Assembly: GCA_021768625.1 (NCBI GenBank)
Contig: JAETUM010000001.1
Span: forward strand, 1 to 64,000
Direction: 5' to 3'
Length of the DNA: 64,000 bases
Source: Candidatus Stoquefichus sp.
GTDB taxonomy: Bacteria > Bacillota_I > Bacilli_A > Erysipelotrichales > Coprobacillaceae
In this document: positions 1 to 64,000 of the stretch, one piece after another
How the letters are laid out: each line of letters opens with the position of its first letter
Numbering within the stretch: the first letter of the stretch is position 1
Translations under genes and position numbers: made by a program
The notes under the pieces: model-generated
The model's input: only the letters and a program-made list of their open reading frames with translations
Told to the model about the DNA's origin: nothing
Databases searched by the model: none

Positions 1-444
1 TGGAATGATTTCAATAAAATCTTTTTCATTCCACCATTTTTGCATTTCCTCTTTTCCAAAATCATCCTTGCAGCTTCTTGTACGATGTCTGATTAAAGTT
101 TCCTCAAAAGTAAGGTCATAATAATATGCCCAAATATTATTTCCAAATAGTTTTTTCGCTAACTCAAATAATGGCATATACCATTTTGAATTTAATATTC
201 CCTCAAGGATTACTATCTCACAATTATTTTTCCCATACACAAGCAATTCTGACAATAAGGGTAATGCCTTTGTATCTATCCCATCTTTTACCCATAGTAT
301 ATCTCTGCGAATAACATCTTGAGAGATAACCATGATATTATGCCCTAATTTGTGTTGAAGTACTTTGGCAACTGTTGTCTTACCACTTCCAGAATTTCCT
401 CGTATAATAACTAATTTTGACAAACCATTTTCACCTTCCAACAT
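1..444 (-). CDS. P-loop kinase (AAA_33/zeta-like), C-terminus cut by window edge
   Basis: The reading frame starts at the ATG at 444 and runs off the window start, giving 148 codons of an incomplete protein. A Walker A motif, GNSGSGKTT, lies at about residues 15-23, followed by a hydrophobic strand and a QDVIRRD segment of the kind that precedes the LID region in small nucleotide- or nucleoside-kinase-like P-loop proteins. The expected role is phosphotransfer to a small molecule; the substrate cannot be told from the sequence. It lies downstream of the DUF1284-like gene on the same strand, about 80 bases apart. No strong ribosome-binding site precedes the start, so the exact start is uncertain. 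Confidence 0.72.
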   Translation of the reverse strand, partial: MLEGENGLSKLVIIRGNSGSGKTTVAKVLQHKLGHNIMVISQDVIRRDILWVKDGIDTKALPLLSELLVYGKNNCEIVILEGILNSKWYMPLFELAKKLFGNNIWAYYYDLTFEETLIRHRTRSCKDDFGKEEMQKWWNEKDFIEIIP

Positions 445-526
445 CAAAATAATGAAAAATTATTTATAAACAAAATAGAGAAAATGAAGCATATCACCAT
501 TATAATATTGCGTGATAAATTCTCAT

Positions 527-979
527 TTATCTATTTAAAAACTTGTTTGCACCTTTAACAAAAAGTTCATATCTCTTTTCTGTTATACAATTTTCTTCTT
601 CTGCCCAAACTTTAAATATTTTTTCTTTATTCTCAAAAATAATAGAACAAAATTGTAGTGCCGTATAAGGTTTATCTTTTAAATTATACATATCAATAAT
701 TCTTTTATCTAAAGTTAGATTATAATCATCTTTACTTGCATAACCTAGTATGTGTGTTAAACTATCAATACATTTTTTCTGATATTTTTTACATGGTTTG
801 CAGATATCATCTCCATATACTGTTAATTTTAAATTAACAGTTGGATTGCTTATAATCTCATTTGCAACTTTATAGAAATCATGTCCCATCTTTTCATCAG
901 GCACAAAATGCGTAATACCAGAACCATATAATTTAATAATATCTATAAAATGATGAGGTTTAATTAAAATTTCATTCAT
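527..979 (-). CDS. DUF1284-like cysteine-rich protein
   Basis: A 150-residue protein with a ribosome-binding site GGAGAAG upstream of the ATG. The N-terminal KPHHFIDI segment and a central GDDICKPCKKYQKKC segment match the layout of DUF1284 proteins (RPHH near the start, DDxCxPC plus a further Cys), a family of unknown function thought to bind an iron-sulfur cluster. The clustered cysteines in the middle are the visible basis for metal binding. It is longer than the usual ~100-130 residues of the family. Family assignment is by motif recall and is not certain. Confidence 0.6.
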   Translation of the reverse strand: MNEILIKPHHFIDIIKLYGSGITHFVPDEKMGHDFYKVANEIISNPTVNLKLTVYGDDICKPCKKYQKKCIDSLTHILGYASKDDYNLTLDKRIIDMYNLKDKPYTALQFCSIIFENKEKIFKVWAEEENCITEKRYELFVKGANKFLNR

Positions 980-1021
980 AACATTTCTTCTCCTTTTGTC
1001 TTACAAGTTCTAATTTATTTA

Positions 1022-1372
1022 TTAACCATCTATCGAAAAATACTGTAAATCCCTAAATTCATCATCTAAAAATTCAAATGTAAATATATGCATATCATCA
1101 AATGATTGTTCAAAATAATTCACTTGTCCATTATCATAGTCAATAACAGGCTTACCTAATTTTTCTTTAACTTCATTAAAACTGAACTTGCCAAAAACTT
1201 CTGTAATGTTAGGCATCATAAATTCAATAATTAAATCTAGATGTGTATTATATTTTTCAGAAATTTTCTTAACCTGTTCCATATAATCTTTTCTAGGCTC
1301 TTCATCCCAAGCAAAAATCAATCCTTTATACTCAAATACAAATTGTTCTAAATCCTCATTAAATTCCATCAT
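1022..1372 (-). CDS. Hypothetical acidic protein
   Basis: A 116-residue acidic protein preceded by AAGGAATAT just before the ATG. No signal peptide, membrane segment or catalytic motif is visible. The sequence is rich in Asp, Glu and aromatic residues and resembles the small single-domain proteins common in accessory regions, some of which act as immunity proteins; that resemblance is general and not a family assignment. It sits between the DUF1284-like gene and the AlkD-like gene, all read on the minus strand with short gaps, so co-transcription is likely. I do not recognise the family. Confidence 0.6.
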   Translation of the reverse strand: MMEFNEDLEQFVFEYKGLIFAWDEEPRKDYMEQVKKISEKYNTHLDLIIEFMMPNITEVFGKFSFNEVKEKLGKPVIDYDNGQVNYFEQSFDDMHIFTFEFLDDEFRDLQYFSIDG

Positions 1373-1397
1373 ATATTCCTTCTTAAATTACAATTTT

Positions 1398-2057
1398 CTA
1401 AATATACTTACTTGCCTCTTTTATGCTTAAACTATCCATTTTGGTATTATATTTATTAACAAAATCTTTTACCCATTCAGGATTTGTTTTAGAATAATCT
1501 CTTAATGCCCAACCAATCGCTTTATTTATAAAAAATTCATCACTACCAAAGTTATTGACTATTATTCTTTCTAATAATTCAGTATTCGTTTTTTCCTTTC
1601 TACAAAGTTGATGATCTATTGCAATTCTTCTTACCCATAAATCTTCATCTTTAGACCATTCTAACATTAGATTATCAACTCTATTATCTCTTAAACCTAT
1701 CTTTCCAATTACTTTATCTAAAAAATCGATTGTATCCCACCATTGTTTAGTTTTTATGTATTTTTTTATTTTTGGAATATCATCATAATTTAGAAAATTA
1801 TTCATAGCAATTAAATAGTCATATACCAAATACTGAAATTCTCTGTGATTATCTTCATAACATTTATCTAAAAATTCCCAATCTATCTCTTTCGCTTTCT
1901 TTTCTGCTTTGATAAAGTCTTTATACACTTCTTTTCTTTTTGGAGTAGGAAGTCCATAGAAATCAAACATATTTCTCATATATTTTGACATAGCAATAGC
2001 GTTTTCTTTATCTTCTCTTGATTCAAATATTTTTTTAATTTCTAAATATTTATTCAT
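1398..2057 (-). CDS. DNA alkylation repair protein, AlkD-like HEAT-repeat glycosylase
   Basis: A 219-residue all-alpha protein of the AlkD/AlkC superfamily, which removes positively charged alkylated bases such as 3- and 7-alkylpurines by base excision. Signature segments seen are WWDTID (about 107-112), LWVRRIAIDHQL (about 140-151), FFINKAIGWALRDYSK (about 175-190) and LSIKEASKYI at the end. Tandem helical repeats without a base-flipping HhH motif fit this family. Length matches the usual 210-240 residues. It acts in the cytoplasm on DNA. Short spacing to the flanking genes suggests an operon, but the neighbours are not repair genes. Confidence 0.9.
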   Translation of the reverse strand: MNKYLEIKKIFESREDKENAIAMSKYMRNMFDFYGLPTPKRKEVYKDFIKAEKKAKEIDWEFLDKCYEDNHREFQYLVYDYLIAMNNFLNYDDIPKIKKYIKTKQWWDTIDFLDKVIGKIGLRDNRVDNLMLEWSKDEDLWVRRIAIDHQLCRKEKTNTELLERIIVNNFGSDEFFINKAIGWALRDYSKTNPEWVKDFVNKYNTKMDSLSIKEASKYI

Positions 2058-2081
2058 AATCTCACTCCTAAGTTGTAATTG

Positions 2082-2519
2082 TTATTTCCAATATTCATAA
2101 TCAAATGATTCAATGCTATCTGGAATACTATTATTTCCTTTTGCAGATATTTCTCTTAATACTACTGGCTGTTCCATTATTCCATCAACATAATATTCGA
2201 TAAGCCATTCATCTATGGGTTGGTTTGCTAAGACATAAACTCTATTTGACTTATCATCTTCAATATATCCTAAACAATCGCCATAGGCATATGAAACATC
2301 TCTAAATATCCCATTTGATTTTATTCTGCCATACATTATATATGCTTTATCATTATACTCAATAGTTTTATAACCTGTATCTTCATTGTCAATATTTAAT
2401 TCACCGGGCTTAAAAACTATAGGCTTATCTGGCAAATCATTTAGTTTATTTTGACAACCTGTTAATATAAAAACTCCTATAACTCATGCTAAACTTAAAA
2501 ACAAATATTTTATTTTCAA
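2082..2519 (-). pseudogene. Lipoprotein gene with in-frame TGA inside the signal peptide
   Basis: An open frame (117 residues from a TTG at 2435) continues upstream in the same frame to a TTG at 2519. The upstream part encodes a lysine-containing start, a hydrophobic stretch and the lipobox ILTGC, that is a complete lipoprotein signal peptide, but codon 12 is TGA (2484-2486). The mature part is a small soluble domain of unknown function. Either the gene has been silenced by a nonsense mutation or the stop is read through; elsewhere in the window TGA is used as a normal stop. No good ribosome-binding site precedes either TTG, which favours decay. Confidence 0.6.
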
Positions 2520-2557
2520 AATAGTTCAACTTACTTTCAAATCCTATTTGTTACTTG

Positions 2558-2971
2558 TTATTTACGATTTGGTTTTCTTTTAATAGCCAACAATTTCATA
2601 TAATCATCAAATTCAGCAGTATTGGTTGGTTCAAATATTACCCATTTCCCATCACGATAGATTTTTGCTTCATCATATTGCATACAAATAGCATTAGAAA
2701 GAGTACCTCTTATATCTTCAAATTTGGTTCTTTCATCTTTCCCAAAGATAATCATAAAACCAACACAATTACTTTTTGCGTATAAGCAACAAAGTGTTTT
2801 ACCACCTTTTCGATATTTATACTCGTAAGTCCACTTCTTACCTCCAGTATTCCATAATCGTTCCATTTCGTATTTTTCATCAATAGTCGAACATAACTCT
2901 TGCCAGACTTCAAACAAAGGATGTCCAAGTAATTCAATCATAGTTGATTGATATGGTATATTTTCAAGCAT
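2558..2971 (-). CDS. DUF3788 family protein
   Basis: A cytoplasmic protein of 137 residues when started at the ATG at 2971, where AAGGAG lies six bases upstream; an earlier in-frame ATG at 2986 has a weaker site. Conserved DUF3788 features are seen: GGKTLCCLYAK in the middle, a hydrophobic FMIIFGKDER segment followed by KFEDIR, and the C-terminal IKRKPN. The family has no established function. The promoter lies in a repeat-derived segment just upstream (about 2995-3035), the same element found before other accessory genes in the window. Confidence 0.8.
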   Translation of the reverse strand: MLENIPYQSTMIELLGHPLFEVWQELCSTIDEKYEMERLWNTGGKKWTYEYKYRKGGKTLCCLYAKSNCVGFMIIFGKDERTKFEDIRGTLSNAICMQYDEAKIYRDGKWVIFEPTNTAEFDDYMKLLAIKRKPNRK

Positions 2972-2989
2972 TGTATTCTCCTTCATAAA

Positions 2990-3140
2990 TTCCTATTTAT
3001 CTTTTAATATATCATAACATATTTTTATCTTAAAACATAATATAACAAAAAATTGATATAATAATATATGCTTCCACAAACTCACCATAGAACTGTTGAC
3101 TATTTTCGCATTTTCATGCACACAACTCACTTCATATTTT
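2990..3140 (-). repeat. Copy of dispersed promoter-bearing intergenic repeat
   Basis: This stretch matches segments at 38675-39047, 40186-40237 and 43328-43625. Shared parts are the promoter core (read on the minus strand, TTAAGA, 16-base spacer, TATATT), the AAAAGATAAAT run after it, and the distal part with ACAAACTC and AGAACTGTTGACTATTTT. It supplies the likely promoter of the DUF3788 gene. The rest of the interval 3141-3365 is AT-rich with degenerate similarity to the same repeat and no convincing gene. Confidence 0.6.
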
Positions 3141-3365
3141 TACTATTTCTATTCTTTTATTATGATAAAACACTGCACTTCTATATTTTGAGACAATCAG
3201 TACATGATATCTACAATTCTACTTTGTATGTGATAAACTATGTTAGTTATTTGTTTGATTCTTCATCTGTGTTTTAGTTTTGTAGTTTTCTTAGAATACA
3301 ATACTATTCATTATCACTATGCTAAAGCTTTTGTCTTGTTTCATAGACTATTTATAAGTTTTATT

Positions 3366-3401
3366 ATATAAAAAAAGGTAAGAAATCGCATACCCTTACC
3401 T
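3366..3401 (-). terminator. Rho-independent terminator of the M20 hydrolase gene
   Basis: On the minus strand a seven-base-pair stem, AGGTAAG with CTTACCT, closes a 12-base loop and is followed by a T run. It lies about 110 bases after the M20 hydrolase stop codon and has no other minus-strand gene before it. Confidence 0.75.
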
Positions 3402-3513
3402 CTTACATTGATGTCATGCTGTCTTATTTACAAGTAGATTACAGCATGTCATTCTACTCAATTTTAAGTATATCTACAAAATATTTTTAAATTTTATTGT
3501 CATTCTTTTTTCT

Positions 3514-4734
3514 TTACTCATTACATAATTTTAAAACCATATCAAGTAAAACATTTGCTCCATTTTTACAATCTTCCTTACTTGTATACTCTTCCTTTCT
3601 GTGAGAAATGCCTCCCTTTGATTTAACAAAAATCATAGCCACTGGACATCTGTCTTTAAAGTTCTGGCTATCATGTCCAGCACCACTCATCAATCGAATA
3701 AATGATAAATTTCTCTTTTTCATAATAGATTCCATCATATCTTTCAATCTATCATCACATTTTACACCTTCTATATTTTGGCACAGTTCATATGTTATAT
3801 GTATACCTGTTTTTTCTAATTTTTTTTCATATTCCTTAATTTCTAGTAGACATTCATTAAGAATATGCTCCTCTATACTTCTAATATCCAAAGTCAATGA
3901 AACATGATCACAAATAATATTAGGTGCTCCTGGAACTGTATTTATTTTTCCAACTGTAGCTATTGTATAAGGTTTGTTCTTCACAATACGTGTTATTTCA
4001 TTTATCCAATTACACATAGCAATTACTGGATCAGTTCGATGATTCATTGGTGTTGCTCCTGCATGTCCACTAATACCTTTCATTCTAATCTTGTACCTTT
4101 GTATATAAGGTATCCCCTCCACAACACCCACAGTACAATCATTGTCTTCTAATACTTTTCCTTGTTCTATATGAAGTTCTAAACTTGCGTAAATTGGATC
4201 AATTTTACTCTCTATATATTTTTCAGGATGATATCCAGCCGTTTTGATTGCTTCAAACAACGATATATCTTGAGAATCTTTTGAACAAAAATCAATTTCA
4301 CTAACCTTACCACTAATAACCTTACTTCCAATCATACCTCTACTAAAGCGATTTCCTTCCTCGTCTTTATAACCTATCACATAAAATGGTCTTTTTAGCA
4401 TAACATGATTTTCTTTTAACGTTTGCGCAACCTCTAAAGAACTTAATAATCCTAATGTTCCATCAAACATTCCACCATGAATTACTGTATCATAATGTGA
4501 TCCACATATCACAGGACTTTCAGTGCTATTTGCAGGATTATATATACCTATAATATTTCCAACATTATCCTCATAAACAAACAATCCTACCTCAACCATT
4601 TCATTTTTTAGCCATTCTTTAGCTAGCATATCTTCTTTAGTAAAAGGCCATCGTGTTATTGCACCTGTTTCATCAATTCCAATTTTTCCTAGACTATGAA
4701 TTCTCTTCCAAAGTCTATCATAATTAATATCCAT
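3514..4734 (-). CDS. M20-family amidohydrolase (N-carbamoyl-amino-acid hydrolase/allantoate amidohydrolase type)
   Basis: A 406-residue zinc-dependent amidase that releases ammonia and CO2 from a carbamoyl or ureido group. Signature metal-binding segments are in order: GSHYDTV followed by GMFDG (about 78-94), DEEGNRF (about 124-130), LELHIEQG (about 186-193), GHAGATPM with RTDP (about 224-236), SGAGHDSQNF (about 352-361) and GISHRKEEY near the end. Length and motif order fit HyuC/AllC enzymes. The start has TAGGAGATG just upstream. The fragment of a beta-glucosidase gene immediately upstream suggests the ancestral neighbour was a sugar enzyme. Substrate cannot be fixed from sequence alone. 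Confidence 0.88.
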   Translation of the reverse strand: MDINYDRLWKRIHSLGKIGIDETGAITRWPFTKEDMLAKEWLKNEMVEVGLFVYEDNVGNIIGIYNPANSTESPVICGSHYDTVIHGGMFDGTLGLLSSLEVAQTLKENHVMLKRPFYVIGYKDEEGNRFSRGMIGSKVISGKVSEIDFCSKDSQDISLFEAIKTAGYHPEKYIESKIDPIYASLELHIEQGKVLEDNDCTVGVVEGIPYIQRYKIRMKGISGHAGATPMNHRTDPVIAMCNWINEITRIVKNKPYTIATVGKINTVPGAPNIICDHVSLTLDIRSIEEHILNECLLEIKEYEKKLEKTGIHITYELCQNIEGVKCDDRLKDMMESIMKKRNLSFIRLMSGAGHDSQNFKDRCPVAMIFVKSKGGISHRKEEYTSKEDCKNGANVLLDMVLKLCNE

Positions 4735-4745
4735 ATACTCATCTC

Positions 4746-4920
4746 CTAATCATTATTTATATGATCTTCTATATATTTTTTATACCAATAATAACTTTTC
4801 TTTGAAATACGTCTTAAATCAATTTCATAATCTACATAAATTAATTCATAACGCTTTTCATTTCCATAAATATTACTTCCTTCATTCTCTGCTTTTATCA
4901 ACCATTCTAAATAAGAATTT
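4746..4920 (-). pseudogene. C-terminal remnant of a GH1 (6-phospho-)beta-glucosidase
   Basis: A frame with no start codon encodes about 58 residues ending IEDHINND. It contains NEKRYELIYVDYE and RRISKKSYYWYKK, which matches the conserved end of glycoside hydrolase family 1 enzymes (YGxxYVDxxx...RxxKKSxxWY). Nothing of the catalytic barrel remains. Its 5' side ends abruptly at the stop codon of the ankyrin gene, so a recombination or deletion joined the two. It precedes the M20 gene by 11 bases, as in an old operon. Confidence 0.65.
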
Positions 4921-6064
4921 AGTGATTGTAGTCAACTTTTTCTAATATTATAGGTTTAGGATTCAAAAGAACCCATTTTACACATAATTCTGTTAATCTA
5001 TTTAGTTCATCTTCCCACAAATGACTTGTATCATTTATGATATTGTGAATTTCTGTATTTTCTTCATCTGATAACAAATTACCTTGCATTATATATTTTA
5101 GTAACGTACGTACCATTTTTAAAAAGTCTCTACTCCAATTTATTTTACCATTATCCAATATTTCATGTGATAGTCGTCCACAAACTCGAATAACTTCCCC
5201 TTGTACTGTTGAAGCAACACCAACACTAGGAACTAAAAGATTCCATAATTCTTCATTTTGTTTTTGCCAAGTTTTAGATTTTACAATAATATTTGATTTT
5301 TCATCATATAATACTCTTCTTGGTACAGGTTTAACTTTAAAAATTGTATATAATTCTGTTAAGCTATTATCTAATTCATCAATATAATCTTTATTAATGT
5401 CATCTCTAAACCATTCAAATTCTTCACCAATACGTTTAACTTCATCTTTCTCTTTTCCTGTTAATCTAGCTTTATGTTTTAATAAATACTTAACAAGTTC
5501 TACTAATTCTGGTAAATCACCATTTCTTGCTCGTTTTAATGCATTCAATAATGGTGTTTCACCTGAACTATTTTTTACATTAACATTAGCTCCTGCTTCC
5601 ACTAATATTTTCACATTATTTATATAATAAAGTCTAGTGGCATGAAATAATGGAGTATTTTTTTCATGATCCCTTGATTCAATGTTTGCACCTAACTTAA
5701 TTAAATACTCAAGATGCCCATTTATTCTTCCAGCATGGATAGCTAAAGGTGTACATCCAAAATAATCTTCATATTCAATATCTGCACCATTCTCAATTAA
5801 CCAAGACATCATATCTTCAGACAAATTAAATCCTAATGCATTCATTTTATGAACTCCCGTTTCATATGCATTGATATTACATTTTTTAAAGACTTCTTTG
5901 ATTTCTTCTTCATTTCCTCTTTCAACAATTTCTTCAAATTCTTTCACTAATGTTTTTCTTTTTGAAGACTTTTTCTGTTTAACGATTTTTTTATTTTTAG
6001 ATGTAATTTTGTTTTCAACTATATCTTTTGATTCTTTATTCTTAAAAATGTTAAATAATTTCAT
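4919..6064 (-). CDS. Ankyrin-repeat protein
   Basis: A 381-residue protein with a lysine-rich N-terminus (about 1-45), an ankyrin block of four to five repeats (about 70-205), and a C-terminal helical domain of unknown kind (about 206-381). Repeat signatures include GADIEYEDYFGCTPLAIHA, GANIESRDHEKNTPLFHA and GANVNVKNSSGETPL, each one ankyrin unit. Ankyrin blocks mediate protein binding; the target is unknown. No signal peptide or membrane segment is seen. The start has GAGGTAAT upstream. Its first residues, MKLFN followed by lysines, resemble the start of the next gene upstream, which hints at a shared upstream sequence or duplication. Confidence 0.82.
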   Translation of the reverse strand: MKLFNIFKNKESKDIVENKITSKNKKIVKQKKSSKRKTLVKEFEEIVERGNEEEIKEVFKKCNINAYETGVHKMNALGFNLSEDMMSWLIENGADIEYEDYFGCTPLAIHAGRINGHLEYLIKLGANIESRDHEKNTPLFHATRLYYINNVKILVEAGANVNVKNSSGETPLLNALKRARNGDLPELVELVKYLLKHKARLTGKEKDEVKRIGEEFEWFRDDINKDYIDELDNSLTELYTIFKVKPVPRRVLYDEKSNIIVKSKTWQKQNEELWNLLVPSVGVASTVQGEVIRVCGRLSHEILDNGKINWSRDFLKMVRTLLKYIMQGNLLSDEENTEIHNIINDTSHLWEDELNRLTELCVKWVLLNPKPIILEKVDYNH

Positions 6065-6097
6065 CTTTATATTACCTCATTAAACTCTCATTTACTG

Positions 6098-6358
6098 CTA
6101 TTCTTTCTTTTGATATATCTCTATAGTTTTATCACCAGTTCTTGCCCCAAATCTTCCATAATCAATATCTTTAATCAAGTTACCACAAGGACACATATCA
6201 CTTTGCGTTGGATCTAGCGACATATAATAACCACACTTAGGGCATTTTGCATATAAATCAGAGCTCATTGTCCAGCCATTTTCTGGGCCTGTTCGCAAAT
6301 ATTGGTATCGCAATAAACTTTCTTTTTTCTTCTTAATCTTATTAAACAATTTCATCAT
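6098..6358 (-). CDS. Small zinc-ribbon-like protein
   Basis: An 86-residue basic protein with two CxxC-type knuckles, CPKCGYY and CPCG, separated by about 12 residues, consistent with one zinc ribbon. Such a module usually binds nucleic acid or protein; nothing more specific is visible. GAGGAAG precedes the start. It ends about 34 bases before the ankyrin gene and starts with a similar MKLFN/K-rich segment. The family is unknown. Confidence 0.6.
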   Translation of the reverse strand: MMKLFNKIKKKKESLLRYQYLRTGPENGWTMSSDLYAKCPKCGYYMSLDPTQSDMCPCGNLIKDIDYGRFGARTGDKTIEIYQKKE

Positions 6359-6367
6359 TATTCTTCC

Positions 6368-6412
6368 TCGAAAATTCTCATTTATTTAATACATCTCAAA
6401 TTATTTTTTATA
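6368..6412 (-). repeat. Short copy of the promoter/leader repeat
   Basis: On the minus strand the segment reads TTTGAGATG, then ATTAAATAAATGAGAATT before the ribosome-binding site of the zinc-ribbon gene. This matches the start and end of the leader at 40186-40237, with the middle deleted. The ATAAATGAGAATT motif also occurs at about 522-536. Confidence 0.4.
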
Positions 6413-6450
6413 AAAATATTTTGGATTCAATCCCTCGATTTTTAAATTAC

Positions 6451-6843
6451 TCATTTCCCTAATAAAGTTTCTACAATATGTCCAAAATGTCCTCTCTTGA
6501 AAACATTAGATTCTGGTTCACTTTTTCTAATTACTCCTAATACACCACTTGAATTCGCTAATAAATATGAATTATAAATATCATTTCTTGATTTTTCAAC
6601 AAATCCTGCTCCAATATATATGTTGTACTTTCTTGCCATTTCAGTTGCCCATTGTTTTGCTATTTCTCCATCTGTTTCTGCATATTGCCATATTTTCTTA
6701 TTAGGAATATAGCCTGATGTAGACAATTCTATCAGAACAACAAAATCAGTTTCTCCTACCTTTTCTATTTGTTCTTCAATATATTTTAATTTATTAGAAA
6801 CACCTATAATATTATTATTTACTTGTATAAGAGTTATCTTCAT
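6451..6843 (-). pseudogene. Truncated nitrilase/carbon-nitrogen hydrolase (N-terminal half)
   Basis: The 130 residues match the first half of carbon-nitrogen hydrolases: a start strand MKITLIQV, the glutamate-bearing LIELSTSGY (about 37-45) and the GAGFVEK strand. Family members are about 260-290 residues and carry the catalytic Cys in the missing second half. The frame stops after LLGK and the following 90 bases do not continue the family in any frame. It is therefore very likely an inactive fragment. Confidence 0.65.
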
Positions 6844-6877
6844 ATTCTCAACTCCTTCATTTCTAAAAACTAGTCGT

Positions 6878-7327
6878 TTAGCATGTATATTGTCTTATTT
6901 GACGAATTGCTTTTTGTCTATCTTTATAAATTAAACTTTGCATACTATCATCATATATGACATTCATTTTCTCTAGTTTTTCAAGAATGATTTCTATAAG
7001 TTCTGGTTTGTTTTTTGCTATAATAACTGTATCTTTAATACATTGTCTTGCTGTTATTGGCTTTTCCTCTTCAATATGTTTGAGCCATTCTTCAATGATA
7101 GAATTAACTTGATTATTAATATCCCATTTTGAATTATATGCAATAAGACGAAGCCCTCTAGTACGAATATATGAATTATCTTTATTGTTCATCATTTCAA
7201 CAAATGTATCAAAATATGGATATAAATCATTACATTGTTGACTTATCTCTAATAATTCTTTTAAAACATTATATGCTTGCTTATTATTTGAACACACTAA
7301 CATATCTACTTTTTTACCAATATCCAT
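6878..7327 (-). CDS. HEAT-repeat-like protein (often annotated SufBD protein)
   Basis: Translation most likely begins at the ATG at 7327, which has GGAGTG nine bases upstream; an in-frame start 21 bases earlier lacks a site. The 149-residue helical protein shows paired-helix repeats, for example the segment with YFDTFVEMM, RTRGLRLIAYN and KPITARQCIK. This pattern is shared by small helical proteins that databases name SufBD protein, although no link to Fe-S assembly is evident here. Function is unknown; a protein-binding scaffold is the reasonable inference. Confidence 0.7.
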   Translation of the reverse strand: MDIGKKVDMLVCSNNKQAYNVLKELLEISQQCNDLYPYFDTFVEMMNNKDNSYIRTRGLRLIAYNSKWDINNQVNSIIEEWLKHIEEEKPITARQCIKDTVIIAKNKPELIEIILEKLEKMNVIYDDSMQSLIYKDRQKAIRQIRQYTC

Positions 7328-7396
7328 TTTAATCACTCCCATATACAATAGATTCTCATTGATTAGATTCCACCTACTAATAATACATACATTAAA

Positions 7397-8023
7397 TCAT
7401 ATACTGTATGTACTACTATTGGATTCCATATAGACTTTTCTTAATAACCAACAAAATATAATTCCCCAGATTAACGCACTCATACTTTGCCCTATCATTC
7501 CTGTAAAATCAAAAATTCCAAATCTTAATAACTTAATAAAATAAGATGGAATATGTATTAATATAAATAACAATGTAGTTAATATTGTTGCTTTTTTATG
7601 TGATAAAATACTGGTCAATGAATTATATCTCTAAAAACAACTTCTTCAACAAAACCAACAATAATAAATTTCATAACAACTAAACTTAATGAATTTTGCT
7701 ATTAAACCAAAATCCATTATGAATAATGAACATACTTATAACTATATAAATCAATGAGACTATTATAACCAAAAGAAAAGATCGACTCAATTGAAGTTGA
7801 GAAAATAGTTTCTCTTTATTAAATTTCAACTTATTATTATACTTCATAATTAGCAACATTGCTGGTATGACCCACATATATACCCATAAATATATGATCA
7901 TATTTCAGAAGAATTATTTCTAAATATATATCTGAATCCCATGCATTTGTAATAACAGTCCAAAAAACAATGAAATCAATAAGTATTAATATAATCTTTT
8001 TTTAAATTAAATTCTTCTTCCAT
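7397..8023 (-). pseudogene. CPBP-family intramembrane protease, decayed by frameshifts
   Basis: Pieces of one membrane protein lie in different frames: MEEEFNLKK from 8023, then a hydrophobic LIDFIVFWTV piece, a piece from 7901 with WVIPAMLLIM, the catalytic motif FVEEVVFR (EExxxR) near 7645, and from 7618 LSHKKATILTTLLF with ILIHIP carrying the conserved His. At least three frameshifts (near 7990, 7688 and 7625) are needed to join them. CPBP proteases cleave within membranes and often protect against bacteriocins; this copy cannot make an intact enzyme. Confidence 0.7.
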
Positions 8024-8042
8024 GATGCTTTTCTCTTATAAA

Positions 8043-8750
8043 TTATATAACTGTTCTATCTAGCCACTCTTTATAACAATCTAATTGCTCTTTTGTATGA
8101 AAATAATGTTCTCCATTCTCTAATACAGATAATTCACAATGAAAATCATGAGAAAATGTCTGTATAATATCCTTATCTTGCATATTATCCTTACTACCAT
8201 ATAAAATATATGTTTCTTTACTCCAATTAACTATTGGATTATTCTTAACATATAAATAGTAATCCCAATATAAAATTTGTCCAAAATCAGTTTTTATTTC
8301 TTGTTTTTCTTCTAATAACTTTTCAGAAGTATGACTCCACATCATCATATTATCAATAACAACTTTCATATTAACAACTGGAGATAAAAATAAACATTGT
8401 TTTATATTTTCTTCTTTATATGCCAATAAACTAAAATATGCTCCCATACTACAAGCCCATATATTTATTTCATTATAATTAGACTTCGCATATTCTATAA
8501 TTTGTGCTAAATCATTGACACAATTTTGAACTTTGCATAAATAATTTGTATCTAACTTTCTCTCTCCATGTTCTGGCAAATCAAAACTCATTAACTGATA
8601 ACCTTTATTTGTAATAGTGTCAGCTAATATTTTTATAACTTCATCTTCTTTATGAGACATATTTCCATGTACTGCTATAAATACTTTTTGACTTTTTTCT
8701 CCCCATATGATTGATGGAATATGATTTATTTTTATTCTTTCTTTTTCCAT
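8043..8750 (-). CDS. Alpha/beta hydrolase (serine hydrolase)
   Basis: Started at the ATG at 8750, with AGGGGT eight bases upstream, the protein has 235 residues. It shows the alpha/beta hydrolase order: oxyanion segment AVHGN, DLPEHGER, nucleophile elbow ACSMGAYFS (Ser in CSMG), acid LYGSKDNM and the catalytic His in NGEHYFH near the end. It is soluble and lacks a signal peptide. The substrate is unknown; carboxylesterase or thioesterase chemistry fits. The gene stands alone between a decayed protease and the phosphatase/ABC operon. Confidence 0.82.
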   Translation of the reverse strand: MEKERIKINHIPSIIWGEKSQKVFIAVHGNMSHKEDEVIKILADTITNKGYQLMSFDLPEHGERKLDTNYLCKVQNCVNDLAQIIEYAKSNYNEINIWACSMGAYFSLLAYKEENIKQCLFLSPVVNMKVVIDNMMMWSHTSEKLLEEKQEIKTDFGQILYWDYYLYVKNNPIVNWSKETYILYGSKDNMQDKDIIQTFSHDFHCELSVLENGEHYFHTKEQLDCYKEWLDRTVI

Positions 8751-8992
8751 TATGATACCCCTATACTTATCACTCATTTTATAAAAATTCTAACTCTAAT
8801 AAGTTTTCTATTCAAATCATAAAATTGAATTACTTCTTATTATCTTCCTAAGATATATCAACAATTTCTCAATTTGTTTCCATATAATACATTTAGCAAA
8901 TGTATTATATATATTTTAGATGTATAACACAAGTCATTCATATATCTTTTAAACAAATATTAATATAATAACTAATCAAATATTAACCATTA

Positions 8993-9028
8993 AAAAAAGG
9001 GGTAATAGAAACATTCTAACCCTTTTTG
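8993..9028 (-). terminator. Terminator of the ABC importer/phosphatase operon
   Basis: An A-rich arm with GGGGT pairs with AACCCC and a T run, so it can work on both strands. It lies about 55 bases after the PHP gene stop on the minus strand. The remaining intergenic stretch 8751-8992 is AT-rich; it presumably holds the promoter of the hydrolase gene, but I see no clear -35/-10 pair. Confidence 0.65.
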
Positions 9029-9082
9029 TATTCATTAGTTTTCAATGATTATCATTTATATAAAAATCAAATATATAAATTA

Positions 9083-9862
9083 TTATATTTTTAATTGATC
9101 GAATGATGACACATATTGAAGATGTATACCTTCTAGTATCTCTTGACATTTATCAATTCTTGTTTTTTCTAATAATGTTACAGGTTTATGAGCATCATAA
9201 CCAAAACAAACTTTACAATGATATTGACTTGCAATTTGAAAAAAGTCTCTATATGGATATGCATATTTGATTGTATCAAAATAAAGTTGACCATATCTCA
9301 ATCCATTTAAATTAATTTCTAAAACTGCATCATTTCTTATTGCTGCATTACAAATAATATGTGCTGCTCTTTGACATGCTTCATTAAAGCATCTTCGCCC
9401 TAACATAAAGAAATCAGGATGAGCAACATACTTTGTTAATCCTAAATCTAAAGCTTTTTCTATTTGATGTGCATATGTTATTACATCTTCATCACTACAA
9501 TAAAAATCGTAATTATATCCATCAAAATATTTATAATGTTGTCCTATAATAAAATAGTCACATTTATCTTTCATAGATAATAAATAATCTTTTTGATTAT
9601 CATAGTACTCTATTTCAAATCCAACAAGAATTTTTATTTTATCTTTATATTTTTCTTTTAATAATTTCATTGTATTTAAATATTCTTCAACATCTCTATT
9701 AAACATACGTTCACTTTCAATTTCTACATTTGGATAAGGCATATGCTCACTAAAACCTATGACTTCCATTTTTGCATCTATAGCTGCTTGTATATATTGT
9801 TCATCATATCCAAAAGCATGATGACATCTATATGTATGAGTATGTAAATTAAATGTCTGCAT
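9083..9862 (-). CDS. PHP-domain phosphoesterase (histidinol-phosphatase HisJ-like)
   Basis: A 259-residue metal-dependent phosphoesterase of the PHP fold. The first metal motif NLHTHTYRCHHAFG lies at residues 4-17, FSEHMPYP follows, then FEIEYY, IGQHYK, AHPDF and a late GYDAHKP, which together supply the His/Asp/Glu ligands. Start chosen at the ATG at 9862 because GGAGGT lies eight bases upstream; the frame overlaps the preceding ABC ATPase gene by 14 bases. In this operon no his gene is present, so a phosphomonoesterase acting on the imported compound is more likely than histidine synthesis. That is inference from context. Confidence 0.82.
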   Translation of the reverse strand: MQTFNLHTHTYRCHHAFGYDEQYIQAAIDAKMEVIGFSEHMPYPNVEIESERMFNRDVEEYLNTMKLLKEKYKDKIKILVGFEIEYYDNQKDYLLSMKDKCDYFIIGQHYKYFDGYNYDFYCSDEDVITYAHQIEKALDLGLTKYVAHPDFFMLGRRCFNEACQRAAHIICNAAIRNDAVLEINLNGLRYGQLYFDTIKYAYPYRDFFQIASQYHCKVCFGYDAHKPVTLLEKTRIDKCQEILEGIHLQYVSSFDQLKI

Positions 9863-10874
9863 TTTCACTAACCTCCAAAATATTGTGCTGATCTATACCA
9901 AAATATATAGAACTATTTGGTTCATATAAAGTAAAACTTCTAAATAAAACATCAGCATGGAATTTAATCTCCTGACATTTCAAACTATACCTTAATACAT
10001 TACCATGTGATAAATATGAAACAATAGTTGCTTGTCCAATATAATCAGCATCTAATATCTTTTCTTTTGAAAGTTGAATCGTCTCAGGTCTAAGTGCAAC
10101 ATAAGAAGAATTCAATGATAATGAAGGAAAAATATTTTTTAGTGATTGACTTTCTATAATGTTATAATTTCCTATAAACTCAGCAGCAAATTTTGTTTTT
10201 GGTGCTGTATATATATCTACAGGTGAACCTGACTGTTCAATATTTCCCTGATTAAATAAATGAATACAATCAGACATAATCATTGCTTCATCTTGATCAT
10301 GAGTAACAAATATTGTTGTAATACCTAATTTTTTTTGAATATATTTTATTTTTTCTTGTAATGATTTTCTTAGTTTTGCATCTATAGCACTTAATGGTTC
10401 ATCTAATAATAAAACTTTTGGTTCTTGAACAATTGAACGTGCCAAAGCAACTCTTTGTTGTTGTCCACCACTTAATTCATGAGGATAAGCATGTTCCCTT
10501 CCAACCAAATCTACCATTTTTAATGCAGCAGAGACTTTTTGTTCTATTTCATCCTTAGAACTCTTCTTTTGTTTTAAAGGAAAAGCTATATTTTCATAAA
10601 CATTCATATTAGGAAATAATGAATATTGTTGAAAAACCATCCCTATTCCTCTTTCTTGAGGTTGTAAATTTGTAATGTTTACCCCATCTAAGTATATTTC
10701 CCCTTCTGTTACTTCCTCTAAACCTGCTAAGCATCTTAAAAGAGTTGATTTACCACAGCCTGATGGACCTAGTAGAGTTACAAGATTTCCTTTTTCTATC
10801 GATAGATTAATTCCTTTTAAAACTATATGATCATCAAATTTTTTAATAATATTTCTAAACTCAATAAAAGCCAT
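9849..10874 (-). CDS. ABC importer ATP-binding subunit (spermidine/iron/phosphonate-type)
   Basis: A 341-residue ATPase when started at the ATG at 10874 (AAGAGGAA upstream). It carries Walker A GPSGCGKST, Q-loop FQQYSLFP, signature LSGGQQQR, Walker B VLLLDEP and the switch His in FVTHDQDEA, followed by a C-terminal OB-like regulatory domain with FIGNYN and LRPETI. This is the PotA/FbpC/PhnT architecture of high-affinity importers. It couples to the two permeases upstream in the operon and energises uptake of the ligand caught by the lipoprotein at 13313-14404. Confidence 0.92.
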   Translation of the reverse strand: MAFIEFRNIIKKFDDHIVLKGINLSIEKGNLVTLLGPSGCGKSTLLRCLAGLEEVTEGEIYLDGVNITNLQPQERGIGMVFQQYSLFPNMNVYENIAFPLKQKKSSKDEIEQKVSAALKMVDLVGREHAYPHELSGGQQQRVALARSIVQEPKVLLLDEPLSAIDAKLRKSLQEKIKYIQKKLGITTIFVTHDQDEAMIMSDCIHLFNQGNIEQSGSPVDIYTAPKTKFAAEFIGNYNIIESQSLKNIFPSLSLNSSYVALRPETIQLSKEKILDADYIGQATIVSYLSHGNVLRYSLKCQEIKFHADVLFRSFTLYEPNSSIYFGIDQHNILEVSENADI

Positions 10875-10888
10875 TTTTATTCCTCTTT

Positions 10889-11668
10889 TCATTTTGATTT
10901 ATTTTCTAGATAACTAGCGATTCTAGAAACAAATAAAGTCGTTACAAATAAAATAACAATAATTGCACTGGTCATCTGTCCAGATTTACTCATTGCTTTA
11001 TATAAATACATTGAAGCTGTTTGAAAATAACTTCCTCCTATAATATTAACTATAACAAAATCTGCAAAGATCATAGCTATAGAAATCATCATAGAAACAA
11101 CGATTCCTGATACCATATTTGGTAAAATAATCATAAAAAATGCCTTTGGCTTACTGCATCCTAACATCGTAGCAGCTTCTATTAATGTATGTACATGAAT
11201 AGCATGAAGACTATTTCTTAATCCACGATAAATATAAGGTAAAATAATAATACAATATGTTCCAACTAATAAAATAAATCTATTAGATAGAATACCCCCT
11301 ATACCTGAATACAATGATAAAACTCCTACAGCAATAATAATACCTTGAATAGCATAAGGAATCGTACATAAAACTTCAATTATCCTCTCTAATTTTGGAA
11401 AATATAATGTTGTAACATACATAACCAAAATCATAGCTATTGTACAAACAAGTACAGGAACGAATGAAATAACTAAAGACCTTAATAATGATGCTATAAA
11501 CAAAGGATCACTTAGAATTTGTTCATAGTACTTAAAAGTAAATCCAGAAGGGAGTATAGATGTCCATTCATTAAAAACTGAATAAATAAATGTTAATATT
11601 AAAGGAATTAATAAATATGTTGCAATAACTATAATAATACCTTTATCTAATATTGAACTTTTTCTCAT
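10889..11668 (-). CDS. ABC importer permease, second subunit
   Basis: A 259-residue membrane protein with six hydrophobic segments and the EAA-loop region EAATMLGCSKPKAFFMIILPN (about 163-183) that docks on the ATPase. Its start overlaps the stop of the first permease as ATGA, showing translational coupling. It belongs to the binding-protein-dependent permease family seen in thiamine, iron, phosphonate and sugar-phosphate importers. It forms the transmembrane channel as a heterodimer with the preceding gene product. Confidence 0.9.
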   Translation of the reverse strand: MRKSSILDKGIIIVIATYLLIPLILTFIYSVFNEWTSILPSGFTFKYYEQILSDPLFIASLLRSLVISFVPVLVCTIAMILVMYVTTLYFPKLERIIEVLCTIPYAIQGIIIAVGVLSLYSGIGGILSNRFILLVGTYCIIILPYIYRGLRNSLHAIHVHTLIEAATMLGCSKPKAFFMIILPNMVSGIVVSMMISIAMIFADFVIVNIIGGSYFQTASMYLYKAMSKSGQMTSAIIVILFVTTLFVSRIASYLENKSK

Positions 11669-12498
11669 TGCAAATGTTCTCCTTGCTTTTGAATTTTACT
11701 TAAAATAAGTGTTGCTAAAACCATTAATAGCATAAGAACAACAGCTAATGCAGAGCCAAATTCCTTAGCTTGTACCAAATCTCCAACAAATTGTTCAGAA
11801 ATACGTACTGGCAATAACATAGCATTACTTGAAAGTAGTGCATATCCTGTTGCATATGCAGCTATTGCATTAGCAAATAATACGCTAAATGTTCCTAATA
11901 TACTTGGTAATAAATTAGGAATAGCAACTTTAAACCAGTATGTGAATTTTGATCCACCTAACAATTGTACCGCTTCTTTCCATTCTTTTTTTATTAAATC
12001 AAATGAAGGTAATAGCAATAATGTTGCTAATGGTATTTGAAAATACACATAAGTTAAAATTAAACCCTTCAGTGAATATAAATCAAAAACTTTTAATAAA
12101 TCAAATCCTAAGTTTTTCATAAATAATGTAATAACCCCAGTATTTCCTAATAAAATAATAAAAGCAAAAGCTAGAGGAATACCTGCAAAATTAGAAGTAA
12201 TATTTAAAATTGTTCGAAAAAATTTTCCAGTTCTTTTATTTGTATGAACTGCCTTTGCTCCTAAAAAAGATATAATAATCCCCAAAATTGATGAAACCAT
12301 AGCAATAATAAGACTTCCCTTGATAGAATCAATATACAAATCTGTAGTTAAAATCTTTATAAAATGCTCTAATGTAAAGCCAATCCCATCAATTGGTGAA
12401 AAACTTCTCACTACAATAGATACCAATGGTGCCAATTCAAATAAAAGAATAATAATAAGAAAAGGTACTAATGCTATTAAGGATTTTTTATTTTTCAT
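11665..12498 (-). CDS. ABC importer permease, first subunit
   Basis: A 277-residue polytopic membrane protein with about six helices and the EAA-type loop KEAVQLLGGSKFTYWFKV near residues 174-191. It overlaps the phosphatase-like gene by 11 bases upstream and the second permease by 4 bases downstream. The N-terminal helix LIALVPFLIIILLFEL is typical for this family. Its role is the heterodimeric membrane channel of the importer. Confidence 0.9.
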   Translation of the reverse strand: MKNKKSLIALVPFLIIILLFELAPLVSIVVRSFSPIDGIGFTLEHFIKILTTDLYIDSIKGSLIIAMVSSILGIIISFLGAKAVHTNKRTGKFFRTILNITSNFAGIPLAFAFIILLGNTGVITLFMKNLGFDLLKVFDLYSLKGLILTYVYFQIPLATLLLLPSFDLIKKEWKEAVQLLGGSKFTYWFKVAIPNLLPSILGTFSVLFANAIAAYATGYALLSSNAMLLPVRISEQFVGDLVQAKEFGSALAVVLMLLMVLATLILSKIQKQGEHLQ

Positions 12499-13303
12499 TA
12501 AACTTCACCTCTAATTCTGCCATATCTTTTGTAGGTTTTAATCCTAATATTTTACACATCAAGGGAGCATATTGTAATGTATTGATTGTCATAGACATAT
12601 CTTTATTAATTTTATCATCAATCACATACATTAAACTTTCCCTTTGTAATAAGCTATTTCCACCATGTAATCCCAGTTCGTCCATTCCATGATCACTGGC
12701 TACAATAATGCTATAACCCTTTTCTACTAAAAAAGGTATAAGAGTAGATAAATATAAATTATTGTTCATAGTCGCAACATGATACTCTTTGCTTTTAGAA
12801 CCATATAAATGTCCATTATAATCAATATTCATAGGATGAATAAAGACAAAGTCAGAATGGTATTTTTCTATCATTTGATAAGCAATAGAATATAAATGGC
12901 TATCTGGAAAAGTATCTTCATAATAGAAGAATCCATTTTGAATCTTTTTTGAATCATCATGTAAAATAATATCTTTCATGGGATGAAATGGTGTACCTAT
13001 ATAAAGTTCACTAATCCAATGATATGCAACTGCAAGACTTGTTAATCCTGCTGTTGCACATAAATCAAAGACACTTGTCTGGTTAGACAATCTATTGACA
13101 TAATTGTTTGTAATTTGATGTTGAGATACAGGTAATCCTGTAAATATCGTTTCATACATTGGTCTTGATAATGAAGGCAATTCCCCATGAACATGCAATT
13201 TTGCACATTTTTTACTTTCAACCAAATGTTCTAAATAACCTAAACTATTTTGAGCGGTTTCATAATTTAAACCATCTAATAATATAAATGCTAATCGACC
13301 CAT
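12488..13303 (-). CDS. Alkaline-phosphatase-superfamily phosphodiesterase/phosphonate hydrolase-like
   Basis: A 271-residue enzyme of the nucleotide pyrophosphatase/phosphodiesterase branch. Seen are FILLDGLN (metal Asp, residues 6-13), PSLSRPMYETIFTG (about 43-56, the candidate Ser/Thr nucleophile), NIDYNGHLYG (Asp/His) and ASDHGMDELGLHGG (Asp-His and final His). No signal peptide is present, so it acts in the cytoplasm. Being inside an importer operon beside a PHP phosphoesterase, it probably hydrolyses the imported phosphodiester, phosphomonoester or phosphonate. It is shorter than the usual 400-450 residues of secreted members and close to compact cytoplasmic ones. Confidence 0.78.
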   Translation of the reverse strand: MGRLAFILLDGLNYETAQNSLGYLEHLVESKKCAKLHVHGELPSLSRPMYETIFTGLPVSQHQITNNYVNRLSNQTSVFDLCATAGLTSLAVAYHWISELYIGTPFHPMKDIILHDDSKKIQNGFFYYEDTFPDSHLYSIAYQMIEKYHSDFVFIHPMNIDYNGHLYGSKSKEYHVATMNNNLYLSTLIPFLVEKGYSIIVASDHGMDELGLHGGNSLLQRESLMYVIDDKINKDMSMTINTLQYAPLMCKILGLKPTKDMAELEVKFNEK

Positions 13304-13312
13304 AATACTACC

Positions 13313-14404
13313 CTACTTAGCATATGCCATAACATTTTCTTTCCACTCTTGAGCAATTGACTTTGTTGTTTTATCCCATGCTGCTTGATCTTTAATCATT
13401 CGTGATGTTTTATATTGCTCATCAGGTAATAATTTACTTTTAACTTCATCTGGTAATTTAATATTTCTTACTGGACGAGCATATCCTTTTGCAAGATTAA
13501 TCTGCCCTTGATCACTTAAAATATATTCTCTTGCTAAGGCAGCAGCATAAGGTCTTTGAGTATATCGATTAATAATTGTACAATAACCACTTTGGATTGA
13601 ACCTTCAGCTGGAATATTGATTTCAAATGAAGCATTTGGATTGTTTTGTAAGATTTGATCTCTATAACCTAATGCATTATAATCCCATAATAAAGCAACT
13701 TCTATTTCACCTTTTTCCAATCTAGATATTGAAAATTCTCCTTTATCAATTCTACCTTGTTCTGCTAATTTTCTAAAATACTCTAATCCTGGCTGAATAT
13801 TACTCTCACTACCTCCATTAGCTATTGCTGCTGCTAATACTACAAATTGTGCTTGATTCGCTGTTGCTACATCACCAATAGAAACCTTATAATTCCCATT
13901 TAAAATATCTTGAAAAGATTTTGGTGGATTTTTGACTAATTTTGTATTTGTCATAATAGATAACGTACCATAATATGCAATAATCCAATTTCCTTCTTCA
14001 TCTTTTGCCCAATCTGGAATACTATCCCAATAAGATGTTTTATAAGGTAAAGTCAACCCTTTTTCTACTGCAATTGGTCCAAATGCTTGTCCAACATCTC
14101 CAATATCCTTAGTTGCATCATCTTTTTCAGACTCAAATAAAGATAATTCTTCTGCTGAAGACATATCCGTATCATTATGAGCAATACCATATTCTTTTGT
14201 GATACCTTCCCATGTATCTTTCCAATCAGCCCAAGAATCTGGCATACCAACTGATTCAATCTTTCCATCTTCTTTTGCCTTTTCAACAATTTCATCAATA
14301 GACATACTATTTAAATCAACCACTGATGATGTTGTTGACGTACCGCATGCACTTAAAGTTAACAAACATGCTAACATACCTACTAATAATTTTTTATTCT
14401 TCAT
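13313..14404 (-). CDS. ABC importer substrate-binding lipoprotein
   Basis: A 363-residue lipoprotein with signal peptide and lipobox LSAC (Cys at about 20), so it is anchored outside the membrane. The mature part is a two-lobed periplasmic-binding-protein fold of the iron/thiamine/phosphonate/sugar-phosphate cluster (segments with WIIAYYGTLSIMTNTKL and GDVATANQAQFVVLAAAIA). AGGAGGTTATTT precedes the ATG. It is the first gene of the six-gene operon ending at 9083. The 193 bases upstream (14405-14597) are AT-rich and hold the inverted repeat AAAAAGTTAA...TTAACAAAAAG, a possible operator; the group IIC intron ends at 14598. Confidence 0.88.
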   Translation of the reverse strand: MKNKKLLVGMLACLLTLSACGTSTTSSVVDLNSMSIDEIVEKAKEDGKIESVGMPDSWADWKDTWEGITKEYGIAHNDTDMSSAEELSLFESEKDDATKDIGDVGQAFGPIAVEKGLTLPYKTSYWDSIPDWAKDEEGNWIIAYYGTLSIMTNTKLVKNPPKSFQDILNGNYKVSIGDVATANQAQFVVLAAAIANGGSESNIQPGLEYFRKLAEQGRIDKGEFSISRLEKGEIEVALLWDYNALGYRDQILQNNPNASFEINIPAEGSIQSGYCTIINRYTQRPYAAALAREYILSDQGQINLAKGYARPVRNIKLPDEVKSKLLPDEQYKTSRMIKDQAAWDKTTKSIAQEWKENVMAYAK

Positions 14405-14597
14405 AAATAACCTCCTATTAAAAAATTACACTTTATTTATAAAACTTTTGAATATTATTAAATATCATATAACGTTAATAAAAAGTTATCTTTTTGTTAA
14501 CAGGTATTAACTTTTTGTAAAGCCTAAAAATATATCTTTTAATGACTTTTATTATTTATTCATTATAACTATGTTTCAAAATACAATTAATTTCATA

Positions 14598-14682
14598 ATC
14601 GAGTAGGAGAAAATAGATAAATTACTTATTTATTTTCGTCCTCTCACACCACCAGTGCATGCCGTTCGGCACACGGCGGTTC
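14598..14682 (-). ncRNA. Group II intron domains V and VI
   Basis: Domain V is GAACCGCCGTG paired through a GAAC-closed hairpin to CACTGGTGGTGTG, at 14645-14682 (minus strand), just after the RT stop codon. Domain VI follows as a long AT-rich stem from GAGAGGACG to TTTTCTCCTACTCGAT, which contains the 3' splice end at 14598. Confidence 0.85.
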
Positions 14683-14692
14683 AAATCTATAA

Positions 14693-15976
14693 CTAAATAT
14701 GTTTTAACTGATATTGGTCTAGTAGTGATACTAGGCCATTATATTCTAGTACTTCATTTCTGAGTGCATAATTCAATGGTTGTGATATGGCTATCCTTGC
14801 ATATCCCTTTCTTGAATACGCTGTTCTTGTTGCCCTATTCTTATTCACTCCCAACTTCATCATCATCTTGATTCTCTTTTTGGGTGTTTTCCATTGTTTC
14901 CATATGCACATTCTTATCCTAAATCGTAGCCAACTATCTATTTGCTTACACTTCATTTTGAAATTTCCTATCCTAAAGTAGTTTACCCATCCTACTACAA
15001 GTTGTTTAATCTTTAGGTACCTATATCTTAGGCTTACTGACCAACTTCTTGATGTTAGCTGTTTTACTTTGGCTTTTAGTTTTGCTATTGATATCTCATG
15101 TGGCTTTGCCTTATATACTCCGCCTGCATTATAGTCTTTGTAAAATCCAAATCCTAAATACTTGATATCGTTTGGTTTGCTTACTTTGCTTTTTGTCATA
15201 TTAACTTTTAAACCTAGTTTGTTTTCTATGTACTTTGATACATTCTTCATGACTCTGTCTGCTGCCTTTGATGAATGTACCAATATAATACAGTCATCTG
15301 CATATCTTACAAACTTTAGTCCTCTTGATTCAAGTTCCTTATCCACTTCATTAAGTACTACATTACTTAATAGCGGTGATAAATTCCCTCCCTGTGGTGT
15401 TCCTATGACAGATTCCTTATATTCATTATCTATCATAATTCCACTCATCAAGAATTTCCTTATAAGTGATACGATTTCTCCATTCTTGACATCCTTCATA
15501 ATCAATGAGATAAGCTTGTCATGATGGACATTGTCAAAGAATTTCTCTAGGTCAATATCCACTACCCATTCATACCCATCATTCATGTATTCAAGTGCTT
15601 TGATTATCGCCATCTCACAACATCGGTTTGGTCTAAATCCATAGCTCGAATCACTGAATAGTGGTTCATAAATTGGTGTAAGTATCTGTACTATCGCCTG
15701 TTGTATTAATCTGTCAATGACCGTAGGAACTCCTAGATTTCTTGTCCCACCATTGTCTTTGGGTATTTCTACTCTTTTTACAGGACTTGGTTTATATTTC
15801 CTTGTTCTTATCTGTTCCTTTATGACATCTAGATTTTCTTCAAGATATCCTTTGAGTTCACTGACAGTCATTCCATCAATGCCAGGTGCTCCTTTATTTC
15901 TTTTGACCTGTTTGTATGCTTCATTGATATTTTCATCACTGAGCATCTTTTCTAGTAATGTGTTATCAGTTTTCAA
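14693..15976 (-). CDS. ltrA: Group II intron reverse transcriptase/maturase (no endonuclease domain)
   Basis: A 427-residue intron-encoded protein. RT blocks seen include the N-terminal NKGAPGIDGMT, PKDNGGTRNLGVPTV, DIDLEKFFDNVHH, GTPQGGNLSPLLSN and the catalytic FVRYADDC. A maturase X domain follows (VGWVNYFRIGNFK, then basic helices). No HNH endonuclease region follows, as is normal for class C introns. The catalytic residues are intact, so the intron may still be mobile or at least splicing-competent. The start follows GGAGGTAAC; the protein lies inside intron domain IV. Confidence 0.93.
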   Translation of the reverse strand: MKTDNTLLEKMLSDENINEAYKQVKRNKGAPGIDGMTVSELKGYLEENLDVIKEQIRTRKYKPSPVKRVEIPKDNGGTRNLGVPTVIDRLIQQAIVQILTPIYEPLFSDSSYGFRPNRCCEMAIIKALEYMNDGYEWVVDIDLEKFFDNVHHDKLISLIMKDVKNGEIVSLIRKFLMSGIMIDNEYKESVIGTPQGGNLSPLLSNVVLNEVDKELESRGLKFVRYADDCIILVHSSKAADRVMKNVSKYIENKLGLKVNMTKSKVSKPNDIKYLGFGFYKDYNAGGVYKAKPHEISIAKLKAKVKQLTSRSWSVSLRYRYLKIKQLVVGWVNYFRIGNFKMKCKQIDSWLRFRIRMCIWKQWKTPKKRIKMMMKLGVNKNRATRTAYSRKGYARIAISQPLNYALRNEVLEYNGLVSLLDQYQLKHI

Positions 15977-16502
15977 TATTCGTTACCTCCATTTCTTCGC
16001 TTACCTATGCACTCACTTCCACTTTCATCCGTTCTTTGTCTACTCATGGCACTAGTTTTCCTTATATCCCAAGACCATGCATAAGTACAATTCCCATTTC
16101 AATAACTGATAGATTTGTTCAGTCCTTCACTCCATTACCATTACAGTAACTTCCTCACTACTACGACCTCGGCTGACTTCTTGTGATTCGTTGTTACTAG
16201 GATATTCTTATCCATCACAAGACCTCCCGGGATAAGGTCATATCTCTTTCCCTCCATATATCCGCCATATTTACATATAACAGTTCTATTCCGCAACCTC
16301 TTATGACTTCGTGTTGTTTTGCACACTCATCCCCATTATATGCCTGATATGATTCGTATTCCTCGGACCAGAGTTTTGCCTCCATCTTCTTTCAGATTCC
16401 ACCTCACGGTGGACACCCTTGATATTGGCTAGTGGTTGGCAGTTGCGACATCGCCCCCACAGTGGACTTTCACCACCTAGATATATGCCATGCCCGGCAT
16501 AC

Positions 16503-16534
16503 AAAAAAGATATGACCATTTTCATGATCATATC
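16503..16534 (-). terminator. Rubrerythrin terminator, target of the intron
   Basis: On the minus strand an 11-base-pair stem with one mismatch, GATATGATCAT paired with ATGGTCATATC, is followed by six Ts and then immediately by the intron 5' end. Confidence 0.88.
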
Positions 16535-16558
16535 TCAAAATTAATAAATTCAACTTTT

Positions 16559-17104
16559 TTATTTTCCAAAATATCTTTTTAATAATCCAGCAAATGCTTT
16601 TCCATGTCTAGCTTCATCTCTAGCCATTTCATGTACAGTATCATGAATTGCATCTAAATCAGCAGCTTTAGCACGTTTAGCTAAATCAACTTTACCTGCA
16701 GTTGCTCCATTTTCAGCATCTACACGTAATTGAAGATTCTTTTCAGTAGAATCAGTAACAACTTCTCCTAATAATTCAGCGAATTTAGCTGCATGTTCTG
16801 CTTCTTCCCAAGCTGCTTTTTCATAATATAATCCAATTTCTGGATATCCTTCTCTATGTGCAACTCTAGCCATTGCTAAATACATACCAACTTCACTACA
16901 TTCACCTTCAAAGTTAGCTCTTAAATCTTTAATAATATCTTCAGAAACACCTTGTGCTACTCCTACAACATGTTCAGCTGCCCAAGTCATTTCTCCTTCT
17001 TGTTTTGTGAATTTATCTGCCCCTACTTTACATACAGGACATTGTTCTGGTGCACTATCACCTTCATGTACGTAACCACATACGCTACAAACCCATTTTG
17101 CCAT
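16559..17104 (-). CDS. Reverse rubrerythrin (peroxide reductase)
   Basis: A 181-residue non-heme iron protein that reduces hydrogen peroxide in anaerobes. A rubredoxin-like domain comes first ([16 protein letters not shown], then CPVCK, residues 4-25), followed by a diiron four-helix bundle with ExxxxxxY and EExxH segments: [30 protein letters not shown] and [11 protein letters not shown]. This domain order, inverted relative to classical rubrerythrin, is the reverse type. It has its own promoter (TTGATT, 16 bases, TATAAT at 17138-17165), GGAGG, and a terminator, so it is monocistronic. The Fur/PerR-like box upstream suggests control by iron or peroxide. Confidence 0.93.
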
Positions 17105-17137
17105 AATTTTTTTCCTCCTATTTTATTATCTGGCTTT

Positions 17138-17190
17138 ATTATACTACAAAATTTGTAAAAATCAAGTAATTTAATAATAATAATCATTAC
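17138..17190 (-). promoter_or_regulatory. Rubrerythrin promoter with Fur/PerR-like box
   Basis: Minus-strand -10 TATAAT at 17138-17143 and -35 TTGATT at 17160-17165 with a 16-base spacer. Just upstream, 17174-17190 reads ATAATAATAATCATTAC on the plus strand, differing at two positions from the core of the Fur consensus ATAATGATAATCATTAT. PerR boxes are similar, and rubrerythrins are commonly PerR targets in anaerobic Firmicutes. Confidence 0.55.
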
Positions 17191-17210
17191 TATTTAATAA
17201 AAATCATTTA

Positions 17211-17239
17211 TTGTCTTTTACTTATAACTCATGTATAAT
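17211..17239 (+). promoter_or_regulatory. Promoter of the panT-coaBC-coaX operon, with about 105-base leader
   Basis: TTGTCT at 17211-17216, a 17-base spacer, and TATAAT at 17234-17239. Transcription would start near 17246, leaving a leader of about 105 bases before the ATG at 17352. The leader holds GTTAAAG pairing with CTTTTAAC and a small TCGC/GCGA hairpin. It may be regulatory, but no known riboswitch was recognised. Confidence 0.6.
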
Positions 17240-17351
17240 AGCTTTGTTAAAGGAGATATCTATAGTAATGACTTTTTAGCATTAACTTTATTAATCTTTT
17301 AACAAATTTAATAAAACGTCGCATTCTTTTGAAGCGATAGTGGAGGTAAAA

Positions 17352-17942
17352 ATGAATAATCAAAAAACTAAGAACCTAGCGTTCATGTCGCTATTTATAG
17401 CGATTGAAATTCTCATGGTGATGGTACCTTTTTTAGGCCTTATTCCAATTGGTCCCCTTCGTGCTACAACCTTACATATTCCTGTTATTATTGCAGGGAT
17501 TGTTCTTGGTAAGGAAAAAGGTGCTGGGATTGGACTTGTTTTTGGAATATCAAGTCTTATTATGAATACTATTCAGCCTACTGTCACATCTTTTGTCTTT
17601 TCACCATTCATCAGTGGATCTGTTATGAGTGCTCTTATTGCTATAGTTCCAAGAGTTCTCATTGGATATGTTGCTGGTTGGATTTATGAACTGTTAAAAG
17701 AAAAGAATGATTATTTTGCAATGATATGTGGTTCTTTTTTAGGTTCTATGACAAATACTTTACTTGTATTAGGTGGTATTTATGTTATTTTTGGAAGTGA
17801 ATACGCATCTTCTTTAGGAAAAAGTTTTTCTGAACTATTACCTTATTTACTTGGTATTATCACAACTAATGGTATTTTAGAAGCTGTTGTAGGTACAATT
17901 ATTGCTGTACTTGTATCTCGTGTTTTAATAAAAATAAAATAG
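17352..17942 (+). CDS. panT: ECF transporter S component for pantothenate (PanT-like)
   Basis: A 196-residue, six-helix membrane protein that would bind pantothenate and join an energy-coupling factor ATPase/EcfT complex encoded elsewhere. ATG at 17352 is chosen because GGAGG ends five bases upstream; a GTG 12 bases earlier lies inside the ribosome-binding site. Signatures of the ECF S-component family are the N-terminal KNLAFMSLFIAIEILM, the GPLRATTLHIPVIIAGIVLG segment and repeated Gly-rich helices. Its place directly before coaBC and coaX makes pantothenate the likely ligand; this is inference from context. Confidence 0.82.
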   Translation: MNNQKTKNLAFMSLFIAIEILMVMVPFLGLIPIGPLRATTLHIPVIIAGIVLGKEKGAGIGLVFGISSLIMNTIQPTVTSFVFSPFISGSVMSALIAIVPRVLIGYVAGWIYELLKEKNDYFAMICGSFLGSMTNTLLVLGGIYVIFGSEYASSLGKSFSELLPYLLGIITTNGILEAVVGTIIAVLVSRVLIKIK

Positions 17943-17959
17943 TAAAGAGAGGTCCTTAT

Positions 17960-19144
17960 ATGTCAAAAAAAATTATTATAGGAATAACTGGAAGTATTGC
18001 AGCATTTAAAGCAGTACAACTCATCAGCGATTTAGTTAAAAAGAATTTTCGTGTTGAAGTCATAATGAGTGAAAGTGCCACAAAATTTATAACGCCTGTA
18101 TGTATTCAATCTCTAACAAAGAGAAAAGTTTATGTTGATACATTTGATGATGAAAATCCAGCTATTATTACTCATGTTGATATTGTCAAAGATGCCGATT
18201 TATTTGCAATTATACCAGCGAGTGCTCATACGATTGCAAAATTGGCTCATGGTTTTGCTGATAATATGCTAACGAGTGCATTTTTAGCAGCAACATGTCA
18301 AAAACTTGTTGCTCCTGCAATGAATGTTCATATGTATGAAAATCCAATCACACAAAACAATATACAAACATTGAAAGAACTTGGGATTTTATTTGTAGAA
18401 CCTATCAATGGATTACTAGCTTGTGGTGATATTGGAAATGGAAAGCTTGCTGATGAAGAAGATCTTTTAGAAATGATTCAATATGCTTTAACTCCAAAGA
18501 AATTAAAAGGTAAAAATATATTAATCAGTGCTGGTCCTACACAAGAAAGTATTGATCCAGTTCGTTATATTACCAATCATTCTAGTGGTAAAATGGGCTA
18601 TGCTCTTGCCAAGGCTGCTTTTTGTTTAGGTGCTCATGTCACATTAGTAAGTGGTCCTACACATTTAAAACAACCATATGGAATTGATTTAAAACCTATA
18701 ACAAGTGCTTCTGAAATGTATCACACAATTATGCCTCTTGCCCCTTCTCAAGACATTATCATTATGTCTGCAGCAGTTGGTGATTATGCATGTGTAGAAA
18801 TTGCAGATGAAAAAATCAAAAAGAATGATGATTTCCTTCATTTGAAATTATGTAAGAATAAAGATATTCTTTTTGAACTTGGCCAAATAAAAAATGATCA
18901 TCAAATTTTATGTGGTTTTGCAATGGAAACAGAACATCTGATTGAAAACGCTTCTGAAAAGTTAAAAAAGAAAAATTGTGACATAATTGTTGCTAATCAC
19001 TTAAAAACAGAAGGTGCAGGTTTTCAGGGTGATACAAATATCGTTTCTATATTAACTCATAGTGGTATAAAGGAATTTGGTTTACAATCAAAAGATAGTT
19101 TAGCTTATGAAATTTTTGAATTAATAATGAATATGGAGGAATAG
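17960..19144 (+). CDS. coaBC: Bifunctional phosphopantothenoylcysteine decarboxylase/phosphopantothenate-cysteine ligase
   Basis: A 394-residue fused enzyme for two successive steps of CoA synthesis. The N-terminal flavin-dependent decarboxylase (about 1-175) has GITGSIAAFKA and APAMNVHMYENP with the active-site Asn-x-x-His region; the C-terminal ligase (about 185-394) has ISAGPTQESIDPVRYITNHSSGKMG in its nucleotide/substrate site and a Lys-rich KIKKND loop. Length matches the family (about 400). It sits 17 bases after panT and directly before coaX, so the three genes take pantothenate in and carry it to 4'-phosphopantetheine together. Confidence 0.95.
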   Translation: MSKKIIIGITGSIAAFKAVQLISDLVKKNFRVEVIMSESATKFITPVCIQSLTKRKVYVDTFDDENPAIITHVDIVKDADLFAIIPASAHTIAKLAHGFADNMLTSAFLAATCQKLVAPAMNVHMYENPITQNNIQTLKELGILFVEPINGLLACGDIGNGKLADEEDLLEMIQYALTPKKLKGKNILISAGPTQESIDPVRYITNHSSGKMGYALAKAAFCLGAHVTLVSGPTHLKQPYGIDLKPITSASEMYHTIMPLAPSQDIIIMSAAVGDYACVEIADEKIKKNDDFLHLKLCKNKDILFELGQIKNDHQILCGFAMETEHLIENASEKLKKKNCDIIVANHLKTEGAGFQGDTNIVSILTHSGIKEFGLQSKDSLAYEIFELIMNMEE

Positions 19145-19145
19145 T

Positions 19146-19919
19146 ATGTTATTAGTTATTGATATTGGAAATACAAATATTACAATAGGAATTTATAATC
19201 AAAATCATTTAATTGGAACTTATCGTTTAACAACAAAATTTGAAAGAACATCTGATGAATATGGTTTTATGATATTATCATTTCTTAATGCTTCTTCTAT
19301 TCAAAGTGAAGAAATAGAAGATATTATTATTAGCAGTGTTGTTCCAAAGATTAACTATTCATTTACTAATTCTATCAAGAAATATTTACATAAAAATCCA
19401 ATCTTTATTGGACCAGGTATCAAAACAGGAATTGATATTAGAATAGATAATCCTTCAACACTTGGAGCTGATCGACTTGTAGATGCTGCTGGTGCCTTTT
19501 ATACTTATGGGGGACCATGTATTGTGATTGACTTTGGTACTGCAACAACATATGATGTTGTTACTAAAAATGGAGAGTTTATAGGTGGAGCCACTGCTCC
19601 TGGTATTGGAATTAGTGCACATGCCCTATCATCTCAAGCCGCTAAACTTCCAGAAGTTGAAATTCAAAAACCTGAAAAAATCATAGCAAAAAATACAATC
19701 AAATCTATGCAAGCTGGTACAGTTTTTGGTTATATTGGATTAACTGAATATATTATTAAAAAAATAAAAGAAGAATATGGGCAAGATTTAAAAGTTATTT
19801 CTACAGGTGGTTTAGGTAGAATTATTGCTAATGAAACTGATGAAATTGACATATATGATGTTGATTTAACATTTAAAGGACTAAAAATTATATACGAGAA
19901 AACAAAAAAGGCTATTTAA
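19146..19919 (+). CDS. coaX: Type III pantothenate kinase
   Basis: A 257-residue ASKHA-fold kinase that phosphorylates pantothenate, the first committed step to CoA, and is not inhibited by CoA. Motifs seen are DIGNTNITIG at 5-14, the GADRLVDAAGA segment (about 105-116), VIDFGTATTYD and GGATAPGIG. GGAGG precedes the ATG, which follows the coaBC stop by one base. Type III enzymes require a monovalent cation. The stop codon lies inside the loop of a bidirectional terminator. Confidence 0.96.
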   Translation: MLLVIDIGNTNITIGIYNQNHLIGTYRLTTKFERTSDEYGFMILSFLNASSIQSEEIEDIIISSVVPKINYSFTNSIKKYLHKNPIFIGPGIKTGIDIRIDNPSTLGADRLVDAAGAFYTYGGPCIVIDFGTATTYDVVTKNGEFIGGATAPGIGISAHALSSQAAKLPEVEIQKPEKIIAKNTIKSMQAGTVFGYIGLTEYIIKKIKEEYGQDLKVISTGGLGRIIANETDEIDIYDVDLTFKGLKIIYEKTKKAI

Positions 19920-19928
19920 GCCTTTTTT
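19904..19928 (+). terminator. Shared bidirectional terminator of coaX and the patatin gene
   Basis: AAAAAAGGC, loop TATTTAA, GCCTTTTTT. It has T runs on both strands and contains the stop codons of both convergent genes (TAA of coaX in the loop, TAG of the patatin gene on the other strand). Confidence 0.9.
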
Positions 19929-21189
19929 CATTATATAACATAAATAATAGTTTAGCCATTGCAAGTTCTTTAGGAAAAACAGTCATTAATTTTCCAATAT
20001 CAACACTTCCCTTTTCAGGATATAACAAACCATGTAATAGCCTTCCTATAACTCCTTTTTTACTCATATCTTGTAAAGAATGAACAACATCATCAAAAGA
20101 ACGAAATGAAATCATTTGATAATTTTTATCTATATATTCTTTATAAAAGTCTAATAAATCAGTAGTAAATAAATCAAAATTATATACATAACTTGGATCT
20201 CTGTTCATTATTTCTGCTAACCAATCTAATACAATATAAAGATAATCTTTTTCTTTTAATGGTTCATTTTTATGTGATTCAATAAATTTATCATACAAAT
20301 GACTTTCTGTATCACTTCTTGTTAAAGTTCTTACATATCTTTCTAAATACAAAATTTCTTTATAAAATTCATTAAATAATGGGGTATCAAATGGTTTAAA
20401 AGTATACTTTACACCACCATAATCTCCAAAATACTTCATTGCTGTTTGATACCCAATACGTTGATTTCTATCTAGAGATTCACGACTAAAATCCATAAAA
20501 GTTCCTAAATCCAAATATGGTGTTGTATAAATAACGTGAGGTCTATTGAGATAATATTTATGTGTAACACCTTCATGCATATCAACAACAATAACTTCAT
20601 CAGCTCCCATATCAAAAGCTAAATCAATAGGAACATTATCATAGTATCCCCCATCTATAAATGATTCACCTTTAAATGAATGAATAGGAAATACAGGAAA
20701 ACAAGAAGCACTTGAAATTAAATAATCAAAGATATATTCTTTTTCCATTTCATTTTTTGTAATAAATAATGGTTTTAATGATGGAAAATGTACTGTACAT
20801 AATCCAAAATCTATAGGTGAATTGAGTAATTGATCTTCATTTAATAAATTCCTAATGATTTTCTTTAATGGAGTAATATCAGCTCCCTTTTCTTTAAGAT
20901 AACTCTTAAAAAAAGATATATACAAGTGTGACTGATTTAAAACAGAATCTAAATCTATAGAGAAATCTTCATGAAAGTCACCAGCAAAAACACTCTTTAT
21001 ACTCATTGTATTCCATAAATTTTCCATTGCAGAATAATCCTGTTGTGCCAATAAACATCCATTCAATGCACCTATTGATGTTCCAGTCACAATTTGATAA
21101 TCAATACCTAATTCATGTAATGCTTTAACAAATCCAACTTCATAGGCTCCTTTTGAACCCCCTCCAGCAAGCACCAACGCTCTTTTCAT
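19912..21189 (-). CDS. Patatin-like phospholipase
   Basis: A 425-residue serine lipid acyl hydrolase. The oxyanion loop GGGSKGAYE (residues 8-16), nucleophile elbow GTSIGALNG (about 36-44) and the catalytic dyad Asp in DGGYYDNVP (about 184-192) are all present. The C-terminal half (about 250-425) is helical and lacks a recognisable domain. No signal peptide, so it acts inside the cell on membrane or lipid-droplet-like substrates. Its ATG overlaps the malQ stop (TAATG), implying coupling with the glucanotransferase gene. Expression of this pair together is common in gut Firmicutes, but the functional link is unclear. Confidence 0.9.
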   Translation of the reverse strand: MKRALVLAGGGSKGAYEVGFVKALHELGIDYQIVTGTSIGALNGCLLAQQDYSAMENLWNTMSIKSVFAGDFHEDFSIDLDSVLNQSHLYISFFKSYLKEKGADITPLKKIIRNLLNEDQLLNSPIDFGLCTVHFPSLKPLFITKNEMEKEYIFDYLISSASCFPVFPIHSFKGESFIDGGYYDNVPIDLAFDMGADEVIVVDMHEGVTHKYYLNRPHVIYTTPYLDLGTFMDFSRESLDRNQRIGYQTAMKYFGDYGGVKYTFKPFDTPLFNEFYKEILYLERYVRTLTRSDTESHLYDKFIESHKNEPLKEKDYLYIVLDWLAEIMNRDPSYVYNFDLFTTDLLDFYKEYIDKNYQMISFRSFDDVVHSLQDMSKKGVIGRLLHGLLYPEKGSVDIGKLMTVFPKELAMAKLLFMLYNEKRLK

Positions 21190-22637
21190 TATAACTCCTC
21201 TTTTCTATGACTACTTTCTATCATATTTTTATAGACTTCTAAATATGAATCAAATTCATCAAAAGATGTTAATCTATATTCCCAATTTGGTGATCCAATC
21301 TTTCCTGGCACATTAAAACGACATGAACTATCGCTTCCCATCATATCCCAAACAGGTATAATAACTTGATGAGCATCTAAATCTAAACAATAATGTATAA
21401 TTTTTTGAAAATCTTCTTTCTCTTTATAATCTTCTAATATTTTTTCTAATGTTTTATATTCTTCTTGACTTAATGTGTCTAACCAACCAACTAATGTATC
21501 ATTATCATGTGTTCCTGTATAAACAATAACTTTGTCAAAATCAAAATCATTTTGGTAATGAAATTGAAAAACATACATACCCTTTAAAGAATAATGATCT
21601 CTTAATTCATAAACTTCATTTCTTAAATCACCTAAATCTTCTGCCAAAACAGATAATTGAGGGATTTTTTCTAATAAAGTATCAAATAATTGGTATCCTG
21701 GAGCTTCTATCCATTCTCCAATAATAGCTGTTGTTTCTGATTCAGGAATTTTCCAATAAGTATCAAAAGCTCTGAAATGATCAATACGCACAACATCATA
21801 CATTTGATTAGCAGCATTCATTCTTTCAACCCAAAATTGAAAATGATTATCTTTTAAATAATCCCAATCATAAATCGGATTTCCCCATCTTTGCCCATAT
21901 TTACTAAAATAATCTGGTGGCACACCTGCAACAAATGATGGTGTTCCATCTTCCTCTAACAAAAAGCTTTCTTGGTTCATCCATACATCAACAGAATCTA
22001 AGCCAACATAAATAGGCATATCCCCTATAATTTGAATGTTTTTTGAGTTAGCATAATCTTTTAACGCTTTCCATTGTTTAAAGAAATAGTATTGCAAAAA
22101 CATTTCATAAGAAATATCTTTGATAAAGGGAATAAGTGAAAAAGATTTTTCCTGATTATAATATTTATATTCATCTTCCCATTCAATCCATGCTTTTTGT
22201 TGATTTTGCTTTTTAAATACTTTAAATAATGCATAAGCATGAACCCACTGATTTTCTTTTAAAAAATTGTGATAATCATCAGTTTCTTTAAAACGTGAAA
22301 ATGCTTTTAAATATAATTCTTCTTTTACCTTTCTAACTTCTTGGTAAGCAACAAAAGGCAAATCACTATGAAAATAAGTCACCTCTTCCTTATTCAATAA
22401 TCCCTCTTCAACCAAATTATCTAAGCATATATAAATTTCATCTCCAGCTTGTGATGATAATGGTTGATAAGGTGAATTCCCATAGCCTAATGGATTCAGT
22501 GGTAAGATTTGCCAACAACGCAAATGAGCCTCTGCCATTTTATCTATTAATTGATATGCTTCTTTTCCAAAATCTCCAACACCATACTTATTAGGTAGTG
22601 ATGATATTGGAAATAAAAGTCCTGCCTCTTTATTCAT
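21189..22637 (-). CDS. malQ: 4-alpha-glucanotransferase (amylomaltase)
   Basis: A GH77 enzyme of about 482 residues that disproportionates maltodextrins in glycogen/starch metabolism. Signatures are FPISSLPNKYGVGDFG near the start, LPLNPLGYGNSPYQP, DMPIYV, VRIDHFRAFD (nucleophile Asp), VLAEDLG (acid Glu) and YTGTHDNDTLVGW. Length agrees with bacterial amylomaltases (about 490-500). The ATG at 22637 is preferred because AGGTG lies seven bases upstream; a GTG at 22646 overlaps the previous stop. It sits between a LUD gene and the patatin gene in one minus-strand run. Confidence 0.95.
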   Translation of the reverse strand: MNKEAGLLFPISSLPNKYGVGDFGKEAYQLIDKMAEAHLRCWQILPLNPLGYGNSPYQPLSSQAGDEIYICLDNLVEEGLLNKEEVTYFHSDLPFVAYQEVRKVKEELYLKAFSRFKETDDYHNFLKENQWVHAYALFKVFKKQNQQKAWIEWEDEYKYYNQEKSFSLIPFIKDISYEMFLQYYFFKQWKALKDYANSKNIQIIGDMPIYVGLDSVDVWMNQESFLLEEDGTPSFVAGVPPDYFSKYGQRWGNPIYDWDYLKDNHFQFWVERMNAANQMYDVVRIDHFRAFDTYWKIPESETTAIIGEWIEAPGYQLFDTLLEKIPQLSVLAEDLGDLRNEVYELRDHYSLKGMYVFQFHYQNDFDFDKVIVYTGTHDNDTLVGWLDTLSQEEYKTLEKILEDYKEKEDFQKIIHYCLDLDAHQVIIPVWDMMGSDSSCRFNVPGKIGSPNWEYRLTSFDEFDSYLEVYKNMIESSHRKEEL

Positions 22638-22646
22638 ATTTTTCAC

Positions 22647-23288
22647 CTAATATCCTAAATTCTCTTTAACAATAATCACTTTAATACGATTCATTTTCCC
22701 TTGATAGCCTAATTTAACATAACTACTACAAATACGTTCTGGACTATGACATTGCATACATTTACCAGTCTTTGTACAAGGTGTTTTCTTATTTAGACGC
22801 ATAGCATTTGCTGGAGCACTACAATTTTTTATATGGGCAATAGCCTCTTCTTCACTCTCAAAAATTTTATTCATTCCTGCAATAACAATAACCTCTTTAG
22901 GTCCATAAATCATAGCTGCAACACGATTCCCATTTCCATCAACGTTATATAAACATCCATCCATTGTCAATGCGTTTGTACTCGTCATAAAAACGTCAGC
23001 AAAAAAAGCTTCTCTAAAACGATTTTCCATTTCTTCTCTAGAAATACCTTCTTCATAACGATCTATAAAGTCTACATCAAGTTCTCTTATTAAATCAATA
23101 ACACCCAATTGTTGAAGTGTCATGCTTCCCCCAACAGCAACCTTCTTTCCATCTGTTAAAGTATTTTTCAAATAAGTTTTTAATTCCTCTTCATTTTCTA
23201 CAAACATACAAACCATATTATGATTTTCAAAAGCTTTAATCAACTTATTTCCTTTAATCATCAATAATTTCTCTAAATTTTCTTCCAT
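22647..23288 (-). CDS. LUD-domain protein (LutC/YkgG family)
   Basis: A 213-residue protein when started at the ATG at 23288, which has GGAG seven bases upstream. It shows the LUD fold: GGSMTLQQLG (substrate loop), FMTSTNALTMDGCLYNVDGNG with the conserved T-x-x-G region, and a C-terminal cysteine set, CSAPANAMRL, TPCTKTGKCMQCHSP and RICSSY. LutC-type proteins take part in lactate or other oxidation complexes, but solitary LUD proteins like this one have no proven role. A promoter TTGAAT, 16 bases, TATAAT lies just upstream. Confidence 0.85.
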   Translation of the reverse strand: MEENLEKLLMIKGNKLIKAFENHNMVCMFVENEEELKTYLKNTLTDGKKVAVGGSMTLQQLGVIDLIRELDVDFIDRYEEGISREEMENRFREAFFADVFMTSTNALTMDGCLYNVDGNGNRVAAMIYGPKEVIVIAGMNKIFESEEEAIAHIKNCSAPANAMRLNKKTPCTKTGKCMQCHSPERICSSYVKLGYQGKMNRIKVIIVKENLGY

Positions 23289-23350
23289 AATCTCTCCACC
23301 CTTTTCTATATACATTATTATATTATATTCATATTTTAACAATATTCAAC

Positions 23351-25360
23351 TTATATCAACAGACTTCCTAATTTAAAAACAACATATGCAACAATATAAG
23401 CAATTGTACTTTGCAATAAAACAATGACTATAGCTTGTCTCCATGAATTAAGTTCTTTCTTCATTGTTGTAAAAGCCGCAATACAAGGCATATATAAAAG
23501 CGTAAAAACTAAAAAAGAAAATGAACTAAGAGGTGTAAAAATACCAATAAGTGCATTATGAAAAGATGTTGTATTGATAGATGCTGTTAAAACTGTCAAA
23601 GTTGAGACAACAGACTCTTTAGCTGTTATACCTGTTATCAATGCTGTCGTTGCTCGCCAATCATCAAAACCCAAAGGACGAAAGACAGGCGTTAAAAAGG
23701 ATCCTATATAAGCCAAAAGACTTTGCGAACTTTCTTCAACCATTTGTAATTGAAAATTAAAGCTTTGTAAAAACCAAACAATAACAGAAGACAACAAAAT
23801 AATTGTAAAAGCTTTATGAACGAATTCTTTGGCTTTATCATAAATATTAAGAAAAACATTTCTAAATGTTGGCATGCGATAAGTAGGTAATTCTAATAGA
23901 AAAGGAACTGAATCTCCTATAAAAACAGTTTTTTTCAATAATAAAGCAGACAATATAGCAACAAAAATACCTATACAATAAATCGTTATCATAACAACTG
24001 CAGCCTTTTGAGGAAAAAACGCTGATATAATCATGCCATAAATAGGTAATTTTGCACTGCATGACATAAATGGTATTAATATCATTGTTAATTTTCTATC
24101 ACGTGGACTTGATAGAGTTCTTGTTGCCATAATCGCTGGGACACTACATCCAAATCCAATAAGCATTGGTACAATAGATTTCCCCGATAATCCTATATTC
24201 CTTAATGCTCTATCCATTATAAAAGCAACTCTTGCCATATATCCACTATCTTCTAATAAAGATAAAAAAAAGAACAAAATAACAATAACTGGCAAAAAAG
24301 AAAGAACACTTGTAAGTCCAGCAAGAATACCATCACATATCAAACATTTTAACCAATTAGAAACTTGATAAGATTCAAGAAAATGCCCAATATTCTGCGT
24401 TAATAATTGTAAAAATAATTCCATCATATCTTGTAATGGTTGCCCCAATACAGAAAAAGTGAAATAAAAAATAACTAACATGATACAAATAAAAATAGGA
24501 ATACCAAAATATCGATGAATAAAAAAGGAATCTAATTTATCAGAAATGAATTGTCCTTTTGTTTCTTTTTTTCTAAAAATACACTGCTGACAAATATTTT
24601 CAATAATAGAATAACGCATTTGAATAAAAGCTACATCACAATCTGTTTGTATCTTTTTTTCCATTTCTTTTGTTATTTGTTTGATTTGCTTTTGTTCACT
24701 ATCACTGATATGTAATTGTTGAAGCATATTTTGATTATTTTCTATCATACACATTGTACAATAACGTAATGGGAGATGTTGTTGACATACTTTTTTTTCA
24801 ATAATTGAGGAAATCATTTCAATTGTTCTTTTCATAATTCCATAAGCCAGATCTCTATGTCTTACTGGTTTATCAATGATTTGATCAATTGTTTTAACAA
24901 TATAATCAATCCCTTCTTTTTGACTAGCTGAAATAGGAATAACTGGTAATTGCAGATAATTTTCTAATTTTTCTATATCAATCACTGTTTCACTTTCCTT
25001 GATTTCATCCATCATATTTAACACAAGAATAATAGGAATATTTAACTCCATTAATTGTAATGTTAAATAAAGATTTCTTTCTATATGGGTTGCATCAACA
25101 ATATTAATGATTAAATCTGGTTTATCTTCTAATAAGAATTGAATAGAAACAATTTCATCTAATGTATATGGTGTTAAAGAATAAATACCTGGTAAATCTA
25201 TTAATTCATAATGTTTATCATTATTTATATATCCTTTTTTTTGTTCAATTGTAACACCTGGAAAATTTCCTATATGTTGATTTGAACCTGTTAAAGCATT
25301 AAATAAAGTTGTTTTCCCACAATTTTGATTTCCAATTAAAGCTATCTTCCTTTTTTTCAT
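23351..25360 (-). CDS. feoB: Ferrous iron transporter FeoB
   Basis: A 669-residue inner-membrane Fe(II) importer. The N-terminal G domain has GNQNCGKTTLFN (G1), DLPGIYSLTP (G3) and LNMMDE (G4, NxxD variant of NKxD), followed by a GDI helix domain and a membrane part with two Gate repeats (PMLIGFGCSVPAIMATR and TALITGITAKESVVST). The start has AGGGAGAG upstream and lies inside the end of feoA, overlapping by 62 bases. It works with FeoA below the same promoter. Length is typical for Firmicutes. Confidence 0.96.
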   Translation of the reverse strand: MKKRKIALIGNQNCGKTTLFNALTGSNQHIGNFPGVTIEQKKGYINNDKHYELIDLPGIYSLTPYTLDEIVSIQFLLEDKPDLIINIVDATHIERNLYLTLQLMELNIPIILVLNMMDEIKESETVIDIEKLENYLQLPVIPISASQKEGIDYIVKTIDQIIDKPVRHRDLAYGIMKRTIEMISSIIEKKVCQQHLPLRYCTMCMIENNQNMLQQLHISDSEQKQIKQITKEMEKKIQTDCDVAFIQMRYSIIENICQQCIFRKKETKGQFISDKLDSFFIHRYFGIPIFICIMLVIFYFTFSVLGQPLQDMMELFLQLLTQNIGHFLESYQVSNWLKCLICDGILAGLTSVLSFLPVIVILFFFLSLLEDSGYMARVAFIMDRALRNIGLSGKSIVPMLIGFGCSVPAIMATRTLSSPRDRKLTMILIPFMSCSAKLPIYGMIISAFFPQKAAVVMITIYCIGIFVAILSALLLKKTVFIGDSVPFLLELPTYRMPTFRNVFLNIYDKAKEFVHKAFTIILLSSVIVWFLQSFNFQLQMVEESSQSLLAYIGSFLTPVFRPLGFDDWRATTALITGITAKESVVSTLTVLTASINTTSFHNALIGIFTPLSSFSFLVFTLLYMPCIAAFTTMKKELNSWRQAIVIVLLQSTIAYIVAYVVFKLGSLLI

Positions 25361-25589
25361 AGACTGTTCTCTCCCTTACTTCAATTTTGGCTGCATCTTG
25401 TTTTCTTAATGTTAAAACATAATGATGTAAGAAGATTTCTATAGGGTCTCCTAATGGAGCAACTTTTCTAACTTTGACTTGTGTGTATGGAATAAGCCCC
25501 ATTTCTAATAATCTTCTTCGTAATAATCCTGTTCCATTCACTTGAATAATTTCAACTACTGTATTAGGTTTAACATGATCTAGAGTCAT
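25299..25589 (-). CDS. feoA: FeoA ferrous iron transport accessory protein
   Basis: A 96-residue SH3-like protein that supports FeoB. Family marks are GTGLLRRRLLEMGLIPYTQV and VRKVAPLGDPIEIFLHHYVLTLR. Core FeoA ends near residue 73; about 20 extra residues at the C-terminus come from the overlap with feoB. GGAGCATATATC precedes the ATG. The upstream 25590-25679 is AT-rich; a clear Fur box was not seen there. Confidence 0.92.
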   Translation of the reverse strand: MTLDHVKPNTVVEIIQVNGTGLLRRRLLEMGLIPYTQVKVRKVAPLGDPIEIFLHHYVLTLRKQDAAKIEVRERTVYEKKEDSFNWKSKLWENNFI

Positions 25590-25679
25590 TGATATATGCT
25601 CCTTTTTTTATTCATATTTGATTATTCTATATATATGTTATTTTTTTATAATTAGTTGATAAATATAGCTTTATTCTAT

Positions 25680-25707
25680 TTGACATGTTTATATTATTTG
25701 ATAAAAT
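25680..25707 (+). promoter_or_regulatory. Promoter of the isochorismatase-family gene
   Basis: TTGACA at 25680-25685, a 16-base spacer, and TAAAAT at 25702-25707, 23 bases before the ATG and close to AAGGAGAG. Confidence 0.75.
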
Positions 25708-25730
25708 TGAAGAAAATAAGGAGAGAAAAT

Positions 25731-26252
25731 ATGAAAAGATTATTAATTGTTGTAGATTATCAAAATGATTTTGTGAGTGGAAGTTTAGGATTTGAAAAAG
25801 CTGTTCAACTTGAACAAGATATTGTTCAATTAATAAAAGAGTATCAAGCTAATCATGATGAAGTGATTTATACAATGGATACTCATCCACAAAACTATTT
25901 AGAAACATATGAAGGTCAATATCTACCTATTGAACATTGTATTGAAAATAGTGATGGTTGGAAAGTTTATGGTAAAGTAAGAGAACTTTTGAAAGATTGT
26001 TTATGTTTTAAAAAAGAAACATTTCCATCACTAGAACTTGCTAATTATCTTAAAGATAAAGAATATCAAGATATTACTTTAGTTGGTGTTGTTTCTCATA
26101 TATGTGTTTTATCTAATGCTATTATGGCAAAAGCAGCTCAACCTTATATTCCTATTCGTATAGATATAACAAAAACTGCAAGTAATGATGAAGATGTTCA
26201 TCAAAAAAGTATTGATGTTATGAAATCAATGCAATTTGAAATTATTGAATAA
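25731..26252 (+). CDS. Isochorismatase-family cysteine hydrolase (nicotinamidase-like)
   Basis: A 173-residue cysteine hydrolase. ATG at 25731 has AAGGAG eight bases upstream; a frame running further upstream lies inside the promoter. Catalytic marks are VVDYQNDFVSG with the Asp, TMDTHPQNY and LPIEHC (metal ligands as in nicotinamidases), a Lys near ETFPS, and LVGVVSHICVLSNAI with the nucleophile Cys. Likely reaction is amide hydrolysis of nicotinamide or a related compound for NAD salvage; the exact substrate is uncertain. It is a single-gene unit. Confidence 0.85.
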   Translation: MKRLLIVVDYQNDFVSGSLGFEKAVQLEQDIVQLIKEYQANHDEVIYTMDTHPQNYLETYEGQYLPIEHCIENSDGWKVYGKVRELLKDCLCFKKETFPSLELANYLKDKEYQDITLVGVVSHICVLSNAIMAKAAQPYIPIRIDITKTASNDEDVHQKSIDVMKSMQFEIIE

Positions 26253-26313
26253 TAGTATTTTTTATCTTATTCCTTAAAAAAACATTTGTTTTTATCAAAA
26301 TTCAAAAAATAGA

Positions 26314-26342
26314 TTGTATACATGCATAAAAAAGAGTATAAT
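26314..26342 (+). promoter_or_regulatory. Promoter of ilvE
   Basis: TTGTAT at 26314-26319, a 17-base spacer, and TATAAT at 26337-26342. The leader is only about 20 bases, so no T-box or attenuator fits. Confidence 0.75.
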
Positions 26343-26369
26343 TTTTTTAATTATAAGGGGGATTAATTT

Positions 26370-27434
26370 ATGGAAATTAGAATAGAAAGAGCTCAAACAC
26401 TTAAAGAAAAGCCAGATCAAAATAATCTAGGTTTTGGTAAGTATTTTACGGATCATATGTTTATGATTGATTGGGACGAAGGACAAGGATGGCATGATGC
26501 AAGAATTGTGCCATATGGTCCTATTGCTATGGACCCAGCTACAATGGTCTTACATTATGCTCAAGAAACATTTGAAGGATTAAAAGCTTATCGTAATCCA
26601 GATGGTGATATATTGTTATTTAGACCAGAAATGAATGCACGTCGTATGATTAATTCAAATAAACGTATTTGTATGGCAGAACTTCCAGAAGACATGTTCG
26701 TTGAAGCTGTAGAAGCTATTGTAAAATATGAACAAGATTGGATTCCAACTGCACCAGAAACTTCATTATATATCAGACCATTTATGTTTGCTTCTCAACC
26801 TGGAGTTGGTGTACATCCAGCAAATAGTTATACATTTTTAATTATTTTATCACCTGTAGGTGCTTATTATCCTGAAGGTGTTAATCCTGTAAAAATATGG
26901 GTTGAAGATGAATATGTAAGAGCTGTTAAAGGTGGAACAGGATTTACAAAATGTGGTGGAAATTATGCTGCAAGTATTGCTGCACAAGTCAAAGCTGAAC
27001 AAAATGGATATACTCAAGTTTTATGGTTAGATGGTGTTCATAGAAAATATGTTGAAGAAGTTGGAACTATGAATGTTATGTTCTTAATTAATGATACTGT
27101 TGTCACTGCTGCTCTTGAAGGATCTGTTTTACCAGGTGTTACAAGAGATTCAATTATTCATATTCTTAAAGACTGGGGTTACAAAGTAGAAGAACGTGAA
27201 CTTAGTATTGATGAATTAATGGAAGCTGGTCGTAATGGTTCATTAAAAGAAGCATGGGGTACAGGAACTGCTGCAGTTATTTCTCCAATTGGTGAATTAT
27301 GCTATAAAGGTGAGAAAATAGTTATTAATGACTTTAAAACTGGTGATGTTACTCAAAAATTATATGATACATTAACTGGTATTCAATGGGGTCGTTTGGA
27401 AGACAAATATCATTGGACAAAACTTGTAAAATAA
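26370..27434 (+). CDS. ilvE: Branched-chain amino acid aminotransferase
   Basis: A 354-residue PLP-dependent class IV aminotransferase that interconverts branched-chain amino acids and their 2-oxo acids. Seen are FEGLKAYR, IRPFMFAS, the GGTGFTKCGGNYAAS segment with the PLP Lys, EEVGTMNVMF and GTGTAAVISPIG near the phosphate-binding loop. The length and motif set match the eukaryote-like BCAT group common in Firmicutes. GGGGGATT precedes the ATG and its own terminator follows; it is monocistronic. Confidence 0.96.
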   Translation: MEIRIERAQTLKEKPDQNNLGFGKYFTDHMFMIDWDEGQGWHDARIVPYGPIAMDPATMVLHYAQETFEGLKAYRNPDGDILLFRPEMNARRMINSNKRICMAELPEDMFVEAVEAIVKYEQDWIPTAPETSLYIRPFMFASQPGVGVHPANSYTFLIILSPVGAYYPEGVNPVKIWVEDEYVRAVKGGTGFTKCGGNYAASIAAQVKAEQNGYTQVLWLDGVHRKYVEEVGTMNVMFLINDTVVTAALEGSVLPGVTRDSIIHILKDWGYKVEERELSIDELMEAGRNGSLKEAWGTGTAAVISPIGELCYKGEKIVINDFKTGDVTQKLYDTLTGIQWGRLEDKYHWTKLVK

Positions 27435-27460
27435 ATCGAAGATTATCTTCGATTTTTTTT
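27434..27460 (+). terminator. ilvE terminator
   Basis: AATCGAAG, loop ATTAT, CTTCGATT, then eight Ts on the plus strand, starting at the stop codon. Confidence 0.9.
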
Positions 27461-27462
27461 AC

Positions 27463-27486
27463 AAAAAAACATAACAAAAGTTATGT
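27463..27486 (-). terminator. Terminator of the minus-strand acetyltransferase gene
   Basis: On the minus strand ACATAAC, loop TTTT, GTTATGT, then a T run. It faces the ilvE terminator back to back. Confidence 0.85.
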
Positions 27487-27494
27487 CCTTCCCC

Positions 27495-28004
27495 CTATTC
27501 TTCCTTTATAAAAGCATACATTTTCATATCTAATACTTGATTGTTTTTGATAGCATTTTTATGTAAAACACCTTCTAAGTGAAAACCAGCTTTTTCTAAT
27601 ACTCGACATGATGCTAAATTGGATGCAAATGGTTCTGCAAATATTCTTATAATATCTGTGTTGTCAAAAATATATTGACAAGCTTTTTTAATAGCTTGAG
27701 TAGCAATACCACAATTCCAATGTTTCTCTCCAACATAATACCCTAATTCTGCAGTGTTTGAATGAATATTTTCACATCGAAAAACACCTATACTTCCAAC
27801 AACCTCATCATTAAAAGTTATAGCAAAAGCAAAAACCTTATTTAAATCAGATGATAACATTGAATGAATATATTCTTTTGCATCATCTTCAGTATATGGA
27901 TATGGTAATCCATCTCTTAGATTATCTAAAATCTTTTTATTATTTAATAATAAAGATAGCTTTTTTGCATCTTCCATTCTCCATTGCCTAATTTCACAAC
28001 ACAT
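27495..28004 (-). CDS. GNAT acetyltransferase (RimJ/RimL type)
   Basis: A 169-residue N-acetyltransferase. It has the family order: IRQWRMEDAKKLS at the start, VVGSIGVFRC, ELGYYVGEKHWNCGIATQAIK (acetyl-CoA loop, here GIATQA) and SCRVLEKAGFHLEGVL near the end. The RimJ/RimL group acetylates N-termini of proteins or small molecules; the acceptor is unknown. It overlaps no other gene and is followed closely upstream by a DUF1294 gene. Confidence 0.88.
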   Translation of the reverse strand: MCCEIRQWRMEDAKKLSLLLNNKKILDNLRDGLPYPYTEDDAKEYIHSMLSSDLNKVFAFAITFNDEVVGSIGVFRCENIHSNTAELGYYVGEKHWNCGIATQAIKKACQYIFDNTDIIRIFAEPFASNLASCRVLEKAGFHLEGVLHKNAIKNNQVLDMKMYAFIKEE

Positions 28005-28016
28005 TTTTCTTGCCTC

Positions 28017-28277
28017 CTATAAGTAAAAATATAAAAACAAAAAAATATGAATAATTAAAAATAGTGGTATCAATAAAACAAAATTCCAATGTTTTGTTTT
28101 ATGATGAAATACTATCATTGCTAGTAATGCTCCTATACTTCCACCAAATAATGCAACTATCAAAAGCGTTTGTTCAGATATTCTCCATTGACCTTTGATT
28201 GCTTTTCTTTTATCAAGTCCATATAAAGAAAATGTCAATATATTAAAAATAAAAAAGAAGAAAATTATTATTCTCAT
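28017..28277 (-). CDS. DUF1294 small membrane protein
   Basis: An 86-residue protein with two or three hydrophobic helices. The family marker YGLDKRKAIKGQWRISE lies after the first helix, followed by a Gly-rich GGSIGALLAMIVFHHKTKH segment. The family has no known function. It precedes the acetyltransferase gene by 12 bases. Confidence 0.85.
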   Translation of the reverse strand: MRIIIFFFFIFNILTFSLYGLDKRKAIKGQWRISEQTLLIVALFGGSIGALLAMIVFHHKTKHWNFVLLIPLFLIIHIFLFLYFYL

Positions 28278-28299
28278 AGTCTACTTCCTTTTTATATAT

Positions 28300-29427
28300 T
28301 TATTTGAAACTTTTTTCTGTAAGCCCGTCTTGAGCTAATAAATTTTCCAAAACAGTTACATCTGATGAGACATCCCACGCAGTATCTCTAAATAAGTTAT
28401 CCAATAATTTTTCAAATGCAAAATTAAGTGTATCAAGAGTATTTTCAATTTCTTTTTTAGAATTGATAATATTCTCTCCTTGAATAGGTTGTTGATCTAA
28501 TTCTTTATAAGCTTTCAGTAGTTTTATTGTTGTTGGAAGATAATATTTCATAAACTTACGAATATCTGGAATATTTTCTGGATGTTGTTCTATATACTGA
28601 AATATCTTTTGAACAATAAGCTCTATTCTAGAAATCTTTTGAGAGATCTCTAAACCAGGTATATGATTATTACATTGACGAATTTCTAAAATATACCTGT
28701 TCCCAGTTTCTAAAACTTCCTTAACATCATCTGATAATCCTTGATAATGTTGTTCTGGTTGTGGTTTTTGTATTGTTTTAAGATACTCATTATATGTTTC
28801 ATGTGTTACCATTAAACATTTCCCATCTTGATCAAGATGTCCTTCTACAAACCAACCTTTATTAATCATATTTTCTAAATCTTTTTTAACAAATTTAGAT
28901 GTTTTATGTACTTCATATGCTAATTGATCAACATTAGCATATGTTTTTCCACCCAATCCATGAATATATTTTTGAAATCTTTTTGTTTGGGAAAACATAC
29001 TTGTTCCTTTATACCCCAATAGCATAAACATAATAAATAACATTCCAAAAACAATAAGTAATGTTGTCATTGCTACATTTTTAACAACCAAAAGAGTCCC
29101 CAATAAAATCCCTAAAAATGCCAGAATGAACAATGCACCCATTCCATATCCTAAAGCAATAAAAATAATACCTAGAACTTGGGTCCTTGTTGTCCTTGCA
29201 AATAAATGCGTATCACTTTCTTTTTTTGTATATGATTGATATATATTGTCTTGACTTTGATTGATTTTCTCACCAGTTTTTTGGAATCCTTTTTCCATTT
29301 CTTTAACAGCAGTTGTCATTGCTGAAGTAATTGTTTGATTAAGCTTTTGAAAATCTTGAGATTCTACGGCATTTTGTACAATATCTCTAATGTTCTCTCC
29401 TAATATCTCCCAATTATTTTTTGTCAT
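28300..29427 (-). CDS. XpaC-like (5-bromo-4-chloroindolyl phosphate hydrolysis) protein
   Basis: A 375-residue protein with a charged N-terminus, two adjacent membrane helices (about 88-140) and a helical C-terminal domain. The XpaC family signature is the C-terminal part with KKDLENMINKGWF, MKYYLPTTIKLLKAYKEL and LENLLAQDG. The name comes from an old phenotype; the biochemical role is not established. The gene is the first of the trio with DUF1294 and the GNAT gene downstream. Confidence 0.8.
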   Translation of the reverse strand: MTKNNWEILGENIRDIVQNAVESQDFQKLNQTITSAMTTAVKEMEKGFQKTGEKINQSQDNIYQSYTKKESDTHLFARTTRTQVLGIIFIALGYGMGALFILAFLGILLGTLLVVKNVAMTTLLIVFGMLFIMFMLLGYKGTSMFSQTKRFQKYIHGLGGKTYANVDQLAYEVHKTSKFVKKDLENMINKGWFVEGHLDQDGKCLMVTHETYNEYLKTIQKPQPEQHYQGLSDDVKEVLETGNRYILEIRQCNNHIPGLEISQKISRIELIVQKIFQYIEQHPENIPDIRKFMKYYLPTTIKLLKAYKELDQQPIQGENIINSKKEIENTLDTLNFAFEKLLDNLFRDTAWDVSSDVTVLENLLAQDGLTEKSFK

Positions 29428-29521
29428 AGCATTCCCTCCTATACTGATGATTTCTTAGAAATTATATCAAAACTATACATGTATTACAAATAAAAAATAA
29501 GATAATACAATTTCTTATCTT

Positions 29522-30115
29522 TTATAAAAATAGTCTACATACTTTATATCCGATATATAAAAAAGTTTCTCGTTTTAAAAACTCTAATCGACTTTCTATA
29601 CTTATATATCTTGTTGTTGGTGTTGGGGATGAATAAGCTTCTATTTGATAATCTTTAGCCATTAACATACTTCTTTTCATATGTAAAGGATCACTGACTA
29701 AAATGGCACTTTGATAAGAGTAACGATCCATAATATCTTTTGCATATTTCAAATTCTCTTGAGTAATTGTAGATTTTTCTTCAATTAATATGTCTTCATA
29801 GGGTATTCCCTTGCTTTTCATATATTCTCTAGCAACATATGAATCAGAATGCTCATTCCCCTCTCCATAACCACCTGTTAAAATAATTTTTTTAGCATAG
29901 TTCCTTTGATATAACCATATTCCATGATTCAAACGTTCCTGAAATACGGGACTAACTTTATTATTGTAAGTACTTGCTCCAAGAACAATAATAACATCTG
30001 CATGATGTTTATTATCCACTTCCCCATAACTATAAATACTTACTCCATTTCCAACAATATATATAAATACCAAGAATATTATAAGCATTAAAATCTTAAA
30101 AAATTTTCTCTTCAT
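29522..30115 (-). CDS. YdcF/SanA-like DUF218 protein
   Basis: A 197-residue protein with one N-terminal membrane anchor and an extracellular DUF218 domain. Marks are ADVIIVLGAST, ERLNHGIWLYQ, IILTGGYGEGNEHSDSYV and the later KSTITQENLKYAKDIM, AILVSDPLHMKRS. Family members take part in envelope maintenance, for example SanA in vancomycin tolerance, but the reaction is unknown. It sits 10 bases downstream of the DUF3781 gene. Confidence 0.88.
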   Translation of the reverse strand: MKRKFFKILMLIIFLVFIYIVGNGVSIYSYGEVDNKHHADVIIVLGASTYNNKVSPVFQERLNHGIWLYQRNYAKKIILTGGYGEGNEHSDSYVAREYMKSKGIPYEDILIEEKSTITQENLKYAKDIMDRYSYQSAILVSDPLHMKRSMLMAKDYQIEAYSSPTPTTRYISIESRLEFLKRETFLYIGYKVCRLFL

Positions 30116-30125
30116 CTTATAAAAC

Positions 30126-30374
30126 CTATTTCATTAAATGTGCTGTAATAATTGTATAACTATATGAATTAATAGTTATTTTTATATGATCTATTTCACA
30201 ATAATAATTTTTCCCCTGTTTATAAATATAACAATTTTCATCTAAGACTTTCTTTTTACAATATTCTACAACATCTTCATAATCTATTTTTAAATTTTTC
30301 TTAATTCTATCTATTCCCATTTCTGTAGTATGTAATTTTTCTATATTTTCTAATAATACCTCTTTTGCCTCCAT
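30126..30374 (-). CDS. DUF3781 protein
   Basis: An 82-residue soluble protein. KLHTTEMGIDRIKKNL at about 14-29, VVEYCKKKV and the C-terminal INSYSYTIITAHLM are the family marks. DUF3781 has no known function. AAAGGAG precedes the start. Confidence 0.85.
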   Translation of the reverse strand: MEAKEVLLENIEKLHTTEMGIDRIKKNLKIDYEDVVEYCKKKVLDENCYIYKQGKNYYCEIDHIKITINSYSYTIITAHLMK

Positions 30375-30400
30375 ATATCATAACTCCTTTAAAATTTTAT

Positions 30401-30826
30401 TTATAACTCTACATCCTTAGATTTAAACTGACTATAATATCTTACTGAAAGAGAGGTAAATTTTATAACACAATAATCTGGATCTGTTCTTCCTTGAGAA
30501 TAATACATCTCATCTCCATCTTTCCATATCATATCTTTTGAATCTTGATCTTCCAATATCTCAACAATACCTTTTATCATAACCCCTCTATAAAATCTTC
30601 TATCACAAAAGTATAAGCAAGCTTTTGAATTATTTTTAAAAGATTCTACTTTTAATGATGAAGTATTCGTTGTTAAAAAAATTTCTTTAATTCCATTTCT
30701 TTTTCTTGGTTTTAACATAGCTTTTGTGTTAGGAAAGCCATCTTTATCTATAGAACTAATATAGCAAATACTTTGTTTATCTATTATATTTCCAATTGTT
30801 TTTTCTGCATCTCTCATTTTTTGCAC
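30401..30826 (-). CDS. Pyridoxamine 5'-phosphate oxidase-family protein
   Basis: A 141-residue split-barrel flavin-binding protein. Marks are CYISSIDKDGFPNTKAML (about 21-38), FLTTNTSSLKVE and ACLYFCD, then VMIKGIVEILED. This is the small general stress 26/pyridoxamine oxidase-like type that binds FMN or F420-like cofactors; the substrate is not evident. It is the upstream gene of the DUF3781 and DUF218 run. Confidence 0.85.
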   Translation of the reverse strand: MQKMRDAEKTIGNIIDKQSICYISSIDKDGFPNTKAMLKPRKRNGIKEIFLTTNTSSLKVESFKNNSKACLYFCDRRFYRGVMIKGIVEILEDQDSKDMIWKDGDEMYYSQGRTDPDYCVIKFTSLSVRYYSQFKSKDVEL

Positions 30827-30989
30827 TCCTTTATACTTAATCTTATTATATCATAAAAGCAATGTATACAAATAAAAAGATATATTTATAAAATCATTCA
30901 ATGATTCTGAGATGATAGATAATAAATACATATAAACAAACTCAATATATTTTATTCAAAATTTAAAAGATATCACATGAAATAAAATT

Positions 30990-31478
30990 ACTGCTACTGA
31001 TAGTATAAAACATAGCAATATGTGTTCCATATTAAAACTATTGAAATCATTTCAAAAAGCTTAAGAAAAGTCGTTGAAGGAATAGCAGAAGGTCGTGAAG
31101 AAGTAGCTTTAGAGTCATATATTGTTGGAATAGAATTTTTTATGTAGATTTAGGAATTGTTCATTCTATGATATATCCATTAGGAGCTTTATATGATACT
31201 TCACATAGTATTGCAGATGTTATTATTTTATCAACTGTACTACATCTACAACGAGAACAAAATGTAAAGATATTGCTGAAACACTGAGTATTGATACAGC
31301 AAGAATGGATCAAGATAGTTACAGAAAAGTTGTTATTAATGTAGTCAAGCAATTATCAAAAAATGTTGGCATTATAACTGATTGAAAAGATTGTGATTTC
31401 TTAAACTCTTCTGTTTATGTTAATACATATAGAGTTAGTAATCCAAGAGAAATAAACGTAGAGACTTGCTATGCAATT
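30990..31478 (+). pseudogene. Iron-containing alcohol dehydrogenase (FucO-like), decayed
   Basis: Fragments of one protein lie in several plus-strand frames: TIEIISKSLRKVVEG and ESYIVGIEF (31037-31140), then LGIVHSMIYPLGALYD and TSHSIADVIIL with the metal His (31150-31260), then IAETLSI and the C-terminal YRVSNPREINVE (31270-31460). Joining needs frameshifts near 31030, 31143 and 31258, plus a TGA at 31383. These match the C-terminal half of lactaldehyde reductase/propanediol oxidoreductase. The N-terminal half is gone. The remnant ends at the XRE regulator stop codon. Confidence 0.7.
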
Positions 31479-31483
31479 TTGTT

Positions 31484-31891
31484 TTATCCATCATTCTTAG
31501 AAAACTGTACAATTCCTAAGCAAGTAACTCCAATACCTAACATACTCATTGCTGAGTTTGTTTCAATTTCATTCATCAATGATAGAATAACTACAGCAAT
31601 TCCCATTGCTAATCCTACACCTTTTAATGTAAGATTCACAATTTCAGAAATCTTATTATTCTTCTCTTTTACTTTTTCATTTGACTTGACTTGTATAAGT
31701 TCATCAACAGTCATATTAAAAATTTCAGCAAGTCTAGGAATTGAACTTATATCTGGGAAAGATAAATCTCGTTCCCATTTGGATACAGCTTTGTCTGTAA
31801 CACCCATTTGCTCAGCTAGCTCAACTTGTGTCATTCCCTTTTCTTTATGTAATGTTGCAATCATATTTCCAAAAATTTGTTTTTTCATCAT
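31484..31891 (-). CDS. XRE-family transcriptional regulator with membrane helices
   Basis: A 135-residue protein with an N-terminal helix-turn-helix (MTQVELAEQMGVTDKAVSKWE, about 20-40, then PRLAEIF) and two hydrophobic segments near the C-terminus. Such proteins repress neighbouring genes in response to a membrane signal. GGAGTGATAT precedes the ATG. It lies 155 bases before the ABC module in the opposite gene order, but on the same strand and downstream of it, so its target is unclear. Confidence 0.8.
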   Translation of the reverse strand: MMKKQIFGNMIATLHKEKGMTQVELAEQMGVTDKAVSKWERDLSFPDISSIPRLAEIFNMTVDELIQVKSNEKVKEKNNKISEIVNLTLKGVGLAMGIAVVILSLMNEIETNSAMSMLGIGVTCLGIVQFSKNDG

Positions 31892-32000
31892 ATATCACTC
31901 CTTTGATTAGTCAATCACATAATAACATACCTTTCATTATATACTCAATCAACACCTAGTTTATTTTCCTCAACTTAAAGTTTATCAAAAGTTTAGTATG

Positions 32001-32042
32001 AAAAAACACTCAATTGATATTCAATTCTCATTGAGTGTTTTT
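32001..32042 (-). terminator. Terminator of the BceAB-like ABC genes
   Basis: AAACACTCAAT pairs with ATTGAGTGTTT around a 15-base loop, with T runs on both strands, four bases after the ATPase stop codon. Confidence 0.88.
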
Positions 32043-32045
32043 ATA

Positions 32046-32804
32046 CTACCAACCTAATTCCATAAGCCAGTTATTTAATATTCTCTCTCTATCCTTTTCC
32101 TGTACATCTAAAGGACTTTTATACTCCCCTTTTATATTACCATCAACAATATATAGAACTCTAGAACATTTGGCAGCCACTTTAGCATCATGAGTAACCA
32201 TCATAATTGTTGTTCCTTCTTCATTTAATTTTATCAATTCTTCCATAACTTCATGAGATGCAGCTCTATTCAATGCTCCTGTAGGCTCATCTGCAAATAA
32301 AACTTTAGGTTTATTGATCATGCTTCGACAAATACAAGCTCTTTGCAACTGTCCACCTGATACTTCATTAATATCATTATCTGCAACTTCAATAATCCCT
32401 AATTTTCTCATTAGTTCTTCTCCACGGTTGATTTTTTCTTTTTTACTTTCTGACGTTTTCTTACTCTCAATAGCTGGTAAAATAACATTATCTAAAATTG
32501 TTAGATTTTTCATCATATACATTTGTTGAAAAATAAATCCCATCTCGTTCAGACGAAGTTCAGCAAGTTCATTACTTTTTAACTTTGTAATATCCTTATT
32601 ATTAAACATAACTTTTCCACTAGTAACACTATCCATACCTGACACTGCATACAAAAGTGTAGATTTGCCTGATCCAGAAGGACCCATAATAGCTACCATC
32701 TCACCATTCTCTATTGAAAAGTTCACATTTTTTAATACATTATTTTGTCTTTTATTAATAACATATGTTTTACATAAATCTTTTACTTCTAATACTGCTG
32801 TCAT
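32046..32804 (-). CDS. BceA-like ABC transporter ATPase
   Basis: A 252-residue ATPase with Walker A GPSGSGKST, Q-loop FIFQQMYM, signature VSGGQLQRA, Walker B VLFADEPTGALN and THDAKVA. The ADEPTGALN and short length are typical of the MacB/BceA group that pairs with FtsX-like permeases. It follows the permease by 17 bases and completes a response regulator, kinase, permease, ATPase module. Such modules sense and detoxify cell-wall-active antimicrobial peptides such as bacitracin or lantibiotics. Confidence 0.9.
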   Translation of the reverse strand: MTAVLEVKDLCKTYVINKRQNNVLKNVNFSIENGEMVAIMGPSGSGKSTLLYAVSGMDSVTSGKVMFNNKDITKLKSNELAELRLNEMGFIFQQMYMMKNLTILDNVILPAIESKKTSESKKEKINRGEELMRKLGIIEVADNDINEVSGGQLQRACICRSMINKPKVLFADEPTGALNRAASHEVMEELIKLNEEGTTIMMVTHDAKVAAKCSRVLYIVDGNIKGEYKSPLDVQEKDRERILNNWLMELGW

Positions 32805-32821
32805 TTTCTAATCCTCCTTTT

Positions 32822-35188
32822 TTATTCAACATTAGTAGCATCACTACTCTTAATTGTCTTAGTATATATTGATGTCATCCATGCAACAAATACTGTCATA
32901 ATAAGTACAATACTTGGATACAGCAATAATATTTGCAACGGGTCAATATTATACTGAATATCTGTAGCTCCCATCATTGCAAAAATTGGGGTAATACAAA
33001 AATCTGTCATTGGAACAGACAAGATTGCAGCTATAGCTACTGCAATAAATGCTACCAACCCAAAACGATATACATGCCATTTCATAATCATACTATCTTT
33101 AAAGCCAATAGCTTTTAAAATTGCAATTTGACTCTTTTCATTAGCAATAAAACTTCTTTCCATTAATATTGTAACAAGTACAACAACTATAAGAGTTATT
33201 CCAAGAAGTAATATTTGTATACTTTCCAAAGCATCTACCACTCCTGTACAATCAATACAATATTCTGTAGCATTCATAACCTTATCATTATTGTATAATT
33301 TCTTAATTTTTTCTTTTCGTGTTTCAATCTCTTCTTGAGACGGATTATCAGTAAAGTCAATTTGATAAGACATTGCTGTAGAAATATTTCTAAAATCTGT
33401 AGGTGCATCTTCATGAAGTCGAATGACTTCACCTAGTAAATTCATAGTTTGAAAATATGCTGTTACCATACAATCCACATCTTTTTCACCATAATGAATT
33501 GTTATAGTATCACCAATTTTCGCTCCTGTTATTTCTGATATTTGTGGTGTAATAGCTACTTCATATTCATTCTGTGGAATAACACCATCTGTATACATAT
33601 AGTCTGTCATCCTTGTATTAAGTCCTTGTTGACAACTAAGAACATACTTATTTCCATTAAATGTCATTGGATATTTATACTGTAATTCTATGCATAGCTC
33701 TGCTGGCATTCCATCTGCCTCAAGTTCATTAGCCATCTTTTCTAATTGTTTCTTCATACCTTCTTTAGAACCAGTATTCATATAATTCATAACATCAGCA
33801 ACATCTGTTACATAAAGGTGACTTTCTTTTCCAAGAGTACTAATCAAATTTGGACTTTTCATAGTAGCAGTTGTATTAACCATAATTAATACAAATAATG
33901 TGCAAATCCCAAAAGAAAGCATAATGCTCATAAATCGTTTTGGGTGACTTAAAATATCATTGAGTGCCATAAAAAATGCATTATTAGCAGGACATTGATG
34001 AATACGCAAAACACTTTTATTTCTATATCTCTCTCCAGTTTGACCATTACGAATAGCATCCACTGGTGATGACTTTTTAACTTTATTAGTACAAAGATAT
34101 GCAAATAAAACAATAACACATACAACTAATACAGAACCTAATAAATTCATAAATATTGCATTATCATTACCTAAAACCATTTTCTTACTAGCAGAATCCA
34201 ATAATAAATGACCAAATGGAATACTTGCTAAAAAACCTATTGCAGATCCAATCACTGCCAAAGTAAGATATTTTATAATATATAGACTTCTAATCTTCAT
34301 ATTGGAAAGACCAATCGCTTTCATGACACCAATTTCACGAAACTCTTCCATAATCGTAAAAGTAATAGAAAACTTTAATACAACGAAGGATACAACAATT
34401 AAACAAACACTTAAAATAAGTACAATAAAGGCTAAAATCATATCCATGACATAACACATCTTAATTGTAGAACGTGTCCCATCAAAAGCAACATTTGAGA
34501 CATTTGTCATTGCAGATTTCATCGCTTGTAAATCATCTGTATCAATATAACAAATTTCACCTCTATAATGATCGTAAATCACTTCATTCTTAAATAACTT
34601 CTGCATATCTTTATCATTTAAAATAAATCTTGTATTTCCCATAAACTCAGAACCAAGCAATGCATCTTTAGCTGTACCATCTAAGATAAAAGACATCTTT
34701 AATCCACTGTGTTCAAAGCAGATAATATCCCCTTCCTTAAATCCATTTTCTTTCATAAATTCACCTGACACATAAACATGTCCAGGATCAATATTTGTAA
34801 TCTTCTTATTCTCTCTATCAAAAAAATTAATCACTGATGTTTTTATAGATTGGTAAATTGTACTATTTTTACATTTTACAGAAGATCCATCTTCTGTTGT
34901 GATATTATCTTGCGCTCCAAACACAACACATTCTTTACGATAATCTTTAATAGCAGTCTCTTGTTTTAGCATTTCATCTAGAGAACCAACTGCATTATCT
35001 CCCATAGTAATGATGATGAAATCACCTATATTGGCTTTATCTAAGTAGTAATCTGTTCCATTCATAATTGTTGCAACATTATTAATACCACTTGATACAA
35101 ACATAGTTGCCAATATAATAAATAAAAATAATATGACATTCATTGTCTTTTTTCTTTTAAGATCATTTTTTAAAATACGGAATATCAT
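32822..35188 (-). CDS. FtsX-like ABC permease (BceB-like)
   Basis: A large permease of about 788 residues when started at the ATG at 35188 (AAAGGAGC six bases upstream); an in-frame start 36 bases earlier is less well placed. It has an N-terminal helix, a large extracellular domain (about 50-245), three helices, a second extracellular region (about 440-645) and three helices with FtsX motifs EFREIGVMKAIGLS and KSQIAILKAIGFKDS. It forms the transporter with the ATPase just downstream. Confidence 0.88.
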   Translation of the reverse strand: MIFRILKNDLKRKKTMNVILFLFIILATMFVSSGINNVATIMNGTDYYLDKANIGDFIIITMGDNAVGSLDEMLKQETAIKDYRKECVVFGAQDNITTEDGSSVKCKNSTIYQSIKTSVINFFDRENKKITNIDPGHVYVSGEFMKENGFKEGDIICFEHSGLKMSFILDGTAKDALLGSEFMGNTRFILNDKDMQKLFKNEVIYDHYRGEICYIDTDDLQAMKSAMTNVSNVAFDGTRSTIKMCYVMDMILAFIVLILSVCLIVVSFVVLKFSITFTIMEEFREIGVMKAIGLSNMKIRSLYIIKYLTLAVIGSAIGFLASIPFGHLLLDSASKKMVLGNDNAIFMNLLGSVLVVCVIVLFAYLCTNKVKKSSPVDAIRNGQTGERYRNKSVLRIHQCPANNAFFMALNDILSHPKRFMSIMLSFGICTLFVLIMVNTTATMKSPNLISTLGKESHLYVTDVADVMNYMNTGSKEGMKKQLEKMANELEADGMPAELCIELQYKYPMTFNGNKYVLSCQQGLNTRMTDYMYTDGVIPQNEYEVAITPQISEITGAKIGDTITIHYGEKDVDCMVTAYFQTMNLLGEVIRLHEDAPTDFRNISTAMSYQIDFTDNPSQEEIETRKEKIKKLYNNDKVMNATEYCIDCTGVVDALESIQILLLGITLIVVVLVTILMERSFIANEKSQIAILKAIGFKDSMIMKWHVYRFGLVAFIAVAIAAILSVPMTDFCITPIFAMMGATDIQYNIDPLQILLLYPSIVLIMTVFVAWMTSIYTKTIKSSDATNVE

Positions 35189-35257
35189 GAATATGCTCCT
35201 TTCCTTTTCTTGTAAGTCCATCATACAAGAGAAATTATTAAATAATCCTTAAATACA

Positions 35258-35293
35258 AAAAAACTGTTAAAAATAATTGTATTTATAACAGTT
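35258..35293 (-). terminator. Weak terminator between sensor kinase and permease genes
   Basis: On the minus strand AACTGTTA pairs with TAACAGTT (8 bp, long AT loop) and is followed by seven Ts. It lies ten bases after the kinase stop, so transcription of the ABC genes may be partly separate from that of the two-component genes. Confidence 0.55.
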
Positions 35294-35302
35294 CCATTTC
35301 AT

Positions 35303-36538
35303 TTATGCCTTTCTTACCACTACTGATACTCTAAAATTCTCATCCATGATTTGTGCAAAAACTTCACCATCCATTTTATGCATCAAAGTCTTGCATATAT
35401 ACAATCCTAATCCATTTCCTTGAATACCATGACTGTTACTTCCACGATAAAAAGAATCGAAAATATTTGGCAATTCTTCTACTTTTAAATGACTTCCAGA
35501 ATTGATAATATGTATCAATTGACAGTCTTCTTCATCTTCAAAATAAATTTGAATAGTTTTACCATTACCATATTTCATAGCATTCTCTATAATGTTTTGA
35601 AGTACTTCAATCAAACGATCCTTATCACCTTTTATTAAACAATCAGAGAATTTGGCCATTTTGAATTCTGTATGAATAACAGATAATTTATCCTTATAGT
35701 AACTTTCTATAGCTTTCATAATCTCTGATAAATAAAACTCACTATTAATCACTTCTAAATTCAGAAATTCTTCTCTAGAAGCAACTGTAATTTCATCGAC
35801 ATACTTTTTAATCTCTTTGACATTTCTTGTAATTCCTTTTAACGCCTCATCTTTTTTATCTTGAGAATCATATAAATGATCTTCTAATGCTTTAGAATAT
35901 AATTCAATAGAAGATAAAGGTGTCTTAATATCATGTGATAAAGAAAGAATTAAAGTCTTTTTATCTTTATGAAATTCTAGTTCCCTTTTTTTATTTTCTT
36001 CTAATTTCTCACGTAACATATCCATTCCCCAAAGGAAATTTCCAAATAGCTTACTTTTTTCTTCTTTAATAGGAGTAGACAAATTTCCCTTTGCTAGTTC
36101 ATATGAAAGATGGCTTATAGCATTAAAAGGCTTTAAAACTTTTTTATAGACATACAAAAGAACAATAACACTTATAATCATCATACCTAATAATGTTCCA
36201 TTCATAATAAAAAATATATGATTACTTTTGGGTGTACAATATTCAATTCGATACAACTGACTTCCTATTTTTTCCACTACATAATCATTATTACAGACTT
36301 CATTAGCACTAAACTCATTAACACCAACAATAGTTTTATATTTTGATAAATCTATTGAAGCTGTATCTTTTTTTGTCTGTATTTTCTCTTCTATATCCTT
36401 AACAACACGTTTTGCTTCAACACGATATAATTTTTCTGTGTTATTGTCATTGAAATAGATATATAGACCATTACACATTAACACCAAAACAATTTCTATG
36501 ATTACAATAAAACAAACAAATCTCTTATACTTATTCAA
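35303..36538 (-). CDS. Sensor histidine kinase, two-component module of the ABC transporter
   Basis: A 411-residue membrane kinase with two helices (about 7-28 and 107-130) flanking a small extracellular loop, a HAMP-like region, H box LSLSHDIKTPLSSI (His about 205), N box IIENAMKYGNG and G boxes GNGLGLYICK. Translation starts at TTG overlapping the response regulator stop (TTGAATAAG), which shows coupling. The extracellular loop of about 75 residues is larger than in BceS-type kinases, so it may sense ligands itself. Confidence 0.9.
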   Translation of the reverse strand: MNKYKRFVCFIVIIEIVLVLMCNGLYIYFNDNNTEKLYRVEAKRVVKDIEEKIQTKKDTASIDLSKYKTIVGVNEFSANEVCNNDYVVEKIGSQLYRIEYCTPKSNHIFFIMNGTLLGMMIISVIVLLYVYKKVLKPFNAISHLSYELAKGNLSTPIKEEKSKLFGNFLWGMDMLREKLEENKKRELEFHKDKKTLILSLSHDIKTPLSSIELYSKALEDHLYDSQDKKDEALKGITRNVKEIKKYVDEITVASREEFLNLEVINSEFYLSEIMKAIESYYKDKLSVIHTEFKMAKFSDCLIKGDKDRLIEVLQNIIENAMKYGNGKTIQIYFEDEEDCQLIHIINSGSHLKVEELPNIFDSFYRGSNSHGIQGNGLGLYICKTLMHKMDGEVFAQIMDENFRVSVVVRKA

Positions 36539-37193
36539 ATCTATATCCTACTCCCCATTCTGTAATAATGTGTCTTGGTTTCTTTGGTTCTGTTTCAATC
36601 TTTTCTCGAAGCCACTTAATATGCACTGTCAAAGTTTGCATTTCTGAATCGCTATCACTTCCCCATATCGTATTAAAAAGATATTCTTTTTTTAAAGTTA
36701 CATTTTTGTTCTCAATTAATAACTTTAAAAGTTCAAATTCTTTCTCAGTTACATTCACTTCTATATGATTAACATATAGAGTCTGTTTTACTGTATTTAA
36801 TCTTATATTTCCTTCTACAATTTCTTCTAATGCGTACTTACGTTTAAAGATACCTTTAATCTTAGCCATTAAAATATCAATATCATATGGTTTCTCAATA
36901 TAATCATCAGCTCCTAAATTTAAGCCCTTTAATTTATCATTTTTTTCTGTTTTTGCACTTGCCATTAAAATATGTGTGTTAGAACTTTCTCTAATTTTAG
37001 AACAAACTGCAAATCCATCCATACCTGGAAGCATAATATCTAATAAAATCAATTTAGCACCATATTTCTCATATATGTCCATTGCTTTTTCACCAGTATT
37101 AGCAATGCTCACAGTATAATTTTCTTTTCTCAAAAAATCACATAATAAAGTTGCTATTTCTATATTATCTTCTACAATCAAGATATCTAACAT
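36531..37193 (-). CDS. OmpR-family response regulator
   Basis: A 220-residue regulator with a receiver domain (DILIVEDN start, phospho-Asp in LILLDIMLPGMDG at about 51-63, Lys in EKPYD) and a winged-helix DNA-binding domain (about 128-220, with TVHIKWLREKIE). GGGGAGTATAT precedes the ATG. It is the first gene of the regulator-kinase-permease-ATPase set and presumably activates the ABC genes. Confidence 0.93.
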   Translation of the reverse strand: MLDILIVEDNIEIATLLCDFLRKENYTVSIANTGEKAMDIYEKYGAKLILLDIMLPGMDGFAVCSKIRESSNTHILMASAKTEKNDKLKGLNLGADDYIEKPYDIDILMAKIKGIFKRKYALEEIVEGNIRLNTVKQTLYVNHIEVNVTEKEFELLKLLIENKNVTLKKEYLFNTIWGSDSDSEMQTLTVHIKWLREKIETEPKKPRHIITEWGVGYRFE

Positions 37194-37381
37194 ATATACT
37201 CCCCTTCTAAAAAATTTTAAATCTTTTATTGAATATCATACTCTTTTTCTAACAATATTGATAATAATCATTATAAACATTATCAGTCTCCCAACACTTC
37301 TGCATTATTACATCAGTTACTATAAAATATCAATTATATAATCAATATCTACTCATATATTCAAGTTAAATTTGTTTTTTA

Positions 37382-37657
37382 TTATAACACAACTCTACTT
37401 CTATTTATACCTTTCATTTCTTCCCTTCTCAATTTGGAAAACTTCTTTATAGTTTCAAACTCTATAAATTGACTTAATCGTCTAAAATTATATTTTATTA
37501 GATAACCAAGGTAAGTATTTTTAGCAAACGTTAATAGATGTATACTATATGTTACAGTTCCATGTATATCACATTTTTCAATATTATTTATTAATTTTAT
37601 AAAAACATTTTGGGCAAGAGCATATGCTATGAACTTATATATAAATAGATATTGATA
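37382..37657 (-). pseudogene. Open frame without start, unidentified gene remnant
   Basis: A 92-codon open frame has no ATG, GTG or TTG near its beginning; it reads YALAQNVFIKLINN early and FRRLSQFIEFETIKKFSKL later, with amino-acid use typical for a real protein. It has no ribosome-binding site. It lies in the 470-base gap between the response regulator and the EamA gene. I see it as the C-terminal end of a lost gene; the family is not recognised. The other part of the gap, 37194-37381, is AT-rich and holds the response-regulator promoter region. Confidence 0.35.
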
Positions 37658-37665
37658 TTAAAAAA

Positions 37666-38523
37666 CTATAACAATAGCATTAATGTTCCAACAACTAATA
37701 TGATTAATCCCAATAAAGAACGATAGGATAACTTTTCTTTTAATACAAAACAAGAGAAAACAATTGTTATAACGACACTTAATTTATCAATAGGCACTAC
37801 AATACTAGCTGGTCCATTTTGTAAAGCATGATAATAACTTAGCCATGACAATCCTGTTGTTATTCCTGATAAAATCAAAAATAACCAATTTCTATAATCA
37901 ATATTTTTTATATGTATGTCCTTTTTTTGAATCAACACAACACCCCAAGACATCATTAATACTACAATTGTACGAATAGCGGTTCCTAAAGTTGAGTCAA
38001 TATGCTGTATACCCATTTTTCCTAATATTGACGTTAAACTTGCAAAAATTGCTGAACCAAAAGCATATATGATCCACTTATCATCAATATTCTTATTTTT
38101 GTTTTTTTTCTTTTCTATCATTAAATATGTGCCTATTCCAATAAGTATAATACATACGATCTTGAGTGAAGTCACAGATTCACCAAAAAATATAAATGCT
38201 AAAATCATTGTAAAGATTGTGCTCAATTTATCAATAGGAGTAACTTTATTAACATCACCCATTTGTAGTGCTTTAAAATAACATAGCCAACTTGCCCCTG
38301 TTGCTAAACCAGATAATATTAACAATATAAATATTTCAATTGTTATCTCTGACAAAGTCGTATATGTTCCTGTTATCAAAACCATTAGCCATGAAAAGAA
38401 TAAAACTATAATCGTTCTTAATGCTGTCGCAAGAGACGAATCTATTTGTTTTATTCCCACTTTAGCTAATATTGCTGTTATCCCAGCAAAAAATGAAGAA
38501 GCCATTGCATAAAAAATCCACAT
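37666..38523 (-). CDS. EamA-family transporter (drug/metabolite transporter)
   Basis: A 285-residue, ten-helix protein made of two EamA halves, residues about 1-137 and 150-285. Each half repeats IDSxLxTAxRTIxVL, GxxWLxYxxALQxG and a P-I-D-K-L motif: TPIDKLSTIFTM and VPIDKLSVVITI. Such proteins export metabolites or take up compounds; the substrate is unknown. The 150 bases after the upstream repeat copy are AT-rich with no other feature. Confidence 0.9.
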   Translation of the reverse strand: MWIFYAMASSFFAGITAILAKVGIKQIDSSLATALRTIIVLFFSWLMVLITGTYTTLSEITIEIFILLILSGLATGASWLCYFKALQMGDVNKVTPIDKLSTIFTMILAFIFFGESVTSLKIVCIILIGIGTYLMIEKKKNKNKNIDDKWIIYAFGSAIFASLTSILGKMGIQHIDSTLGTAIRTIVVLMMSWGVVLIQKKDIHIKNIDYRNWLFLILSGITTGLSWLSYYHALQNGPASIVVPIDKLSVVITIVFSCFVLKEKLSYRSLLGLIILVVGTLMLLL

Positions 38524-38674
38524 ACTACCACATTCCTTTACTATTACACATTACACCAAAACAAAAATTGGTATGAAAATATAAAAAATTAACATCTTTA
38601 CTATATATTTGCTTATATAAACATATTCATTTTATATCAAGATTCTTTTAAAACTCATAATTAACTTAAAAAGT

Positions 38675-39047
38675 TTTCTTTTATATTTTACTATATCATA
38701 ACATATTTCTATCTCAAGTCATATTCGAATAATATCTCTATATCATTATATCACAACAATAATCAAGCATATTCCTACAAACTCTTGTAGAACTGTTGAT
38801 TATTTTCTCACTTTATATACACTTTTTATATAAAAAACACTACCATTATAAAAATGGTAGTCACAAAATTATGGTTTTTAAATCACTATTTTTATTTAAA
38901 TTTATATTGATTTAGTCAATGTTTTTTATATAGTAGTTAACTATATTTTTCATGTGTTATACATCATAACTTATGCCTAGATTAAGACATAATTATCTAT
39001 AATATAAAAACTTTTTTTGTTTGTGACAGTTTGATCTACAAACTGAA
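38675..39047 (-). repeat. Longest copy of the dispersed promoter/terminator repeat
   Basis: Read on the minus strand, it begins GTTTGTAGATCAAA at 39047, contains the near-palindrome TTGACTAAATCAA, a terminator hairpin ACTACCATT...AATGGTAGT with T run (about 38850-38875), and ends with two promoter-like segments: a TATAAT at about 38745 and TTGAGA, 16 bases, TATAGT at about 38690-38718. The parts match copies at 2990, 40186, 41455 and 43328. It contains no gene. Confidence 0.7.
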
Positions 39048-39053
39048 ACTTGA

Positions 39054-39557
39054 TTATCTCAAATCAAGATACATGACTTCAAAGTCTACATAATGTCCAT
39101 CAATCTTAAAGTATGCTGGTGATGTTCCAATGTGTTTGAAACCGAATTTTTCATATAGATGAATTGCATTTAGATTATCACTTCGCACTTCTAAATTGAC
39201 AATCTCTATTGCATTTTCTTTTGCATATTTGATAAGTTCTTTTAAAAGCATACTACCAATTCCTTGATTCCAATAGTTCTTTTTTACAGTAAGAGCTAAC
39301 TCAGCTCTATGACACATCCTTCGTGGTAATCCACTTAAACTTCCAGCTCCAATAATATCATTATTCTTACATGCTACTAAGTATACTGATGTTTTATCGT
39401 CATGAACACGCTTAAGAAATTTTTCTTCCTGCTCAAGTGTGATGGAAAATCCAGATTCCCCAAATGTAAGGTTTTCAGTTTCTCCACCAACAATTTTTAG
39501 ATATGCTATTATTTGCTCGGCATCTTCTTCCGAAGCTTCTCTAATAATAATTCCCAT
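39054..39557 (-). CDS. GNAT acetyltransferase
   Basis: A 167-residue N-acetyltransferase. IREASEEDAEQIIAYLK opens the fold, ELALTVKKNYWNQGIGSMLL carries the acetyl-CoA loop (NQGIGS), and LEVRSDNLNAIHLYEKFGFK closes it. The acceptor is unknown. GGAGGGAC precedes the start. It lies downstream of the DJ-1-like gene on the same strand. Confidence 0.88.
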   Translation of the reverse strand: MGIIIREASEEDAEQIIAYLKIVGGETENLTFGESGFSITLEQEEKFLKRVHDDKTSVYLVACKNNDIIGAGSLSGLPRRMCHRAELALTVKKNYWNQGIGSMLLKELIKYAKENAIEIVNLEVRSDNLNAIHLYEKFGFKHIGTSPAYFKIDGHYVDFEVMYLDLR

Positions 39558-39589
39558 AATATGTCCCTCCTAAATAAAAATTTAGTACT

Positions 39590-40171
39590 TTACTCAAATC
39601 CCATAGCCGATTTAACATTAATCATTTCCTCTGTTCCTATAAGATTTTCCAAAAGAACAAATGCAACTTCTGGAGCAGTCTGTGGACAATATGATGTGAT
39701 TATATTATCCGTTTTAACAACAGGCTCATTCACAATTTCCACGCCATATTCTGCCAGCTGATTCTGTCTGTAACCATTGTTCATATGATAAGTTGTAGCT
39801 TTTTTTCCTGTTAAAATGCCACTATAACCAAGTGCAAGAGCTGCAACACAAACTGTTGCTATCATCTTATGTTGACGATTAAACGTATTAATTACATCAG
39901 ATAATTCTTTGGAAAAGGCTTCCTCATAAAATCCAAATTCTTCAAAACCTCCAGGAATTGCTAACGCATCATAATCATCTATACAAATATCTTTTAATAA
40001 TATATCAACAGTTAGAGGTATACCAAAAGCACTGATAACAGTCTTTTGAAATCCACAAGTGATTACTTCAACATCATAATGGTAATCATTTCTTGCCCAC
40101 CCCATAATATCAACAAATACACTCGCTTCCATTGTTTCAAAGCCCTTTGCAAGAAATAAAAGTATCTTCAT
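39590..40171 (-). CDS. DJ-1/PfpI-family protein
   Basis: A 193-residue class I glutamine-amidotransferase-fold protein, started at the ATG at 40171 (AGGAGG eight bases upstream). LLFLAKGFETMEASVF at the start carries the conserved Glu; PGGFEE and ATVCVAALALG carry the nucleophile Cys elbow; the GKKATTYH segment follows. DJ-1-like proteins act as glyoxalases, deglycases or chaperones; assignment within the family is open. Its promoter is the leader repeat at 40186-40237. Confidence 0.88.
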   Translation of the reverse strand: MKILLFLAKGFETMEASVFVDIMGWARNDYHYDVEVITCGFQKTVISAFGIPLTVDILLKDICIDDYDALAIPGGFEEFGFYEEAFSKELSDVINTFNRQHKMIATVCVAALALGYSGILTGKKATTYHMNNGYRQNQLAEYGVEIVNEPVVKTDNIITSYCPQTAPEVAFVLLENLIGTEEMINVKSAMGFE

Positions 40172-40185
40172 TTTGCACCTCCTAA

Positions 40186-40237
40186 TTCTCATTTATCTTT
40201 TAATATAGCATAACATATTTCTATCTCAAATCATATT
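40186..40237 (-). repeat. Short repeat copy acting as promoter of the DJ-1-like gene
   Basis: On the minus strand TTGAGA, a 16-base spacer, TATATT, then AAAAGATAAATGAGAATT up to the AGGAGG of the gene. The same block precedes the DUF3788 gene. The following 40238-40343 is AT-rich without a feature. Confidence 0.65.
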
Positions 40238-40448
40238 ATTAAATCTCATCTTCTTATTACCTCTATTTATATCATACTTATATTTTAGACTCATATATAT
40301 AAAATGTTGACAAGATAATAATACTAAATATGTTAATAAAACCTTAATCATCTTTTTTGATATCTATAAGATTTTGAAAATATATCTGTCCCATTGTATC
40401 ATTGACTTCTTTGCATATTTTTTCTAATTTTCCTTAAGGTATTTTCAT

Positions 40449-40664
40449 CTATTTCTGCAATCGCAACAAGACATTCATTGCAGATGAAAATGCTATAGGA
40501 AGATATTGATTCTCATCTTGTGATCTTATATAACCATCATAAAACTTGATAGCTTCTTCAATAAATTCACTTCGTCTTCTACAATCTGCTCTTTCACTCA
40601 TTTGATCCAATTCATTCATCACATTTTGACTGAGCCATATTGTTGTTCTCTGTTTCTTTTTCAT
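40449..40664 (-). CDS. Ribbon-helix-helix (CopG/Arc-like) protein, C-terminus probably frameshifted
   Basis: A 71-residue protein whose N-terminus RTTIWLSQNVMNELDQMSE followed by RRSEFIEEAIKFYDGY is a ribbon-helix-helix DNA-binding or antitoxin-type domain. After the TAG at 40449 sensible coding continues in the next frames (VAIAEIDENTLRK, then EKICKEVNDTMGQIYF) down to a stop at 40344, so the original gene was about 107 codons and has two frameshifts. The DNA-binding part is intact. GGAGG precedes the ATG. Confidence 0.6.
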   Translation of the reverse strand: MKKKQRTTIWLSQNVMNELDQMSERADCRRRSEFIEEAIKFYDGYIRSQDENQYLPIAFSSAMNVLLRLQK

Positions 40665-40676
40665 TTATTCCTCCAA

Positions 40677-40710
40677 TAAAAAAAGCCAATCCCTCATGAG
40701 AAATTGACTT
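40677..40710 (-). terminator. Terminator-like hairpin just before the RHH gene
   Basis: On the minus strand AAGTCAAT pairs with ATTGGCTT (8 bp), followed by seven Ts and, ten bases later, the ribosome-binding site of the RHH gene. It could attenuate transcription into that gene or end an upstream transcript; no minus-strand gene ends nearby. Confidence 0.5.
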
Positions 40711-40743
40711 CATCATTTAACTTTGTTATAAAAAAATTGTATG

Positions 40744-40772
40744 TTGACTTTCACTTTTACATAAACTATAAT
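40744..40772 (+). promoter_or_regulatory. Promoter of the type I antitoxin RNA
   Basis: TTGACT at 40744-40749, 17-base spacer, TATAAT at 40767-40772: near-consensus, pointing towards the toxin 3' end. Transcription should start at about 40780. Confidence 0.8.
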
Positions 40773-40779
40773 GTAAGTG

Positions 40780-40876
40780 AAAAGAGGAACAGCCGATAAG
40801 CGGTTATACCTTGAATTTACAATAGTGAAATAACTACCTCACTAGTTGACCAGACACATGAGGTAGTTATTTTTTT
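40780..40876 (+). ncRNA. Antisense antitoxin RNA of the Hol_Tox-type type I module
   Basis: A short transcript from the promoter at 40744 to the shared terminator has no ORF with a ribosome-binding site. It begins with GAACAGCCGATAAGCGGTTATACCTTG and would overlap the last ~45 bases of the toxin mRNA at the terminator stem, as in txpA/ratA-like convergent modules. Its 5' segment is nearly identical to the 5' segment of the toxin mRNA. Confidence 0.6.
40828..40876 (+). terminator. Bidirectional terminator shared by toxin mRNA and antitoxin RNA
   Basis: A perfect 13-bp stem, AAATAACTACCTC (40828-40840) with GAGGTAGTTATTT (40860-40872), followed by Ts on the plus strand. The toxin stop codon lies in the stem. 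Confidence 0.85.
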
Positions 40877-40989
40877 GCTTTATTATCCTTATCAATAATG
40901 ACAAGAAGCAATTTAACAATCAAACTTATTAAAGTCACAATAAATGTTAGTATACCTAACACTATCATACCTGTTTCATAAGATGTCAT
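40867..40989 (-). CDS. Holin-like type I toxin peptide (40 residues)
   Basis: A 40-codon gene, too short for ordinary ORF lists. It starts MTSYETGMIVLG, runs through one hydrophobic helix (ILTFIVTLISLIVKLLLVII) and ends DKDNKAKK. This is the layout of the putative holin-like toxin family (MxxYE start, single membrane helix, basic tail). GGAGGTGATT lies eight bases before the ATG, a very strong site. The mRNA has a 5' leader of about 115 bases with a stable ACCTTGGTC/GACC-AAGGT hairpin, from a promoter with TATAAT at 41115-41120. The peptide would damage the cell membrane when not silenced by the antisense RNA. Confidence 0.75.
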   Translation of the reverse strand: MTSYETGMIVLGILTFIVTLISLIVKLLLVIIDKDNKAKK

Positions 40990-41042
40990 GTTAATCACCT
41001 CCGTTTTTCATATTTCTATTCTTTAGAATAGATATCTATGTT

Positions 41043-41120
41043 AACGAAGGATTACGTACCTTCGGTCAGACGACCAAGGTATAACCACCTACCGATATGG
41101 CTGTTCTACATGCATTATAT
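41043..41120 (-). promoter_or_regulatory. Toxin promoter and mirrored 5' leader
   Basis: Minus-strand TATAAT at 41115-41120 with a weak TAGAAT 17 bases further upstream. The mRNA then opens with GAACAGCCATATCGGTAGGTGGTTATACCTTGG, matching the antitoxin RNA start at 40787, followed by a strong hairpin. The two matching blocks form an inverted repeat about 300 bases apart on the DNA. Confidence 0.6.
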
Positions 41121-41216
41121 CATTTTATATTTTATGATTCTACATATTTCAACACAATTTACTCAATGTTAATCAAAATAGTTCATCATGTCTCAACAAG
41201 CTGATAATAACCATTC

Positions 41217-41249
41217 GAAACTCCTTTACAAATAAAGAGTTTCTTTTTT
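41217..41249 (+). terminator. Terminator-like hairpin, plus strand
   Basis: GAAACTC, 13-base loop, GAGTTTC, then six Ts. No plus-strand gene lies before it; the transcript it would end is unknown. Confidence 0.5.
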
Positions 41250-41440
41250 ATAACGCTGAACTTAACGCACTTCTAAATATAATGACGTCAAAGTTGAATT
41301 CCTGAAAACCTTAAAAAATAGTGGGCATTGCCCACTATTTTCAGTCACATTCGGTATCAACAACGCCGATGCTTTAACCTACGCAAGCACTTTTCGTCCA
41401 ATTTTTCCTCTCTTATCATAGTCAAAGCAGGATAAAATAA
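41250..41440. other. GC-richer non-coding island with perfect palindrome
   Basis: This block is visibly richer in G and C than its surroundings. It holds AATAGTGGGCATTGCCCACTATT at about 41319-41341, a perfect inverted repeat, plus the segments CGCTGAACTTAACGCACTTC and ACGCCGATGCTTTAACCTACGC. All frames are broken. It may be a gene or insertion-element remnant; I do not recognise it. Confidence 0.35.
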
Positions 41441-41454
41441 GTATTTTTAACTAA

Positions 41455-41607
41455 TAATTGAAATTATGTTGATTTAATCAATATTTTTTTGATATGACAG
41501 TCGAACTATGTTCTCTATGTGTTGTGCATCATAACTTCTGCCGTGCTTTAGACATAATCCTCCATAACAATAAACGTTTTTGTTTGTGACACTTTGATCT
41601 ACAAACA
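41455..41607 (-). repeat. Partial copy of the dispersed repeat (distal half)
   Basis: Minus-strand GTTTGTAGATCAAAGTGTCACAAAC, AAGTTATGATGCACAACACAT and the perfect palindrome TTGATTAAATCAA match the distal half of the copy at 38675-39047. The terminator and promoter half is missing. Confidence 0.65.
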
Positions 41608-41688
41608 TTATTTTTATCCCAGAAAATATAATCACTTAATTTAGAATTATAAATATTAACTATATAAAGAAACTGGAAATTTATACGC

Positions 41689-43023
41689 TTATTTCAAATT
41701 TAAATCATACCATGAATGTTTACATGCATCTTGCGTAACCAATACCTTATATCCTTTTCCTCCTGCTTCTAGAGCCTCTTTATGACTTTTTTCTGGTCTT
41801 GTGGAGCTTCCATCACCACACACTACTGCTTTTGCTTCCTTTTTAACCTTAAGCGAGCTACAATTCATTTTCGATCCATGATGTGGAACTATCAAAATAT
41901 CATAACCAATTTTTCTACAATTCCAAATCAAATCTTTTATTGCATCATATGGAACATCACCACAAAATAAACTTTCTACCCTTTTATTCATGTTATCATT
42001 TTTAATTTCTATAATCATACCTCCACAATTTTCTCTTGATATAGTTCCTTTAACTCTATTTTCTCCAAGGTAAAACAATATATTAGATCTTGGTGTACTT
42101 ATTTCAACCAATTTTCTAGCATTAATATCTCTTTTGATTATAGTTAATTTATTTTTTACCGATAAATAAGCAGCTAAACGTTTTGCTCCAATTGACCTTG
42201 TCTTTTCTATCTCAGGTGCAAACCATGGACAATCAAATAATCTATTTTGAGCATATACGCATCCCATTATATGATCATCATCCCAATGCGAAAGAAAAAC
42301 AATATCTGGTTTTATCTTATGAAAATCTCTAACAGCCATTCCATATTTATTTCTTTTATCATATGGATGTTGCTTTAAATGATAACCCACATCATACATT
42401 ACATTAAATTCAGTATTATCATTTATATTATTGCCTCTTAAATTAATTAAATTTCCATTACCGACATTATAAACCCTTGCCAATGAAAATTGAATACCAT
42501 TTAATAATCCTTTAATCCTATTTTCTACTTCGCAATCTAAACTTGCTTTTACACTCACATAAACATCATTTATATCATCAACAGTTGTTTTATCAAGTTC
42601 TTCATCTGATATATATACACAATGTTTATGATATATGATTGGACTTGCACTTTTTTCTATTTCACCTCTATATTCATGCCATTCAAAGCGTTTTTTCTTA
42701 GAAAAACTTGCTTTATACCATTTATCACCCATTTTTTTCAATTTATCATATACATTAGAATGAGAATCGCCATAAATTATAAAACTGTAAAAATATGGTT
42801 TGTACTCTCTTATATTATTATTGGATGATTCAAAAAAATATGATTTATCATATTCTAACATACTTCTAGTTAAAATATTTAATTTTGCAATTAACCCCAT
42901 GTTTTCTAATTTATTGGAATTATCAATATTTTCATTAAGTATACTTACACTAACCCAAACTTCTTCACAAAAAACACTATGAAAAATTTTTTTAATCTTT
43001 TGATTATAATCTTTCTTTTCCAT
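41689..43023 (-). CDS. MBL-fold metallo-hydrolase with unknown N-terminal domain
   Basis: A 444-residue protein. Residues 1-180 form an unrecognised alpha/beta domain. Residues 190-444 form a ComEC-like metallo-beta-lactamase domain: VYNVGNGN, the metal motif SHWDDDH at 245-251, LFCGDVPYDAI and ILIVPHHGSKMN. Such domains are hydrolases, often nucleases or phosphodiesterases, and MBL proteins with extra domains recur in defence islands. No signal peptide. It lies alone between two repeat copies, next to the methyltransferase/GHKL operon, so a defence role is inference from position. Confidence 0.78.
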   Translation of the reverse strand: MEKKDYNQKIKKIFHSVFCEEVWVSVSILNENIDNSNKLENMGLIAKLNILTRSMLEYDKSYFFESSNNNIREYKPYFYSFIIYGDSHSNVYDKLKKMGDKWYKASFSKKKRFEWHEYRGEIEKSASPIIYHKHCVYISDEELDKTTVDDINDVYVSVKASLDCEVENRIKGLLNGIQFSLARVYNVGNGNLINLRGNNINDNTEFNVMYDVGYHLKQHPYDKRNKYGMAVRDFHKIKPDIVFLSHWDDDHIMGCVYAQNRLFDCPWFAPEIEKTRSIGAKRLAAYLSVKNKLTIIKRDINARKLVEISTPRSNILFYLGENRVKGTISRENCGGMIIEIKNDNMNKRVESLFCGDVPYDAIKDLIWNCRKIGYDILIVPHHGSKMNCSSLKVKKEAKAVVCGDGSSTRPEKSHKEALEAGGKGYKVLVTQDACKHSWYDLNLK

Positions 43024-43327
43024 CTCATATTCCTTTCCTAATATAATATTGTAACTTCAAATTATTACACATTTATATATTCAATTAAAAATAATATTAT
43101 AGTTTTTAATCAATATCAAATTCTCAAAAAAACTGTAAAAATTCTTCTACACAATGATAATTACAGTAATATATTTGTTAAATCCACATTTATTTATTAA
43201 TTAATACTACATTAAACATATCACTTATGCTTCTAGTAGTTCCTTTATGGACATGTTATCCCATGCGATTTCGTCTCACATCAAATTTGCATAAAGTATC
43301 GTCAAAACCATACGTTGATAAATTGCA

Positions 43328-43625
43328 ATTTATCTTTTAATTTATCATAACGTATTTTTATCTCAAGTCATATGCAAATAGTATTTTCTTATATCATTAT
43401 ATTACAACACCCAGACACGTTTCCATAACTCCACCATAAAACTGCCTACCTTTTTTTCATTTTCATACACACTGTTCGTAAAAAAATACTGTCATTTTTG
43501 TAATGACAGTTATAAAATAGTGTTTTTTAGATCATTATTTTTTAATTAAAAACAATTGAAATTATATAGCACAATCATCTGTAATAAGAAACACTTTTTT
43601 GTAACGTTTTGGTCTATAAATAATA
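43328..43625 (-). repeat. Copy of the dispersed promoter/terminator repeat
   Basis: It carries the core TTGAGA, 16 bases, TAAATT (about 43343-43370), the distal ACTCCACCATAAAACTG block and a terminator hairpin ACTGTCATT...AATGACAGT (43487-43511) whose stem differs from the copy at 38675 by paired changes. The rest of 43024-43327 and 43626-43772 is AT-rich without a gene. Confidence 0.65.
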
Positions 43626-43772
43626 ATACACTTATAATTCATTAAAAAACATAATATAGTATATTTTCCAAATATATCTATTCTGAATACTAAAACAAAT
43701 TATGCTTAAACTTTACTTTCAAAACTAAAATGTCAGAAAAATTTTATATTAATTTCACTTATATTTATGTAT

Positions 43773-44357
43773 TTACTCTTTTACATTAAAAATTCTTTTC
43801 ATCAAGTCATCTATTGAATTTTGAATCCGAATATACTCTTCCATTTTTTTATATTCAGTAATTTCTAGAATTTTTTTATTTAACTCTAACTTTTTTTCCC
43901 ACAATAATTCTAATTTATATAGTGTTTCTATTGGTCTTTTTTCAAATTTGAATTTTCTAATCATATATTCTCCAACTTTTGTTTTAGGAATAATTTTACC
44001 ACTTTCACTTCTTTTCAAATGAATATCAAAATCAGGAGTAGCAGGATCTACATATCCTTTTACCCCATCATTTGATTTAGAAGTATCCCTTGTTGGCCAA
44101 TCGGAACTTTTCTTTCTGTTACAAGTAAAACATGAATATACAAGATTATCATATTTAATCTTTTTTGATGGATCAACACTTTGAGGAACAAAATGATCTA
44201 TCTCAAATCCTTTTGTAGTTATTCTTTCACTTTTCCCACAATAACCGCATATATGATGAAAATCCTCTCTTAATGTAGGTAAATATTTTTTATAATCATT
44301 TTCCTCATGAATATTTTCACTACGTCGTATAATATATTTACCATGTACTCTAATCAT
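43773..44357 (-). CDS. HNH endonuclease (effector of the GHKL/methyltransferase operon)
   Basis: A 194-residue HNH nuclease. Zinc knuckles C37xxC40 and C76xxC79 flank the catalytic FEIDHFVP (D54, H55) and the final N80 in CFTCNRKK. The remainder (about 110-194) is helical. It overlaps the receiver-like gene by eight bases and is the last gene of the operon. In this setting it is the likely DNA-cutting effector; the trigger and target are unknown. Confidence 0.85.
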   Translation of the reverse strand: MIRVHGKYIIRRSENIHEENDYKKYLPTLREDFHHICGYCGKSERITTKGFEIDHFVPQSVDPSKKIKYDNLVYSCFTCNRKKSSDWPTRDTSKSNDGVKGYVDPATPDFDIHLKRSESGKIIPKTKVGEYMIRKFKFEKRPIETLYKLELLWEKKLELNKKILEITEYKKMEEYIRIQNSIDDLMKRIFNVKE

Positions 44358-44958
44358 CTTTCAATACCTTATCTAAATTCATTAATATTTTATCTAGTTT
44401 TGCATTTACATTTTGATCAAGAAATTCAATAGGTATTTCATCAACTTCTCCATATGATTTTAAAATCTTAAAATCATGCTTTAATTCCTCTTCTTCGTCA
44501 AAAGTTAAAAAATCACTTTTTCTCTTATCAAATAATTCTTCATATCTATTAACCAATAATTTTAATCTATTTCTAAATATTTCTATATAATAAATAATTT
44601 TTTTAGCAAAGTCACTTAAATCAATTTCATTAAATATTTTTCTATCTATTGTAAATGCTTCTGGGACTAATTTATCTTCTAAAGAATCAGTCTTATAACT
44701 AGTTAAAATAGCAAAATGCATATCAGGAAGACTTTGATTCAAATATGCTAATAATTCAGTACCTACAAAATCATATTTTGGAATTAATTTATGATCAATA
44801 AATAAAAATTCTATTTTATTTTCTAAAATCCATTCATAAATATCCAATTTTGACATTTTTTTATCTGTACATATTAATTCTATTCCATATTCAGATAAAG
44901 CATACGTATAATCAGAAAAGCTATCATTCTTATCGTCTATAAAACCTGCTATATACAT
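44350..44958 (-). CDS. Receiver-like (REC) signalling protein
   Basis: A 202-residue protein. The first ~115 residues resemble a response-regulator receiver: acidic pair D8/D9, candidate phospho-Asp D55 in EFLFIDHKLI, a Thr/Ser in AILTSY (about 82-87) and a Lys near 107. The rest is a helical, coiled-coil-like segment without DNA-binding motif. It starts three bases after the double-GHKL gene and overlaps the HNH gene, so it probably relays a phosphoryl signal between them. Divergence from standard receivers is large, so the assignment is moderate. Confidence 0.62.
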   Translation of the reverse strand: MYIAGFIDDKNDSFSDYTYALSEYGIELICTDKKMSKLDIYEWILENKIEFLFIDHKLIPKYDFVGTELLAYLNQSLPDMHFAILTSYKTDSLEDKLVPEAFTIDRKIFNEIDLSDFAKKIIYYIEIFRNRLKLLVNRYEELFDKRKSDFLTFDEEEELKHDFKILKSYGEVDEIPIEFLDQNVNAKLDKILMNLDKVLKDD

Positions 44959-44961
44959 AAG

Positions 44962-47238
44962 TTATACATCTCCTTTTAAGTATATTTTTGCCTTAAAACC
45001 TCGTTCTATACTTTTATTATCTGTTAAATCTATACTGCCACTATAACCCTCTATAATTGACTTAACTATTCCCATTCCCATTCCAGTTCCAATTAATTCA
45101 CCAAATTCATCTCTTCTATCCGTTTCAAATTGATTTAAAATTCTATTAGGATTCTTTTTGTACTCCTCTGAAAGCCCTAATCCATTATCCTCATATTCAA
45201 TTTCTAATTCTGTATCTAAATTTATTTTTACTTTTATCTCTTTATTTACACTATCTTCTTTATCAAACGAAGCAATACTATTAGTAATCAAATTATTTAA
45301 TATAGTTTCAATTTCATATGGAAAGCAATTAAACATAACAGTAGGATCAATACTTTCTAATACTAAAGATATTCCTTTTGGAGCTAATAATTCATTCCAA
45401 TTTTGAAATAAATTTTCTAAATGATCCACAATATCTATTTTTTGCTTTTTTCGCTTGTTTTTTCTTAATGAATTAATTGTAATTTCAAACCAAGAATTTA
45501 AACTTTTTCTGACATTGTAAGAATCCTCTAATGCTTTTTTACAAATATCTAAATCGTTTCTATTTAAAGCATTTAAGGCTGTTCTTGTTTTACTTCCTAA
45601 CAATAATGTTAGTGCCTTTAGTTCATGAATATATGTGTTTGTTACTATACCAGTTGCGGCTAATGTCATCAATAAGTTATTTTCATCTATCAAATCCTTT
45701 ATCTCTTCATTTTTCTTATCAATTACTTTTTGTGCGTCAACTGCTGAAACTGTTACATTTAATGTAGGCTGAGAAGTAGAGATATTTTCTTTACCACTTT
45801 CTTCTTCATTTTTTAACTCTTGTTTTGCAATTTCTGCAATTTGACTTTCTAATCTTTCAGTTTCTTCAATAATATTATTGTATTCTCTTAAATTTCTAAA
45901 TACATATTGTCTATCAATTTCAAATAAAGATATCACATAGCAAATTGTTTCTTTTAATGCTAAAAATTCTTTTGTTTCTACAATACCTTCTCTATTAGAT
46001 TGATCCATTAAATTATCATTTGTTCTCGAAATATTGATTACGCCAAATATTTGATCGCATCTAACTTTCCAACTTCCTTTTCCTGTTATTGCAGCGGGTG
46101 ATTTTGCTTTTTTTCTATCTAATAGCAACCAATCATAACTTGAAGTATTGTACTCTCCATAAGGTCTAACCCTAAAACTATCACGATATAGCTTAATACC
46201 TGTAAATATTTCATTAACTTTTTTTGGCGAAGGATATCTATAAAAATATTTTTCTTTATCTTTTTTTGTAGTATTTAACTTAGTAAAATAGAGTTCTCCA
46301 TCAAAATTCCCTGCAAATCCTTCATTGAATCCTGGTAACATTTCTGTAACATCCAAATTATATTCTATTGGTGCAGAATCAAAATATTTTTTATCCACTT
46401 CACTAAAACCCTCAAAATTATGTTCCTTTAATGTCATATTTATTTTATCAAACTCATTAATTAAATCAAATTCATTTCTATAAATGCTGACTAAAGCTCT
46501 ATCACCAGTTACTTTGAAGGTTATTTTGTAATCATAATTAAAATCCTCAGCGTTTACTAATACTTCTGCTTCATCAATATTAAATCTATTACAAAATGTA
46601 TAAATTTTAAATTGTTTAGAAATATTGATTGGTATTAATGAACGCAAATTATCCATAATTTTATTGATTCGTGCCTCAGACCACTTATCCCTAAGCCCAG
46701 ATAATTTAAAAATTGTTCCAGTTTCAAATTCAACATTATTTATTAATTGGTTTATGTAATCATTATGAACATCTTTTAAAAACTCTTTAACAGTAATATC
46801 AGTTTTATCCAACTCAGCAGTTATATCAGTGATATTACTGTCCCCTTCAAAATCTTTCCAATTTACTTTCCATAACAATTTTTCATTATCGTTAATTGTA
46901 AGCATTTCACAAAAATCTGCAATTCTATCTAAAGCAAATCGTCCTATTCCCTTAGCTCCAGTTTGGACACGACCTTTTTTACTAATATACTTATTCCTTT
47001 TGGTAGAACGACCAATTGTCATCCAATGGTTAATAATAATATTTTCTGTCATTCCACAACCATTATCAATTAAATAAACATTGTCATCTATATCATCATA
47101 ATACAAAATACAAATTGAGGAATCTGCATCATATGTATTCTTAACAAGTTCTAAAATAGCCCCATTTAATGTAGCAACATTTTCTCTACCTATCAATCTA
47201 GCTGTATATGCATTAACATTAAAATTAACTTTTGACAT
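44962..47238 (-). CDS. Protein with two GHKL ATPase domains (Hsp90/MORC-like plus histidine-kinase-like)
   Basis: A 758-residue protein. The N-terminal GHKL ATPase has N box LELVKNTYDAD (29-39), DNGCGM (58-63) and GAKGIGRFA (94-102), as in Hsp90, MutL and MORC proteins, followed by a beta-rich and coiled region. From about residue 525 comes a second signalling unit: a helix with IHELKAL that could be an H box, then a histidine-kinase HATPase with NNLITNSIASF, EDNGLGLS and GTGMGMGIVKSI. Two nucleotide-binding modules in one chain, beside a receiver-like protein and an HNH nuclease, suggest a sensor that detects DNA state and signals by phosphotransfer. That mechanism is inference. Confidence 0.8.
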   Translation of the reverse strand: MSKVNFNVNAYTARLIGRENVATLNGAILELVKNTYDADSSICILYYDDIDDNVYLIDNGCGMTENIIINHWMTIGRSTKRNKYISKKGRVQTGAKGIGRFALDRIADFCEMLTINDNEKLLWKVNWKDFEGDSNITDITAELDKTDITVKEFLKDVHNDYINQLINNVEFETGTIFKLSGLRDKWSEARINKIMDNLRSLIPINISKQFKIYTFCNRFNIDEAEVLVNAEDFNYDYKITFKVTGDRALVSIYRNEFDLINEFDKINMTLKEHNFEGFSEVDKKYFDSAPIEYNLDVTEMLPGFNEGFAGNFDGELYFTKLNTTKKDKEKYFYRYPSPKKVNEIFTGIKLYRDSFRVRPYGEYNTSSYDWLLLDRKKAKSPAAITGKGSWKVRCDQIFGVINISRTNDNLMDQSNREGIVETKEFLALKETICYVISLFEIDRQYVFRNLREYNNIIEETERLESQIAEIAKQELKNEEESGKENISTSQPTLNVTVSAVDAQKVIDKKNEEIKDLIDENNLLMTLAATGIVTNTYIHELKALTLLLGSKTRTALNALNRNDLDICKKALEDSYNVRKSLNSWFEITINSLRKNKRKKQKIDIVDHLENLFQNWNELLAPKGISLVLESIDPTVMFNCFPYEIETILNNLITNSIASFDKEDSVNKEIKVKINLDTELEIEYEDNGLGLSEEYKKNPNRILNQFETDRRDEFGELIGTGMGMGIVKSIIEGYSGSIDLTDNKSIERGFKAKIYLKGDV

Positions 47239-47257
47239 ATAATCACTCCCTTCGCTT

Positions 47258-48667
47258 TTAATATTGGTAATTTTTTATATCATTTACAGAAATTCTTACA
47301 GATGTCCCATTTGATTTGATACCAACTATATTTGCATAGTCAATAAATCTTTGACTTGTTAATATTTCAATAGCTCTATTTAAGTCATTATTTTCTTTAC
47401 TTGTAATAACTATTCCTGAATAAGGAATAACATTTTCATCCAATCTATTTATTATCACTTGTTTAGATATAATTGTTGACATCAACAATTTCTCTTGATT
47501 CAAATGTGATAAAGCTTGAGATCTTCCATATTCATACCACTGTGCTGAAACATCCTTTTTTCTTTTATCTAACTTTTCTCTAAATCTATTTAAGTATTGG
47601 AATGTTCCTGGATATTTTTTCTGAAATTTTGGACCGATTCTTACCAGTTTCCCATTATAGTAATTATATGGGAAAATAATTTTCTCTTCTTTATTCAGTG
47701 TAAGTCCTCTTGGACTAGCCGCATCTCTAACAATTTCTTTTTCTATAGAATCTTCTCCAACAATAATATATTGTTCATTTTCTTCAAATTCTTTTAAAAC
47801 AAAAGCTTCATTCAAGAGAGTTGCAATTGAAATGAAAACATCATAATTATCTCCAAACGTATTATCATACTTTATATTTTCATTCAAATTATAAAAAAGC
47901 CATTTATTGTCTAAAGACTCTTTATTTATGTTGTATTCTATATGCTTGGACATATTTCTATATTTAATGTTACTAACTTCTTCATTATCACATATAATAA
48001 TAGATGATGTTGTAAGTCTCTTATTAAATAACTTTATATCATCATAATCTATTATTCCTCTAATTTTAGGTAAAATTAATTCTCGAATCTTTTGCCCAAA
48101 TCTATTTTTGAATATATTATTAGGAATCAGATATACAAGTTTTCCACTTTGATTTAATACTGAAAGAGATTTTTCTATAAATGCATAATAATAGTCAGGT
48201 TTACCTTCCTTACAAGATATAAAGTTTGACTTTATATATATTCTTGTCTCTATATCTAAATCCGAATAAGAAATATAAGGTGGATTACCAATAATATAAT
48301 CAAACTTCATCTGTATATCCTCTTTTAGAAAATCCCTCTCAAAAATTTTCCAATCAACATTTTTAATCCCAAAATTTTTAACTTCATTATTTATTCTTTC
48401 TAGACATTTTTGTAAATGCTTACTATCTATTTCATATGCATAAATATCTTTTTCTAAACCTTTTTTTATTTCTTTTATAGAATAACCTTCATCTAATGAT
48501 GTATTTATATACATTTTTACTATCTCAACTAATATATTTCCGTCACCACATGAATTTTCTAATACTTTTTTTCCAAATAAAGAGGAGTTATACTCAATAG
48601 TATTTAGCATAAAATCAACTATATCTTTTGGAGTAAAAACTTGACAATTTTTATAAAACTCCTTCAT
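47258..48667 (-). CDS. N6-adenine DNA methyltransferase (TaqI/Eco57I-like)
   Basis: A 469-residue gamma-class methyltransferase. Motif I LENSCGDGNIL binds AdoMet, IIGNPPYISYSD is the catalytic NPPY, and FTPKDIVDFML near the start is motif X. The C-terminal part (about 270-469) holds the target-recognition region. It methylates adenine in an unknown site. It is the first gene of the operon with the double-GHKL, receiver-like and HNH genes, 19 bases upstream of the GHKL gene. This is the modification arm if the set is a restriction-like system. Confidence 0.88.
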   Translation of the reverse strand: MKEFYKNCQVFTPKDIVDFMLNTIEYNSSLFGKKVLENSCGDGNILVEIVKMYINTSLDEGYSIKEIKKGLEKDIYAYEIDSKHLQKCLERINNEVKNFGIKNVDWKIFERDFLKEDIQMKFDYIIGNPPYISYSDLDIETRIYIKSNFISCKEGKPDYYYAFIEKSLSVLNQSGKLVYLIPNNIFKNRFGQKIRELILPKIRGIIDYDDIKLFNKRLTTSSIIICDNEEVSNIKYRNMSKHIEYNINKESLDNKWLFYNLNENIKYDNTFGDNYDVFISIATLLNEAFVLKEFEENEQYIIVGEDSIEKEIVRDAASPRGLTLNKEEKIIFPYNYYNGKLVRIGPKFQKKYPGTFQYLNRFREKLDKRKKDVSAQWYEYGRSQALSHLNQEKLLMSTIISKQVIINRLDENVIPYSGIVITSKENNDLNRAIEILTSQRFIDYANIVGIKSNGTSVRISVNDIKNYQY

Positions 48668-48680
48668 GAATATACACCCC

Positions 48681-48702
48681 CATTATTATGCATAATTATA
48701 CC
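48681..48702 (-). promoter_or_regulatory. Promoter of the methyltransferase/GHKL/HNH operon
   Basis: Minus-strand GGTATAATTATGCATAATAATG contains a TATAAT -10 and an inverted ATTATGCATAAT. Almost the same block, GGTATAATTATGGTATAATAAA, lies before the YefM/RelE genes at 53518-53540. Confidence 0.5.
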
Positions 48703-48749
48703 TTATATTTATTTCAATTTAACTTTTATAATTCTCATCTCAATTTTTA

Positions 48750-50312
48750 TTAGATTTTTTGATTAATAACAAACCCACCTTTAAATTGAACTTCTATTTC
48801 ATTTTTATTTTTTACTACTATCTTATTAATTAACTTTCTTATTAGTGTTTCATCATATTCCGTTATTGGTTTAAGATTTATATCCATCTTCCCATTATTT
48901 TTTAAATCATTTTGATATTTAAGTCTTCTATATTCATTATTTAAATCATCTCTTTGACTTTTATATTCCTTCATCTTTGTTCCTATAGCAATCAGCTTAT
49001 CTTCATTATCAGGATCTAACATAATCTGTTTTATAGTTTCCTTAAGTTTATCCATTTGCTCTTCAATCTGTCTTATCTTATTTTGTAAATCATCAATATC
49101 TAATGTCGTTTGGGAACTTTTTTCATTGATTTGACAATTTCTATATGAATTAATCGATTCAACAAGTGCATGTTTCAAATTATCTTCTATTACATAATCT
49201 GAATGACATTTTACACCTTTTCTTAGTCGTTCTTTACATCCATATCTTACCTCTATATTTCCATTATGTTTTGTCCATGATTTTCTTCGCATAGGACTAC
49301 CACATTTCCCACAAACAAGTAAGTTGCTTAAGACATATTTTGAATTAAGTATCTTCTCACCACGCTTCTGTTTCCATTTATCATTAATATCTGCCATCCT
49401 TTCTTGTACTGCAATAAATATTTCTTTTGGTACAATAGCTTCATGAGAGTTTTCTACAATATATTTTCTAACCTCTCCATTATTTTTAACTCGTTTATGT
49501 GTTAAGAAATCTTTTGTATAGCTTTTTTGATTAATGCAGTTACCTGCATATTTTTCATTTCCTAATATACTTCTAATAACTGATGGATTCCATACATCTT
49601 TTCCTGTAACTGTTGGAACCCTTTCATTTGTTAGTATATCAGCAATTTCTCTATAATTGAGTCCCTTCAAAAAGAGGTTAAATATCCTTTTGACAATTCT
49701 TGCTTCTTCATTAATAATAAGTTCACCATTTTCATCTCGATCATACCCAAGAAATCTGGAGGTAACAAGCATGACTTCTCCTCTTTCAAATTTAGCTTTA
49801 TAACCCCATTTCACATTTTCTGATATGCTACAGCTTTCTTCCTGAGCAACACTTGAAGCAATCGTTAAATGTAATTCAATGTTATCTTCTAATGTATTAA
49901 GATTTTCCTTTTCAAAATATACTCCTATCCCTCTTTCTTTCAGCATTCTACATGTCATGAGAGAATCAACAGTATTTCTAGCGAATCTACTCACAGATTT
50001 AGTAATAATCAAATCAATTTTACCTTGCTTGCACATCTTAATCATTTTATTGAATCCTGTTCTTTTAAAAGTATTCGTACCGCTTATCCCTTCATCAGTA
50101 AATACATCAACAAATATCCAATTAGGATTACTTTGAATATAATCAGTATAATAACACACCTGATTATTATAGCTGGTTATCTGATCTTCATCATCAGATG
50201 AAACTCTGGCATACGCACAAACTCTTAACTTTCGCAATGGATTTTTAAAATCATTCTTTATGAGCAATGGATTAACTTCATCTATAGTAATTCTCTTTGT
50301 TGCTCTAGCCAT
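48750..50312 (-). CDS. Large serine recombinase (integrase/resolvase family)
   Basis: A 520-residue site-specific recombinase. Catalytic domain: CAYARVSSDD with the nucleophile Ser (about 32-41), TDEGISGTNT, KSVSRFARN. Then a recombinase domain (about 180-290), a zinc ribbon LVCGKCGSPMRR...GCKER...VKCHSD, and a coiled coil (about 405-470). All catalytic parts are intact. It is the last of three tandem recombinase genes, with AGGAGGGG before the ATG. It probably moves the surrounding island; attachment sites were not found. Confidence 0.92.
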   Translation of the reverse strand: MARATKRITIDEVNPLLIKNDFKNPLRKLRVCAYARVSSDDEDQITSYNNQVCYYTDYIQSNPNWIFVDVFTDEGISGTNTFKRTGFNKMIKMCKQGKIDLIITKSVSRFARNTVDSLMTCRMLKERGIGVYFEKENLNTLEDNIELHLTIASSVAQEESCSISENVKWGYKAKFERGEVMLVTSRFLGYDRDENGELIINEEARIVKRIFNLFLKGLNYREIADILTNERVPTVTGKDVWNPSVIRSILGNEKYAGNCINQKSYTKDFLTHKRVKNNGEVRKYIVENSHEAIVPKEIFIAVQERMADINDKWKQKRGEKILNSKYVLSNLLVCGKCGSPMRRKSWTKHNGNIEVRYGCKERLRKGVKCHSDYVIEDNLKHALVESINSYRNCQINEKSSQTTLDIDDLQNKIRQIEEQMDKLKETIKQIMLDPDNEDKLIAIGTKMKEYKSQRDDLNNEYRRLKYQNDLKNNGKMDINLKPITEYDETLIRKLINKIVVKNKNEIEVQFKGGFVINQKI

Positions 50313-50336
50313 ACTGTTAGCCCCTCCTTCCTATAA

Positions 50337-51209
50337 CTAAATATTTATAGACTCTTCAATAATCTGATTATTAATAAGTTCTATATAGACCTTCTTGTTT
50401 GTTGAATCTATAATGATTTCTTTTAAAATTTCAGTTATCATTTTATAATCCAACATATCTCTATTTCTCATCATCGATAAACTCTTATAAACTTTCTGAT
50501 ATAAAAGCATATGATTTTCAATCAGGGAATCATCATATTCAAATTGAGCTTTCATCTGTGCAATATTTAAAAGATAATTTATATCCTTTTTATTTGTTAT
50601 TCCATCTTCCAAACTGTGTTGAAGATGTCTAATCTCTGCTGAATGCTGATGATGAATTATCTTTGGATGGATCTCAATTTTCCGTGGATTATCTATCAAT
50701 TTTTTAAATGCATTATTTATTGAATTTTCTAATTCATCATTTAAAATGACACATGAATTGCAATATCTTTTACCTTTATTCTTTCTTGTATTACAATACC
50801 ATTCAATTTTTGAATGATTATATCTATTTTTATATGGATGATATAAACAATGGCAACTATCACATTTTATAAATCCTATGAATGGATGTTCTATTTTTAA
50901 TTTTGGTGTTTTATTAATGATATTAGTATTAGCTTTTTGAAAGTCAGCTGATTGTATAATCTTTGGATATATCCCTATACCTGTATAATCTTGATTTCTA
51001 ATAATCTGTAATATCCTTGGATGATACCAGGCTTTAGCATTATAGAAAGTTCTAACTTTATCGTTATTTAAAATTCTTGCTATATGATTTGCACTTTTGC
51101 CTTCCTTTGCATATTTAAAAATTCTTTTTACAATTTCAGCTTCATCTTTTTTGATAATAATTTTTCCATTCTTTATTGCATATCCTACATAAACATGATG
51201 TTCATCCAT
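50337..51209 (-). CDS. Recombinase-domain protein lacking the catalytic resolvase domain
   Basis: A 290-residue protein that matches only the middle and C-terminal parts of large serine recombinases: a recombinase domain (AEIVKRIFKYAKEGKSANHI, about 25-44), a zinc ribbon (IKCDSCHCLYHP, WYCNTRKNKGKRYC) and a coiled-coil end. The serine catalytic domain is absent. It starts just after the upstream recombinase stop, with its site inside that gene, so it is not a fresh truncation but a set-piece; it may be an accessory or directionality factor. Confidence 0.82.
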   Translation of the reverse strand: MDEHHVYVGYAIKNGKIIIKKDEAEIVKRIFKYAKEGKSANHIARILNNDKVRTFYNAKAWYHPRILQIIRNQDYTGIGIYPKIIQSADFQKANTNIINKTPKLKIEHPFIGFIKCDSCHCLYHPYKNRYNHSKIEWYCNTRKNKGKRYCNSCVILNDELENSINNAFKKLIDNPRKIEIHPKIIHHQHSAEIRHLQHSLEDGITNKKDINYLLNIAQMKAQFEYDDSLIENHMLLYQKVYKSLSMMRNRDMLDYKMITEILKEIIIDSTNKKVYIELINNQIIEESINI

Positions 51210-51211
51210 TT

Positions 51212-52783
51212 TTATTCACCAACCCTTTCCATAATTTCTAATCCGTTAATCAAAATAAATTTTAATTGCTGATGATCAATAGCTATTATTTTTTGAACTA
51301 TGACTTCAAATAAACTTTCATTAAATTCATCTGATATTTCACAATTATCAAATATAGACATCATTGTTTTTGTATTCTCTATTTCTTTGCTAATATCATA
51401 CATATCTATATATTGGTGATACTGTTTTCTCAGTTCATCTATCTGTGCCAACAACGCATGATTTAATTCTTCTATAAATTCTTCAGTATATATTTTTATC
51501 GAGTAGTGTATATCTATATTTTCAATCTTTTTATATAGAGCTTCCATTTGATTATGTAAATCAACAATCATATGTCTATCTGCTTCTTCATTGATATATG
51601 TCAAATCCTTTAAATAGTTTTTAAGGATATGGGAATTTGAAATAAGTTTATTAGATAATCTGATAAAAGATTGATAAACATCATCCTCTAGATATCTTTT
51701 AAAAGAACATTTTGCTTTATCTTTGATATGTCCTGTACATGCATATGCAAAGTAGGATTCATTGTTATTTTTTTGTATTTTGACACGTTTTAATTTTGAC
51801 CCACATTGATTGCATTCAATAATCCCAGATAATGGATATCTATTTTTATATTTATTGCTGTTACAATTACAAGACATCTGTTCTCTACGGATTTCAAAAA
51901 TCATTTGTACTTTTTCAAAAATATCTTTACTTATATAAGGTTCATGATTGTCATGATAATGATACCTTGGTAATTGACCTCTATTTATTTTTGTTTGAAA
52001 AGTTGTTGTATCAGTATAAGTTTTCTGTAAAACAAGTTCTCCAGTATAAATAGGATTTTTAAGAACCTCTCTAAACCCACTTTCACACCAGTAGATGCCT
52101 TTATTACTTTTTACACCATGTTCATTTAAGTAATGAGCAATTTTAGCTGCACTCATTCCATTGATAAAAGAGTTAAAAATATGATACACATATCTTTCAT
52201 TTTCCTTATCTTTGACAATTTCTTTATTTTCTAATTTATACCCTAATGGAAGACATGAAGGTATAAATGTTCCTCTTTTCATTCTTCTTCTAATAGACCA
52301 TAAAGTATTTGTTGAAATATTTTCAGATTCACTTTGAGCTAAAGCAGATCGAACAGATAAATAATGCTCGTTTTTTAAAAAAAGAGTATGGATGTTTTCC
52401 TCTTCGAAAAATACATCTATACCCTTTTCTCTTAATTCTCTACATATTTTTAATGATGTCACTATATCTCTCGCAAATCTTGAAATTGATTTACATATAA
52501 TCATATCAAACAATCCTCTATAAGCATCATCTATCATTTGATTAAATTCATCTCTATTTTTTGTCTTTCTGCCACTGACTCCTTTATCTGTATAAATTTC
52601 AACCAATCTCCAGTTTGGTTGAGAATCAATGAACGCTTTAAAGTAAGAAATCTGTGAGGCATAAGAATTTAATTGTTCCTTGCTTGACGAACTAACTCTA
52701 CAGTATGCACAAACTCTAATAATCGCTTCTGATTGAATCAAAGGTAGCACTGTCGGTTCTATTATTCTTACTTCCATATTCAT
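51212..52783 (-). CDS. Large serine recombinase, first of three
   Basis: A recombinase of about 523 residues when started at the ATG at 52783 (AAAGGAG eight bases upstream). Catalytic part: CAYCRVSSSSKEQ with the Ser, YTDKGVSGRKT, CKSISRFARD. Recombinase domain YHIFNSFINGMSAAKIAHYL, zinc ribbon IECNQCGSKLKR...YACTGHIKDKAKCSF, and a coiled coil follow. It opens the three-gene recombinase run, and with the last gene it supplies two active catalytic proteins, as in some two- or three-recombinase mobile elements. Confidence 0.92.
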   Translation of the reverse strand: MNMEVRIIEPTVLPLIQSEAIIRVCAYCRVSSSSKEQLNSYASQISYFKAFIDSQPNWRLVEIYTDKGVSGRKTKNRDEFNQMIDDAYRGLFDMIICKSISRFARDIVTSLKICRELREKGIDVFFEEENIHTLFLKNEHYLSVRSALAQSESENISTNTLWSIRRRMKRGTFIPSCLPLGYKLENKEIVKDKENERYVYHIFNSFINGMSAAKIAHYLNEHGVKSNKGIYWCESGFREVLKNPIYTGELVLQKTYTDTTTFQTKINRGQLPRYHYHDNHEPYISKDIFEKVQMIFEIRREQMSCNCNSNKYKNRYPLSGIIECNQCGSKLKRVKIQKNNNESYFAYACTGHIKDKAKCSFKRYLEDDVYQSFIRLSNKLISNSHILKNYLKDLTYINEEADRHMIVDLHNQMEALYKKIENIDIHYSIKIYTEEFIEELNHALLAQIDELRKQYHQYIDMYDISKEIENTKTMMSIFDNCEISDEFNESLFEVIVQKIIAIDHQQLKFILINGLEIMERVGE

Positions 52784-52895
52784 TAATCTCCTTTCTGTTA
52801 GCACATACATTACCACACTAATTTGTTAATTGCTAGTGAATTTCTAAAGACAGTTGCAGTTATTTTTGACAGTTGTTTTATAATTTCTAAAAATC

Positions 52896-52934
52896 AAAAA
52901 AGAGTTATTCAATTGCATCATTTTGAATAACTCT
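52896..52934 (-). terminator. Terminator of the YefM/RelE pair
   Basis: On the minus strand AGAGTTATTCAA pairs perfectly with TTGAATAACTCT (12 bp) around a ten-base loop, followed by a T run, right after the toxin stop codon. Confidence 0.92.
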
Positions 52935-52937
52935 AAA

Positions 52938-53249
52938 TTAAAATTGACTCTTATAATTTTCTAAATCATGGAAAACTCCTAGGATGTAGATATTAGTCTC
53001 TTTAATCAAATAAATAACAAGATAATTCATATCTGGTATAACTGCAATTCTGTATTTCTTATAACGAAGATAGTTATCTTGACTATATGGAAACTCGTAA
53101 GGATTATTTTCTATCCTTCCATATATCTCTTCAATGTTATCAAGTAAATGAATTGCTGCACTCCTATTATGAAGTGTATTTAAAAGATAATCTATAATAT
53201 TCTCTAGAAGTTCTTCCGCTCTTTCAGTAATAATAAGATTATAAATCAT
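52938..53249 (-). CDS. RelE/ParE-family toxin
   Basis: A 103-residue basic protein with the RelE/ParE layout: a start strand with TERAEELLENIIDYL, helix pair, then YRIAVIPDMNYLVIYLI and IYILGVFHDLENY. RelE members cut mRNA on the ribosome and ParE members poison gyrase; which applies is not clear. It overlaps the antitoxin gene by 11 bases. Confidence 0.85.
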   Translation of the reverse strand: MIYNLIITERAEELLENIIDYLLNTLHNRSAAIHLLDNIEEIYGRIENNPYEFPYSQDNYLRYKKYRIAVIPDMNYLVIYLIKETNIYILGVFHDLENYKSQF

Positions 53250-53499
53250 ACTTTTCCCTTAATGAAGATAACGATGTTCTTGCATCCTTAACATTTCCTT
53301 CTTCAATCTGTTTTTCAGAAATTTCAAGTTCCTTATATAAATTAATTTTTTTTATTAGTTTCTCATAATTTTCCATACTCATAATAACCATATCACCATA
53401 CCCATTCTTTGTAATATAAATTGGATCAGATGACTTATGACATAATTCAGATATCTCAGCAGTATTTTTTAAATCTTTAATTGGAATAATTTGTGGCAT
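53239..53499 (-). CDS. Phd/YefM-family antitoxin
   Basis: An 86-residue antitoxin. IIPIKDLKNTAEISELCHKS followed by PIYITKNGYGDMVIMSMENYEKL is the Phd/YefM DNA-binding domain; the tail neutralises the toxin. GGAGGTG precedes the ATG. It is the first gene of the pair and would repress it at the operator at 53518-53540. Confidence 0.88.
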   Translation of the reverse strand: MPQIIPIKDLKNTAEISELCHKSSDPIYITKNGYGDMVIMSMENYEKLIKKINLYKELEISEKQIEEGNVKDARTSLSSLREKYDL

Positions 53500-53517
53500 A
53501 TCAACACCTCCTATGGA

Positions 53518-53540
53518 TTTATTATACCATAATTATACCA
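53518..53540 (-). promoter_or_regulatory. Promoter/operator of the YefM/RelE pair
   Basis: Minus-strand GGTATAATTATGGTATAATAAA holds two TATAAT boxes as an imperfect direct repeat, a plausible YefM operator over the promoter. See the similar block at 48681. Confidence 0.55.
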
Positions 53541-53653
53541 CAAAAGATATATCACATCATAAAATCATCAATGTTATCCATTAAAGCTATAAATATTCTT
53601 ATATATGATTTATACTCTCTTTTTAGCAATCAACATTAGATCAAAAAACAATT

Positions 53654-54376
53654 TTAATTAAGTATCATTCCTTGAAGTTTTAATGATTGATTATTTGCTA
53701 TATCATATTCTTCCATAAAACTAACTTCTATACTATCATTTTCTTGAAACCTGCATAGATACTGTTGCATTGGCATGGTCATAAGCTCATCATCATAGAC
53801 AATGATTTTATTAACATCTGAATCCTTTATACAAAAATCAATATGCTTGCTCATCCTTGAATCAAATGCAGTCATCTCAATGATACAAACCTTTTTACTT
53901 TCCTCAGACAATCTCTTTACAAAATCCATAAATTCATCTCTTGATGAATCATTCGTTATAATCGCAATCCTGTCTTTTCTTTCTTTGAATGTTTCTTCAA
54001 TAGCATAATGAACAGCTTCTTTCAGTTCTTCCAACATATCATCATCTATCATTCTATTAAAGTCTGAAAAACTTATAAGCATTTTAGAATTAACAACACT
54101 TATTCCTTTATCTTCAAACATTTTTATGAATCGACCATCATGATAAGCATTTGCGACAATGAAATCTACATCATCAGCTATAATGATTTCTGGATTGACT
54201 TTCATAACTGCATCAACGATCTGTTCAGGTGCTATAAATAACATAACAGGTGGATAATGCATTTCTCCACTTATATTCAAGTTATTCTCTTTTGCATATT
54301 TCATATATTTTTCTTCACCCTCACCATTTAATATTGTTTGAGTTCCTGATGTTAAAACCAATGTTCTTTTGTTCAT
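53654..54376 (-). CDS. Unknown protein of the recombinase island
   Basis: A 240-residue soluble protein when started at the ATG at 54376 (GAAGGA before it); an upstream GTG start lies in a hairpin. It has an alternating alpha/beta pattern: TLVLTSGTQTI, EIIIADDVDFIVANAYHD, ISVVNSKMLISF, then RIAIITNDSSRDEF and NKIIVYDDELM. The first half faintly resembles the fold of the resolvase catalytic domain without its Ser, but this is not firm. The gene is preceded by a long structured leader. Function is unknown. Confidence 0.55.
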   Translation of the reverse strand: MNKRTLVLTSGTQTILNGEGEEKYMKYAKENNLNISGEMHYPPVMLFIAPEQIVDAVMKVNPEIIIADDVDFIVANAYHDGRFIKMFEDKGISVVNSKMLISFSDFNRMIDDDMLEELKEAVHYAIEETFKERKDRIAIITNDSSRDEFMDFVKRLSEESKKVCIIEMTAFDSRMSKHIDFCIKDSDVNKIIVYDDELMTMPMQQYLCRFQENDSIEVSFMEEYDIANNQSLKLQGMILN

Positions 54377-54479
54377 AATTTTCCTTCTTCCCTGTACTAT
54401 TTTTCTTATTAGTACATTGATGACACTTAGCATCATTTCAACACTAAGTGCCACTATCTAATAATAAGAAACTATGTCC

Positions 54480-54850
54480 ATTTTATGAATTTATTTAAAT
54501 TAAGCTATAACGTAGCCACCTAGAAATACAAATGGTCTTGCGACACCATACGAATTTCACGTCCCCTCGCCAAAGAGGCACCCATGACAGAGTGAAGTAG
54601 CATTATCCCCAATTCTCGCTTGGCAGTTATTCTTCACGAATAATTTATGTTCTAATATTTTCTCGCTCCATCAAAAAAGTAAGAGATTCTTTTTTTGATA
54701 TCATGGCGTATCAAACAATGTGCTTGGTTCATTGGTTAAAGTCTTTGCATTTCCCTATTCAGTTTTCAATGATCTATTGAGGGGAGATTGTTAAAACTCC
54801 TCTCACCCCTTTACTTAAAACGTTTTGACATTTTGTACCAAAAAAAGTAA
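54480..54850 (-). ncRNA. Candidate structured RNA or long leader, GC-richer than surroundings
   Basis: Read on the minus strand from about 54850, this block has several hairpins: GAGGAG...CTCCCCTC, ATCAAAAAA...TTTTTTGAT, CCTC-TTTGGC-GAGG and GTC-GCAA-GAC (GNRA loop), and ends before the gene at 54376. All frames are short. GC content is clearly above the neighbourhood. A leader of the gene at 53654 or an independent RNA of the mobile element are both possible; I did not recognise a known family. Confidence 0.4.
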
Positions 54851-55133
54851 AAAAACAAAAGTTTACACTCTTGTTCATAATTTAAATTTATTTATTCTTT
54901 GTTTCCGTTTCCTCCTACATAATGTATAAGAACTATTAAAATTATTTTTAAATCAATTTACCAGTACAGCACTTATTAATATAGCATCTTTTCAATATAT
55001 TAATCTTGATTTAAAAATTAAAAACTATTTATTAATAACATTATAAACGATATCAAAAAGAATTATTAATAATGTCATTATACTCAACTTCATATTTTAA
55101 AAAATTATAAATGATTAAAACAGAGTTTTTCTT

Positions 55134-55586
55134 TTACAAATTTGAATTTATTTTATTCTTTAACTTTTTTAATATTTTTTTCTTTCTATTCTGTAAAGTC
55201 ATAACTGGATTGCCTAATTCCTTTGATAATTCTCTTAAGGTTTTCCCATCAATATACAAACCTTTAATTAACATTTGTTCTTCATATGTCAAATTTTTAA
55301 TTTCATCTAATATTTGTGAAATAATAACTTCTTTATTATAATCAACATTCTTTCCAATAATATCTAGTAATGTATGTCCTTTATTATTGGTATAATCATA
55401 ACTTATCAAATTAGCTTTGATGTCTTTTTTTATATCCCTGTTCATTTTTAAATAACTACAAAAACATACAGAATAAATTTCTTTATTTACTTCTATCAAT
55501 CCTCTATCTGTATTAAAGTAATAGTGTTTCATTCCTAACTCATCTATCTTAATCCAAAAATAATCTTTTTTATAATCATTCTTCAT
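55134..55586 (-). CDS. Sigma-70 region 4-like regulator of the mobile element
   Basis: A 150-residue protein. The N-terminal half has the sequence type seen in element-borne sigma-like proteins (FWIKIDELGMKHYYFNTD). The C-terminal half has a region-4 helix-turn-helix: LTYEEQMLIKGLYIDG, then LRELSKELGNPVMTLQNRKKKIL. Region 2 is missing, so it is not a full sigma factor and more likely regulates element genes. GGAGGAAA precedes the ATG. The gap 54851-55133 is AT-rich and otherwise empty. Confidence 0.7.
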   Translation of the reverse strand: MKNDYKKDYFWIKIDELGMKHYYFNTDRGLIEVNKEIYSVCFCSYLKMNRDIKKDIKANLISYDYTNNKGHTLLDIIGKNVDYNKEVIISQILDEIKNLTYEEQMLIKGLYIDGKTLRELSKELGNPVMTLQNRKKKILKKLKNKINSNL

Positions 55587-56326
55587 TTTACTTTTCCTCC
55601 TACTTCATTGAAATTTTGATTATTTAAATTTCATAAAATGGAGGTGATCTATTTTTACTCATTAAAAAACTCCGCAAATTATATTTGGACAGGCTTTTTT
55701 TAGTTATCCCAATCCAAATAAATGTTTTAATATTTTTCATAGGACGTTTTTAATATTTTATTTAATAAAAAAAAGCATCTGATTTTAGATGATCAGATTT
55801 AGAAAATTAAATATTTTATATGATTTCATGTCACTTAAATTATATTTTAATTTACTCCCTTGCTTATAAACAAATTTTTTTGTTTTTTTCAATTCTAGAA
55901 CAAATAATAACTCATCTTGTATAATATTAGAAAAATATCTTTATATCTTTTTTATATATCTTAATTCTTGTTAGCAACATATAATATTTATGACAAAAAT
56001 TCATTGATTTAAAATTTATAAATTTAATAATATATTGTCATTTTGATTAATAAGATACGAATCTAACATTAAAATATTCTCTTTTTCTTTTAAACAATTC
56101 TATTTCATGTTTAATCTAAGTTGATTTCTATATGAAATAAAACAGACACCATAATTCTTCTTGTAAAACTCCATTATATTTCCTGTATTATTGCAAAATA
56201 AGATTTTTTCATTAGTTTATATACATTAAAAATTACAAAATATTTCTTTTATAATTTTTTCATTTACTCGTTTTTATTTTTTTAATTAAGTTTCATCCAA
56301 GATAAATTTTTTTACTCATTATTTTG
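55587..56326. other. AT-rich intergenic region without a gene
   Basis: No frame with a ribosome-binding site and coding character was seen on either strand. It has a small TCTGAT/ATCAGA hairpin near 55779-55797 after an A run. It separates the recombinase island from the RiPP operon. Confidence 0.5.
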
Positions 56327-56383
56327 ATAAAAAAAAGACAAGCATTTTAAAAGATAAAAATCTTATCCTCATTAAATACTTGT
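56327..56383 (-). terminator. Terminator of the RiPP operon
   Basis: On the minus strand ACAAGTATTT pairs with AAATGCTTGT (10 bp with one G-T) and is followed by a T run, about 100 bases after the last operon gene. Confidence 0.75.
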
Positions 56384-56479
56384 TTCATTTCTTTTAATCA
56401 ATTGTATTACCTTTTTAAATATTTTTACTTCAATTCAAATATTCTCTGTAATTTAAAAAAGATGTATCTTAAATCATAA

Positions 56480-56902
56480 TTACTTATTTCTTCTTTTTAA
56501 TTCAGCATTATCCAAAATATTCCAAATCAAATTTTCCGTATTTATTATATCATCTATAATATGATATTCATCTTTAAAGACAATACTATTCTTTTTAAGA
56601 ACTATCATAGCTTCCTTAAAAATATCTCTTGTAATATTATTAGAAGTACCATCAAATTGTATTTTTTCTTTGTTTTTTAATTCTATAACAAAAATCACAA
56701 AATGTTGATTTTGTCCCGCTGCTAAAGGAACATTGTTCCAACCAACTTTTATATATTCTATATCTTCAAATTTTACTTGAGTATTATTTATTTTTTTTTG
56801 CATTTTATCTACAAAACTTTGTGGATGATAAATAATAATTTCTTTATTTTCATCATCTACTGCCCAACCAGATTTTTTACTACCTAATAAAATTTTTTTC
56901 AT
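56480..56902 (-). CDS. Unknown protein, last gene of the RiPP operon
   Basis: A 140-residue soluble protein overlapping the reductase gene by four bases (ATGA). It begins MKKILLGSKKSGWAVDDENK with a strand-rich N-terminal half (VKFEDIEYIKVGWNNVPL, FVIFVIELKNKEK) that looks like a PH- or bacterial-PH-like barrel, then helices. No catalytic motif or membrane segment. As no LanI or LanFEG gene is seen, a role in self-protection or as a modification helper is possible but unproven. Confidence 0.6.
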   Translation of the reverse strand: MKKILLGSKKSGWAVDDENKEIIIYHPQSFVDKMQKKINNTQVKFEDIEYIKVGWNNVPLAAGQNQHFVIFVIELKNKEKIQFDGTSNNITRDIFKEAMIVLKKNSIVFKDEYHIIDDIINTENLIWNILDNAELKRRNK

Positions 56903-57624
56903 TTCATTTTCTCCTTTTTTTCTATTTTGTATTTTAATACTTCTTCGATGTTATTATAACATAAATAATTATTTACCCAATATTTTAGCTCATTATCATC
57001 AATATCCAAATCCTTATATGGTGTAAAATGATTATGATAATATTTAAATACTTGATTTAATAATTGTGGTATTTCAAAATTATTATTTATATATAAATCA
57101 ACGAAAGTTTGAATTTTTGAAATATCATCATCTTTTAATATTTTCTCTTTATCAAAATATCCAATTTTTAAATCTAATGATATTCCTAAATAACTAAAAA
57201 TCATTTCCATATATCCTTCTACCATTTCCTTTCCTGATAAAGAAGTAGAAGTAAATAAAATTCCATGCTTTCCTATAAAAGGCATAAGATGCATTAAGTA
57301 TGCAATTCTATCTAATAGTGACTTTAAATCACCAGGTACATTATTAATATAAACTGGAACACAAAAAATAATTATATCTGAATCACTTATATCTTGGATA
57401 AACAGTTCTTGATCATCATGAAATATACATTTCCCATTTCTAAAACAACTTTGACACCCACTACAATTCCTTATATTATAGTCTTCAATATATTTGATTG
57501 TCTTATTTATCTTCTCTCCTTTTTTTAAAAAATTTTTTTCTATTTCAGTGTTAATTAACTCAGCAAAGTGATTACTCACCCCTCTTTTGCGTCTACTAGC
57601 AATTAAAGTATATATATTTATCAT
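56899..57624 (-). CDS. Flavodoxin-fold NAD(P)H-dependent FMN reductase
   Basis: A 241-residue flavoprotein. The N-terminal strand with SRRKRGVSNH is the phosphate loop; IRNCSGCQSCFRNGKC is the Cys-rich segment found in iron-sulfur flavoprotein relatives; SDIIIFCVPVYINNVPGDLK is the flavin-contact loop. Beyond residue 180 a helical tail is added. Family members pass hydride to small substrates. Beside a LanB dehydratase the natural guess is reduction of dehydroalanine or dehydrobutyrine to D-amino acids (a LanJ-like role), or another tailoring step. GGAGAAAT precedes the ATG. Confidence 0.78.
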   Translation of the reverse strand: MINIYTLIASRRKRGVSNHFAELINTEIEKNFLKKGEKINKTIKYIEDYNIRNCSGCQSCFRNGKCIFHDDQELFIQDISDSDIIIFCVPVYINNVPGDLKSLLDRIAYLMHLMPFIGKHGILFTSTSLSGKEMVEGYMEMIFSYLGISLDLKIGYFDKEKILKDDDISKIQTFVDLYINNNFEIPQLLNQVFKYYHNHFTPYKDLDIDDNELKYWVNNYLCYNNIEEVLKYKIEKKEKMK

Positions 57625-57644
57625 TATTTCTCCTTTTTAATTAT

Positions 57645-57675
57645 AGCATTGCTTACCATATAGATAAGCAATGCT
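57645..57675 (-). promoter_or_regulatory. Stem-loop directly after the precursor gene
   Basis: A perfect 11-bp stem, AGCATTGCTTA with TAAGCAATGCT, and a nine-base loop. No T run follows, so it is more likely an mRNA-stabilising or read-through hairpin that gives more precursor than tailoring-enzyme message, as is common after lanA genes. Confidence 0.6.
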
Positions 57676-57680
57676 GAAAT

Positions 57681-57872
57681 TTAACAATCACTACTTTCAG
57701 TATAATTTGAACCTGTAGTGATTTGGGATGTAGCAGTTAATAAACTTACTGTTGCTTCTATACAAGGAGCAGATGAAGTTGTAACTGTTGTAAGACTTGC
57801 AGGTGATGCACCATCATCATTACCTTTGTCCCCTACTAAATCCAAATCAAAATCTTTTAATTTTTCAGACAT
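57681..57872 (-). CDS. Class I lanthipeptide precursor (LanA-like, nisin-type leader)
   Basis: A 63-residue peptide. The leader has the FxLD box as FDLDLV at residues 8-13, the RRE-binding motif of class I leaders, then an acidic GDKGNDDGASP that closely follows nisin's leader, whose GASPR is the NisP cleavage site. Here the last leader residues are GASP at 21-24 followed by Ala, without the Arg. The likely core, residues 25-63, has 18 Ser/Thr and only two Cys (C37 and C63, the last residue), so at most two (methyl)lanthionines can form. AAAGGAGGGT precedes the ATG. It lies between the lanC-like and reductase genes. Confidence 0.85.
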   Translation of the reverse strand: MSEKLKDFDLDLVGDKGNDDGASPASLTTVTTSSAPCIEATVSLLTATSQITTGSNYTESSDC

Positions 57873-57923
57873 ATTTACCCTCCTTTCTTTTGATTTTATA
57901 TCTAAACAATTTTTTCAAACTGT

Positions 57924-59015
57924 CTAAATCATATAATATCTATAAAAAAGTCTCTTACCCTCTTCATTAAGAATTTCTATAATTTTTTCATTTAATATTC
58001 CATTGATTATAGAAATTTCTTTCACACTAACTTCTGACAGAAAATCTTTATTTATAAATTTATTATTCAATGAATTTATAAATTTGTCTTTTACTTCTTC
58101 ACTTATCATTTTATATTCGAACAAATTCATTATCATTTTTTTACATCCAAAATATCCTGAACACACATTTTTTTTGGTAATACTATATTTTTTGTAATTC
58201 ACTATTTTAAAGATTTTAATTATTTCATTATTAAAATTTTTATTTAAAAACCATTTTAAAATACTATAGACATACAAATATCCAAAAATACCATTGCCCC
58301 AACTTAACTCATCAGATGATATTCCATATATAATTTTTTTATGCTTTATTTTTTGATAAAATTTATTTAAATAATATTTTTTTTCATCACTAGTTAGATA
58401 ACTTGTTTGAACAATATACAACAATATACCAGAAATACCATGTGCTATCCCTAAAGGAACTTTATCAAAGTCTTTTTTTTCACTCATTGTTTCACACATT
58501 TGTAATAATACTTTTCTCAATACTATATTATCTTCTCCAATTAATTCCATATAATTCAAAATACCTATCAAACCATTAAAGTAGTCAATATAAGTTTTAA
58601 ATAATGTAAAATTATTTTTTATATTTAATACGATTTGATTGTTTTCTATTAATTTAAAGTAATTTAAAATGTATTTATTTAGTTCATTAAACATTTTTTC
58701 ATATCTATTAGTTAATTTTCCTAAAATGTATAACATATAACCCACTCCTGCAAATCCATATCCAAGACCTACAGTGTTTTTTTCTTCTTTTATAAAGTTC
58801 TTTATTTCTAATATAAAATAATCAATACATTCTTTATTTTCAAAATAATACATTTTTCCTTTATCTGTATATAATGCTAAATATGATATATAAATTATTA
58901 AGTCCCTATATGCCATATATTTTTCGTATTTGTTAAATAGTTTTAATTTTACAATCTGTCCTTCTAAATTTAATATTAGTCCAGTTTCATCTTCTTTTAA
59001 AATTAACTTGCTCAT
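57924..59015 (-). CDS. LanC-like cyclase with degenerate zinc site
   Basis: A 363-residue alpha-toroid protein. Repeats seen are GLGYGFAGVGYML (83-95), YFNGLIGIL, PLGIAHGISGIL (187-198) with the conserved His192, SWGNGIFGY (238-246) and VCSGYFG (284-290). In active LanC cyclases the last two read WCYGxPG and CHG and give the three zinc ligands; here Cys is Gly240 and His is Ser286, so only Cys285 remains. The fold is kept but zinc-dependent cyclisation is doubtful. It overlaps the glycosyltransferase gene by four bases. Confidence 0.8.
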   Translation of the reverse strand: MSKLILKEDETGLILNLEGQIVKLKLFNKYEKYMAYRDLIIYISYLALYTDKGKMYYFENKECIDYFILEIKNFIKEEKNTVGLGYGFAGVGYMLYILGKLTNRYEKMFNELNKYILNYFKLIENNQIVLNIKNNFTLFKTYIDYFNGLIGILNYMELIGEDNIVLRKVLLQMCETMSEKKDFDKVPLGIAHGISGILLYIVQTSYLTSDEKKYYLNKFYQKIKHKKIIYGISSDELSWGNGIFGYLYVYSILKWFLNKNFNNEIIKIFKIVNYKKYSITKKNVCSGYFGCKKMIMNLFEYKMISEEVKDKFINSLNNKFINKDFLSEVSVKEISIINGILNEKIIEILNEEGKRLFYRYYMI

Positions 59016-60322
59016 ATATTATCCAATTCCAATTCAGATAATATTTGTTTTATTACAGACTCACTATCATAACTATCTAATTTTAAATTTTCAAACCCTT
59101 TACTGTAATCTGTATTAAAAATAGTAACTATATTTTTCTTAAAATATTCAATTGGATCAGGCAAATGATACATTGAAAAACCTATTTTTAAATTTTCAAG
59201 AATTAAACCATTTAGTCTTTGCTCACTTGATATAGGAAATACAATCATAGGGGTATTAAAAAATATCGATTCTTTTATACTATTTAATCCTCCTGATGTT
59301 ATGAAGAACTTACAATGCATTAACACATATTTTTGAGGTATAAATTTTTTAACCGCTACCTTTTCACTTATTTTCATTTCAATAATTAAATTTTGTATTA
59401 ATTCAGTCGCTTTTCCACCTGAAATAATAATTTTATATTTGCTAAAGTTATCTAAAATAGTCTTTAATATTTCTCTGTAATATTCTATTTCTCTACTCAT
59501 AAATGATCCTGTAGATATATATATTAAATTATTATCCTTACATAATTCAATAATGTCTGAAGAGATATTACTTTCTATAGCAAAGTCTCTTTTTGTAGGT
59601 GGATAAATTATTATGTTTTTTCTGTTTGGTAATTTAGGTTGTAAGAATTTTTGTGAAAATATTATATTGTATTTTTCATCAGGATCATATTGGTAAAATG
59701 GTCTAATATAATCCTCATTTAATTCCAAAGATATTTTTTTATATATGTTTTGTATATTTTCTTTAAATTCTTGTAAATATTTTTTTGTTACAAACGGAAG
59801 AAAGTTTATAATTCCCAAAAATATAGGTAGGATAGTATCATAGTTTTTCATTAAGTAATCCCATGAATATAGATTATTTGTTATATAACCTATAGTTTTA
59901 ATATTATTAAATTTTTCTTTCTCTTTTAATTTCATCCAATATATATCTGTAGAATCTCGAAACACAATACTTGGATCATATTGTTCTATTTTCGTTTCAA
60001 TAAAATTAGCCACACTAGAATGATAATTAAAAATTTCAATAGCATCTTTTTCTAAAAAAGCATCATAGAGCTTCATAAAATCCTTTCCTCTGTTATATTT
60101 TTCAAACTTTTTTTCTTTTTCTTTAATAAGTTTGTGATGTTTCTTTTCCCAATAGCTATTTGGATAAGCAATGTATGGTATCCCATTATTTTTACAATAT
60201 TCAATATTATTGCTATGAATAAAACATATTACATTATGTCCATTTTTCAAAAAATATTGAATTAAACCCTTTATAGGAATTATATGACTCACTGAATAAC
60301 TTGTTAAAAAAACTACTTTCAT
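59012..60322 (-). CDS. GT-B glycosyltransferase (GT1/MGT-like)
   Basis: A 436-residue glycosyltransferase of the UDP-glucuronosyl/macrolide type. The N-terminal half starts VVFLTSYSVSHIIPIKGLI with the acceptor His; the C-terminal nucleotide-sugar half has IIYPPTKRD, IYISTGSFMS, VKKFIPQKYVLMHCKFFITSGG and NTPMIVFPISSEQRLNG. No signal or membrane segment. It overlaps lanB upstream and lanC downstream by four bases each, so it is an integral tailoring enzyme, most likely adding a sugar to Ser/Thr or another residue of the peptide. Confidence 0.85.
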   Translation of the reverse strand: MKVVFLTSYSVSHIIPIKGLIQYFLKNGHNVICFIHSNNIEYCKNNGIPYIAYPNSYWEKKHHKLIKEKEKKFEKYNRGKDFMKLYDAFLEKDAIEIFNYHSSVANFIETKIEQYDPSIVFRDSTDIYWMKLKEKEKFNNIKTIGYITNNLYSWDYLMKNYDTILPIFLGIINFLPFVTKKYLQEFKENIQNIYKKISLELNEDYIRPFYQYDPDEKYNIIFSQKFLQPKLPNRKNIIIYPPTKRDFAIESNISSDIIELCKDNNLIYISTGSFMSREIEYYREILKTILDNFSKYKIIISGGKATELIQNLIIEMKISEKVAVKKFIPQKYVLMHCKFFITSGGLNSIKESIFFNTPMIVFPISSEQRLNGLILENLKIGFSMYHLPDPIEYFKKNIVTIFNTDYSKGFENLKLDSYDSESVIKQILSELELDNI

Positions 60323-63192
60323 TTTTTTTCTCCTTTCCTTAATACACTTTTTAAACTATAAAATACATTTTCTATATTACTCATCAATTCATTTTCTTTA
60401 ACTCTATTAATTGTAAAAACTCTATTATAATTCATGTGAAATATACTAAGTATAATATCTTTGGAATTGTGTTGATTAATAAGTTCAGGAAGCATATTAT
60501 CAATTTTCATATTAAATGTTTTACTTATTTGCTGAATCCATTGAAAATCTTCATCTTTTTGATTACTTGTATAATTAACGATAATATATTTTCTTAATTT
60601 ATTAATATTTATATTTCTCTGATAATATTTCTTGTATATTGACATCAACTCTTCTATATCATAATATTTGCTAACTATTTCAATTAAATTTAAAGTCCAT
60701 ATAAAGTATAATTTATATCTTGCGTGTAAATCTTTATATGTTTTATTTAAAATTTTTTTACTTATTATAGTAGATTCAATAAACAATTCTTCTACTCTAT
60801 ATATTAAATTAACTCCACCATATCTATTTATTTCAGGTATATATTCATCAATGATATAACAATTAATAATACCTTTTTTCTCAAAATCACTTAAATATTT
60901 TTTTATTTTACTTATTAAAACATCTTCTTTACCTTTTAATTGTATACGTAATCTAATATGACTTTTAGGATCTTTATATCTTATATAAAACCAGTTCGTT
61001 ATGTTTTTATCAACAATTTTATTTACAATAGTCTCCAAATGATTAACTATGAAAAAATCCATAAATACTTCATTCATATATAATTTAATGCTTAGCCAAT
61101 CAGTATCTCGCTTTTCTATATATATATCCTTATTTAATAGCTTTTCTTTTGTCTTTGATTTATATTTAATTTGAAAAACAGATTCATTGATATATGCATT
61201 ATTTTCATTAAAATCATGTAATAAAACATTATCTTCGTTAAAATATACCTCTCTAATATTTATATATCCCTTTGTCATTAACTGCTTTCTTAAAATTTCC
61301 ATATTGATAGACTGAGATAAATCTAATAATAAATAATTATCCTCAGAGCCAAAATATACTCTAGTACATAAATTATATTTCTTTAACAATTTTAATATTT
61401 TACTTTTGAATTTAATCTCATTATCACATATAAAATCATCTTTTTTTAACCTTATTTCAAATGGTCTTATAATAAAATTTTTATACACTATTTTAGGGCA
61501 TATGATAGAATTTTTAAATGTTTCAGCAATTTGTTCAAATAAAGAAAATATATTTATTTTTGCACATTGTTCTATGGTTGCTATACCTTTAAAAAATTCG
61601 GGTGCAAAATTTAAATTAGTTACATTATTAATAGTAAAATGAATTATTCTACCAGTTTTTATATTAATAAACCTAAGTTTACCATTTATTGGACAAACAT
61701 AAATATCATTTATATCTAGAGAGATTTTATCTCTTATCTCTGTATTTGTTCCATATTCTAAATAATACTTACTTTCACTATAACAATTTAATACATTCAA
61801 AATTCTAGATTTTTTTGGATGATATAATAATTCAACATTATCATAATCATCTTCAATTTCAGATTTAATACTCTCTCTCACTTTATAAAAGCGCCCTAAC
61901 GATTTATATGCCATATCACTTCCTATCAATGGTGTTGTTACGTAATAATAACCATTATCGTTTTTAAAAACATTTAATGCTATTTCAAATTGTGTTTTTA
62001 GTAATTGATTTTTTTCTATACGATCATCAACAATTACATCGGATAAATCTAATGTATTACTATTAATTTTATATAGATATTTATTGAAACAATTAAATTT
62101 TCTACCTTGCTTTTTAGGCATTCCTATTCCTTTTATTTCATTAAATACAATAGATACAGGCACCGCATTATAATTATATTTTTCAATAAATTTCATATAA
62201 TAGTCATATAAGCAATAATCATTTTCACAAAATATACTTAAAAAGTTTATATAATCTAAAATATCCTCTTTAATCTTTTCATCCATATATATTATTTGGT
62301 TGTGAATTAAATCTACAGAAACAGTATTATCAACTTTATATATTTGATTCAACCTTTGTATGATGTTCAAATAAATTTCTGTTCCCATTCCTACTGTACT
62401 AGTATTATAGGTTTCAAAATCCACTTTAATTAACTTCAAAGCATCAATATAATTTTTCAATTCTATCTCATATTTTTTTAACACTCTTATTAAATTTTCA
62501 ATATTTCTTTCTTCTAAAGATGATAAACGTAAATCTGAAATTAAAAATCCATTTTCCAATAGTTTTAAAATATACTGATGAATTATTTCTGTTTCAATAT
62601 CGCTATATTCAGAGCAAATACAATTTATTAAATTTTCAATAGTTTCAAATTTATTAAAAATTACTTGTTTTAAAATATTAAAAGGCTTCTGTTTCTTTAT
62701 CAAAACATGATTCTGTAAATATACTTTTTCATCATGAAAACAATCTATCCAATTATTTAAAACTAAATCATCATTTATCTCTAACGTATTACTTATAGTA
62801 ATTCTTAGAGACTTACCAATTTCTTTTTCAGCATTTTTTAAAAATCCAACTATCCATTCATAATCTAACAATAAATTCTTTTTATAATTTATTGTATTAA
62901 ATGAATTGATTTTATCTTTACAATTAGTAAATTCACCCTGAGATACAAATGCATTTAATCCATATGGTGTTGTCCTCGTAGATGCTCTATTTAAATACTT
63001 AATCAAGGAAATAGAACAATTCTTGTTATTACCTTTCCCAGTAATCATTGATTCTAATAATGATCTTGAATTAATAGCAATATTCTCACTAAATCTTTCT
63101 TTACAGTATTGTATAATATTATCTTCATCAAATTTAAAGTTTACTGGTTTTATTGGTACTCTCAAATAAAATTTATCACTTACTTCGTACAT
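60319..63192 (-). CDS. Full-length class I lanthipeptide dehydratase (LanB)
   Basis: A 957-residue tRNA-Glu-dependent dehydratase when started at the ATG at 63192 (GGAGGT seven bases upstream); a GTG nine bases earlier is inside that site. The N-terminal glutamylation part has FYLRVPIKPVNF, the RASTRTTPYGLNAF motif near residue 95 and downstream blocks; the C-terminal elimination part (about 700-957, SpaB_C) has WLSIKLYMNEVFMDFFI and WFYIRYKDPKSHIRLRI. It activates Ser/Thr with glutamate and eliminates it to give dehydroalanine/dehydrobutyrine. Both domains are in one chain, as in nisin-type systems. Confidence 0.92.
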   Translation of the reverse strand: MYEVSDKFYLRVPIKPVNFKFDEDNIIQYCKERFSENIAINSRSLLESMITGKGNNKNCSISLIKYLNRASTRTTPYGLNAFVSQGEFTNCKDKINSFNTINYKKNLLLDYEWIVGFLKNAEKEIGKSLRITISNTLEINDDLVLNNWIDCFHDEKVYLQNHVLIKKQKPFNILKQVIFNKFETIENLINCICSEYSDIETEIIHQYILKLLENGFLISDLRLSSLEERNIENLIRVLKKYEIELKNYIDALKLIKVDFETYNTSTVGMGTEIYLNIIQRLNQIYKVDNTVSVDLIHNQIIYMDEKIKEDILDYINFLSIFCENDYCLYDYYMKFIEKYNYNAVPVSIVFNEIKGIGMPKKQGRKFNCFNKYLYKINSNTLDLSDVIVDDRIEKNQLLKTQFEIALNVFKNDNGYYYVTTPLIGSDMAYKSLGRFYKVRESIKSEIEDDYDNVELLYHPKKSRILNVLNCYSESKYYLEYGTNTEIRDKISLDINDIYVCPINGKLRFINIKTGRIIHFTINNVTNLNFAPEFFKGIATIEQCAKINIFSLFEQIAETFKNSIICPKIVYKNFIIRPFEIRLKKDDFICDNEIKFKSKILKLLKKYNLCTRVYFGSEDNYLLLDLSQSINMEILRKQLMTKGYINIREVYFNEDNVLLHDFNENNAYINESVFQIKYKSKTKEKLLNKDIYIEKRDTDWLSIKLYMNEVFMDFFIVNHLETIVNKIVDKNITNWFYIRYKDPKSHIRLRIQLKGKEDVLISKIKKYLSDFEKKGIINCYIIDEYIPEINRYGGVNLIYRVEELFIESTIISKKILNKTYKDLHARYKLYFIWTLNLIEIVSKYYDIEELMSIYKKYYQRNININKLRKYIIVNYTSNQKDEDFQWIQQISKTFNMKIDNMLPELINQHNSKDIILSIFHMNYNRVFTINRVKENELMSNIENVFYSLKSVLRKGEKK

Positions 63193-63232
63193 AATAAACA
63201 CCTCCTTTTTTCTTTATTATTTACATAAATAA

Positions 63233-63850
63233 TCAATATATCATTTTGTTTATAATAAATCCTTCTGCAAAATTTACATGTGATTTTATACCATTTAAGC
63301 GATCCTTAGCATCTATATATGATATCAAGTCTTGTTTTCTATTTTTATATTTTTTTATTTGAGTTGAATACATTCTAAGAACTTTCTTTTTATCTTCTTC
63401 AAATTCAGAAATATCTATAAAATAATTTGCTGTAAACTCAGTACTTGTTAATGATTCATAAAATATTAAATTTTTACATAATGACGAGATAGATAAAGCA
63501 TTTAATCCTATGTTCATGTGATCTTGATGCGAATCTTTATAATATTGACAAAAAATTGTATCTATACAATACTTTTTTATAATATTACTTAAAAAATCAA
63601 TAACCTCTGGATTATGTAATAAATATCCGTCTCTAATTTCACCAATAACTATTTCATCAACCTCAATATGAAGCAAAGCTTGTTTAATTTCACCTATTCT
63701 ATCTTTGTATGTTTTTTTCTCCCAATTTCCTCCATTTGTCATTACTAAATAAACAATCTTTTTTCCTTCTTTTTTTAATTTCATTAAACTTCCTACACAA
63801 CCCAATTCTATATCATCTGGATGAGCCCCTATTATTAAAATATTTTTCAT
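63233..63850 (-). CDS. PIG-L/LmbE-family deacetylase
   Basis: A 205-residue zinc deacetylase. The metal motif AHPDDIE at residues 9-15 and the second motif HQDH at about 109-112 are intact. The family removes acetyl from N-acetylglucosamine groups on lipids, mycothiol, bacillithiol and some natural products. Next to a glycosyltransferase it most simply unmasks an amino sugar (GlcN) on the RiPP or its carrier. AAGGAGATAATG precedes the start. It is the first complete gene of the operon in this window, 31 bases after the partial upstream frame. Confidence 0.88.
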   Translation of the reverse strand: MKNILIIGAHPDDIELGCVGSLMKLKKEGKKIVYLVMTNGGNWEKKTYKDRIGEIKQALLHIEVDEIVIGEIRDGYLLHNPEVIDFLSNIIKKYCIDTIFCQYYKDSHQDHMNIGLNALSISSLCKNLIFYESLTSTEFTANYFIDISEFEEDKKKVLRMYSTQIKKYKNRKQDLISYIDAKDRLNGIKSHVNFAEGFIINKMIY

Positions 63851-63882
63851 TTACATTATCTCCTTAACTGAATATTATTGTT

Positions 63883-64000
63883 CAATTATCTTCTCTGTTG
63901 TTAGTATATATACATTTTTTTCTATTTTCATCATTTTTAACGCAAACAACATTAATCAGTACGCAAATGCAAATTACTAAGAAAGATTCCTAATTATGTC
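63883..64000 (-). CDS. C-terminal end of a membrane protein, partial
   Basis: A frame open from the window end to the stop at 63883 encodes 38 residues: a hydrophobic helix FLVICICVLINVV followed by a charged tail CVKNDENRKKC and NNRED. This fits the last helix of a transporter. It is 32 bases upstream of the deacetylase gene on the same strand, so it may be the exporter of the RiPP. It is too short for a family call. Confidence 0.45.

What the first reader, a model, noticed from the sequence alone, without database searches (positions are those of the whole stretch)
56480..64000. RiPP operon joining a LanB dehydratase with a glycosyltransferase, a PIG-L deacetylase and a flavin reductase
Seen: overlapping genes for LmbE-like deacetylase, LanB, GT-B glycosyltransferase, LanC-like protein, a leader-bearing precursor, FMN reductase and an unknown 140-residue protein, ended by one terminator. 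Known: glycosylated lanthipeptides are rare, and PIG-L enzymes deacetylate GlcNAc groups in other pathways. Inference: the product could be a lanthipeptide-like peptide bearing a deacetylated amino sugar, perhaps with residues reduced to D-amino acids. I know of no described lanthipeptide cluster with this exact set, but could not search.
Basis: partly seen in the sequence, partly recalled or inferred. Interest (0 to 1): 0.86.

Follow-up and report, generated by a model that had tools for sequence, protein, structure and literature searches.

The report
Sugar-decorated class I lanthipeptide gene cluster
A gut bacterium of the Coprobacillaceae carries, on a mobile element, a gene set that should make a small modified peptide whose serines and threonines are dehydrated and partly turned into D-amino acids and which probably carries a sugar, and its ring-forming enzyme has lost the zinc site that such enzymes normally need.

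Summary
Seven co-directional genes at 56480-63850 (minus strand) encode a PIG-L deacetylase, a full-length LanB, a GT1 glycosyltransferase, a LanC-like protein, a class I LanA precursor, an FMN-reductase-type flavoprotein and a 140-residue PH-like protein, closed by a real hairpin terminator. Every LanB relative found in 316 genomes of the order (5 loci, 4 genomes) has the glycosyltransferase, the flavoprotein, an exporter and the 140-aa protein beside it, so this is a conserved cluster type, mostly in Coprobacillaceae with a decayed copy in Enterococcus ratti. LanB keeps all catalytic residues. PIG-L is the least fixed gene but 65-77% conserved where present. Likely product: a mostly linear class I peptide with D-residues and one sugar, resembling cacaoidin. 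Nothing has been shown chemically.

The parts
63233..63850 (-). PIG-L/LmbE family deacetylase, 205 aa
   Evidence: PF02585 1.8e-19; closest solved structure BshB1, 6p2t, 2.3e-13; HPDD and HxDH metal motifs present; 65-77% identical orthologues in sister clusters
60319..63201 (-). LanB lantibiotic dehydratase, 960 aa (GTG start)
   Evidence: Both LanB domains; profile matches NisB 4wd9 at 2.3e-104; catalytic residues R14, R72, R76, T78, D113, D297, R750, R752, E790, R793, H922 present
59012..60322 (-). GT1-type (GT-B) glycosyltransferase, 436 aa
   Evidence: UDPGT 1.6e-10, macrolide-GT family 9.7e-18; His13 and Asp123 conserved, donor-site HGG changed to SGG
57924..59015 (-). LanC-like protein, 363 aa, without a complete zinc site
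   Evidence: LANC_like 7e-20; profile matches NisC 1.7e-18; predicted fold best matches NisC; NisC Cys284 is Gly240 and His331 is Ser286 here, Cys285 and His192 kept
57681..57872 (-). LanA precursor, 63 aa, leader with FDLD box and GASP motif, core ...NYTESSDC
   Evidence: TIGR03731 E 0.0033
56899..57624 (-). FMN-reductase-family flavoprotein, 241 aa, with CX2CX2CX5C motif; LanJB-like
   Evidence: PF03358 2.7e-14; profile best solved match 1sqs (SP1951) 1e-29; relatives in lanthipeptide operons; Cys motif in all 7 class I members
56480..56902 (-). 140-aa conserved cluster protein, PH-like fold; possible immunity or peptide-binding protein
   Evidence: No family; homologues in all 5 complete clusters; model pLDDT 88, weak PH-domain fold matches
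56322..56398 (-). intrinsic terminator
   Evidence: hairpin followed by U-run, -17.7 kcal/mol, z -4.0

Best explanation
The operon makes a heavily tailored class I RiPP. LanB glutamylates and dehydrates many of the 18 Ser/Thr of the core. The LanC-like protein, lacking a zinc site, at most guides one or two thioether rings (two Cys in the core) by a zinc-free route, as class III cyclase domains do. The flavoprotein, a LanJB-like enzyme, reduces leftover Dha/Dhb to D-Ala/D-Abu. The glycosyltransferase adds one sugar, most likely to the invariant Tyr of the C-terminal Y-T-E-x-x-C motif. PIG-L de-N-acetylates that sugar (HexNAc to HexN), or the sugar's carrier. The peptide is exported by the ABC transporter encoded upstream and expression is probably controlled by the adjacent agr-type system. 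Shown: gene content, conservation, catalytic residues, loss of zinc ligands. Inferred: every chemical step, its order, the acceptor residue and the sugar.
For: LanB full length with all catalytic residues. LanB, GT, flavoprotein, exporter and PH-like protein always together in 5 complete clusters of 4 genomes; no LanB relative without them among 316 genomes of the order. LanB, GT and LanC trees agree on the inner clade. LanJB enzymes are NAD(P)H-dependent FMN reductases (PMC7268733; PMC7794033); flavoprotein relatives lie in Priestia mersacidin-type, L. sakei lactocin S and S. aureus two-component operons, and lactocin S has three Ser-derived D-Ala (PMC5808125). Cores hold 10-18 Ser/Thr but only 1-3 Cys, so most dehydrated residues cannot end in rings. 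Invariant core Tyr in all 8 precursors. GT keeps His13 and Asp123.
Against: No chemistry or expression data. PIG-L is absent from the complete L009 cluster and from L020 (+/-10 kb). No direct comparison with CrnJ or BsjJB sequences was possible; the four-Cys motif differs from the class II relatives. The GT donor sugar is unknown, and its HGG motif is altered. A conserved Tyr could serve another purpose, such as the ring system or a target-binding motif. No subtilisin-type LanP exists in the genome, so leader removal is unexplained.
Confidence: 0.58

Rival explanations
1. The glycosyltransferase and PIG-L do not touch the peptide: they make or modify a surface glycan, a small amino-sugar thiol or a cell-wall component for self-protection, while LanB, LanC and the flavoprotein make a plain D-residue peptide.
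For: PIG-L is 65-77% identical between clusters whose LanB and LanC are only about 28-36% identical, which suggests a constant substrate rather than the variable peptide; a 45% relative lies with glycan genes; its closest solved relative is BshB1; in Faecalibacillus one PIG-L lies with AgrB and ABC genes about 14 kb away.
Against: The GT overlaps lanB and lanC, diverges at the same pace as the peptide-facing genes (24-56%), is present in every cluster including the distant Enterococcus one, and was found only in LanB-bearing genomes of the samples searched. High PIG-L conservation also fits an enzyme that recognises only the sugar.
Confidence: 0.22
2. The LanC-like protein is a pseudoenzyme (scaffold for LanB or the reductase) and the product is linear, dehydrated and reduced, with free or otherwise used Cys.
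For: Two of three zinc ligands lost in window, L008, L009 and L016 and all three in L011; it is the only LanC in the genome; NisC ligand mutants give inactive nisin (PMC7296275); some precursors have a single Cys. Cys-free precursors modified to linear D-residue peptides are known (NpnJA, PMC5808125).
Against: The last Cys is invariant in all 8 precursors; the new motif WGNG is identical in five proteins about 30% alike, which implies selected function; class III cyclase domains work without the zinc ligands (PMC10301443).
Confidence: 0.35
3. The flavoprotein is an electron carrier or redox partner rather than a Dha/Dhb reductase: its CX2CX2CX5C motif suggests an iron-sulfur flavoprotein with another role, such as protection against oxygen or a different modification.
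For: The four-Cys motif is present in all 7 class I cluster members and incomplete or absent in the class II relatives.
Against: The family is linked to lanthipeptide operons in every context inspected, and the precursors have a large excess of Ser/Thr over Cys, as expected where D-residues are made.
Confidence: 0.2

Closest known systems
Class I lanthipeptides (nisin/gallidermin type)
   Same: Separate LanB with both domains and all catalytic residues, LanC-fold protein, leader with an F-D-L-D box and a GASP motif as in nisin
   Different: Zinc site of LanC lost; no LanFEG, LanP, LanD or LanRK of the usual type seen in the cluster; GT, PIG-L and FMN reductase added; no glycosylated class I lanthipeptide was found in the papers searched
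Carnolysin / bicereucin / lactocin S (D-residue class II lanthipeptides; LanJB)
   Same: Flavoprotein of the LanJB (FMN reductase) family or its relatives beside the synthetase; Ser/Thr-rich precursors
   Different: Those use LanM; here LanB/LanC; the flavoprotein here has a complete four-Cys motif
Cacaoidin (class V, lanthidin)
   Same: Predicted combination: few rings, many D-residues, one O-glycosylated Tyr (PMC8068269)
   Different: Different dehydration and cyclisation enzymes, F420-dependent reductase and GT2/GT4 enzymes; sugars are deoxyhexoses and no deacetylase analogue is known to me
NAI-112 (class III)
   Same: Glycosylated lanthipeptide whose class of cyclase domain works without zinc ligands
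   Different: LanKC synthetase, labionins, deoxyhexose on Trp
Bacillithiol deacetylase BshB1
   Same: Closest solved relative of the PIG-L protein, same metal-binding motifs
   Different: Below the NCBIfam BshB1 cut-off (96 against 182 bits); partner here is a GT1 rather than BshA

Membership tests
Class I lanthipeptide biosynthetic cluster | LanB with glutamylation and elimination domains and their catalytic residues | tested here: met
   (identity of NisB catalytic residues, and H922 = NisB H961, from memory)
Class I lanthipeptide biosynthetic cluster | LanA precursor with FNLD-type leader box and Ser/Thr/Cys core beside lanB | tested here: met
   MSEKLKDFDLDLV...GASP...; 8 precursors aligned
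Class I lanthipeptide biosynthetic cluster | LanC cyclase with zinc ligands (NisC C284, C330, H331) | tested here: not met
   Gly240 and Ser286 replace C284 and H331; only C285 kept. Fold itself is NisC-like
Class I lanthipeptide biosynthetic cluster | (Methyl)lanthionine in the product | not testable with these tools
   needs chemistry; two Cys in the core
LanJB dehydroamino-acid reductase | FMN reductase-family protein encoded in a lanthipeptide operon | tested here: met
   PF03358 2.7e-14; relatives in lanthipeptide operons
LanJB dehydroamino-acid reductase | Reduction of Dha/Dhb to D-Ala/D-Abu | not testable with these tools
   no assay; CrnJ and BsjJB sequences not at hand
GT1 glycosyltransferase | GT-B donor domain and N-terminal catalytic His with Asp partner | tested here: met
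   His13, Asp123 (dyad assignment from knowledge of GT1 enzymes)
PIG-L/LmbE de-N-acetylase | HPDD and HxDH metal ligands | tested here: met
   GAHPDDIELG and KDSHQDHMN
Glycosylated lanthipeptide | Sugar attached to the core peptide | not testable with these tools
   GT linkage only

The most novel reading that the evidence does not exclude
A class I counterpart of cacaoidin: a nearly linear peptide rich in D-Ala/D-Abu, with one ring made by a zinc-free LanC that evolved independently of the class III cyclases, and with a Tyr carrying a de-N-acetylated amino sugar. It would be a glycosylated and D-residue-bearing class I lanthipeptide and a zinc-independent stand-alone LanC.
Probability: 0.27. 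Interest if true: 0.78.

Novelty: new variant of a known kind. Interest (0 to 1): 0.57.

Why it matters
In the papers searched, D-residues from Ser/Thr were reported only in class II and class V lanthipeptides and glycosylation only in class III and class V. A class I system carrying both, with a cyclase that has dropped zinc yet keeps an identical replacement motif in five divergent proteins, would make the open question of zinc-independent cyclisation testable in a small stand-alone protein, and would offer a glycosyltransferase/deacetylase pair for putting a free amino sugar (a positive charge) on a peptide.

Tried and rejected
A LanB single-sequence scan of genome contigs found nothing; the GT alignment scan worked. 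A viral-contig scan with the GT alignment found none. Plasmid search with the GT gave only macrolide-type GTs over about 40% of the query, not the same subfamily. Thiopeptide reading (TIGR03891 hit on LanB) rejected: LanB is full length with both domains, and no other thiopeptide genes were seen in the operon. A second FxLD-leader ORF upstream (L007:7972-8199) was considered as a partner precursor, but its Ser/Thr/Cys-rich part is in another frame, so it is treated as a remnant. No agrD was found beside agrB. Papers naming SP_1951 could not be found, so its link to the pneumococcal lantibiotic locus rests on memory. A column-mapping step slipped in register after the first residues; residues were re-read directly.

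Full report
What is there. The window is the first 64,000 bases of a 97,881-base contig (C74) of a 2.92 Mb genome. At 56480-63850, minus strand, seven genes run head to tail with overlaps at three junctions: PIG-L deacetylase, LanB, GT1 glycosyltransferase, LanC-like protein, a 63-residue precursor, an FMN-reductase-type flavoprotein and a 140-residue protein. Pfam supports all but the last and the precursor; the precursor carries a nisin-type leader (MSEKLKDFDLDLV...GASP) with a weak TIGR03731 hit. A hairpin with a U-run, z -4.0, closes the operon.

The cluster is larger than the window. Upstream on the same contig and strand (L007 + 63,000) lie an IS200-type transposase (64,466-64,936), a 170-aa protein, an ABC exporter, AgrB, a 411-aa protein in the place of an agr-type sensor kinase (no Pfam hit), a LytTR regulator and then T4SS coupling protein and MobL relaxase genes. 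With two full and one partial serine recombinase at 48,750-52,816, the cluster looks like cargo of an integrative element.

Conservation. A LanB search of 43 genomes of the family and 316 of the order found LanB in only four genomes: the window's, G032, G033 and G013 (two clusters). Each of these five clusters has GT, flavoprotein, LanC, precursor, ABC exporter and the 140-aa protein. A public scan named some: Candidatus Stoquefichus massiliensis AP9 (L008/L015), Faecalibacillus intestinalis SNUG30099 (L010, L011), a Thomasclavelia MAG (L017), an uncultured 'Mycoplasmataceae' contig (L016) and Enterococcus ratti (L020) (neighbourhoods). The Stoquefichus lanB is interrupted, and the Enterococcus lanB is N-terminally truncated and its GT split, so some copies are decaying or badly assembled. 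LanB, GT and LanC trees recover the same inner group (window, L009, L016, with L008 where available), though LanC support is modest.

Enzymes. LanB aligns end to end with NisB and keeps every catalytic residue compared. The GT keeps the N-terminal His and its Asp partner; the donor-site HGG is SGG, TGG or AGG in the Coprobacillaceae group and HGG in Enterococcus. The flavoprotein's nearest plasmid relatives were inspected in three operons, all lanthipeptide (Priestia mersacidin-family; L. sakei lactocin S, directly after lanM; S. aureus LchA2/BrtA2-type). LanJB reductases are described as FMN-reductase-family proteins (PMC7268733), and lactocin S holds three Ser-derived D-Ala (PMC5808125). All seven class I flavoproteins carry CX2CX2CX5C; the class II relatives do not carry it whole. 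An iron-sulfur centre is therefore plausible but untested.

LanC without zinc. In NisC, Cys284, Cys330 and His331 bind zinc, and mutating them gives inactive nisin (PMC7296275). In the window LanC they are Gly240, Cys285 and Ser286. The same WCYG-to-WGNG change occurs in L008, L009, L011 and L016, with H331 replaced by S, N, N and Y; L011 also lacks the second Cys. L010 and L020 are canonical. The catalytic His (His192) is kept everywhere. The predicted fold still matches NisC best (TM 0.61, then LanCL1/2; pLDDT 77), and the genome has no other LanC. An identical replacement motif in proteins about 30% alike argues for selected function rather than decay. Class III cyclase domains lack the ligands and still cyclise (PMC10301443).

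Precursors. Eight distinct precursors align. Outside the leader, only a Tyr and the last Cys are invariant; Thr and Glu after the Tyr are in seven of eight (Y-T-E-x-x-C). Cores hold 10-18 Ser/Thr but 1-3 Cys. This supports a mostly unringed product with spare dehydro residues for reduction, and it makes the Tyr the best sugar-acceptor candidate, by analogy with cacaoidin (PMC8068269). This acceptor assignment is inference.

PIG-L. It is present in the window, L008 and L011 clusters, and about 14 kb downstream of the L010 cluster beside AgrB and ABC genes (L029); it is absent from L009, whose genome has only a different PIG-L elsewhere. Cluster copies are 65-77% identical, far above the other genes. 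A 45% relative lies among glycan genes in another family of the class. The best reading is a sugar-recognising deacetylase whose substrate does not vary with the peptide; an immunity or cell-envelope role is the main rival.

The 140-aa protein has a confident model (pLDDT 88) with weak PH-domain-like matches and may be an immunity or peptide-binding protein. No subtilisin-type protease exists in the genome, so the leader protease is unknown.

Novelty. No described cluster with this set was found in the paper searches, which cover only an open-access library, so prior description cannot be ruled out. Scored as a new variant of class I lanthipeptide systems.

Noticed in passing
L007:7972-8199 (contig C74:70972-71199), minus: A second class I leader (SFDDFNLDLQL) whose Ser/Thr/Cys-rich tail (SSASVCCATTT) is in another frame: looks like a decayed extra precursor upstream of the response regulator.
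   Followed up: partly
window 48750-52816: Two complete large serine recombinases flanking a partial one, all on the minus strand, probably the integrase module of the mobile element carrying the cluster.
   Followed up: partly
window 41689-48667: Possible defence island on the mobile element: Eco57I-type methyltransferase, a 758-aa protein with two GHKL ATPase domains, a 202-aa protein, a PtuB-like HNH protein and a protein with a weak LmuA hit; the ATPase and 202-aa protein have no PADLOC match.
   Followed up: partly
window 55134-55586; L009:16390-16920; L011:13341-13796: A small sigma-70 region-4-like protein lies near the lanthipeptide operon in several clusters, probably belonging to the mobile element.
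   Followed up: no
L029:8482-11141: In Faecalibacillus a lipoprotein-like gene and a FtsX-type permease/ATPase pair stand beside PIG-L: candidate immunity transporter.
   Followed up: no
L010:3914-5973: Aminotransferase-like and methyltransferase-like genes on the opposite strand about 2.3 kb from the LanC gene of the L010 cluster.
   Followed up: no
L016:774-974: A 66-aa ORF with a GVAPRS motif but no Cys, near a LanB/GT/LanC set; possibly an unusual precursor.
   Followed up: no
[quoted passage not shown]
   Followed up: no
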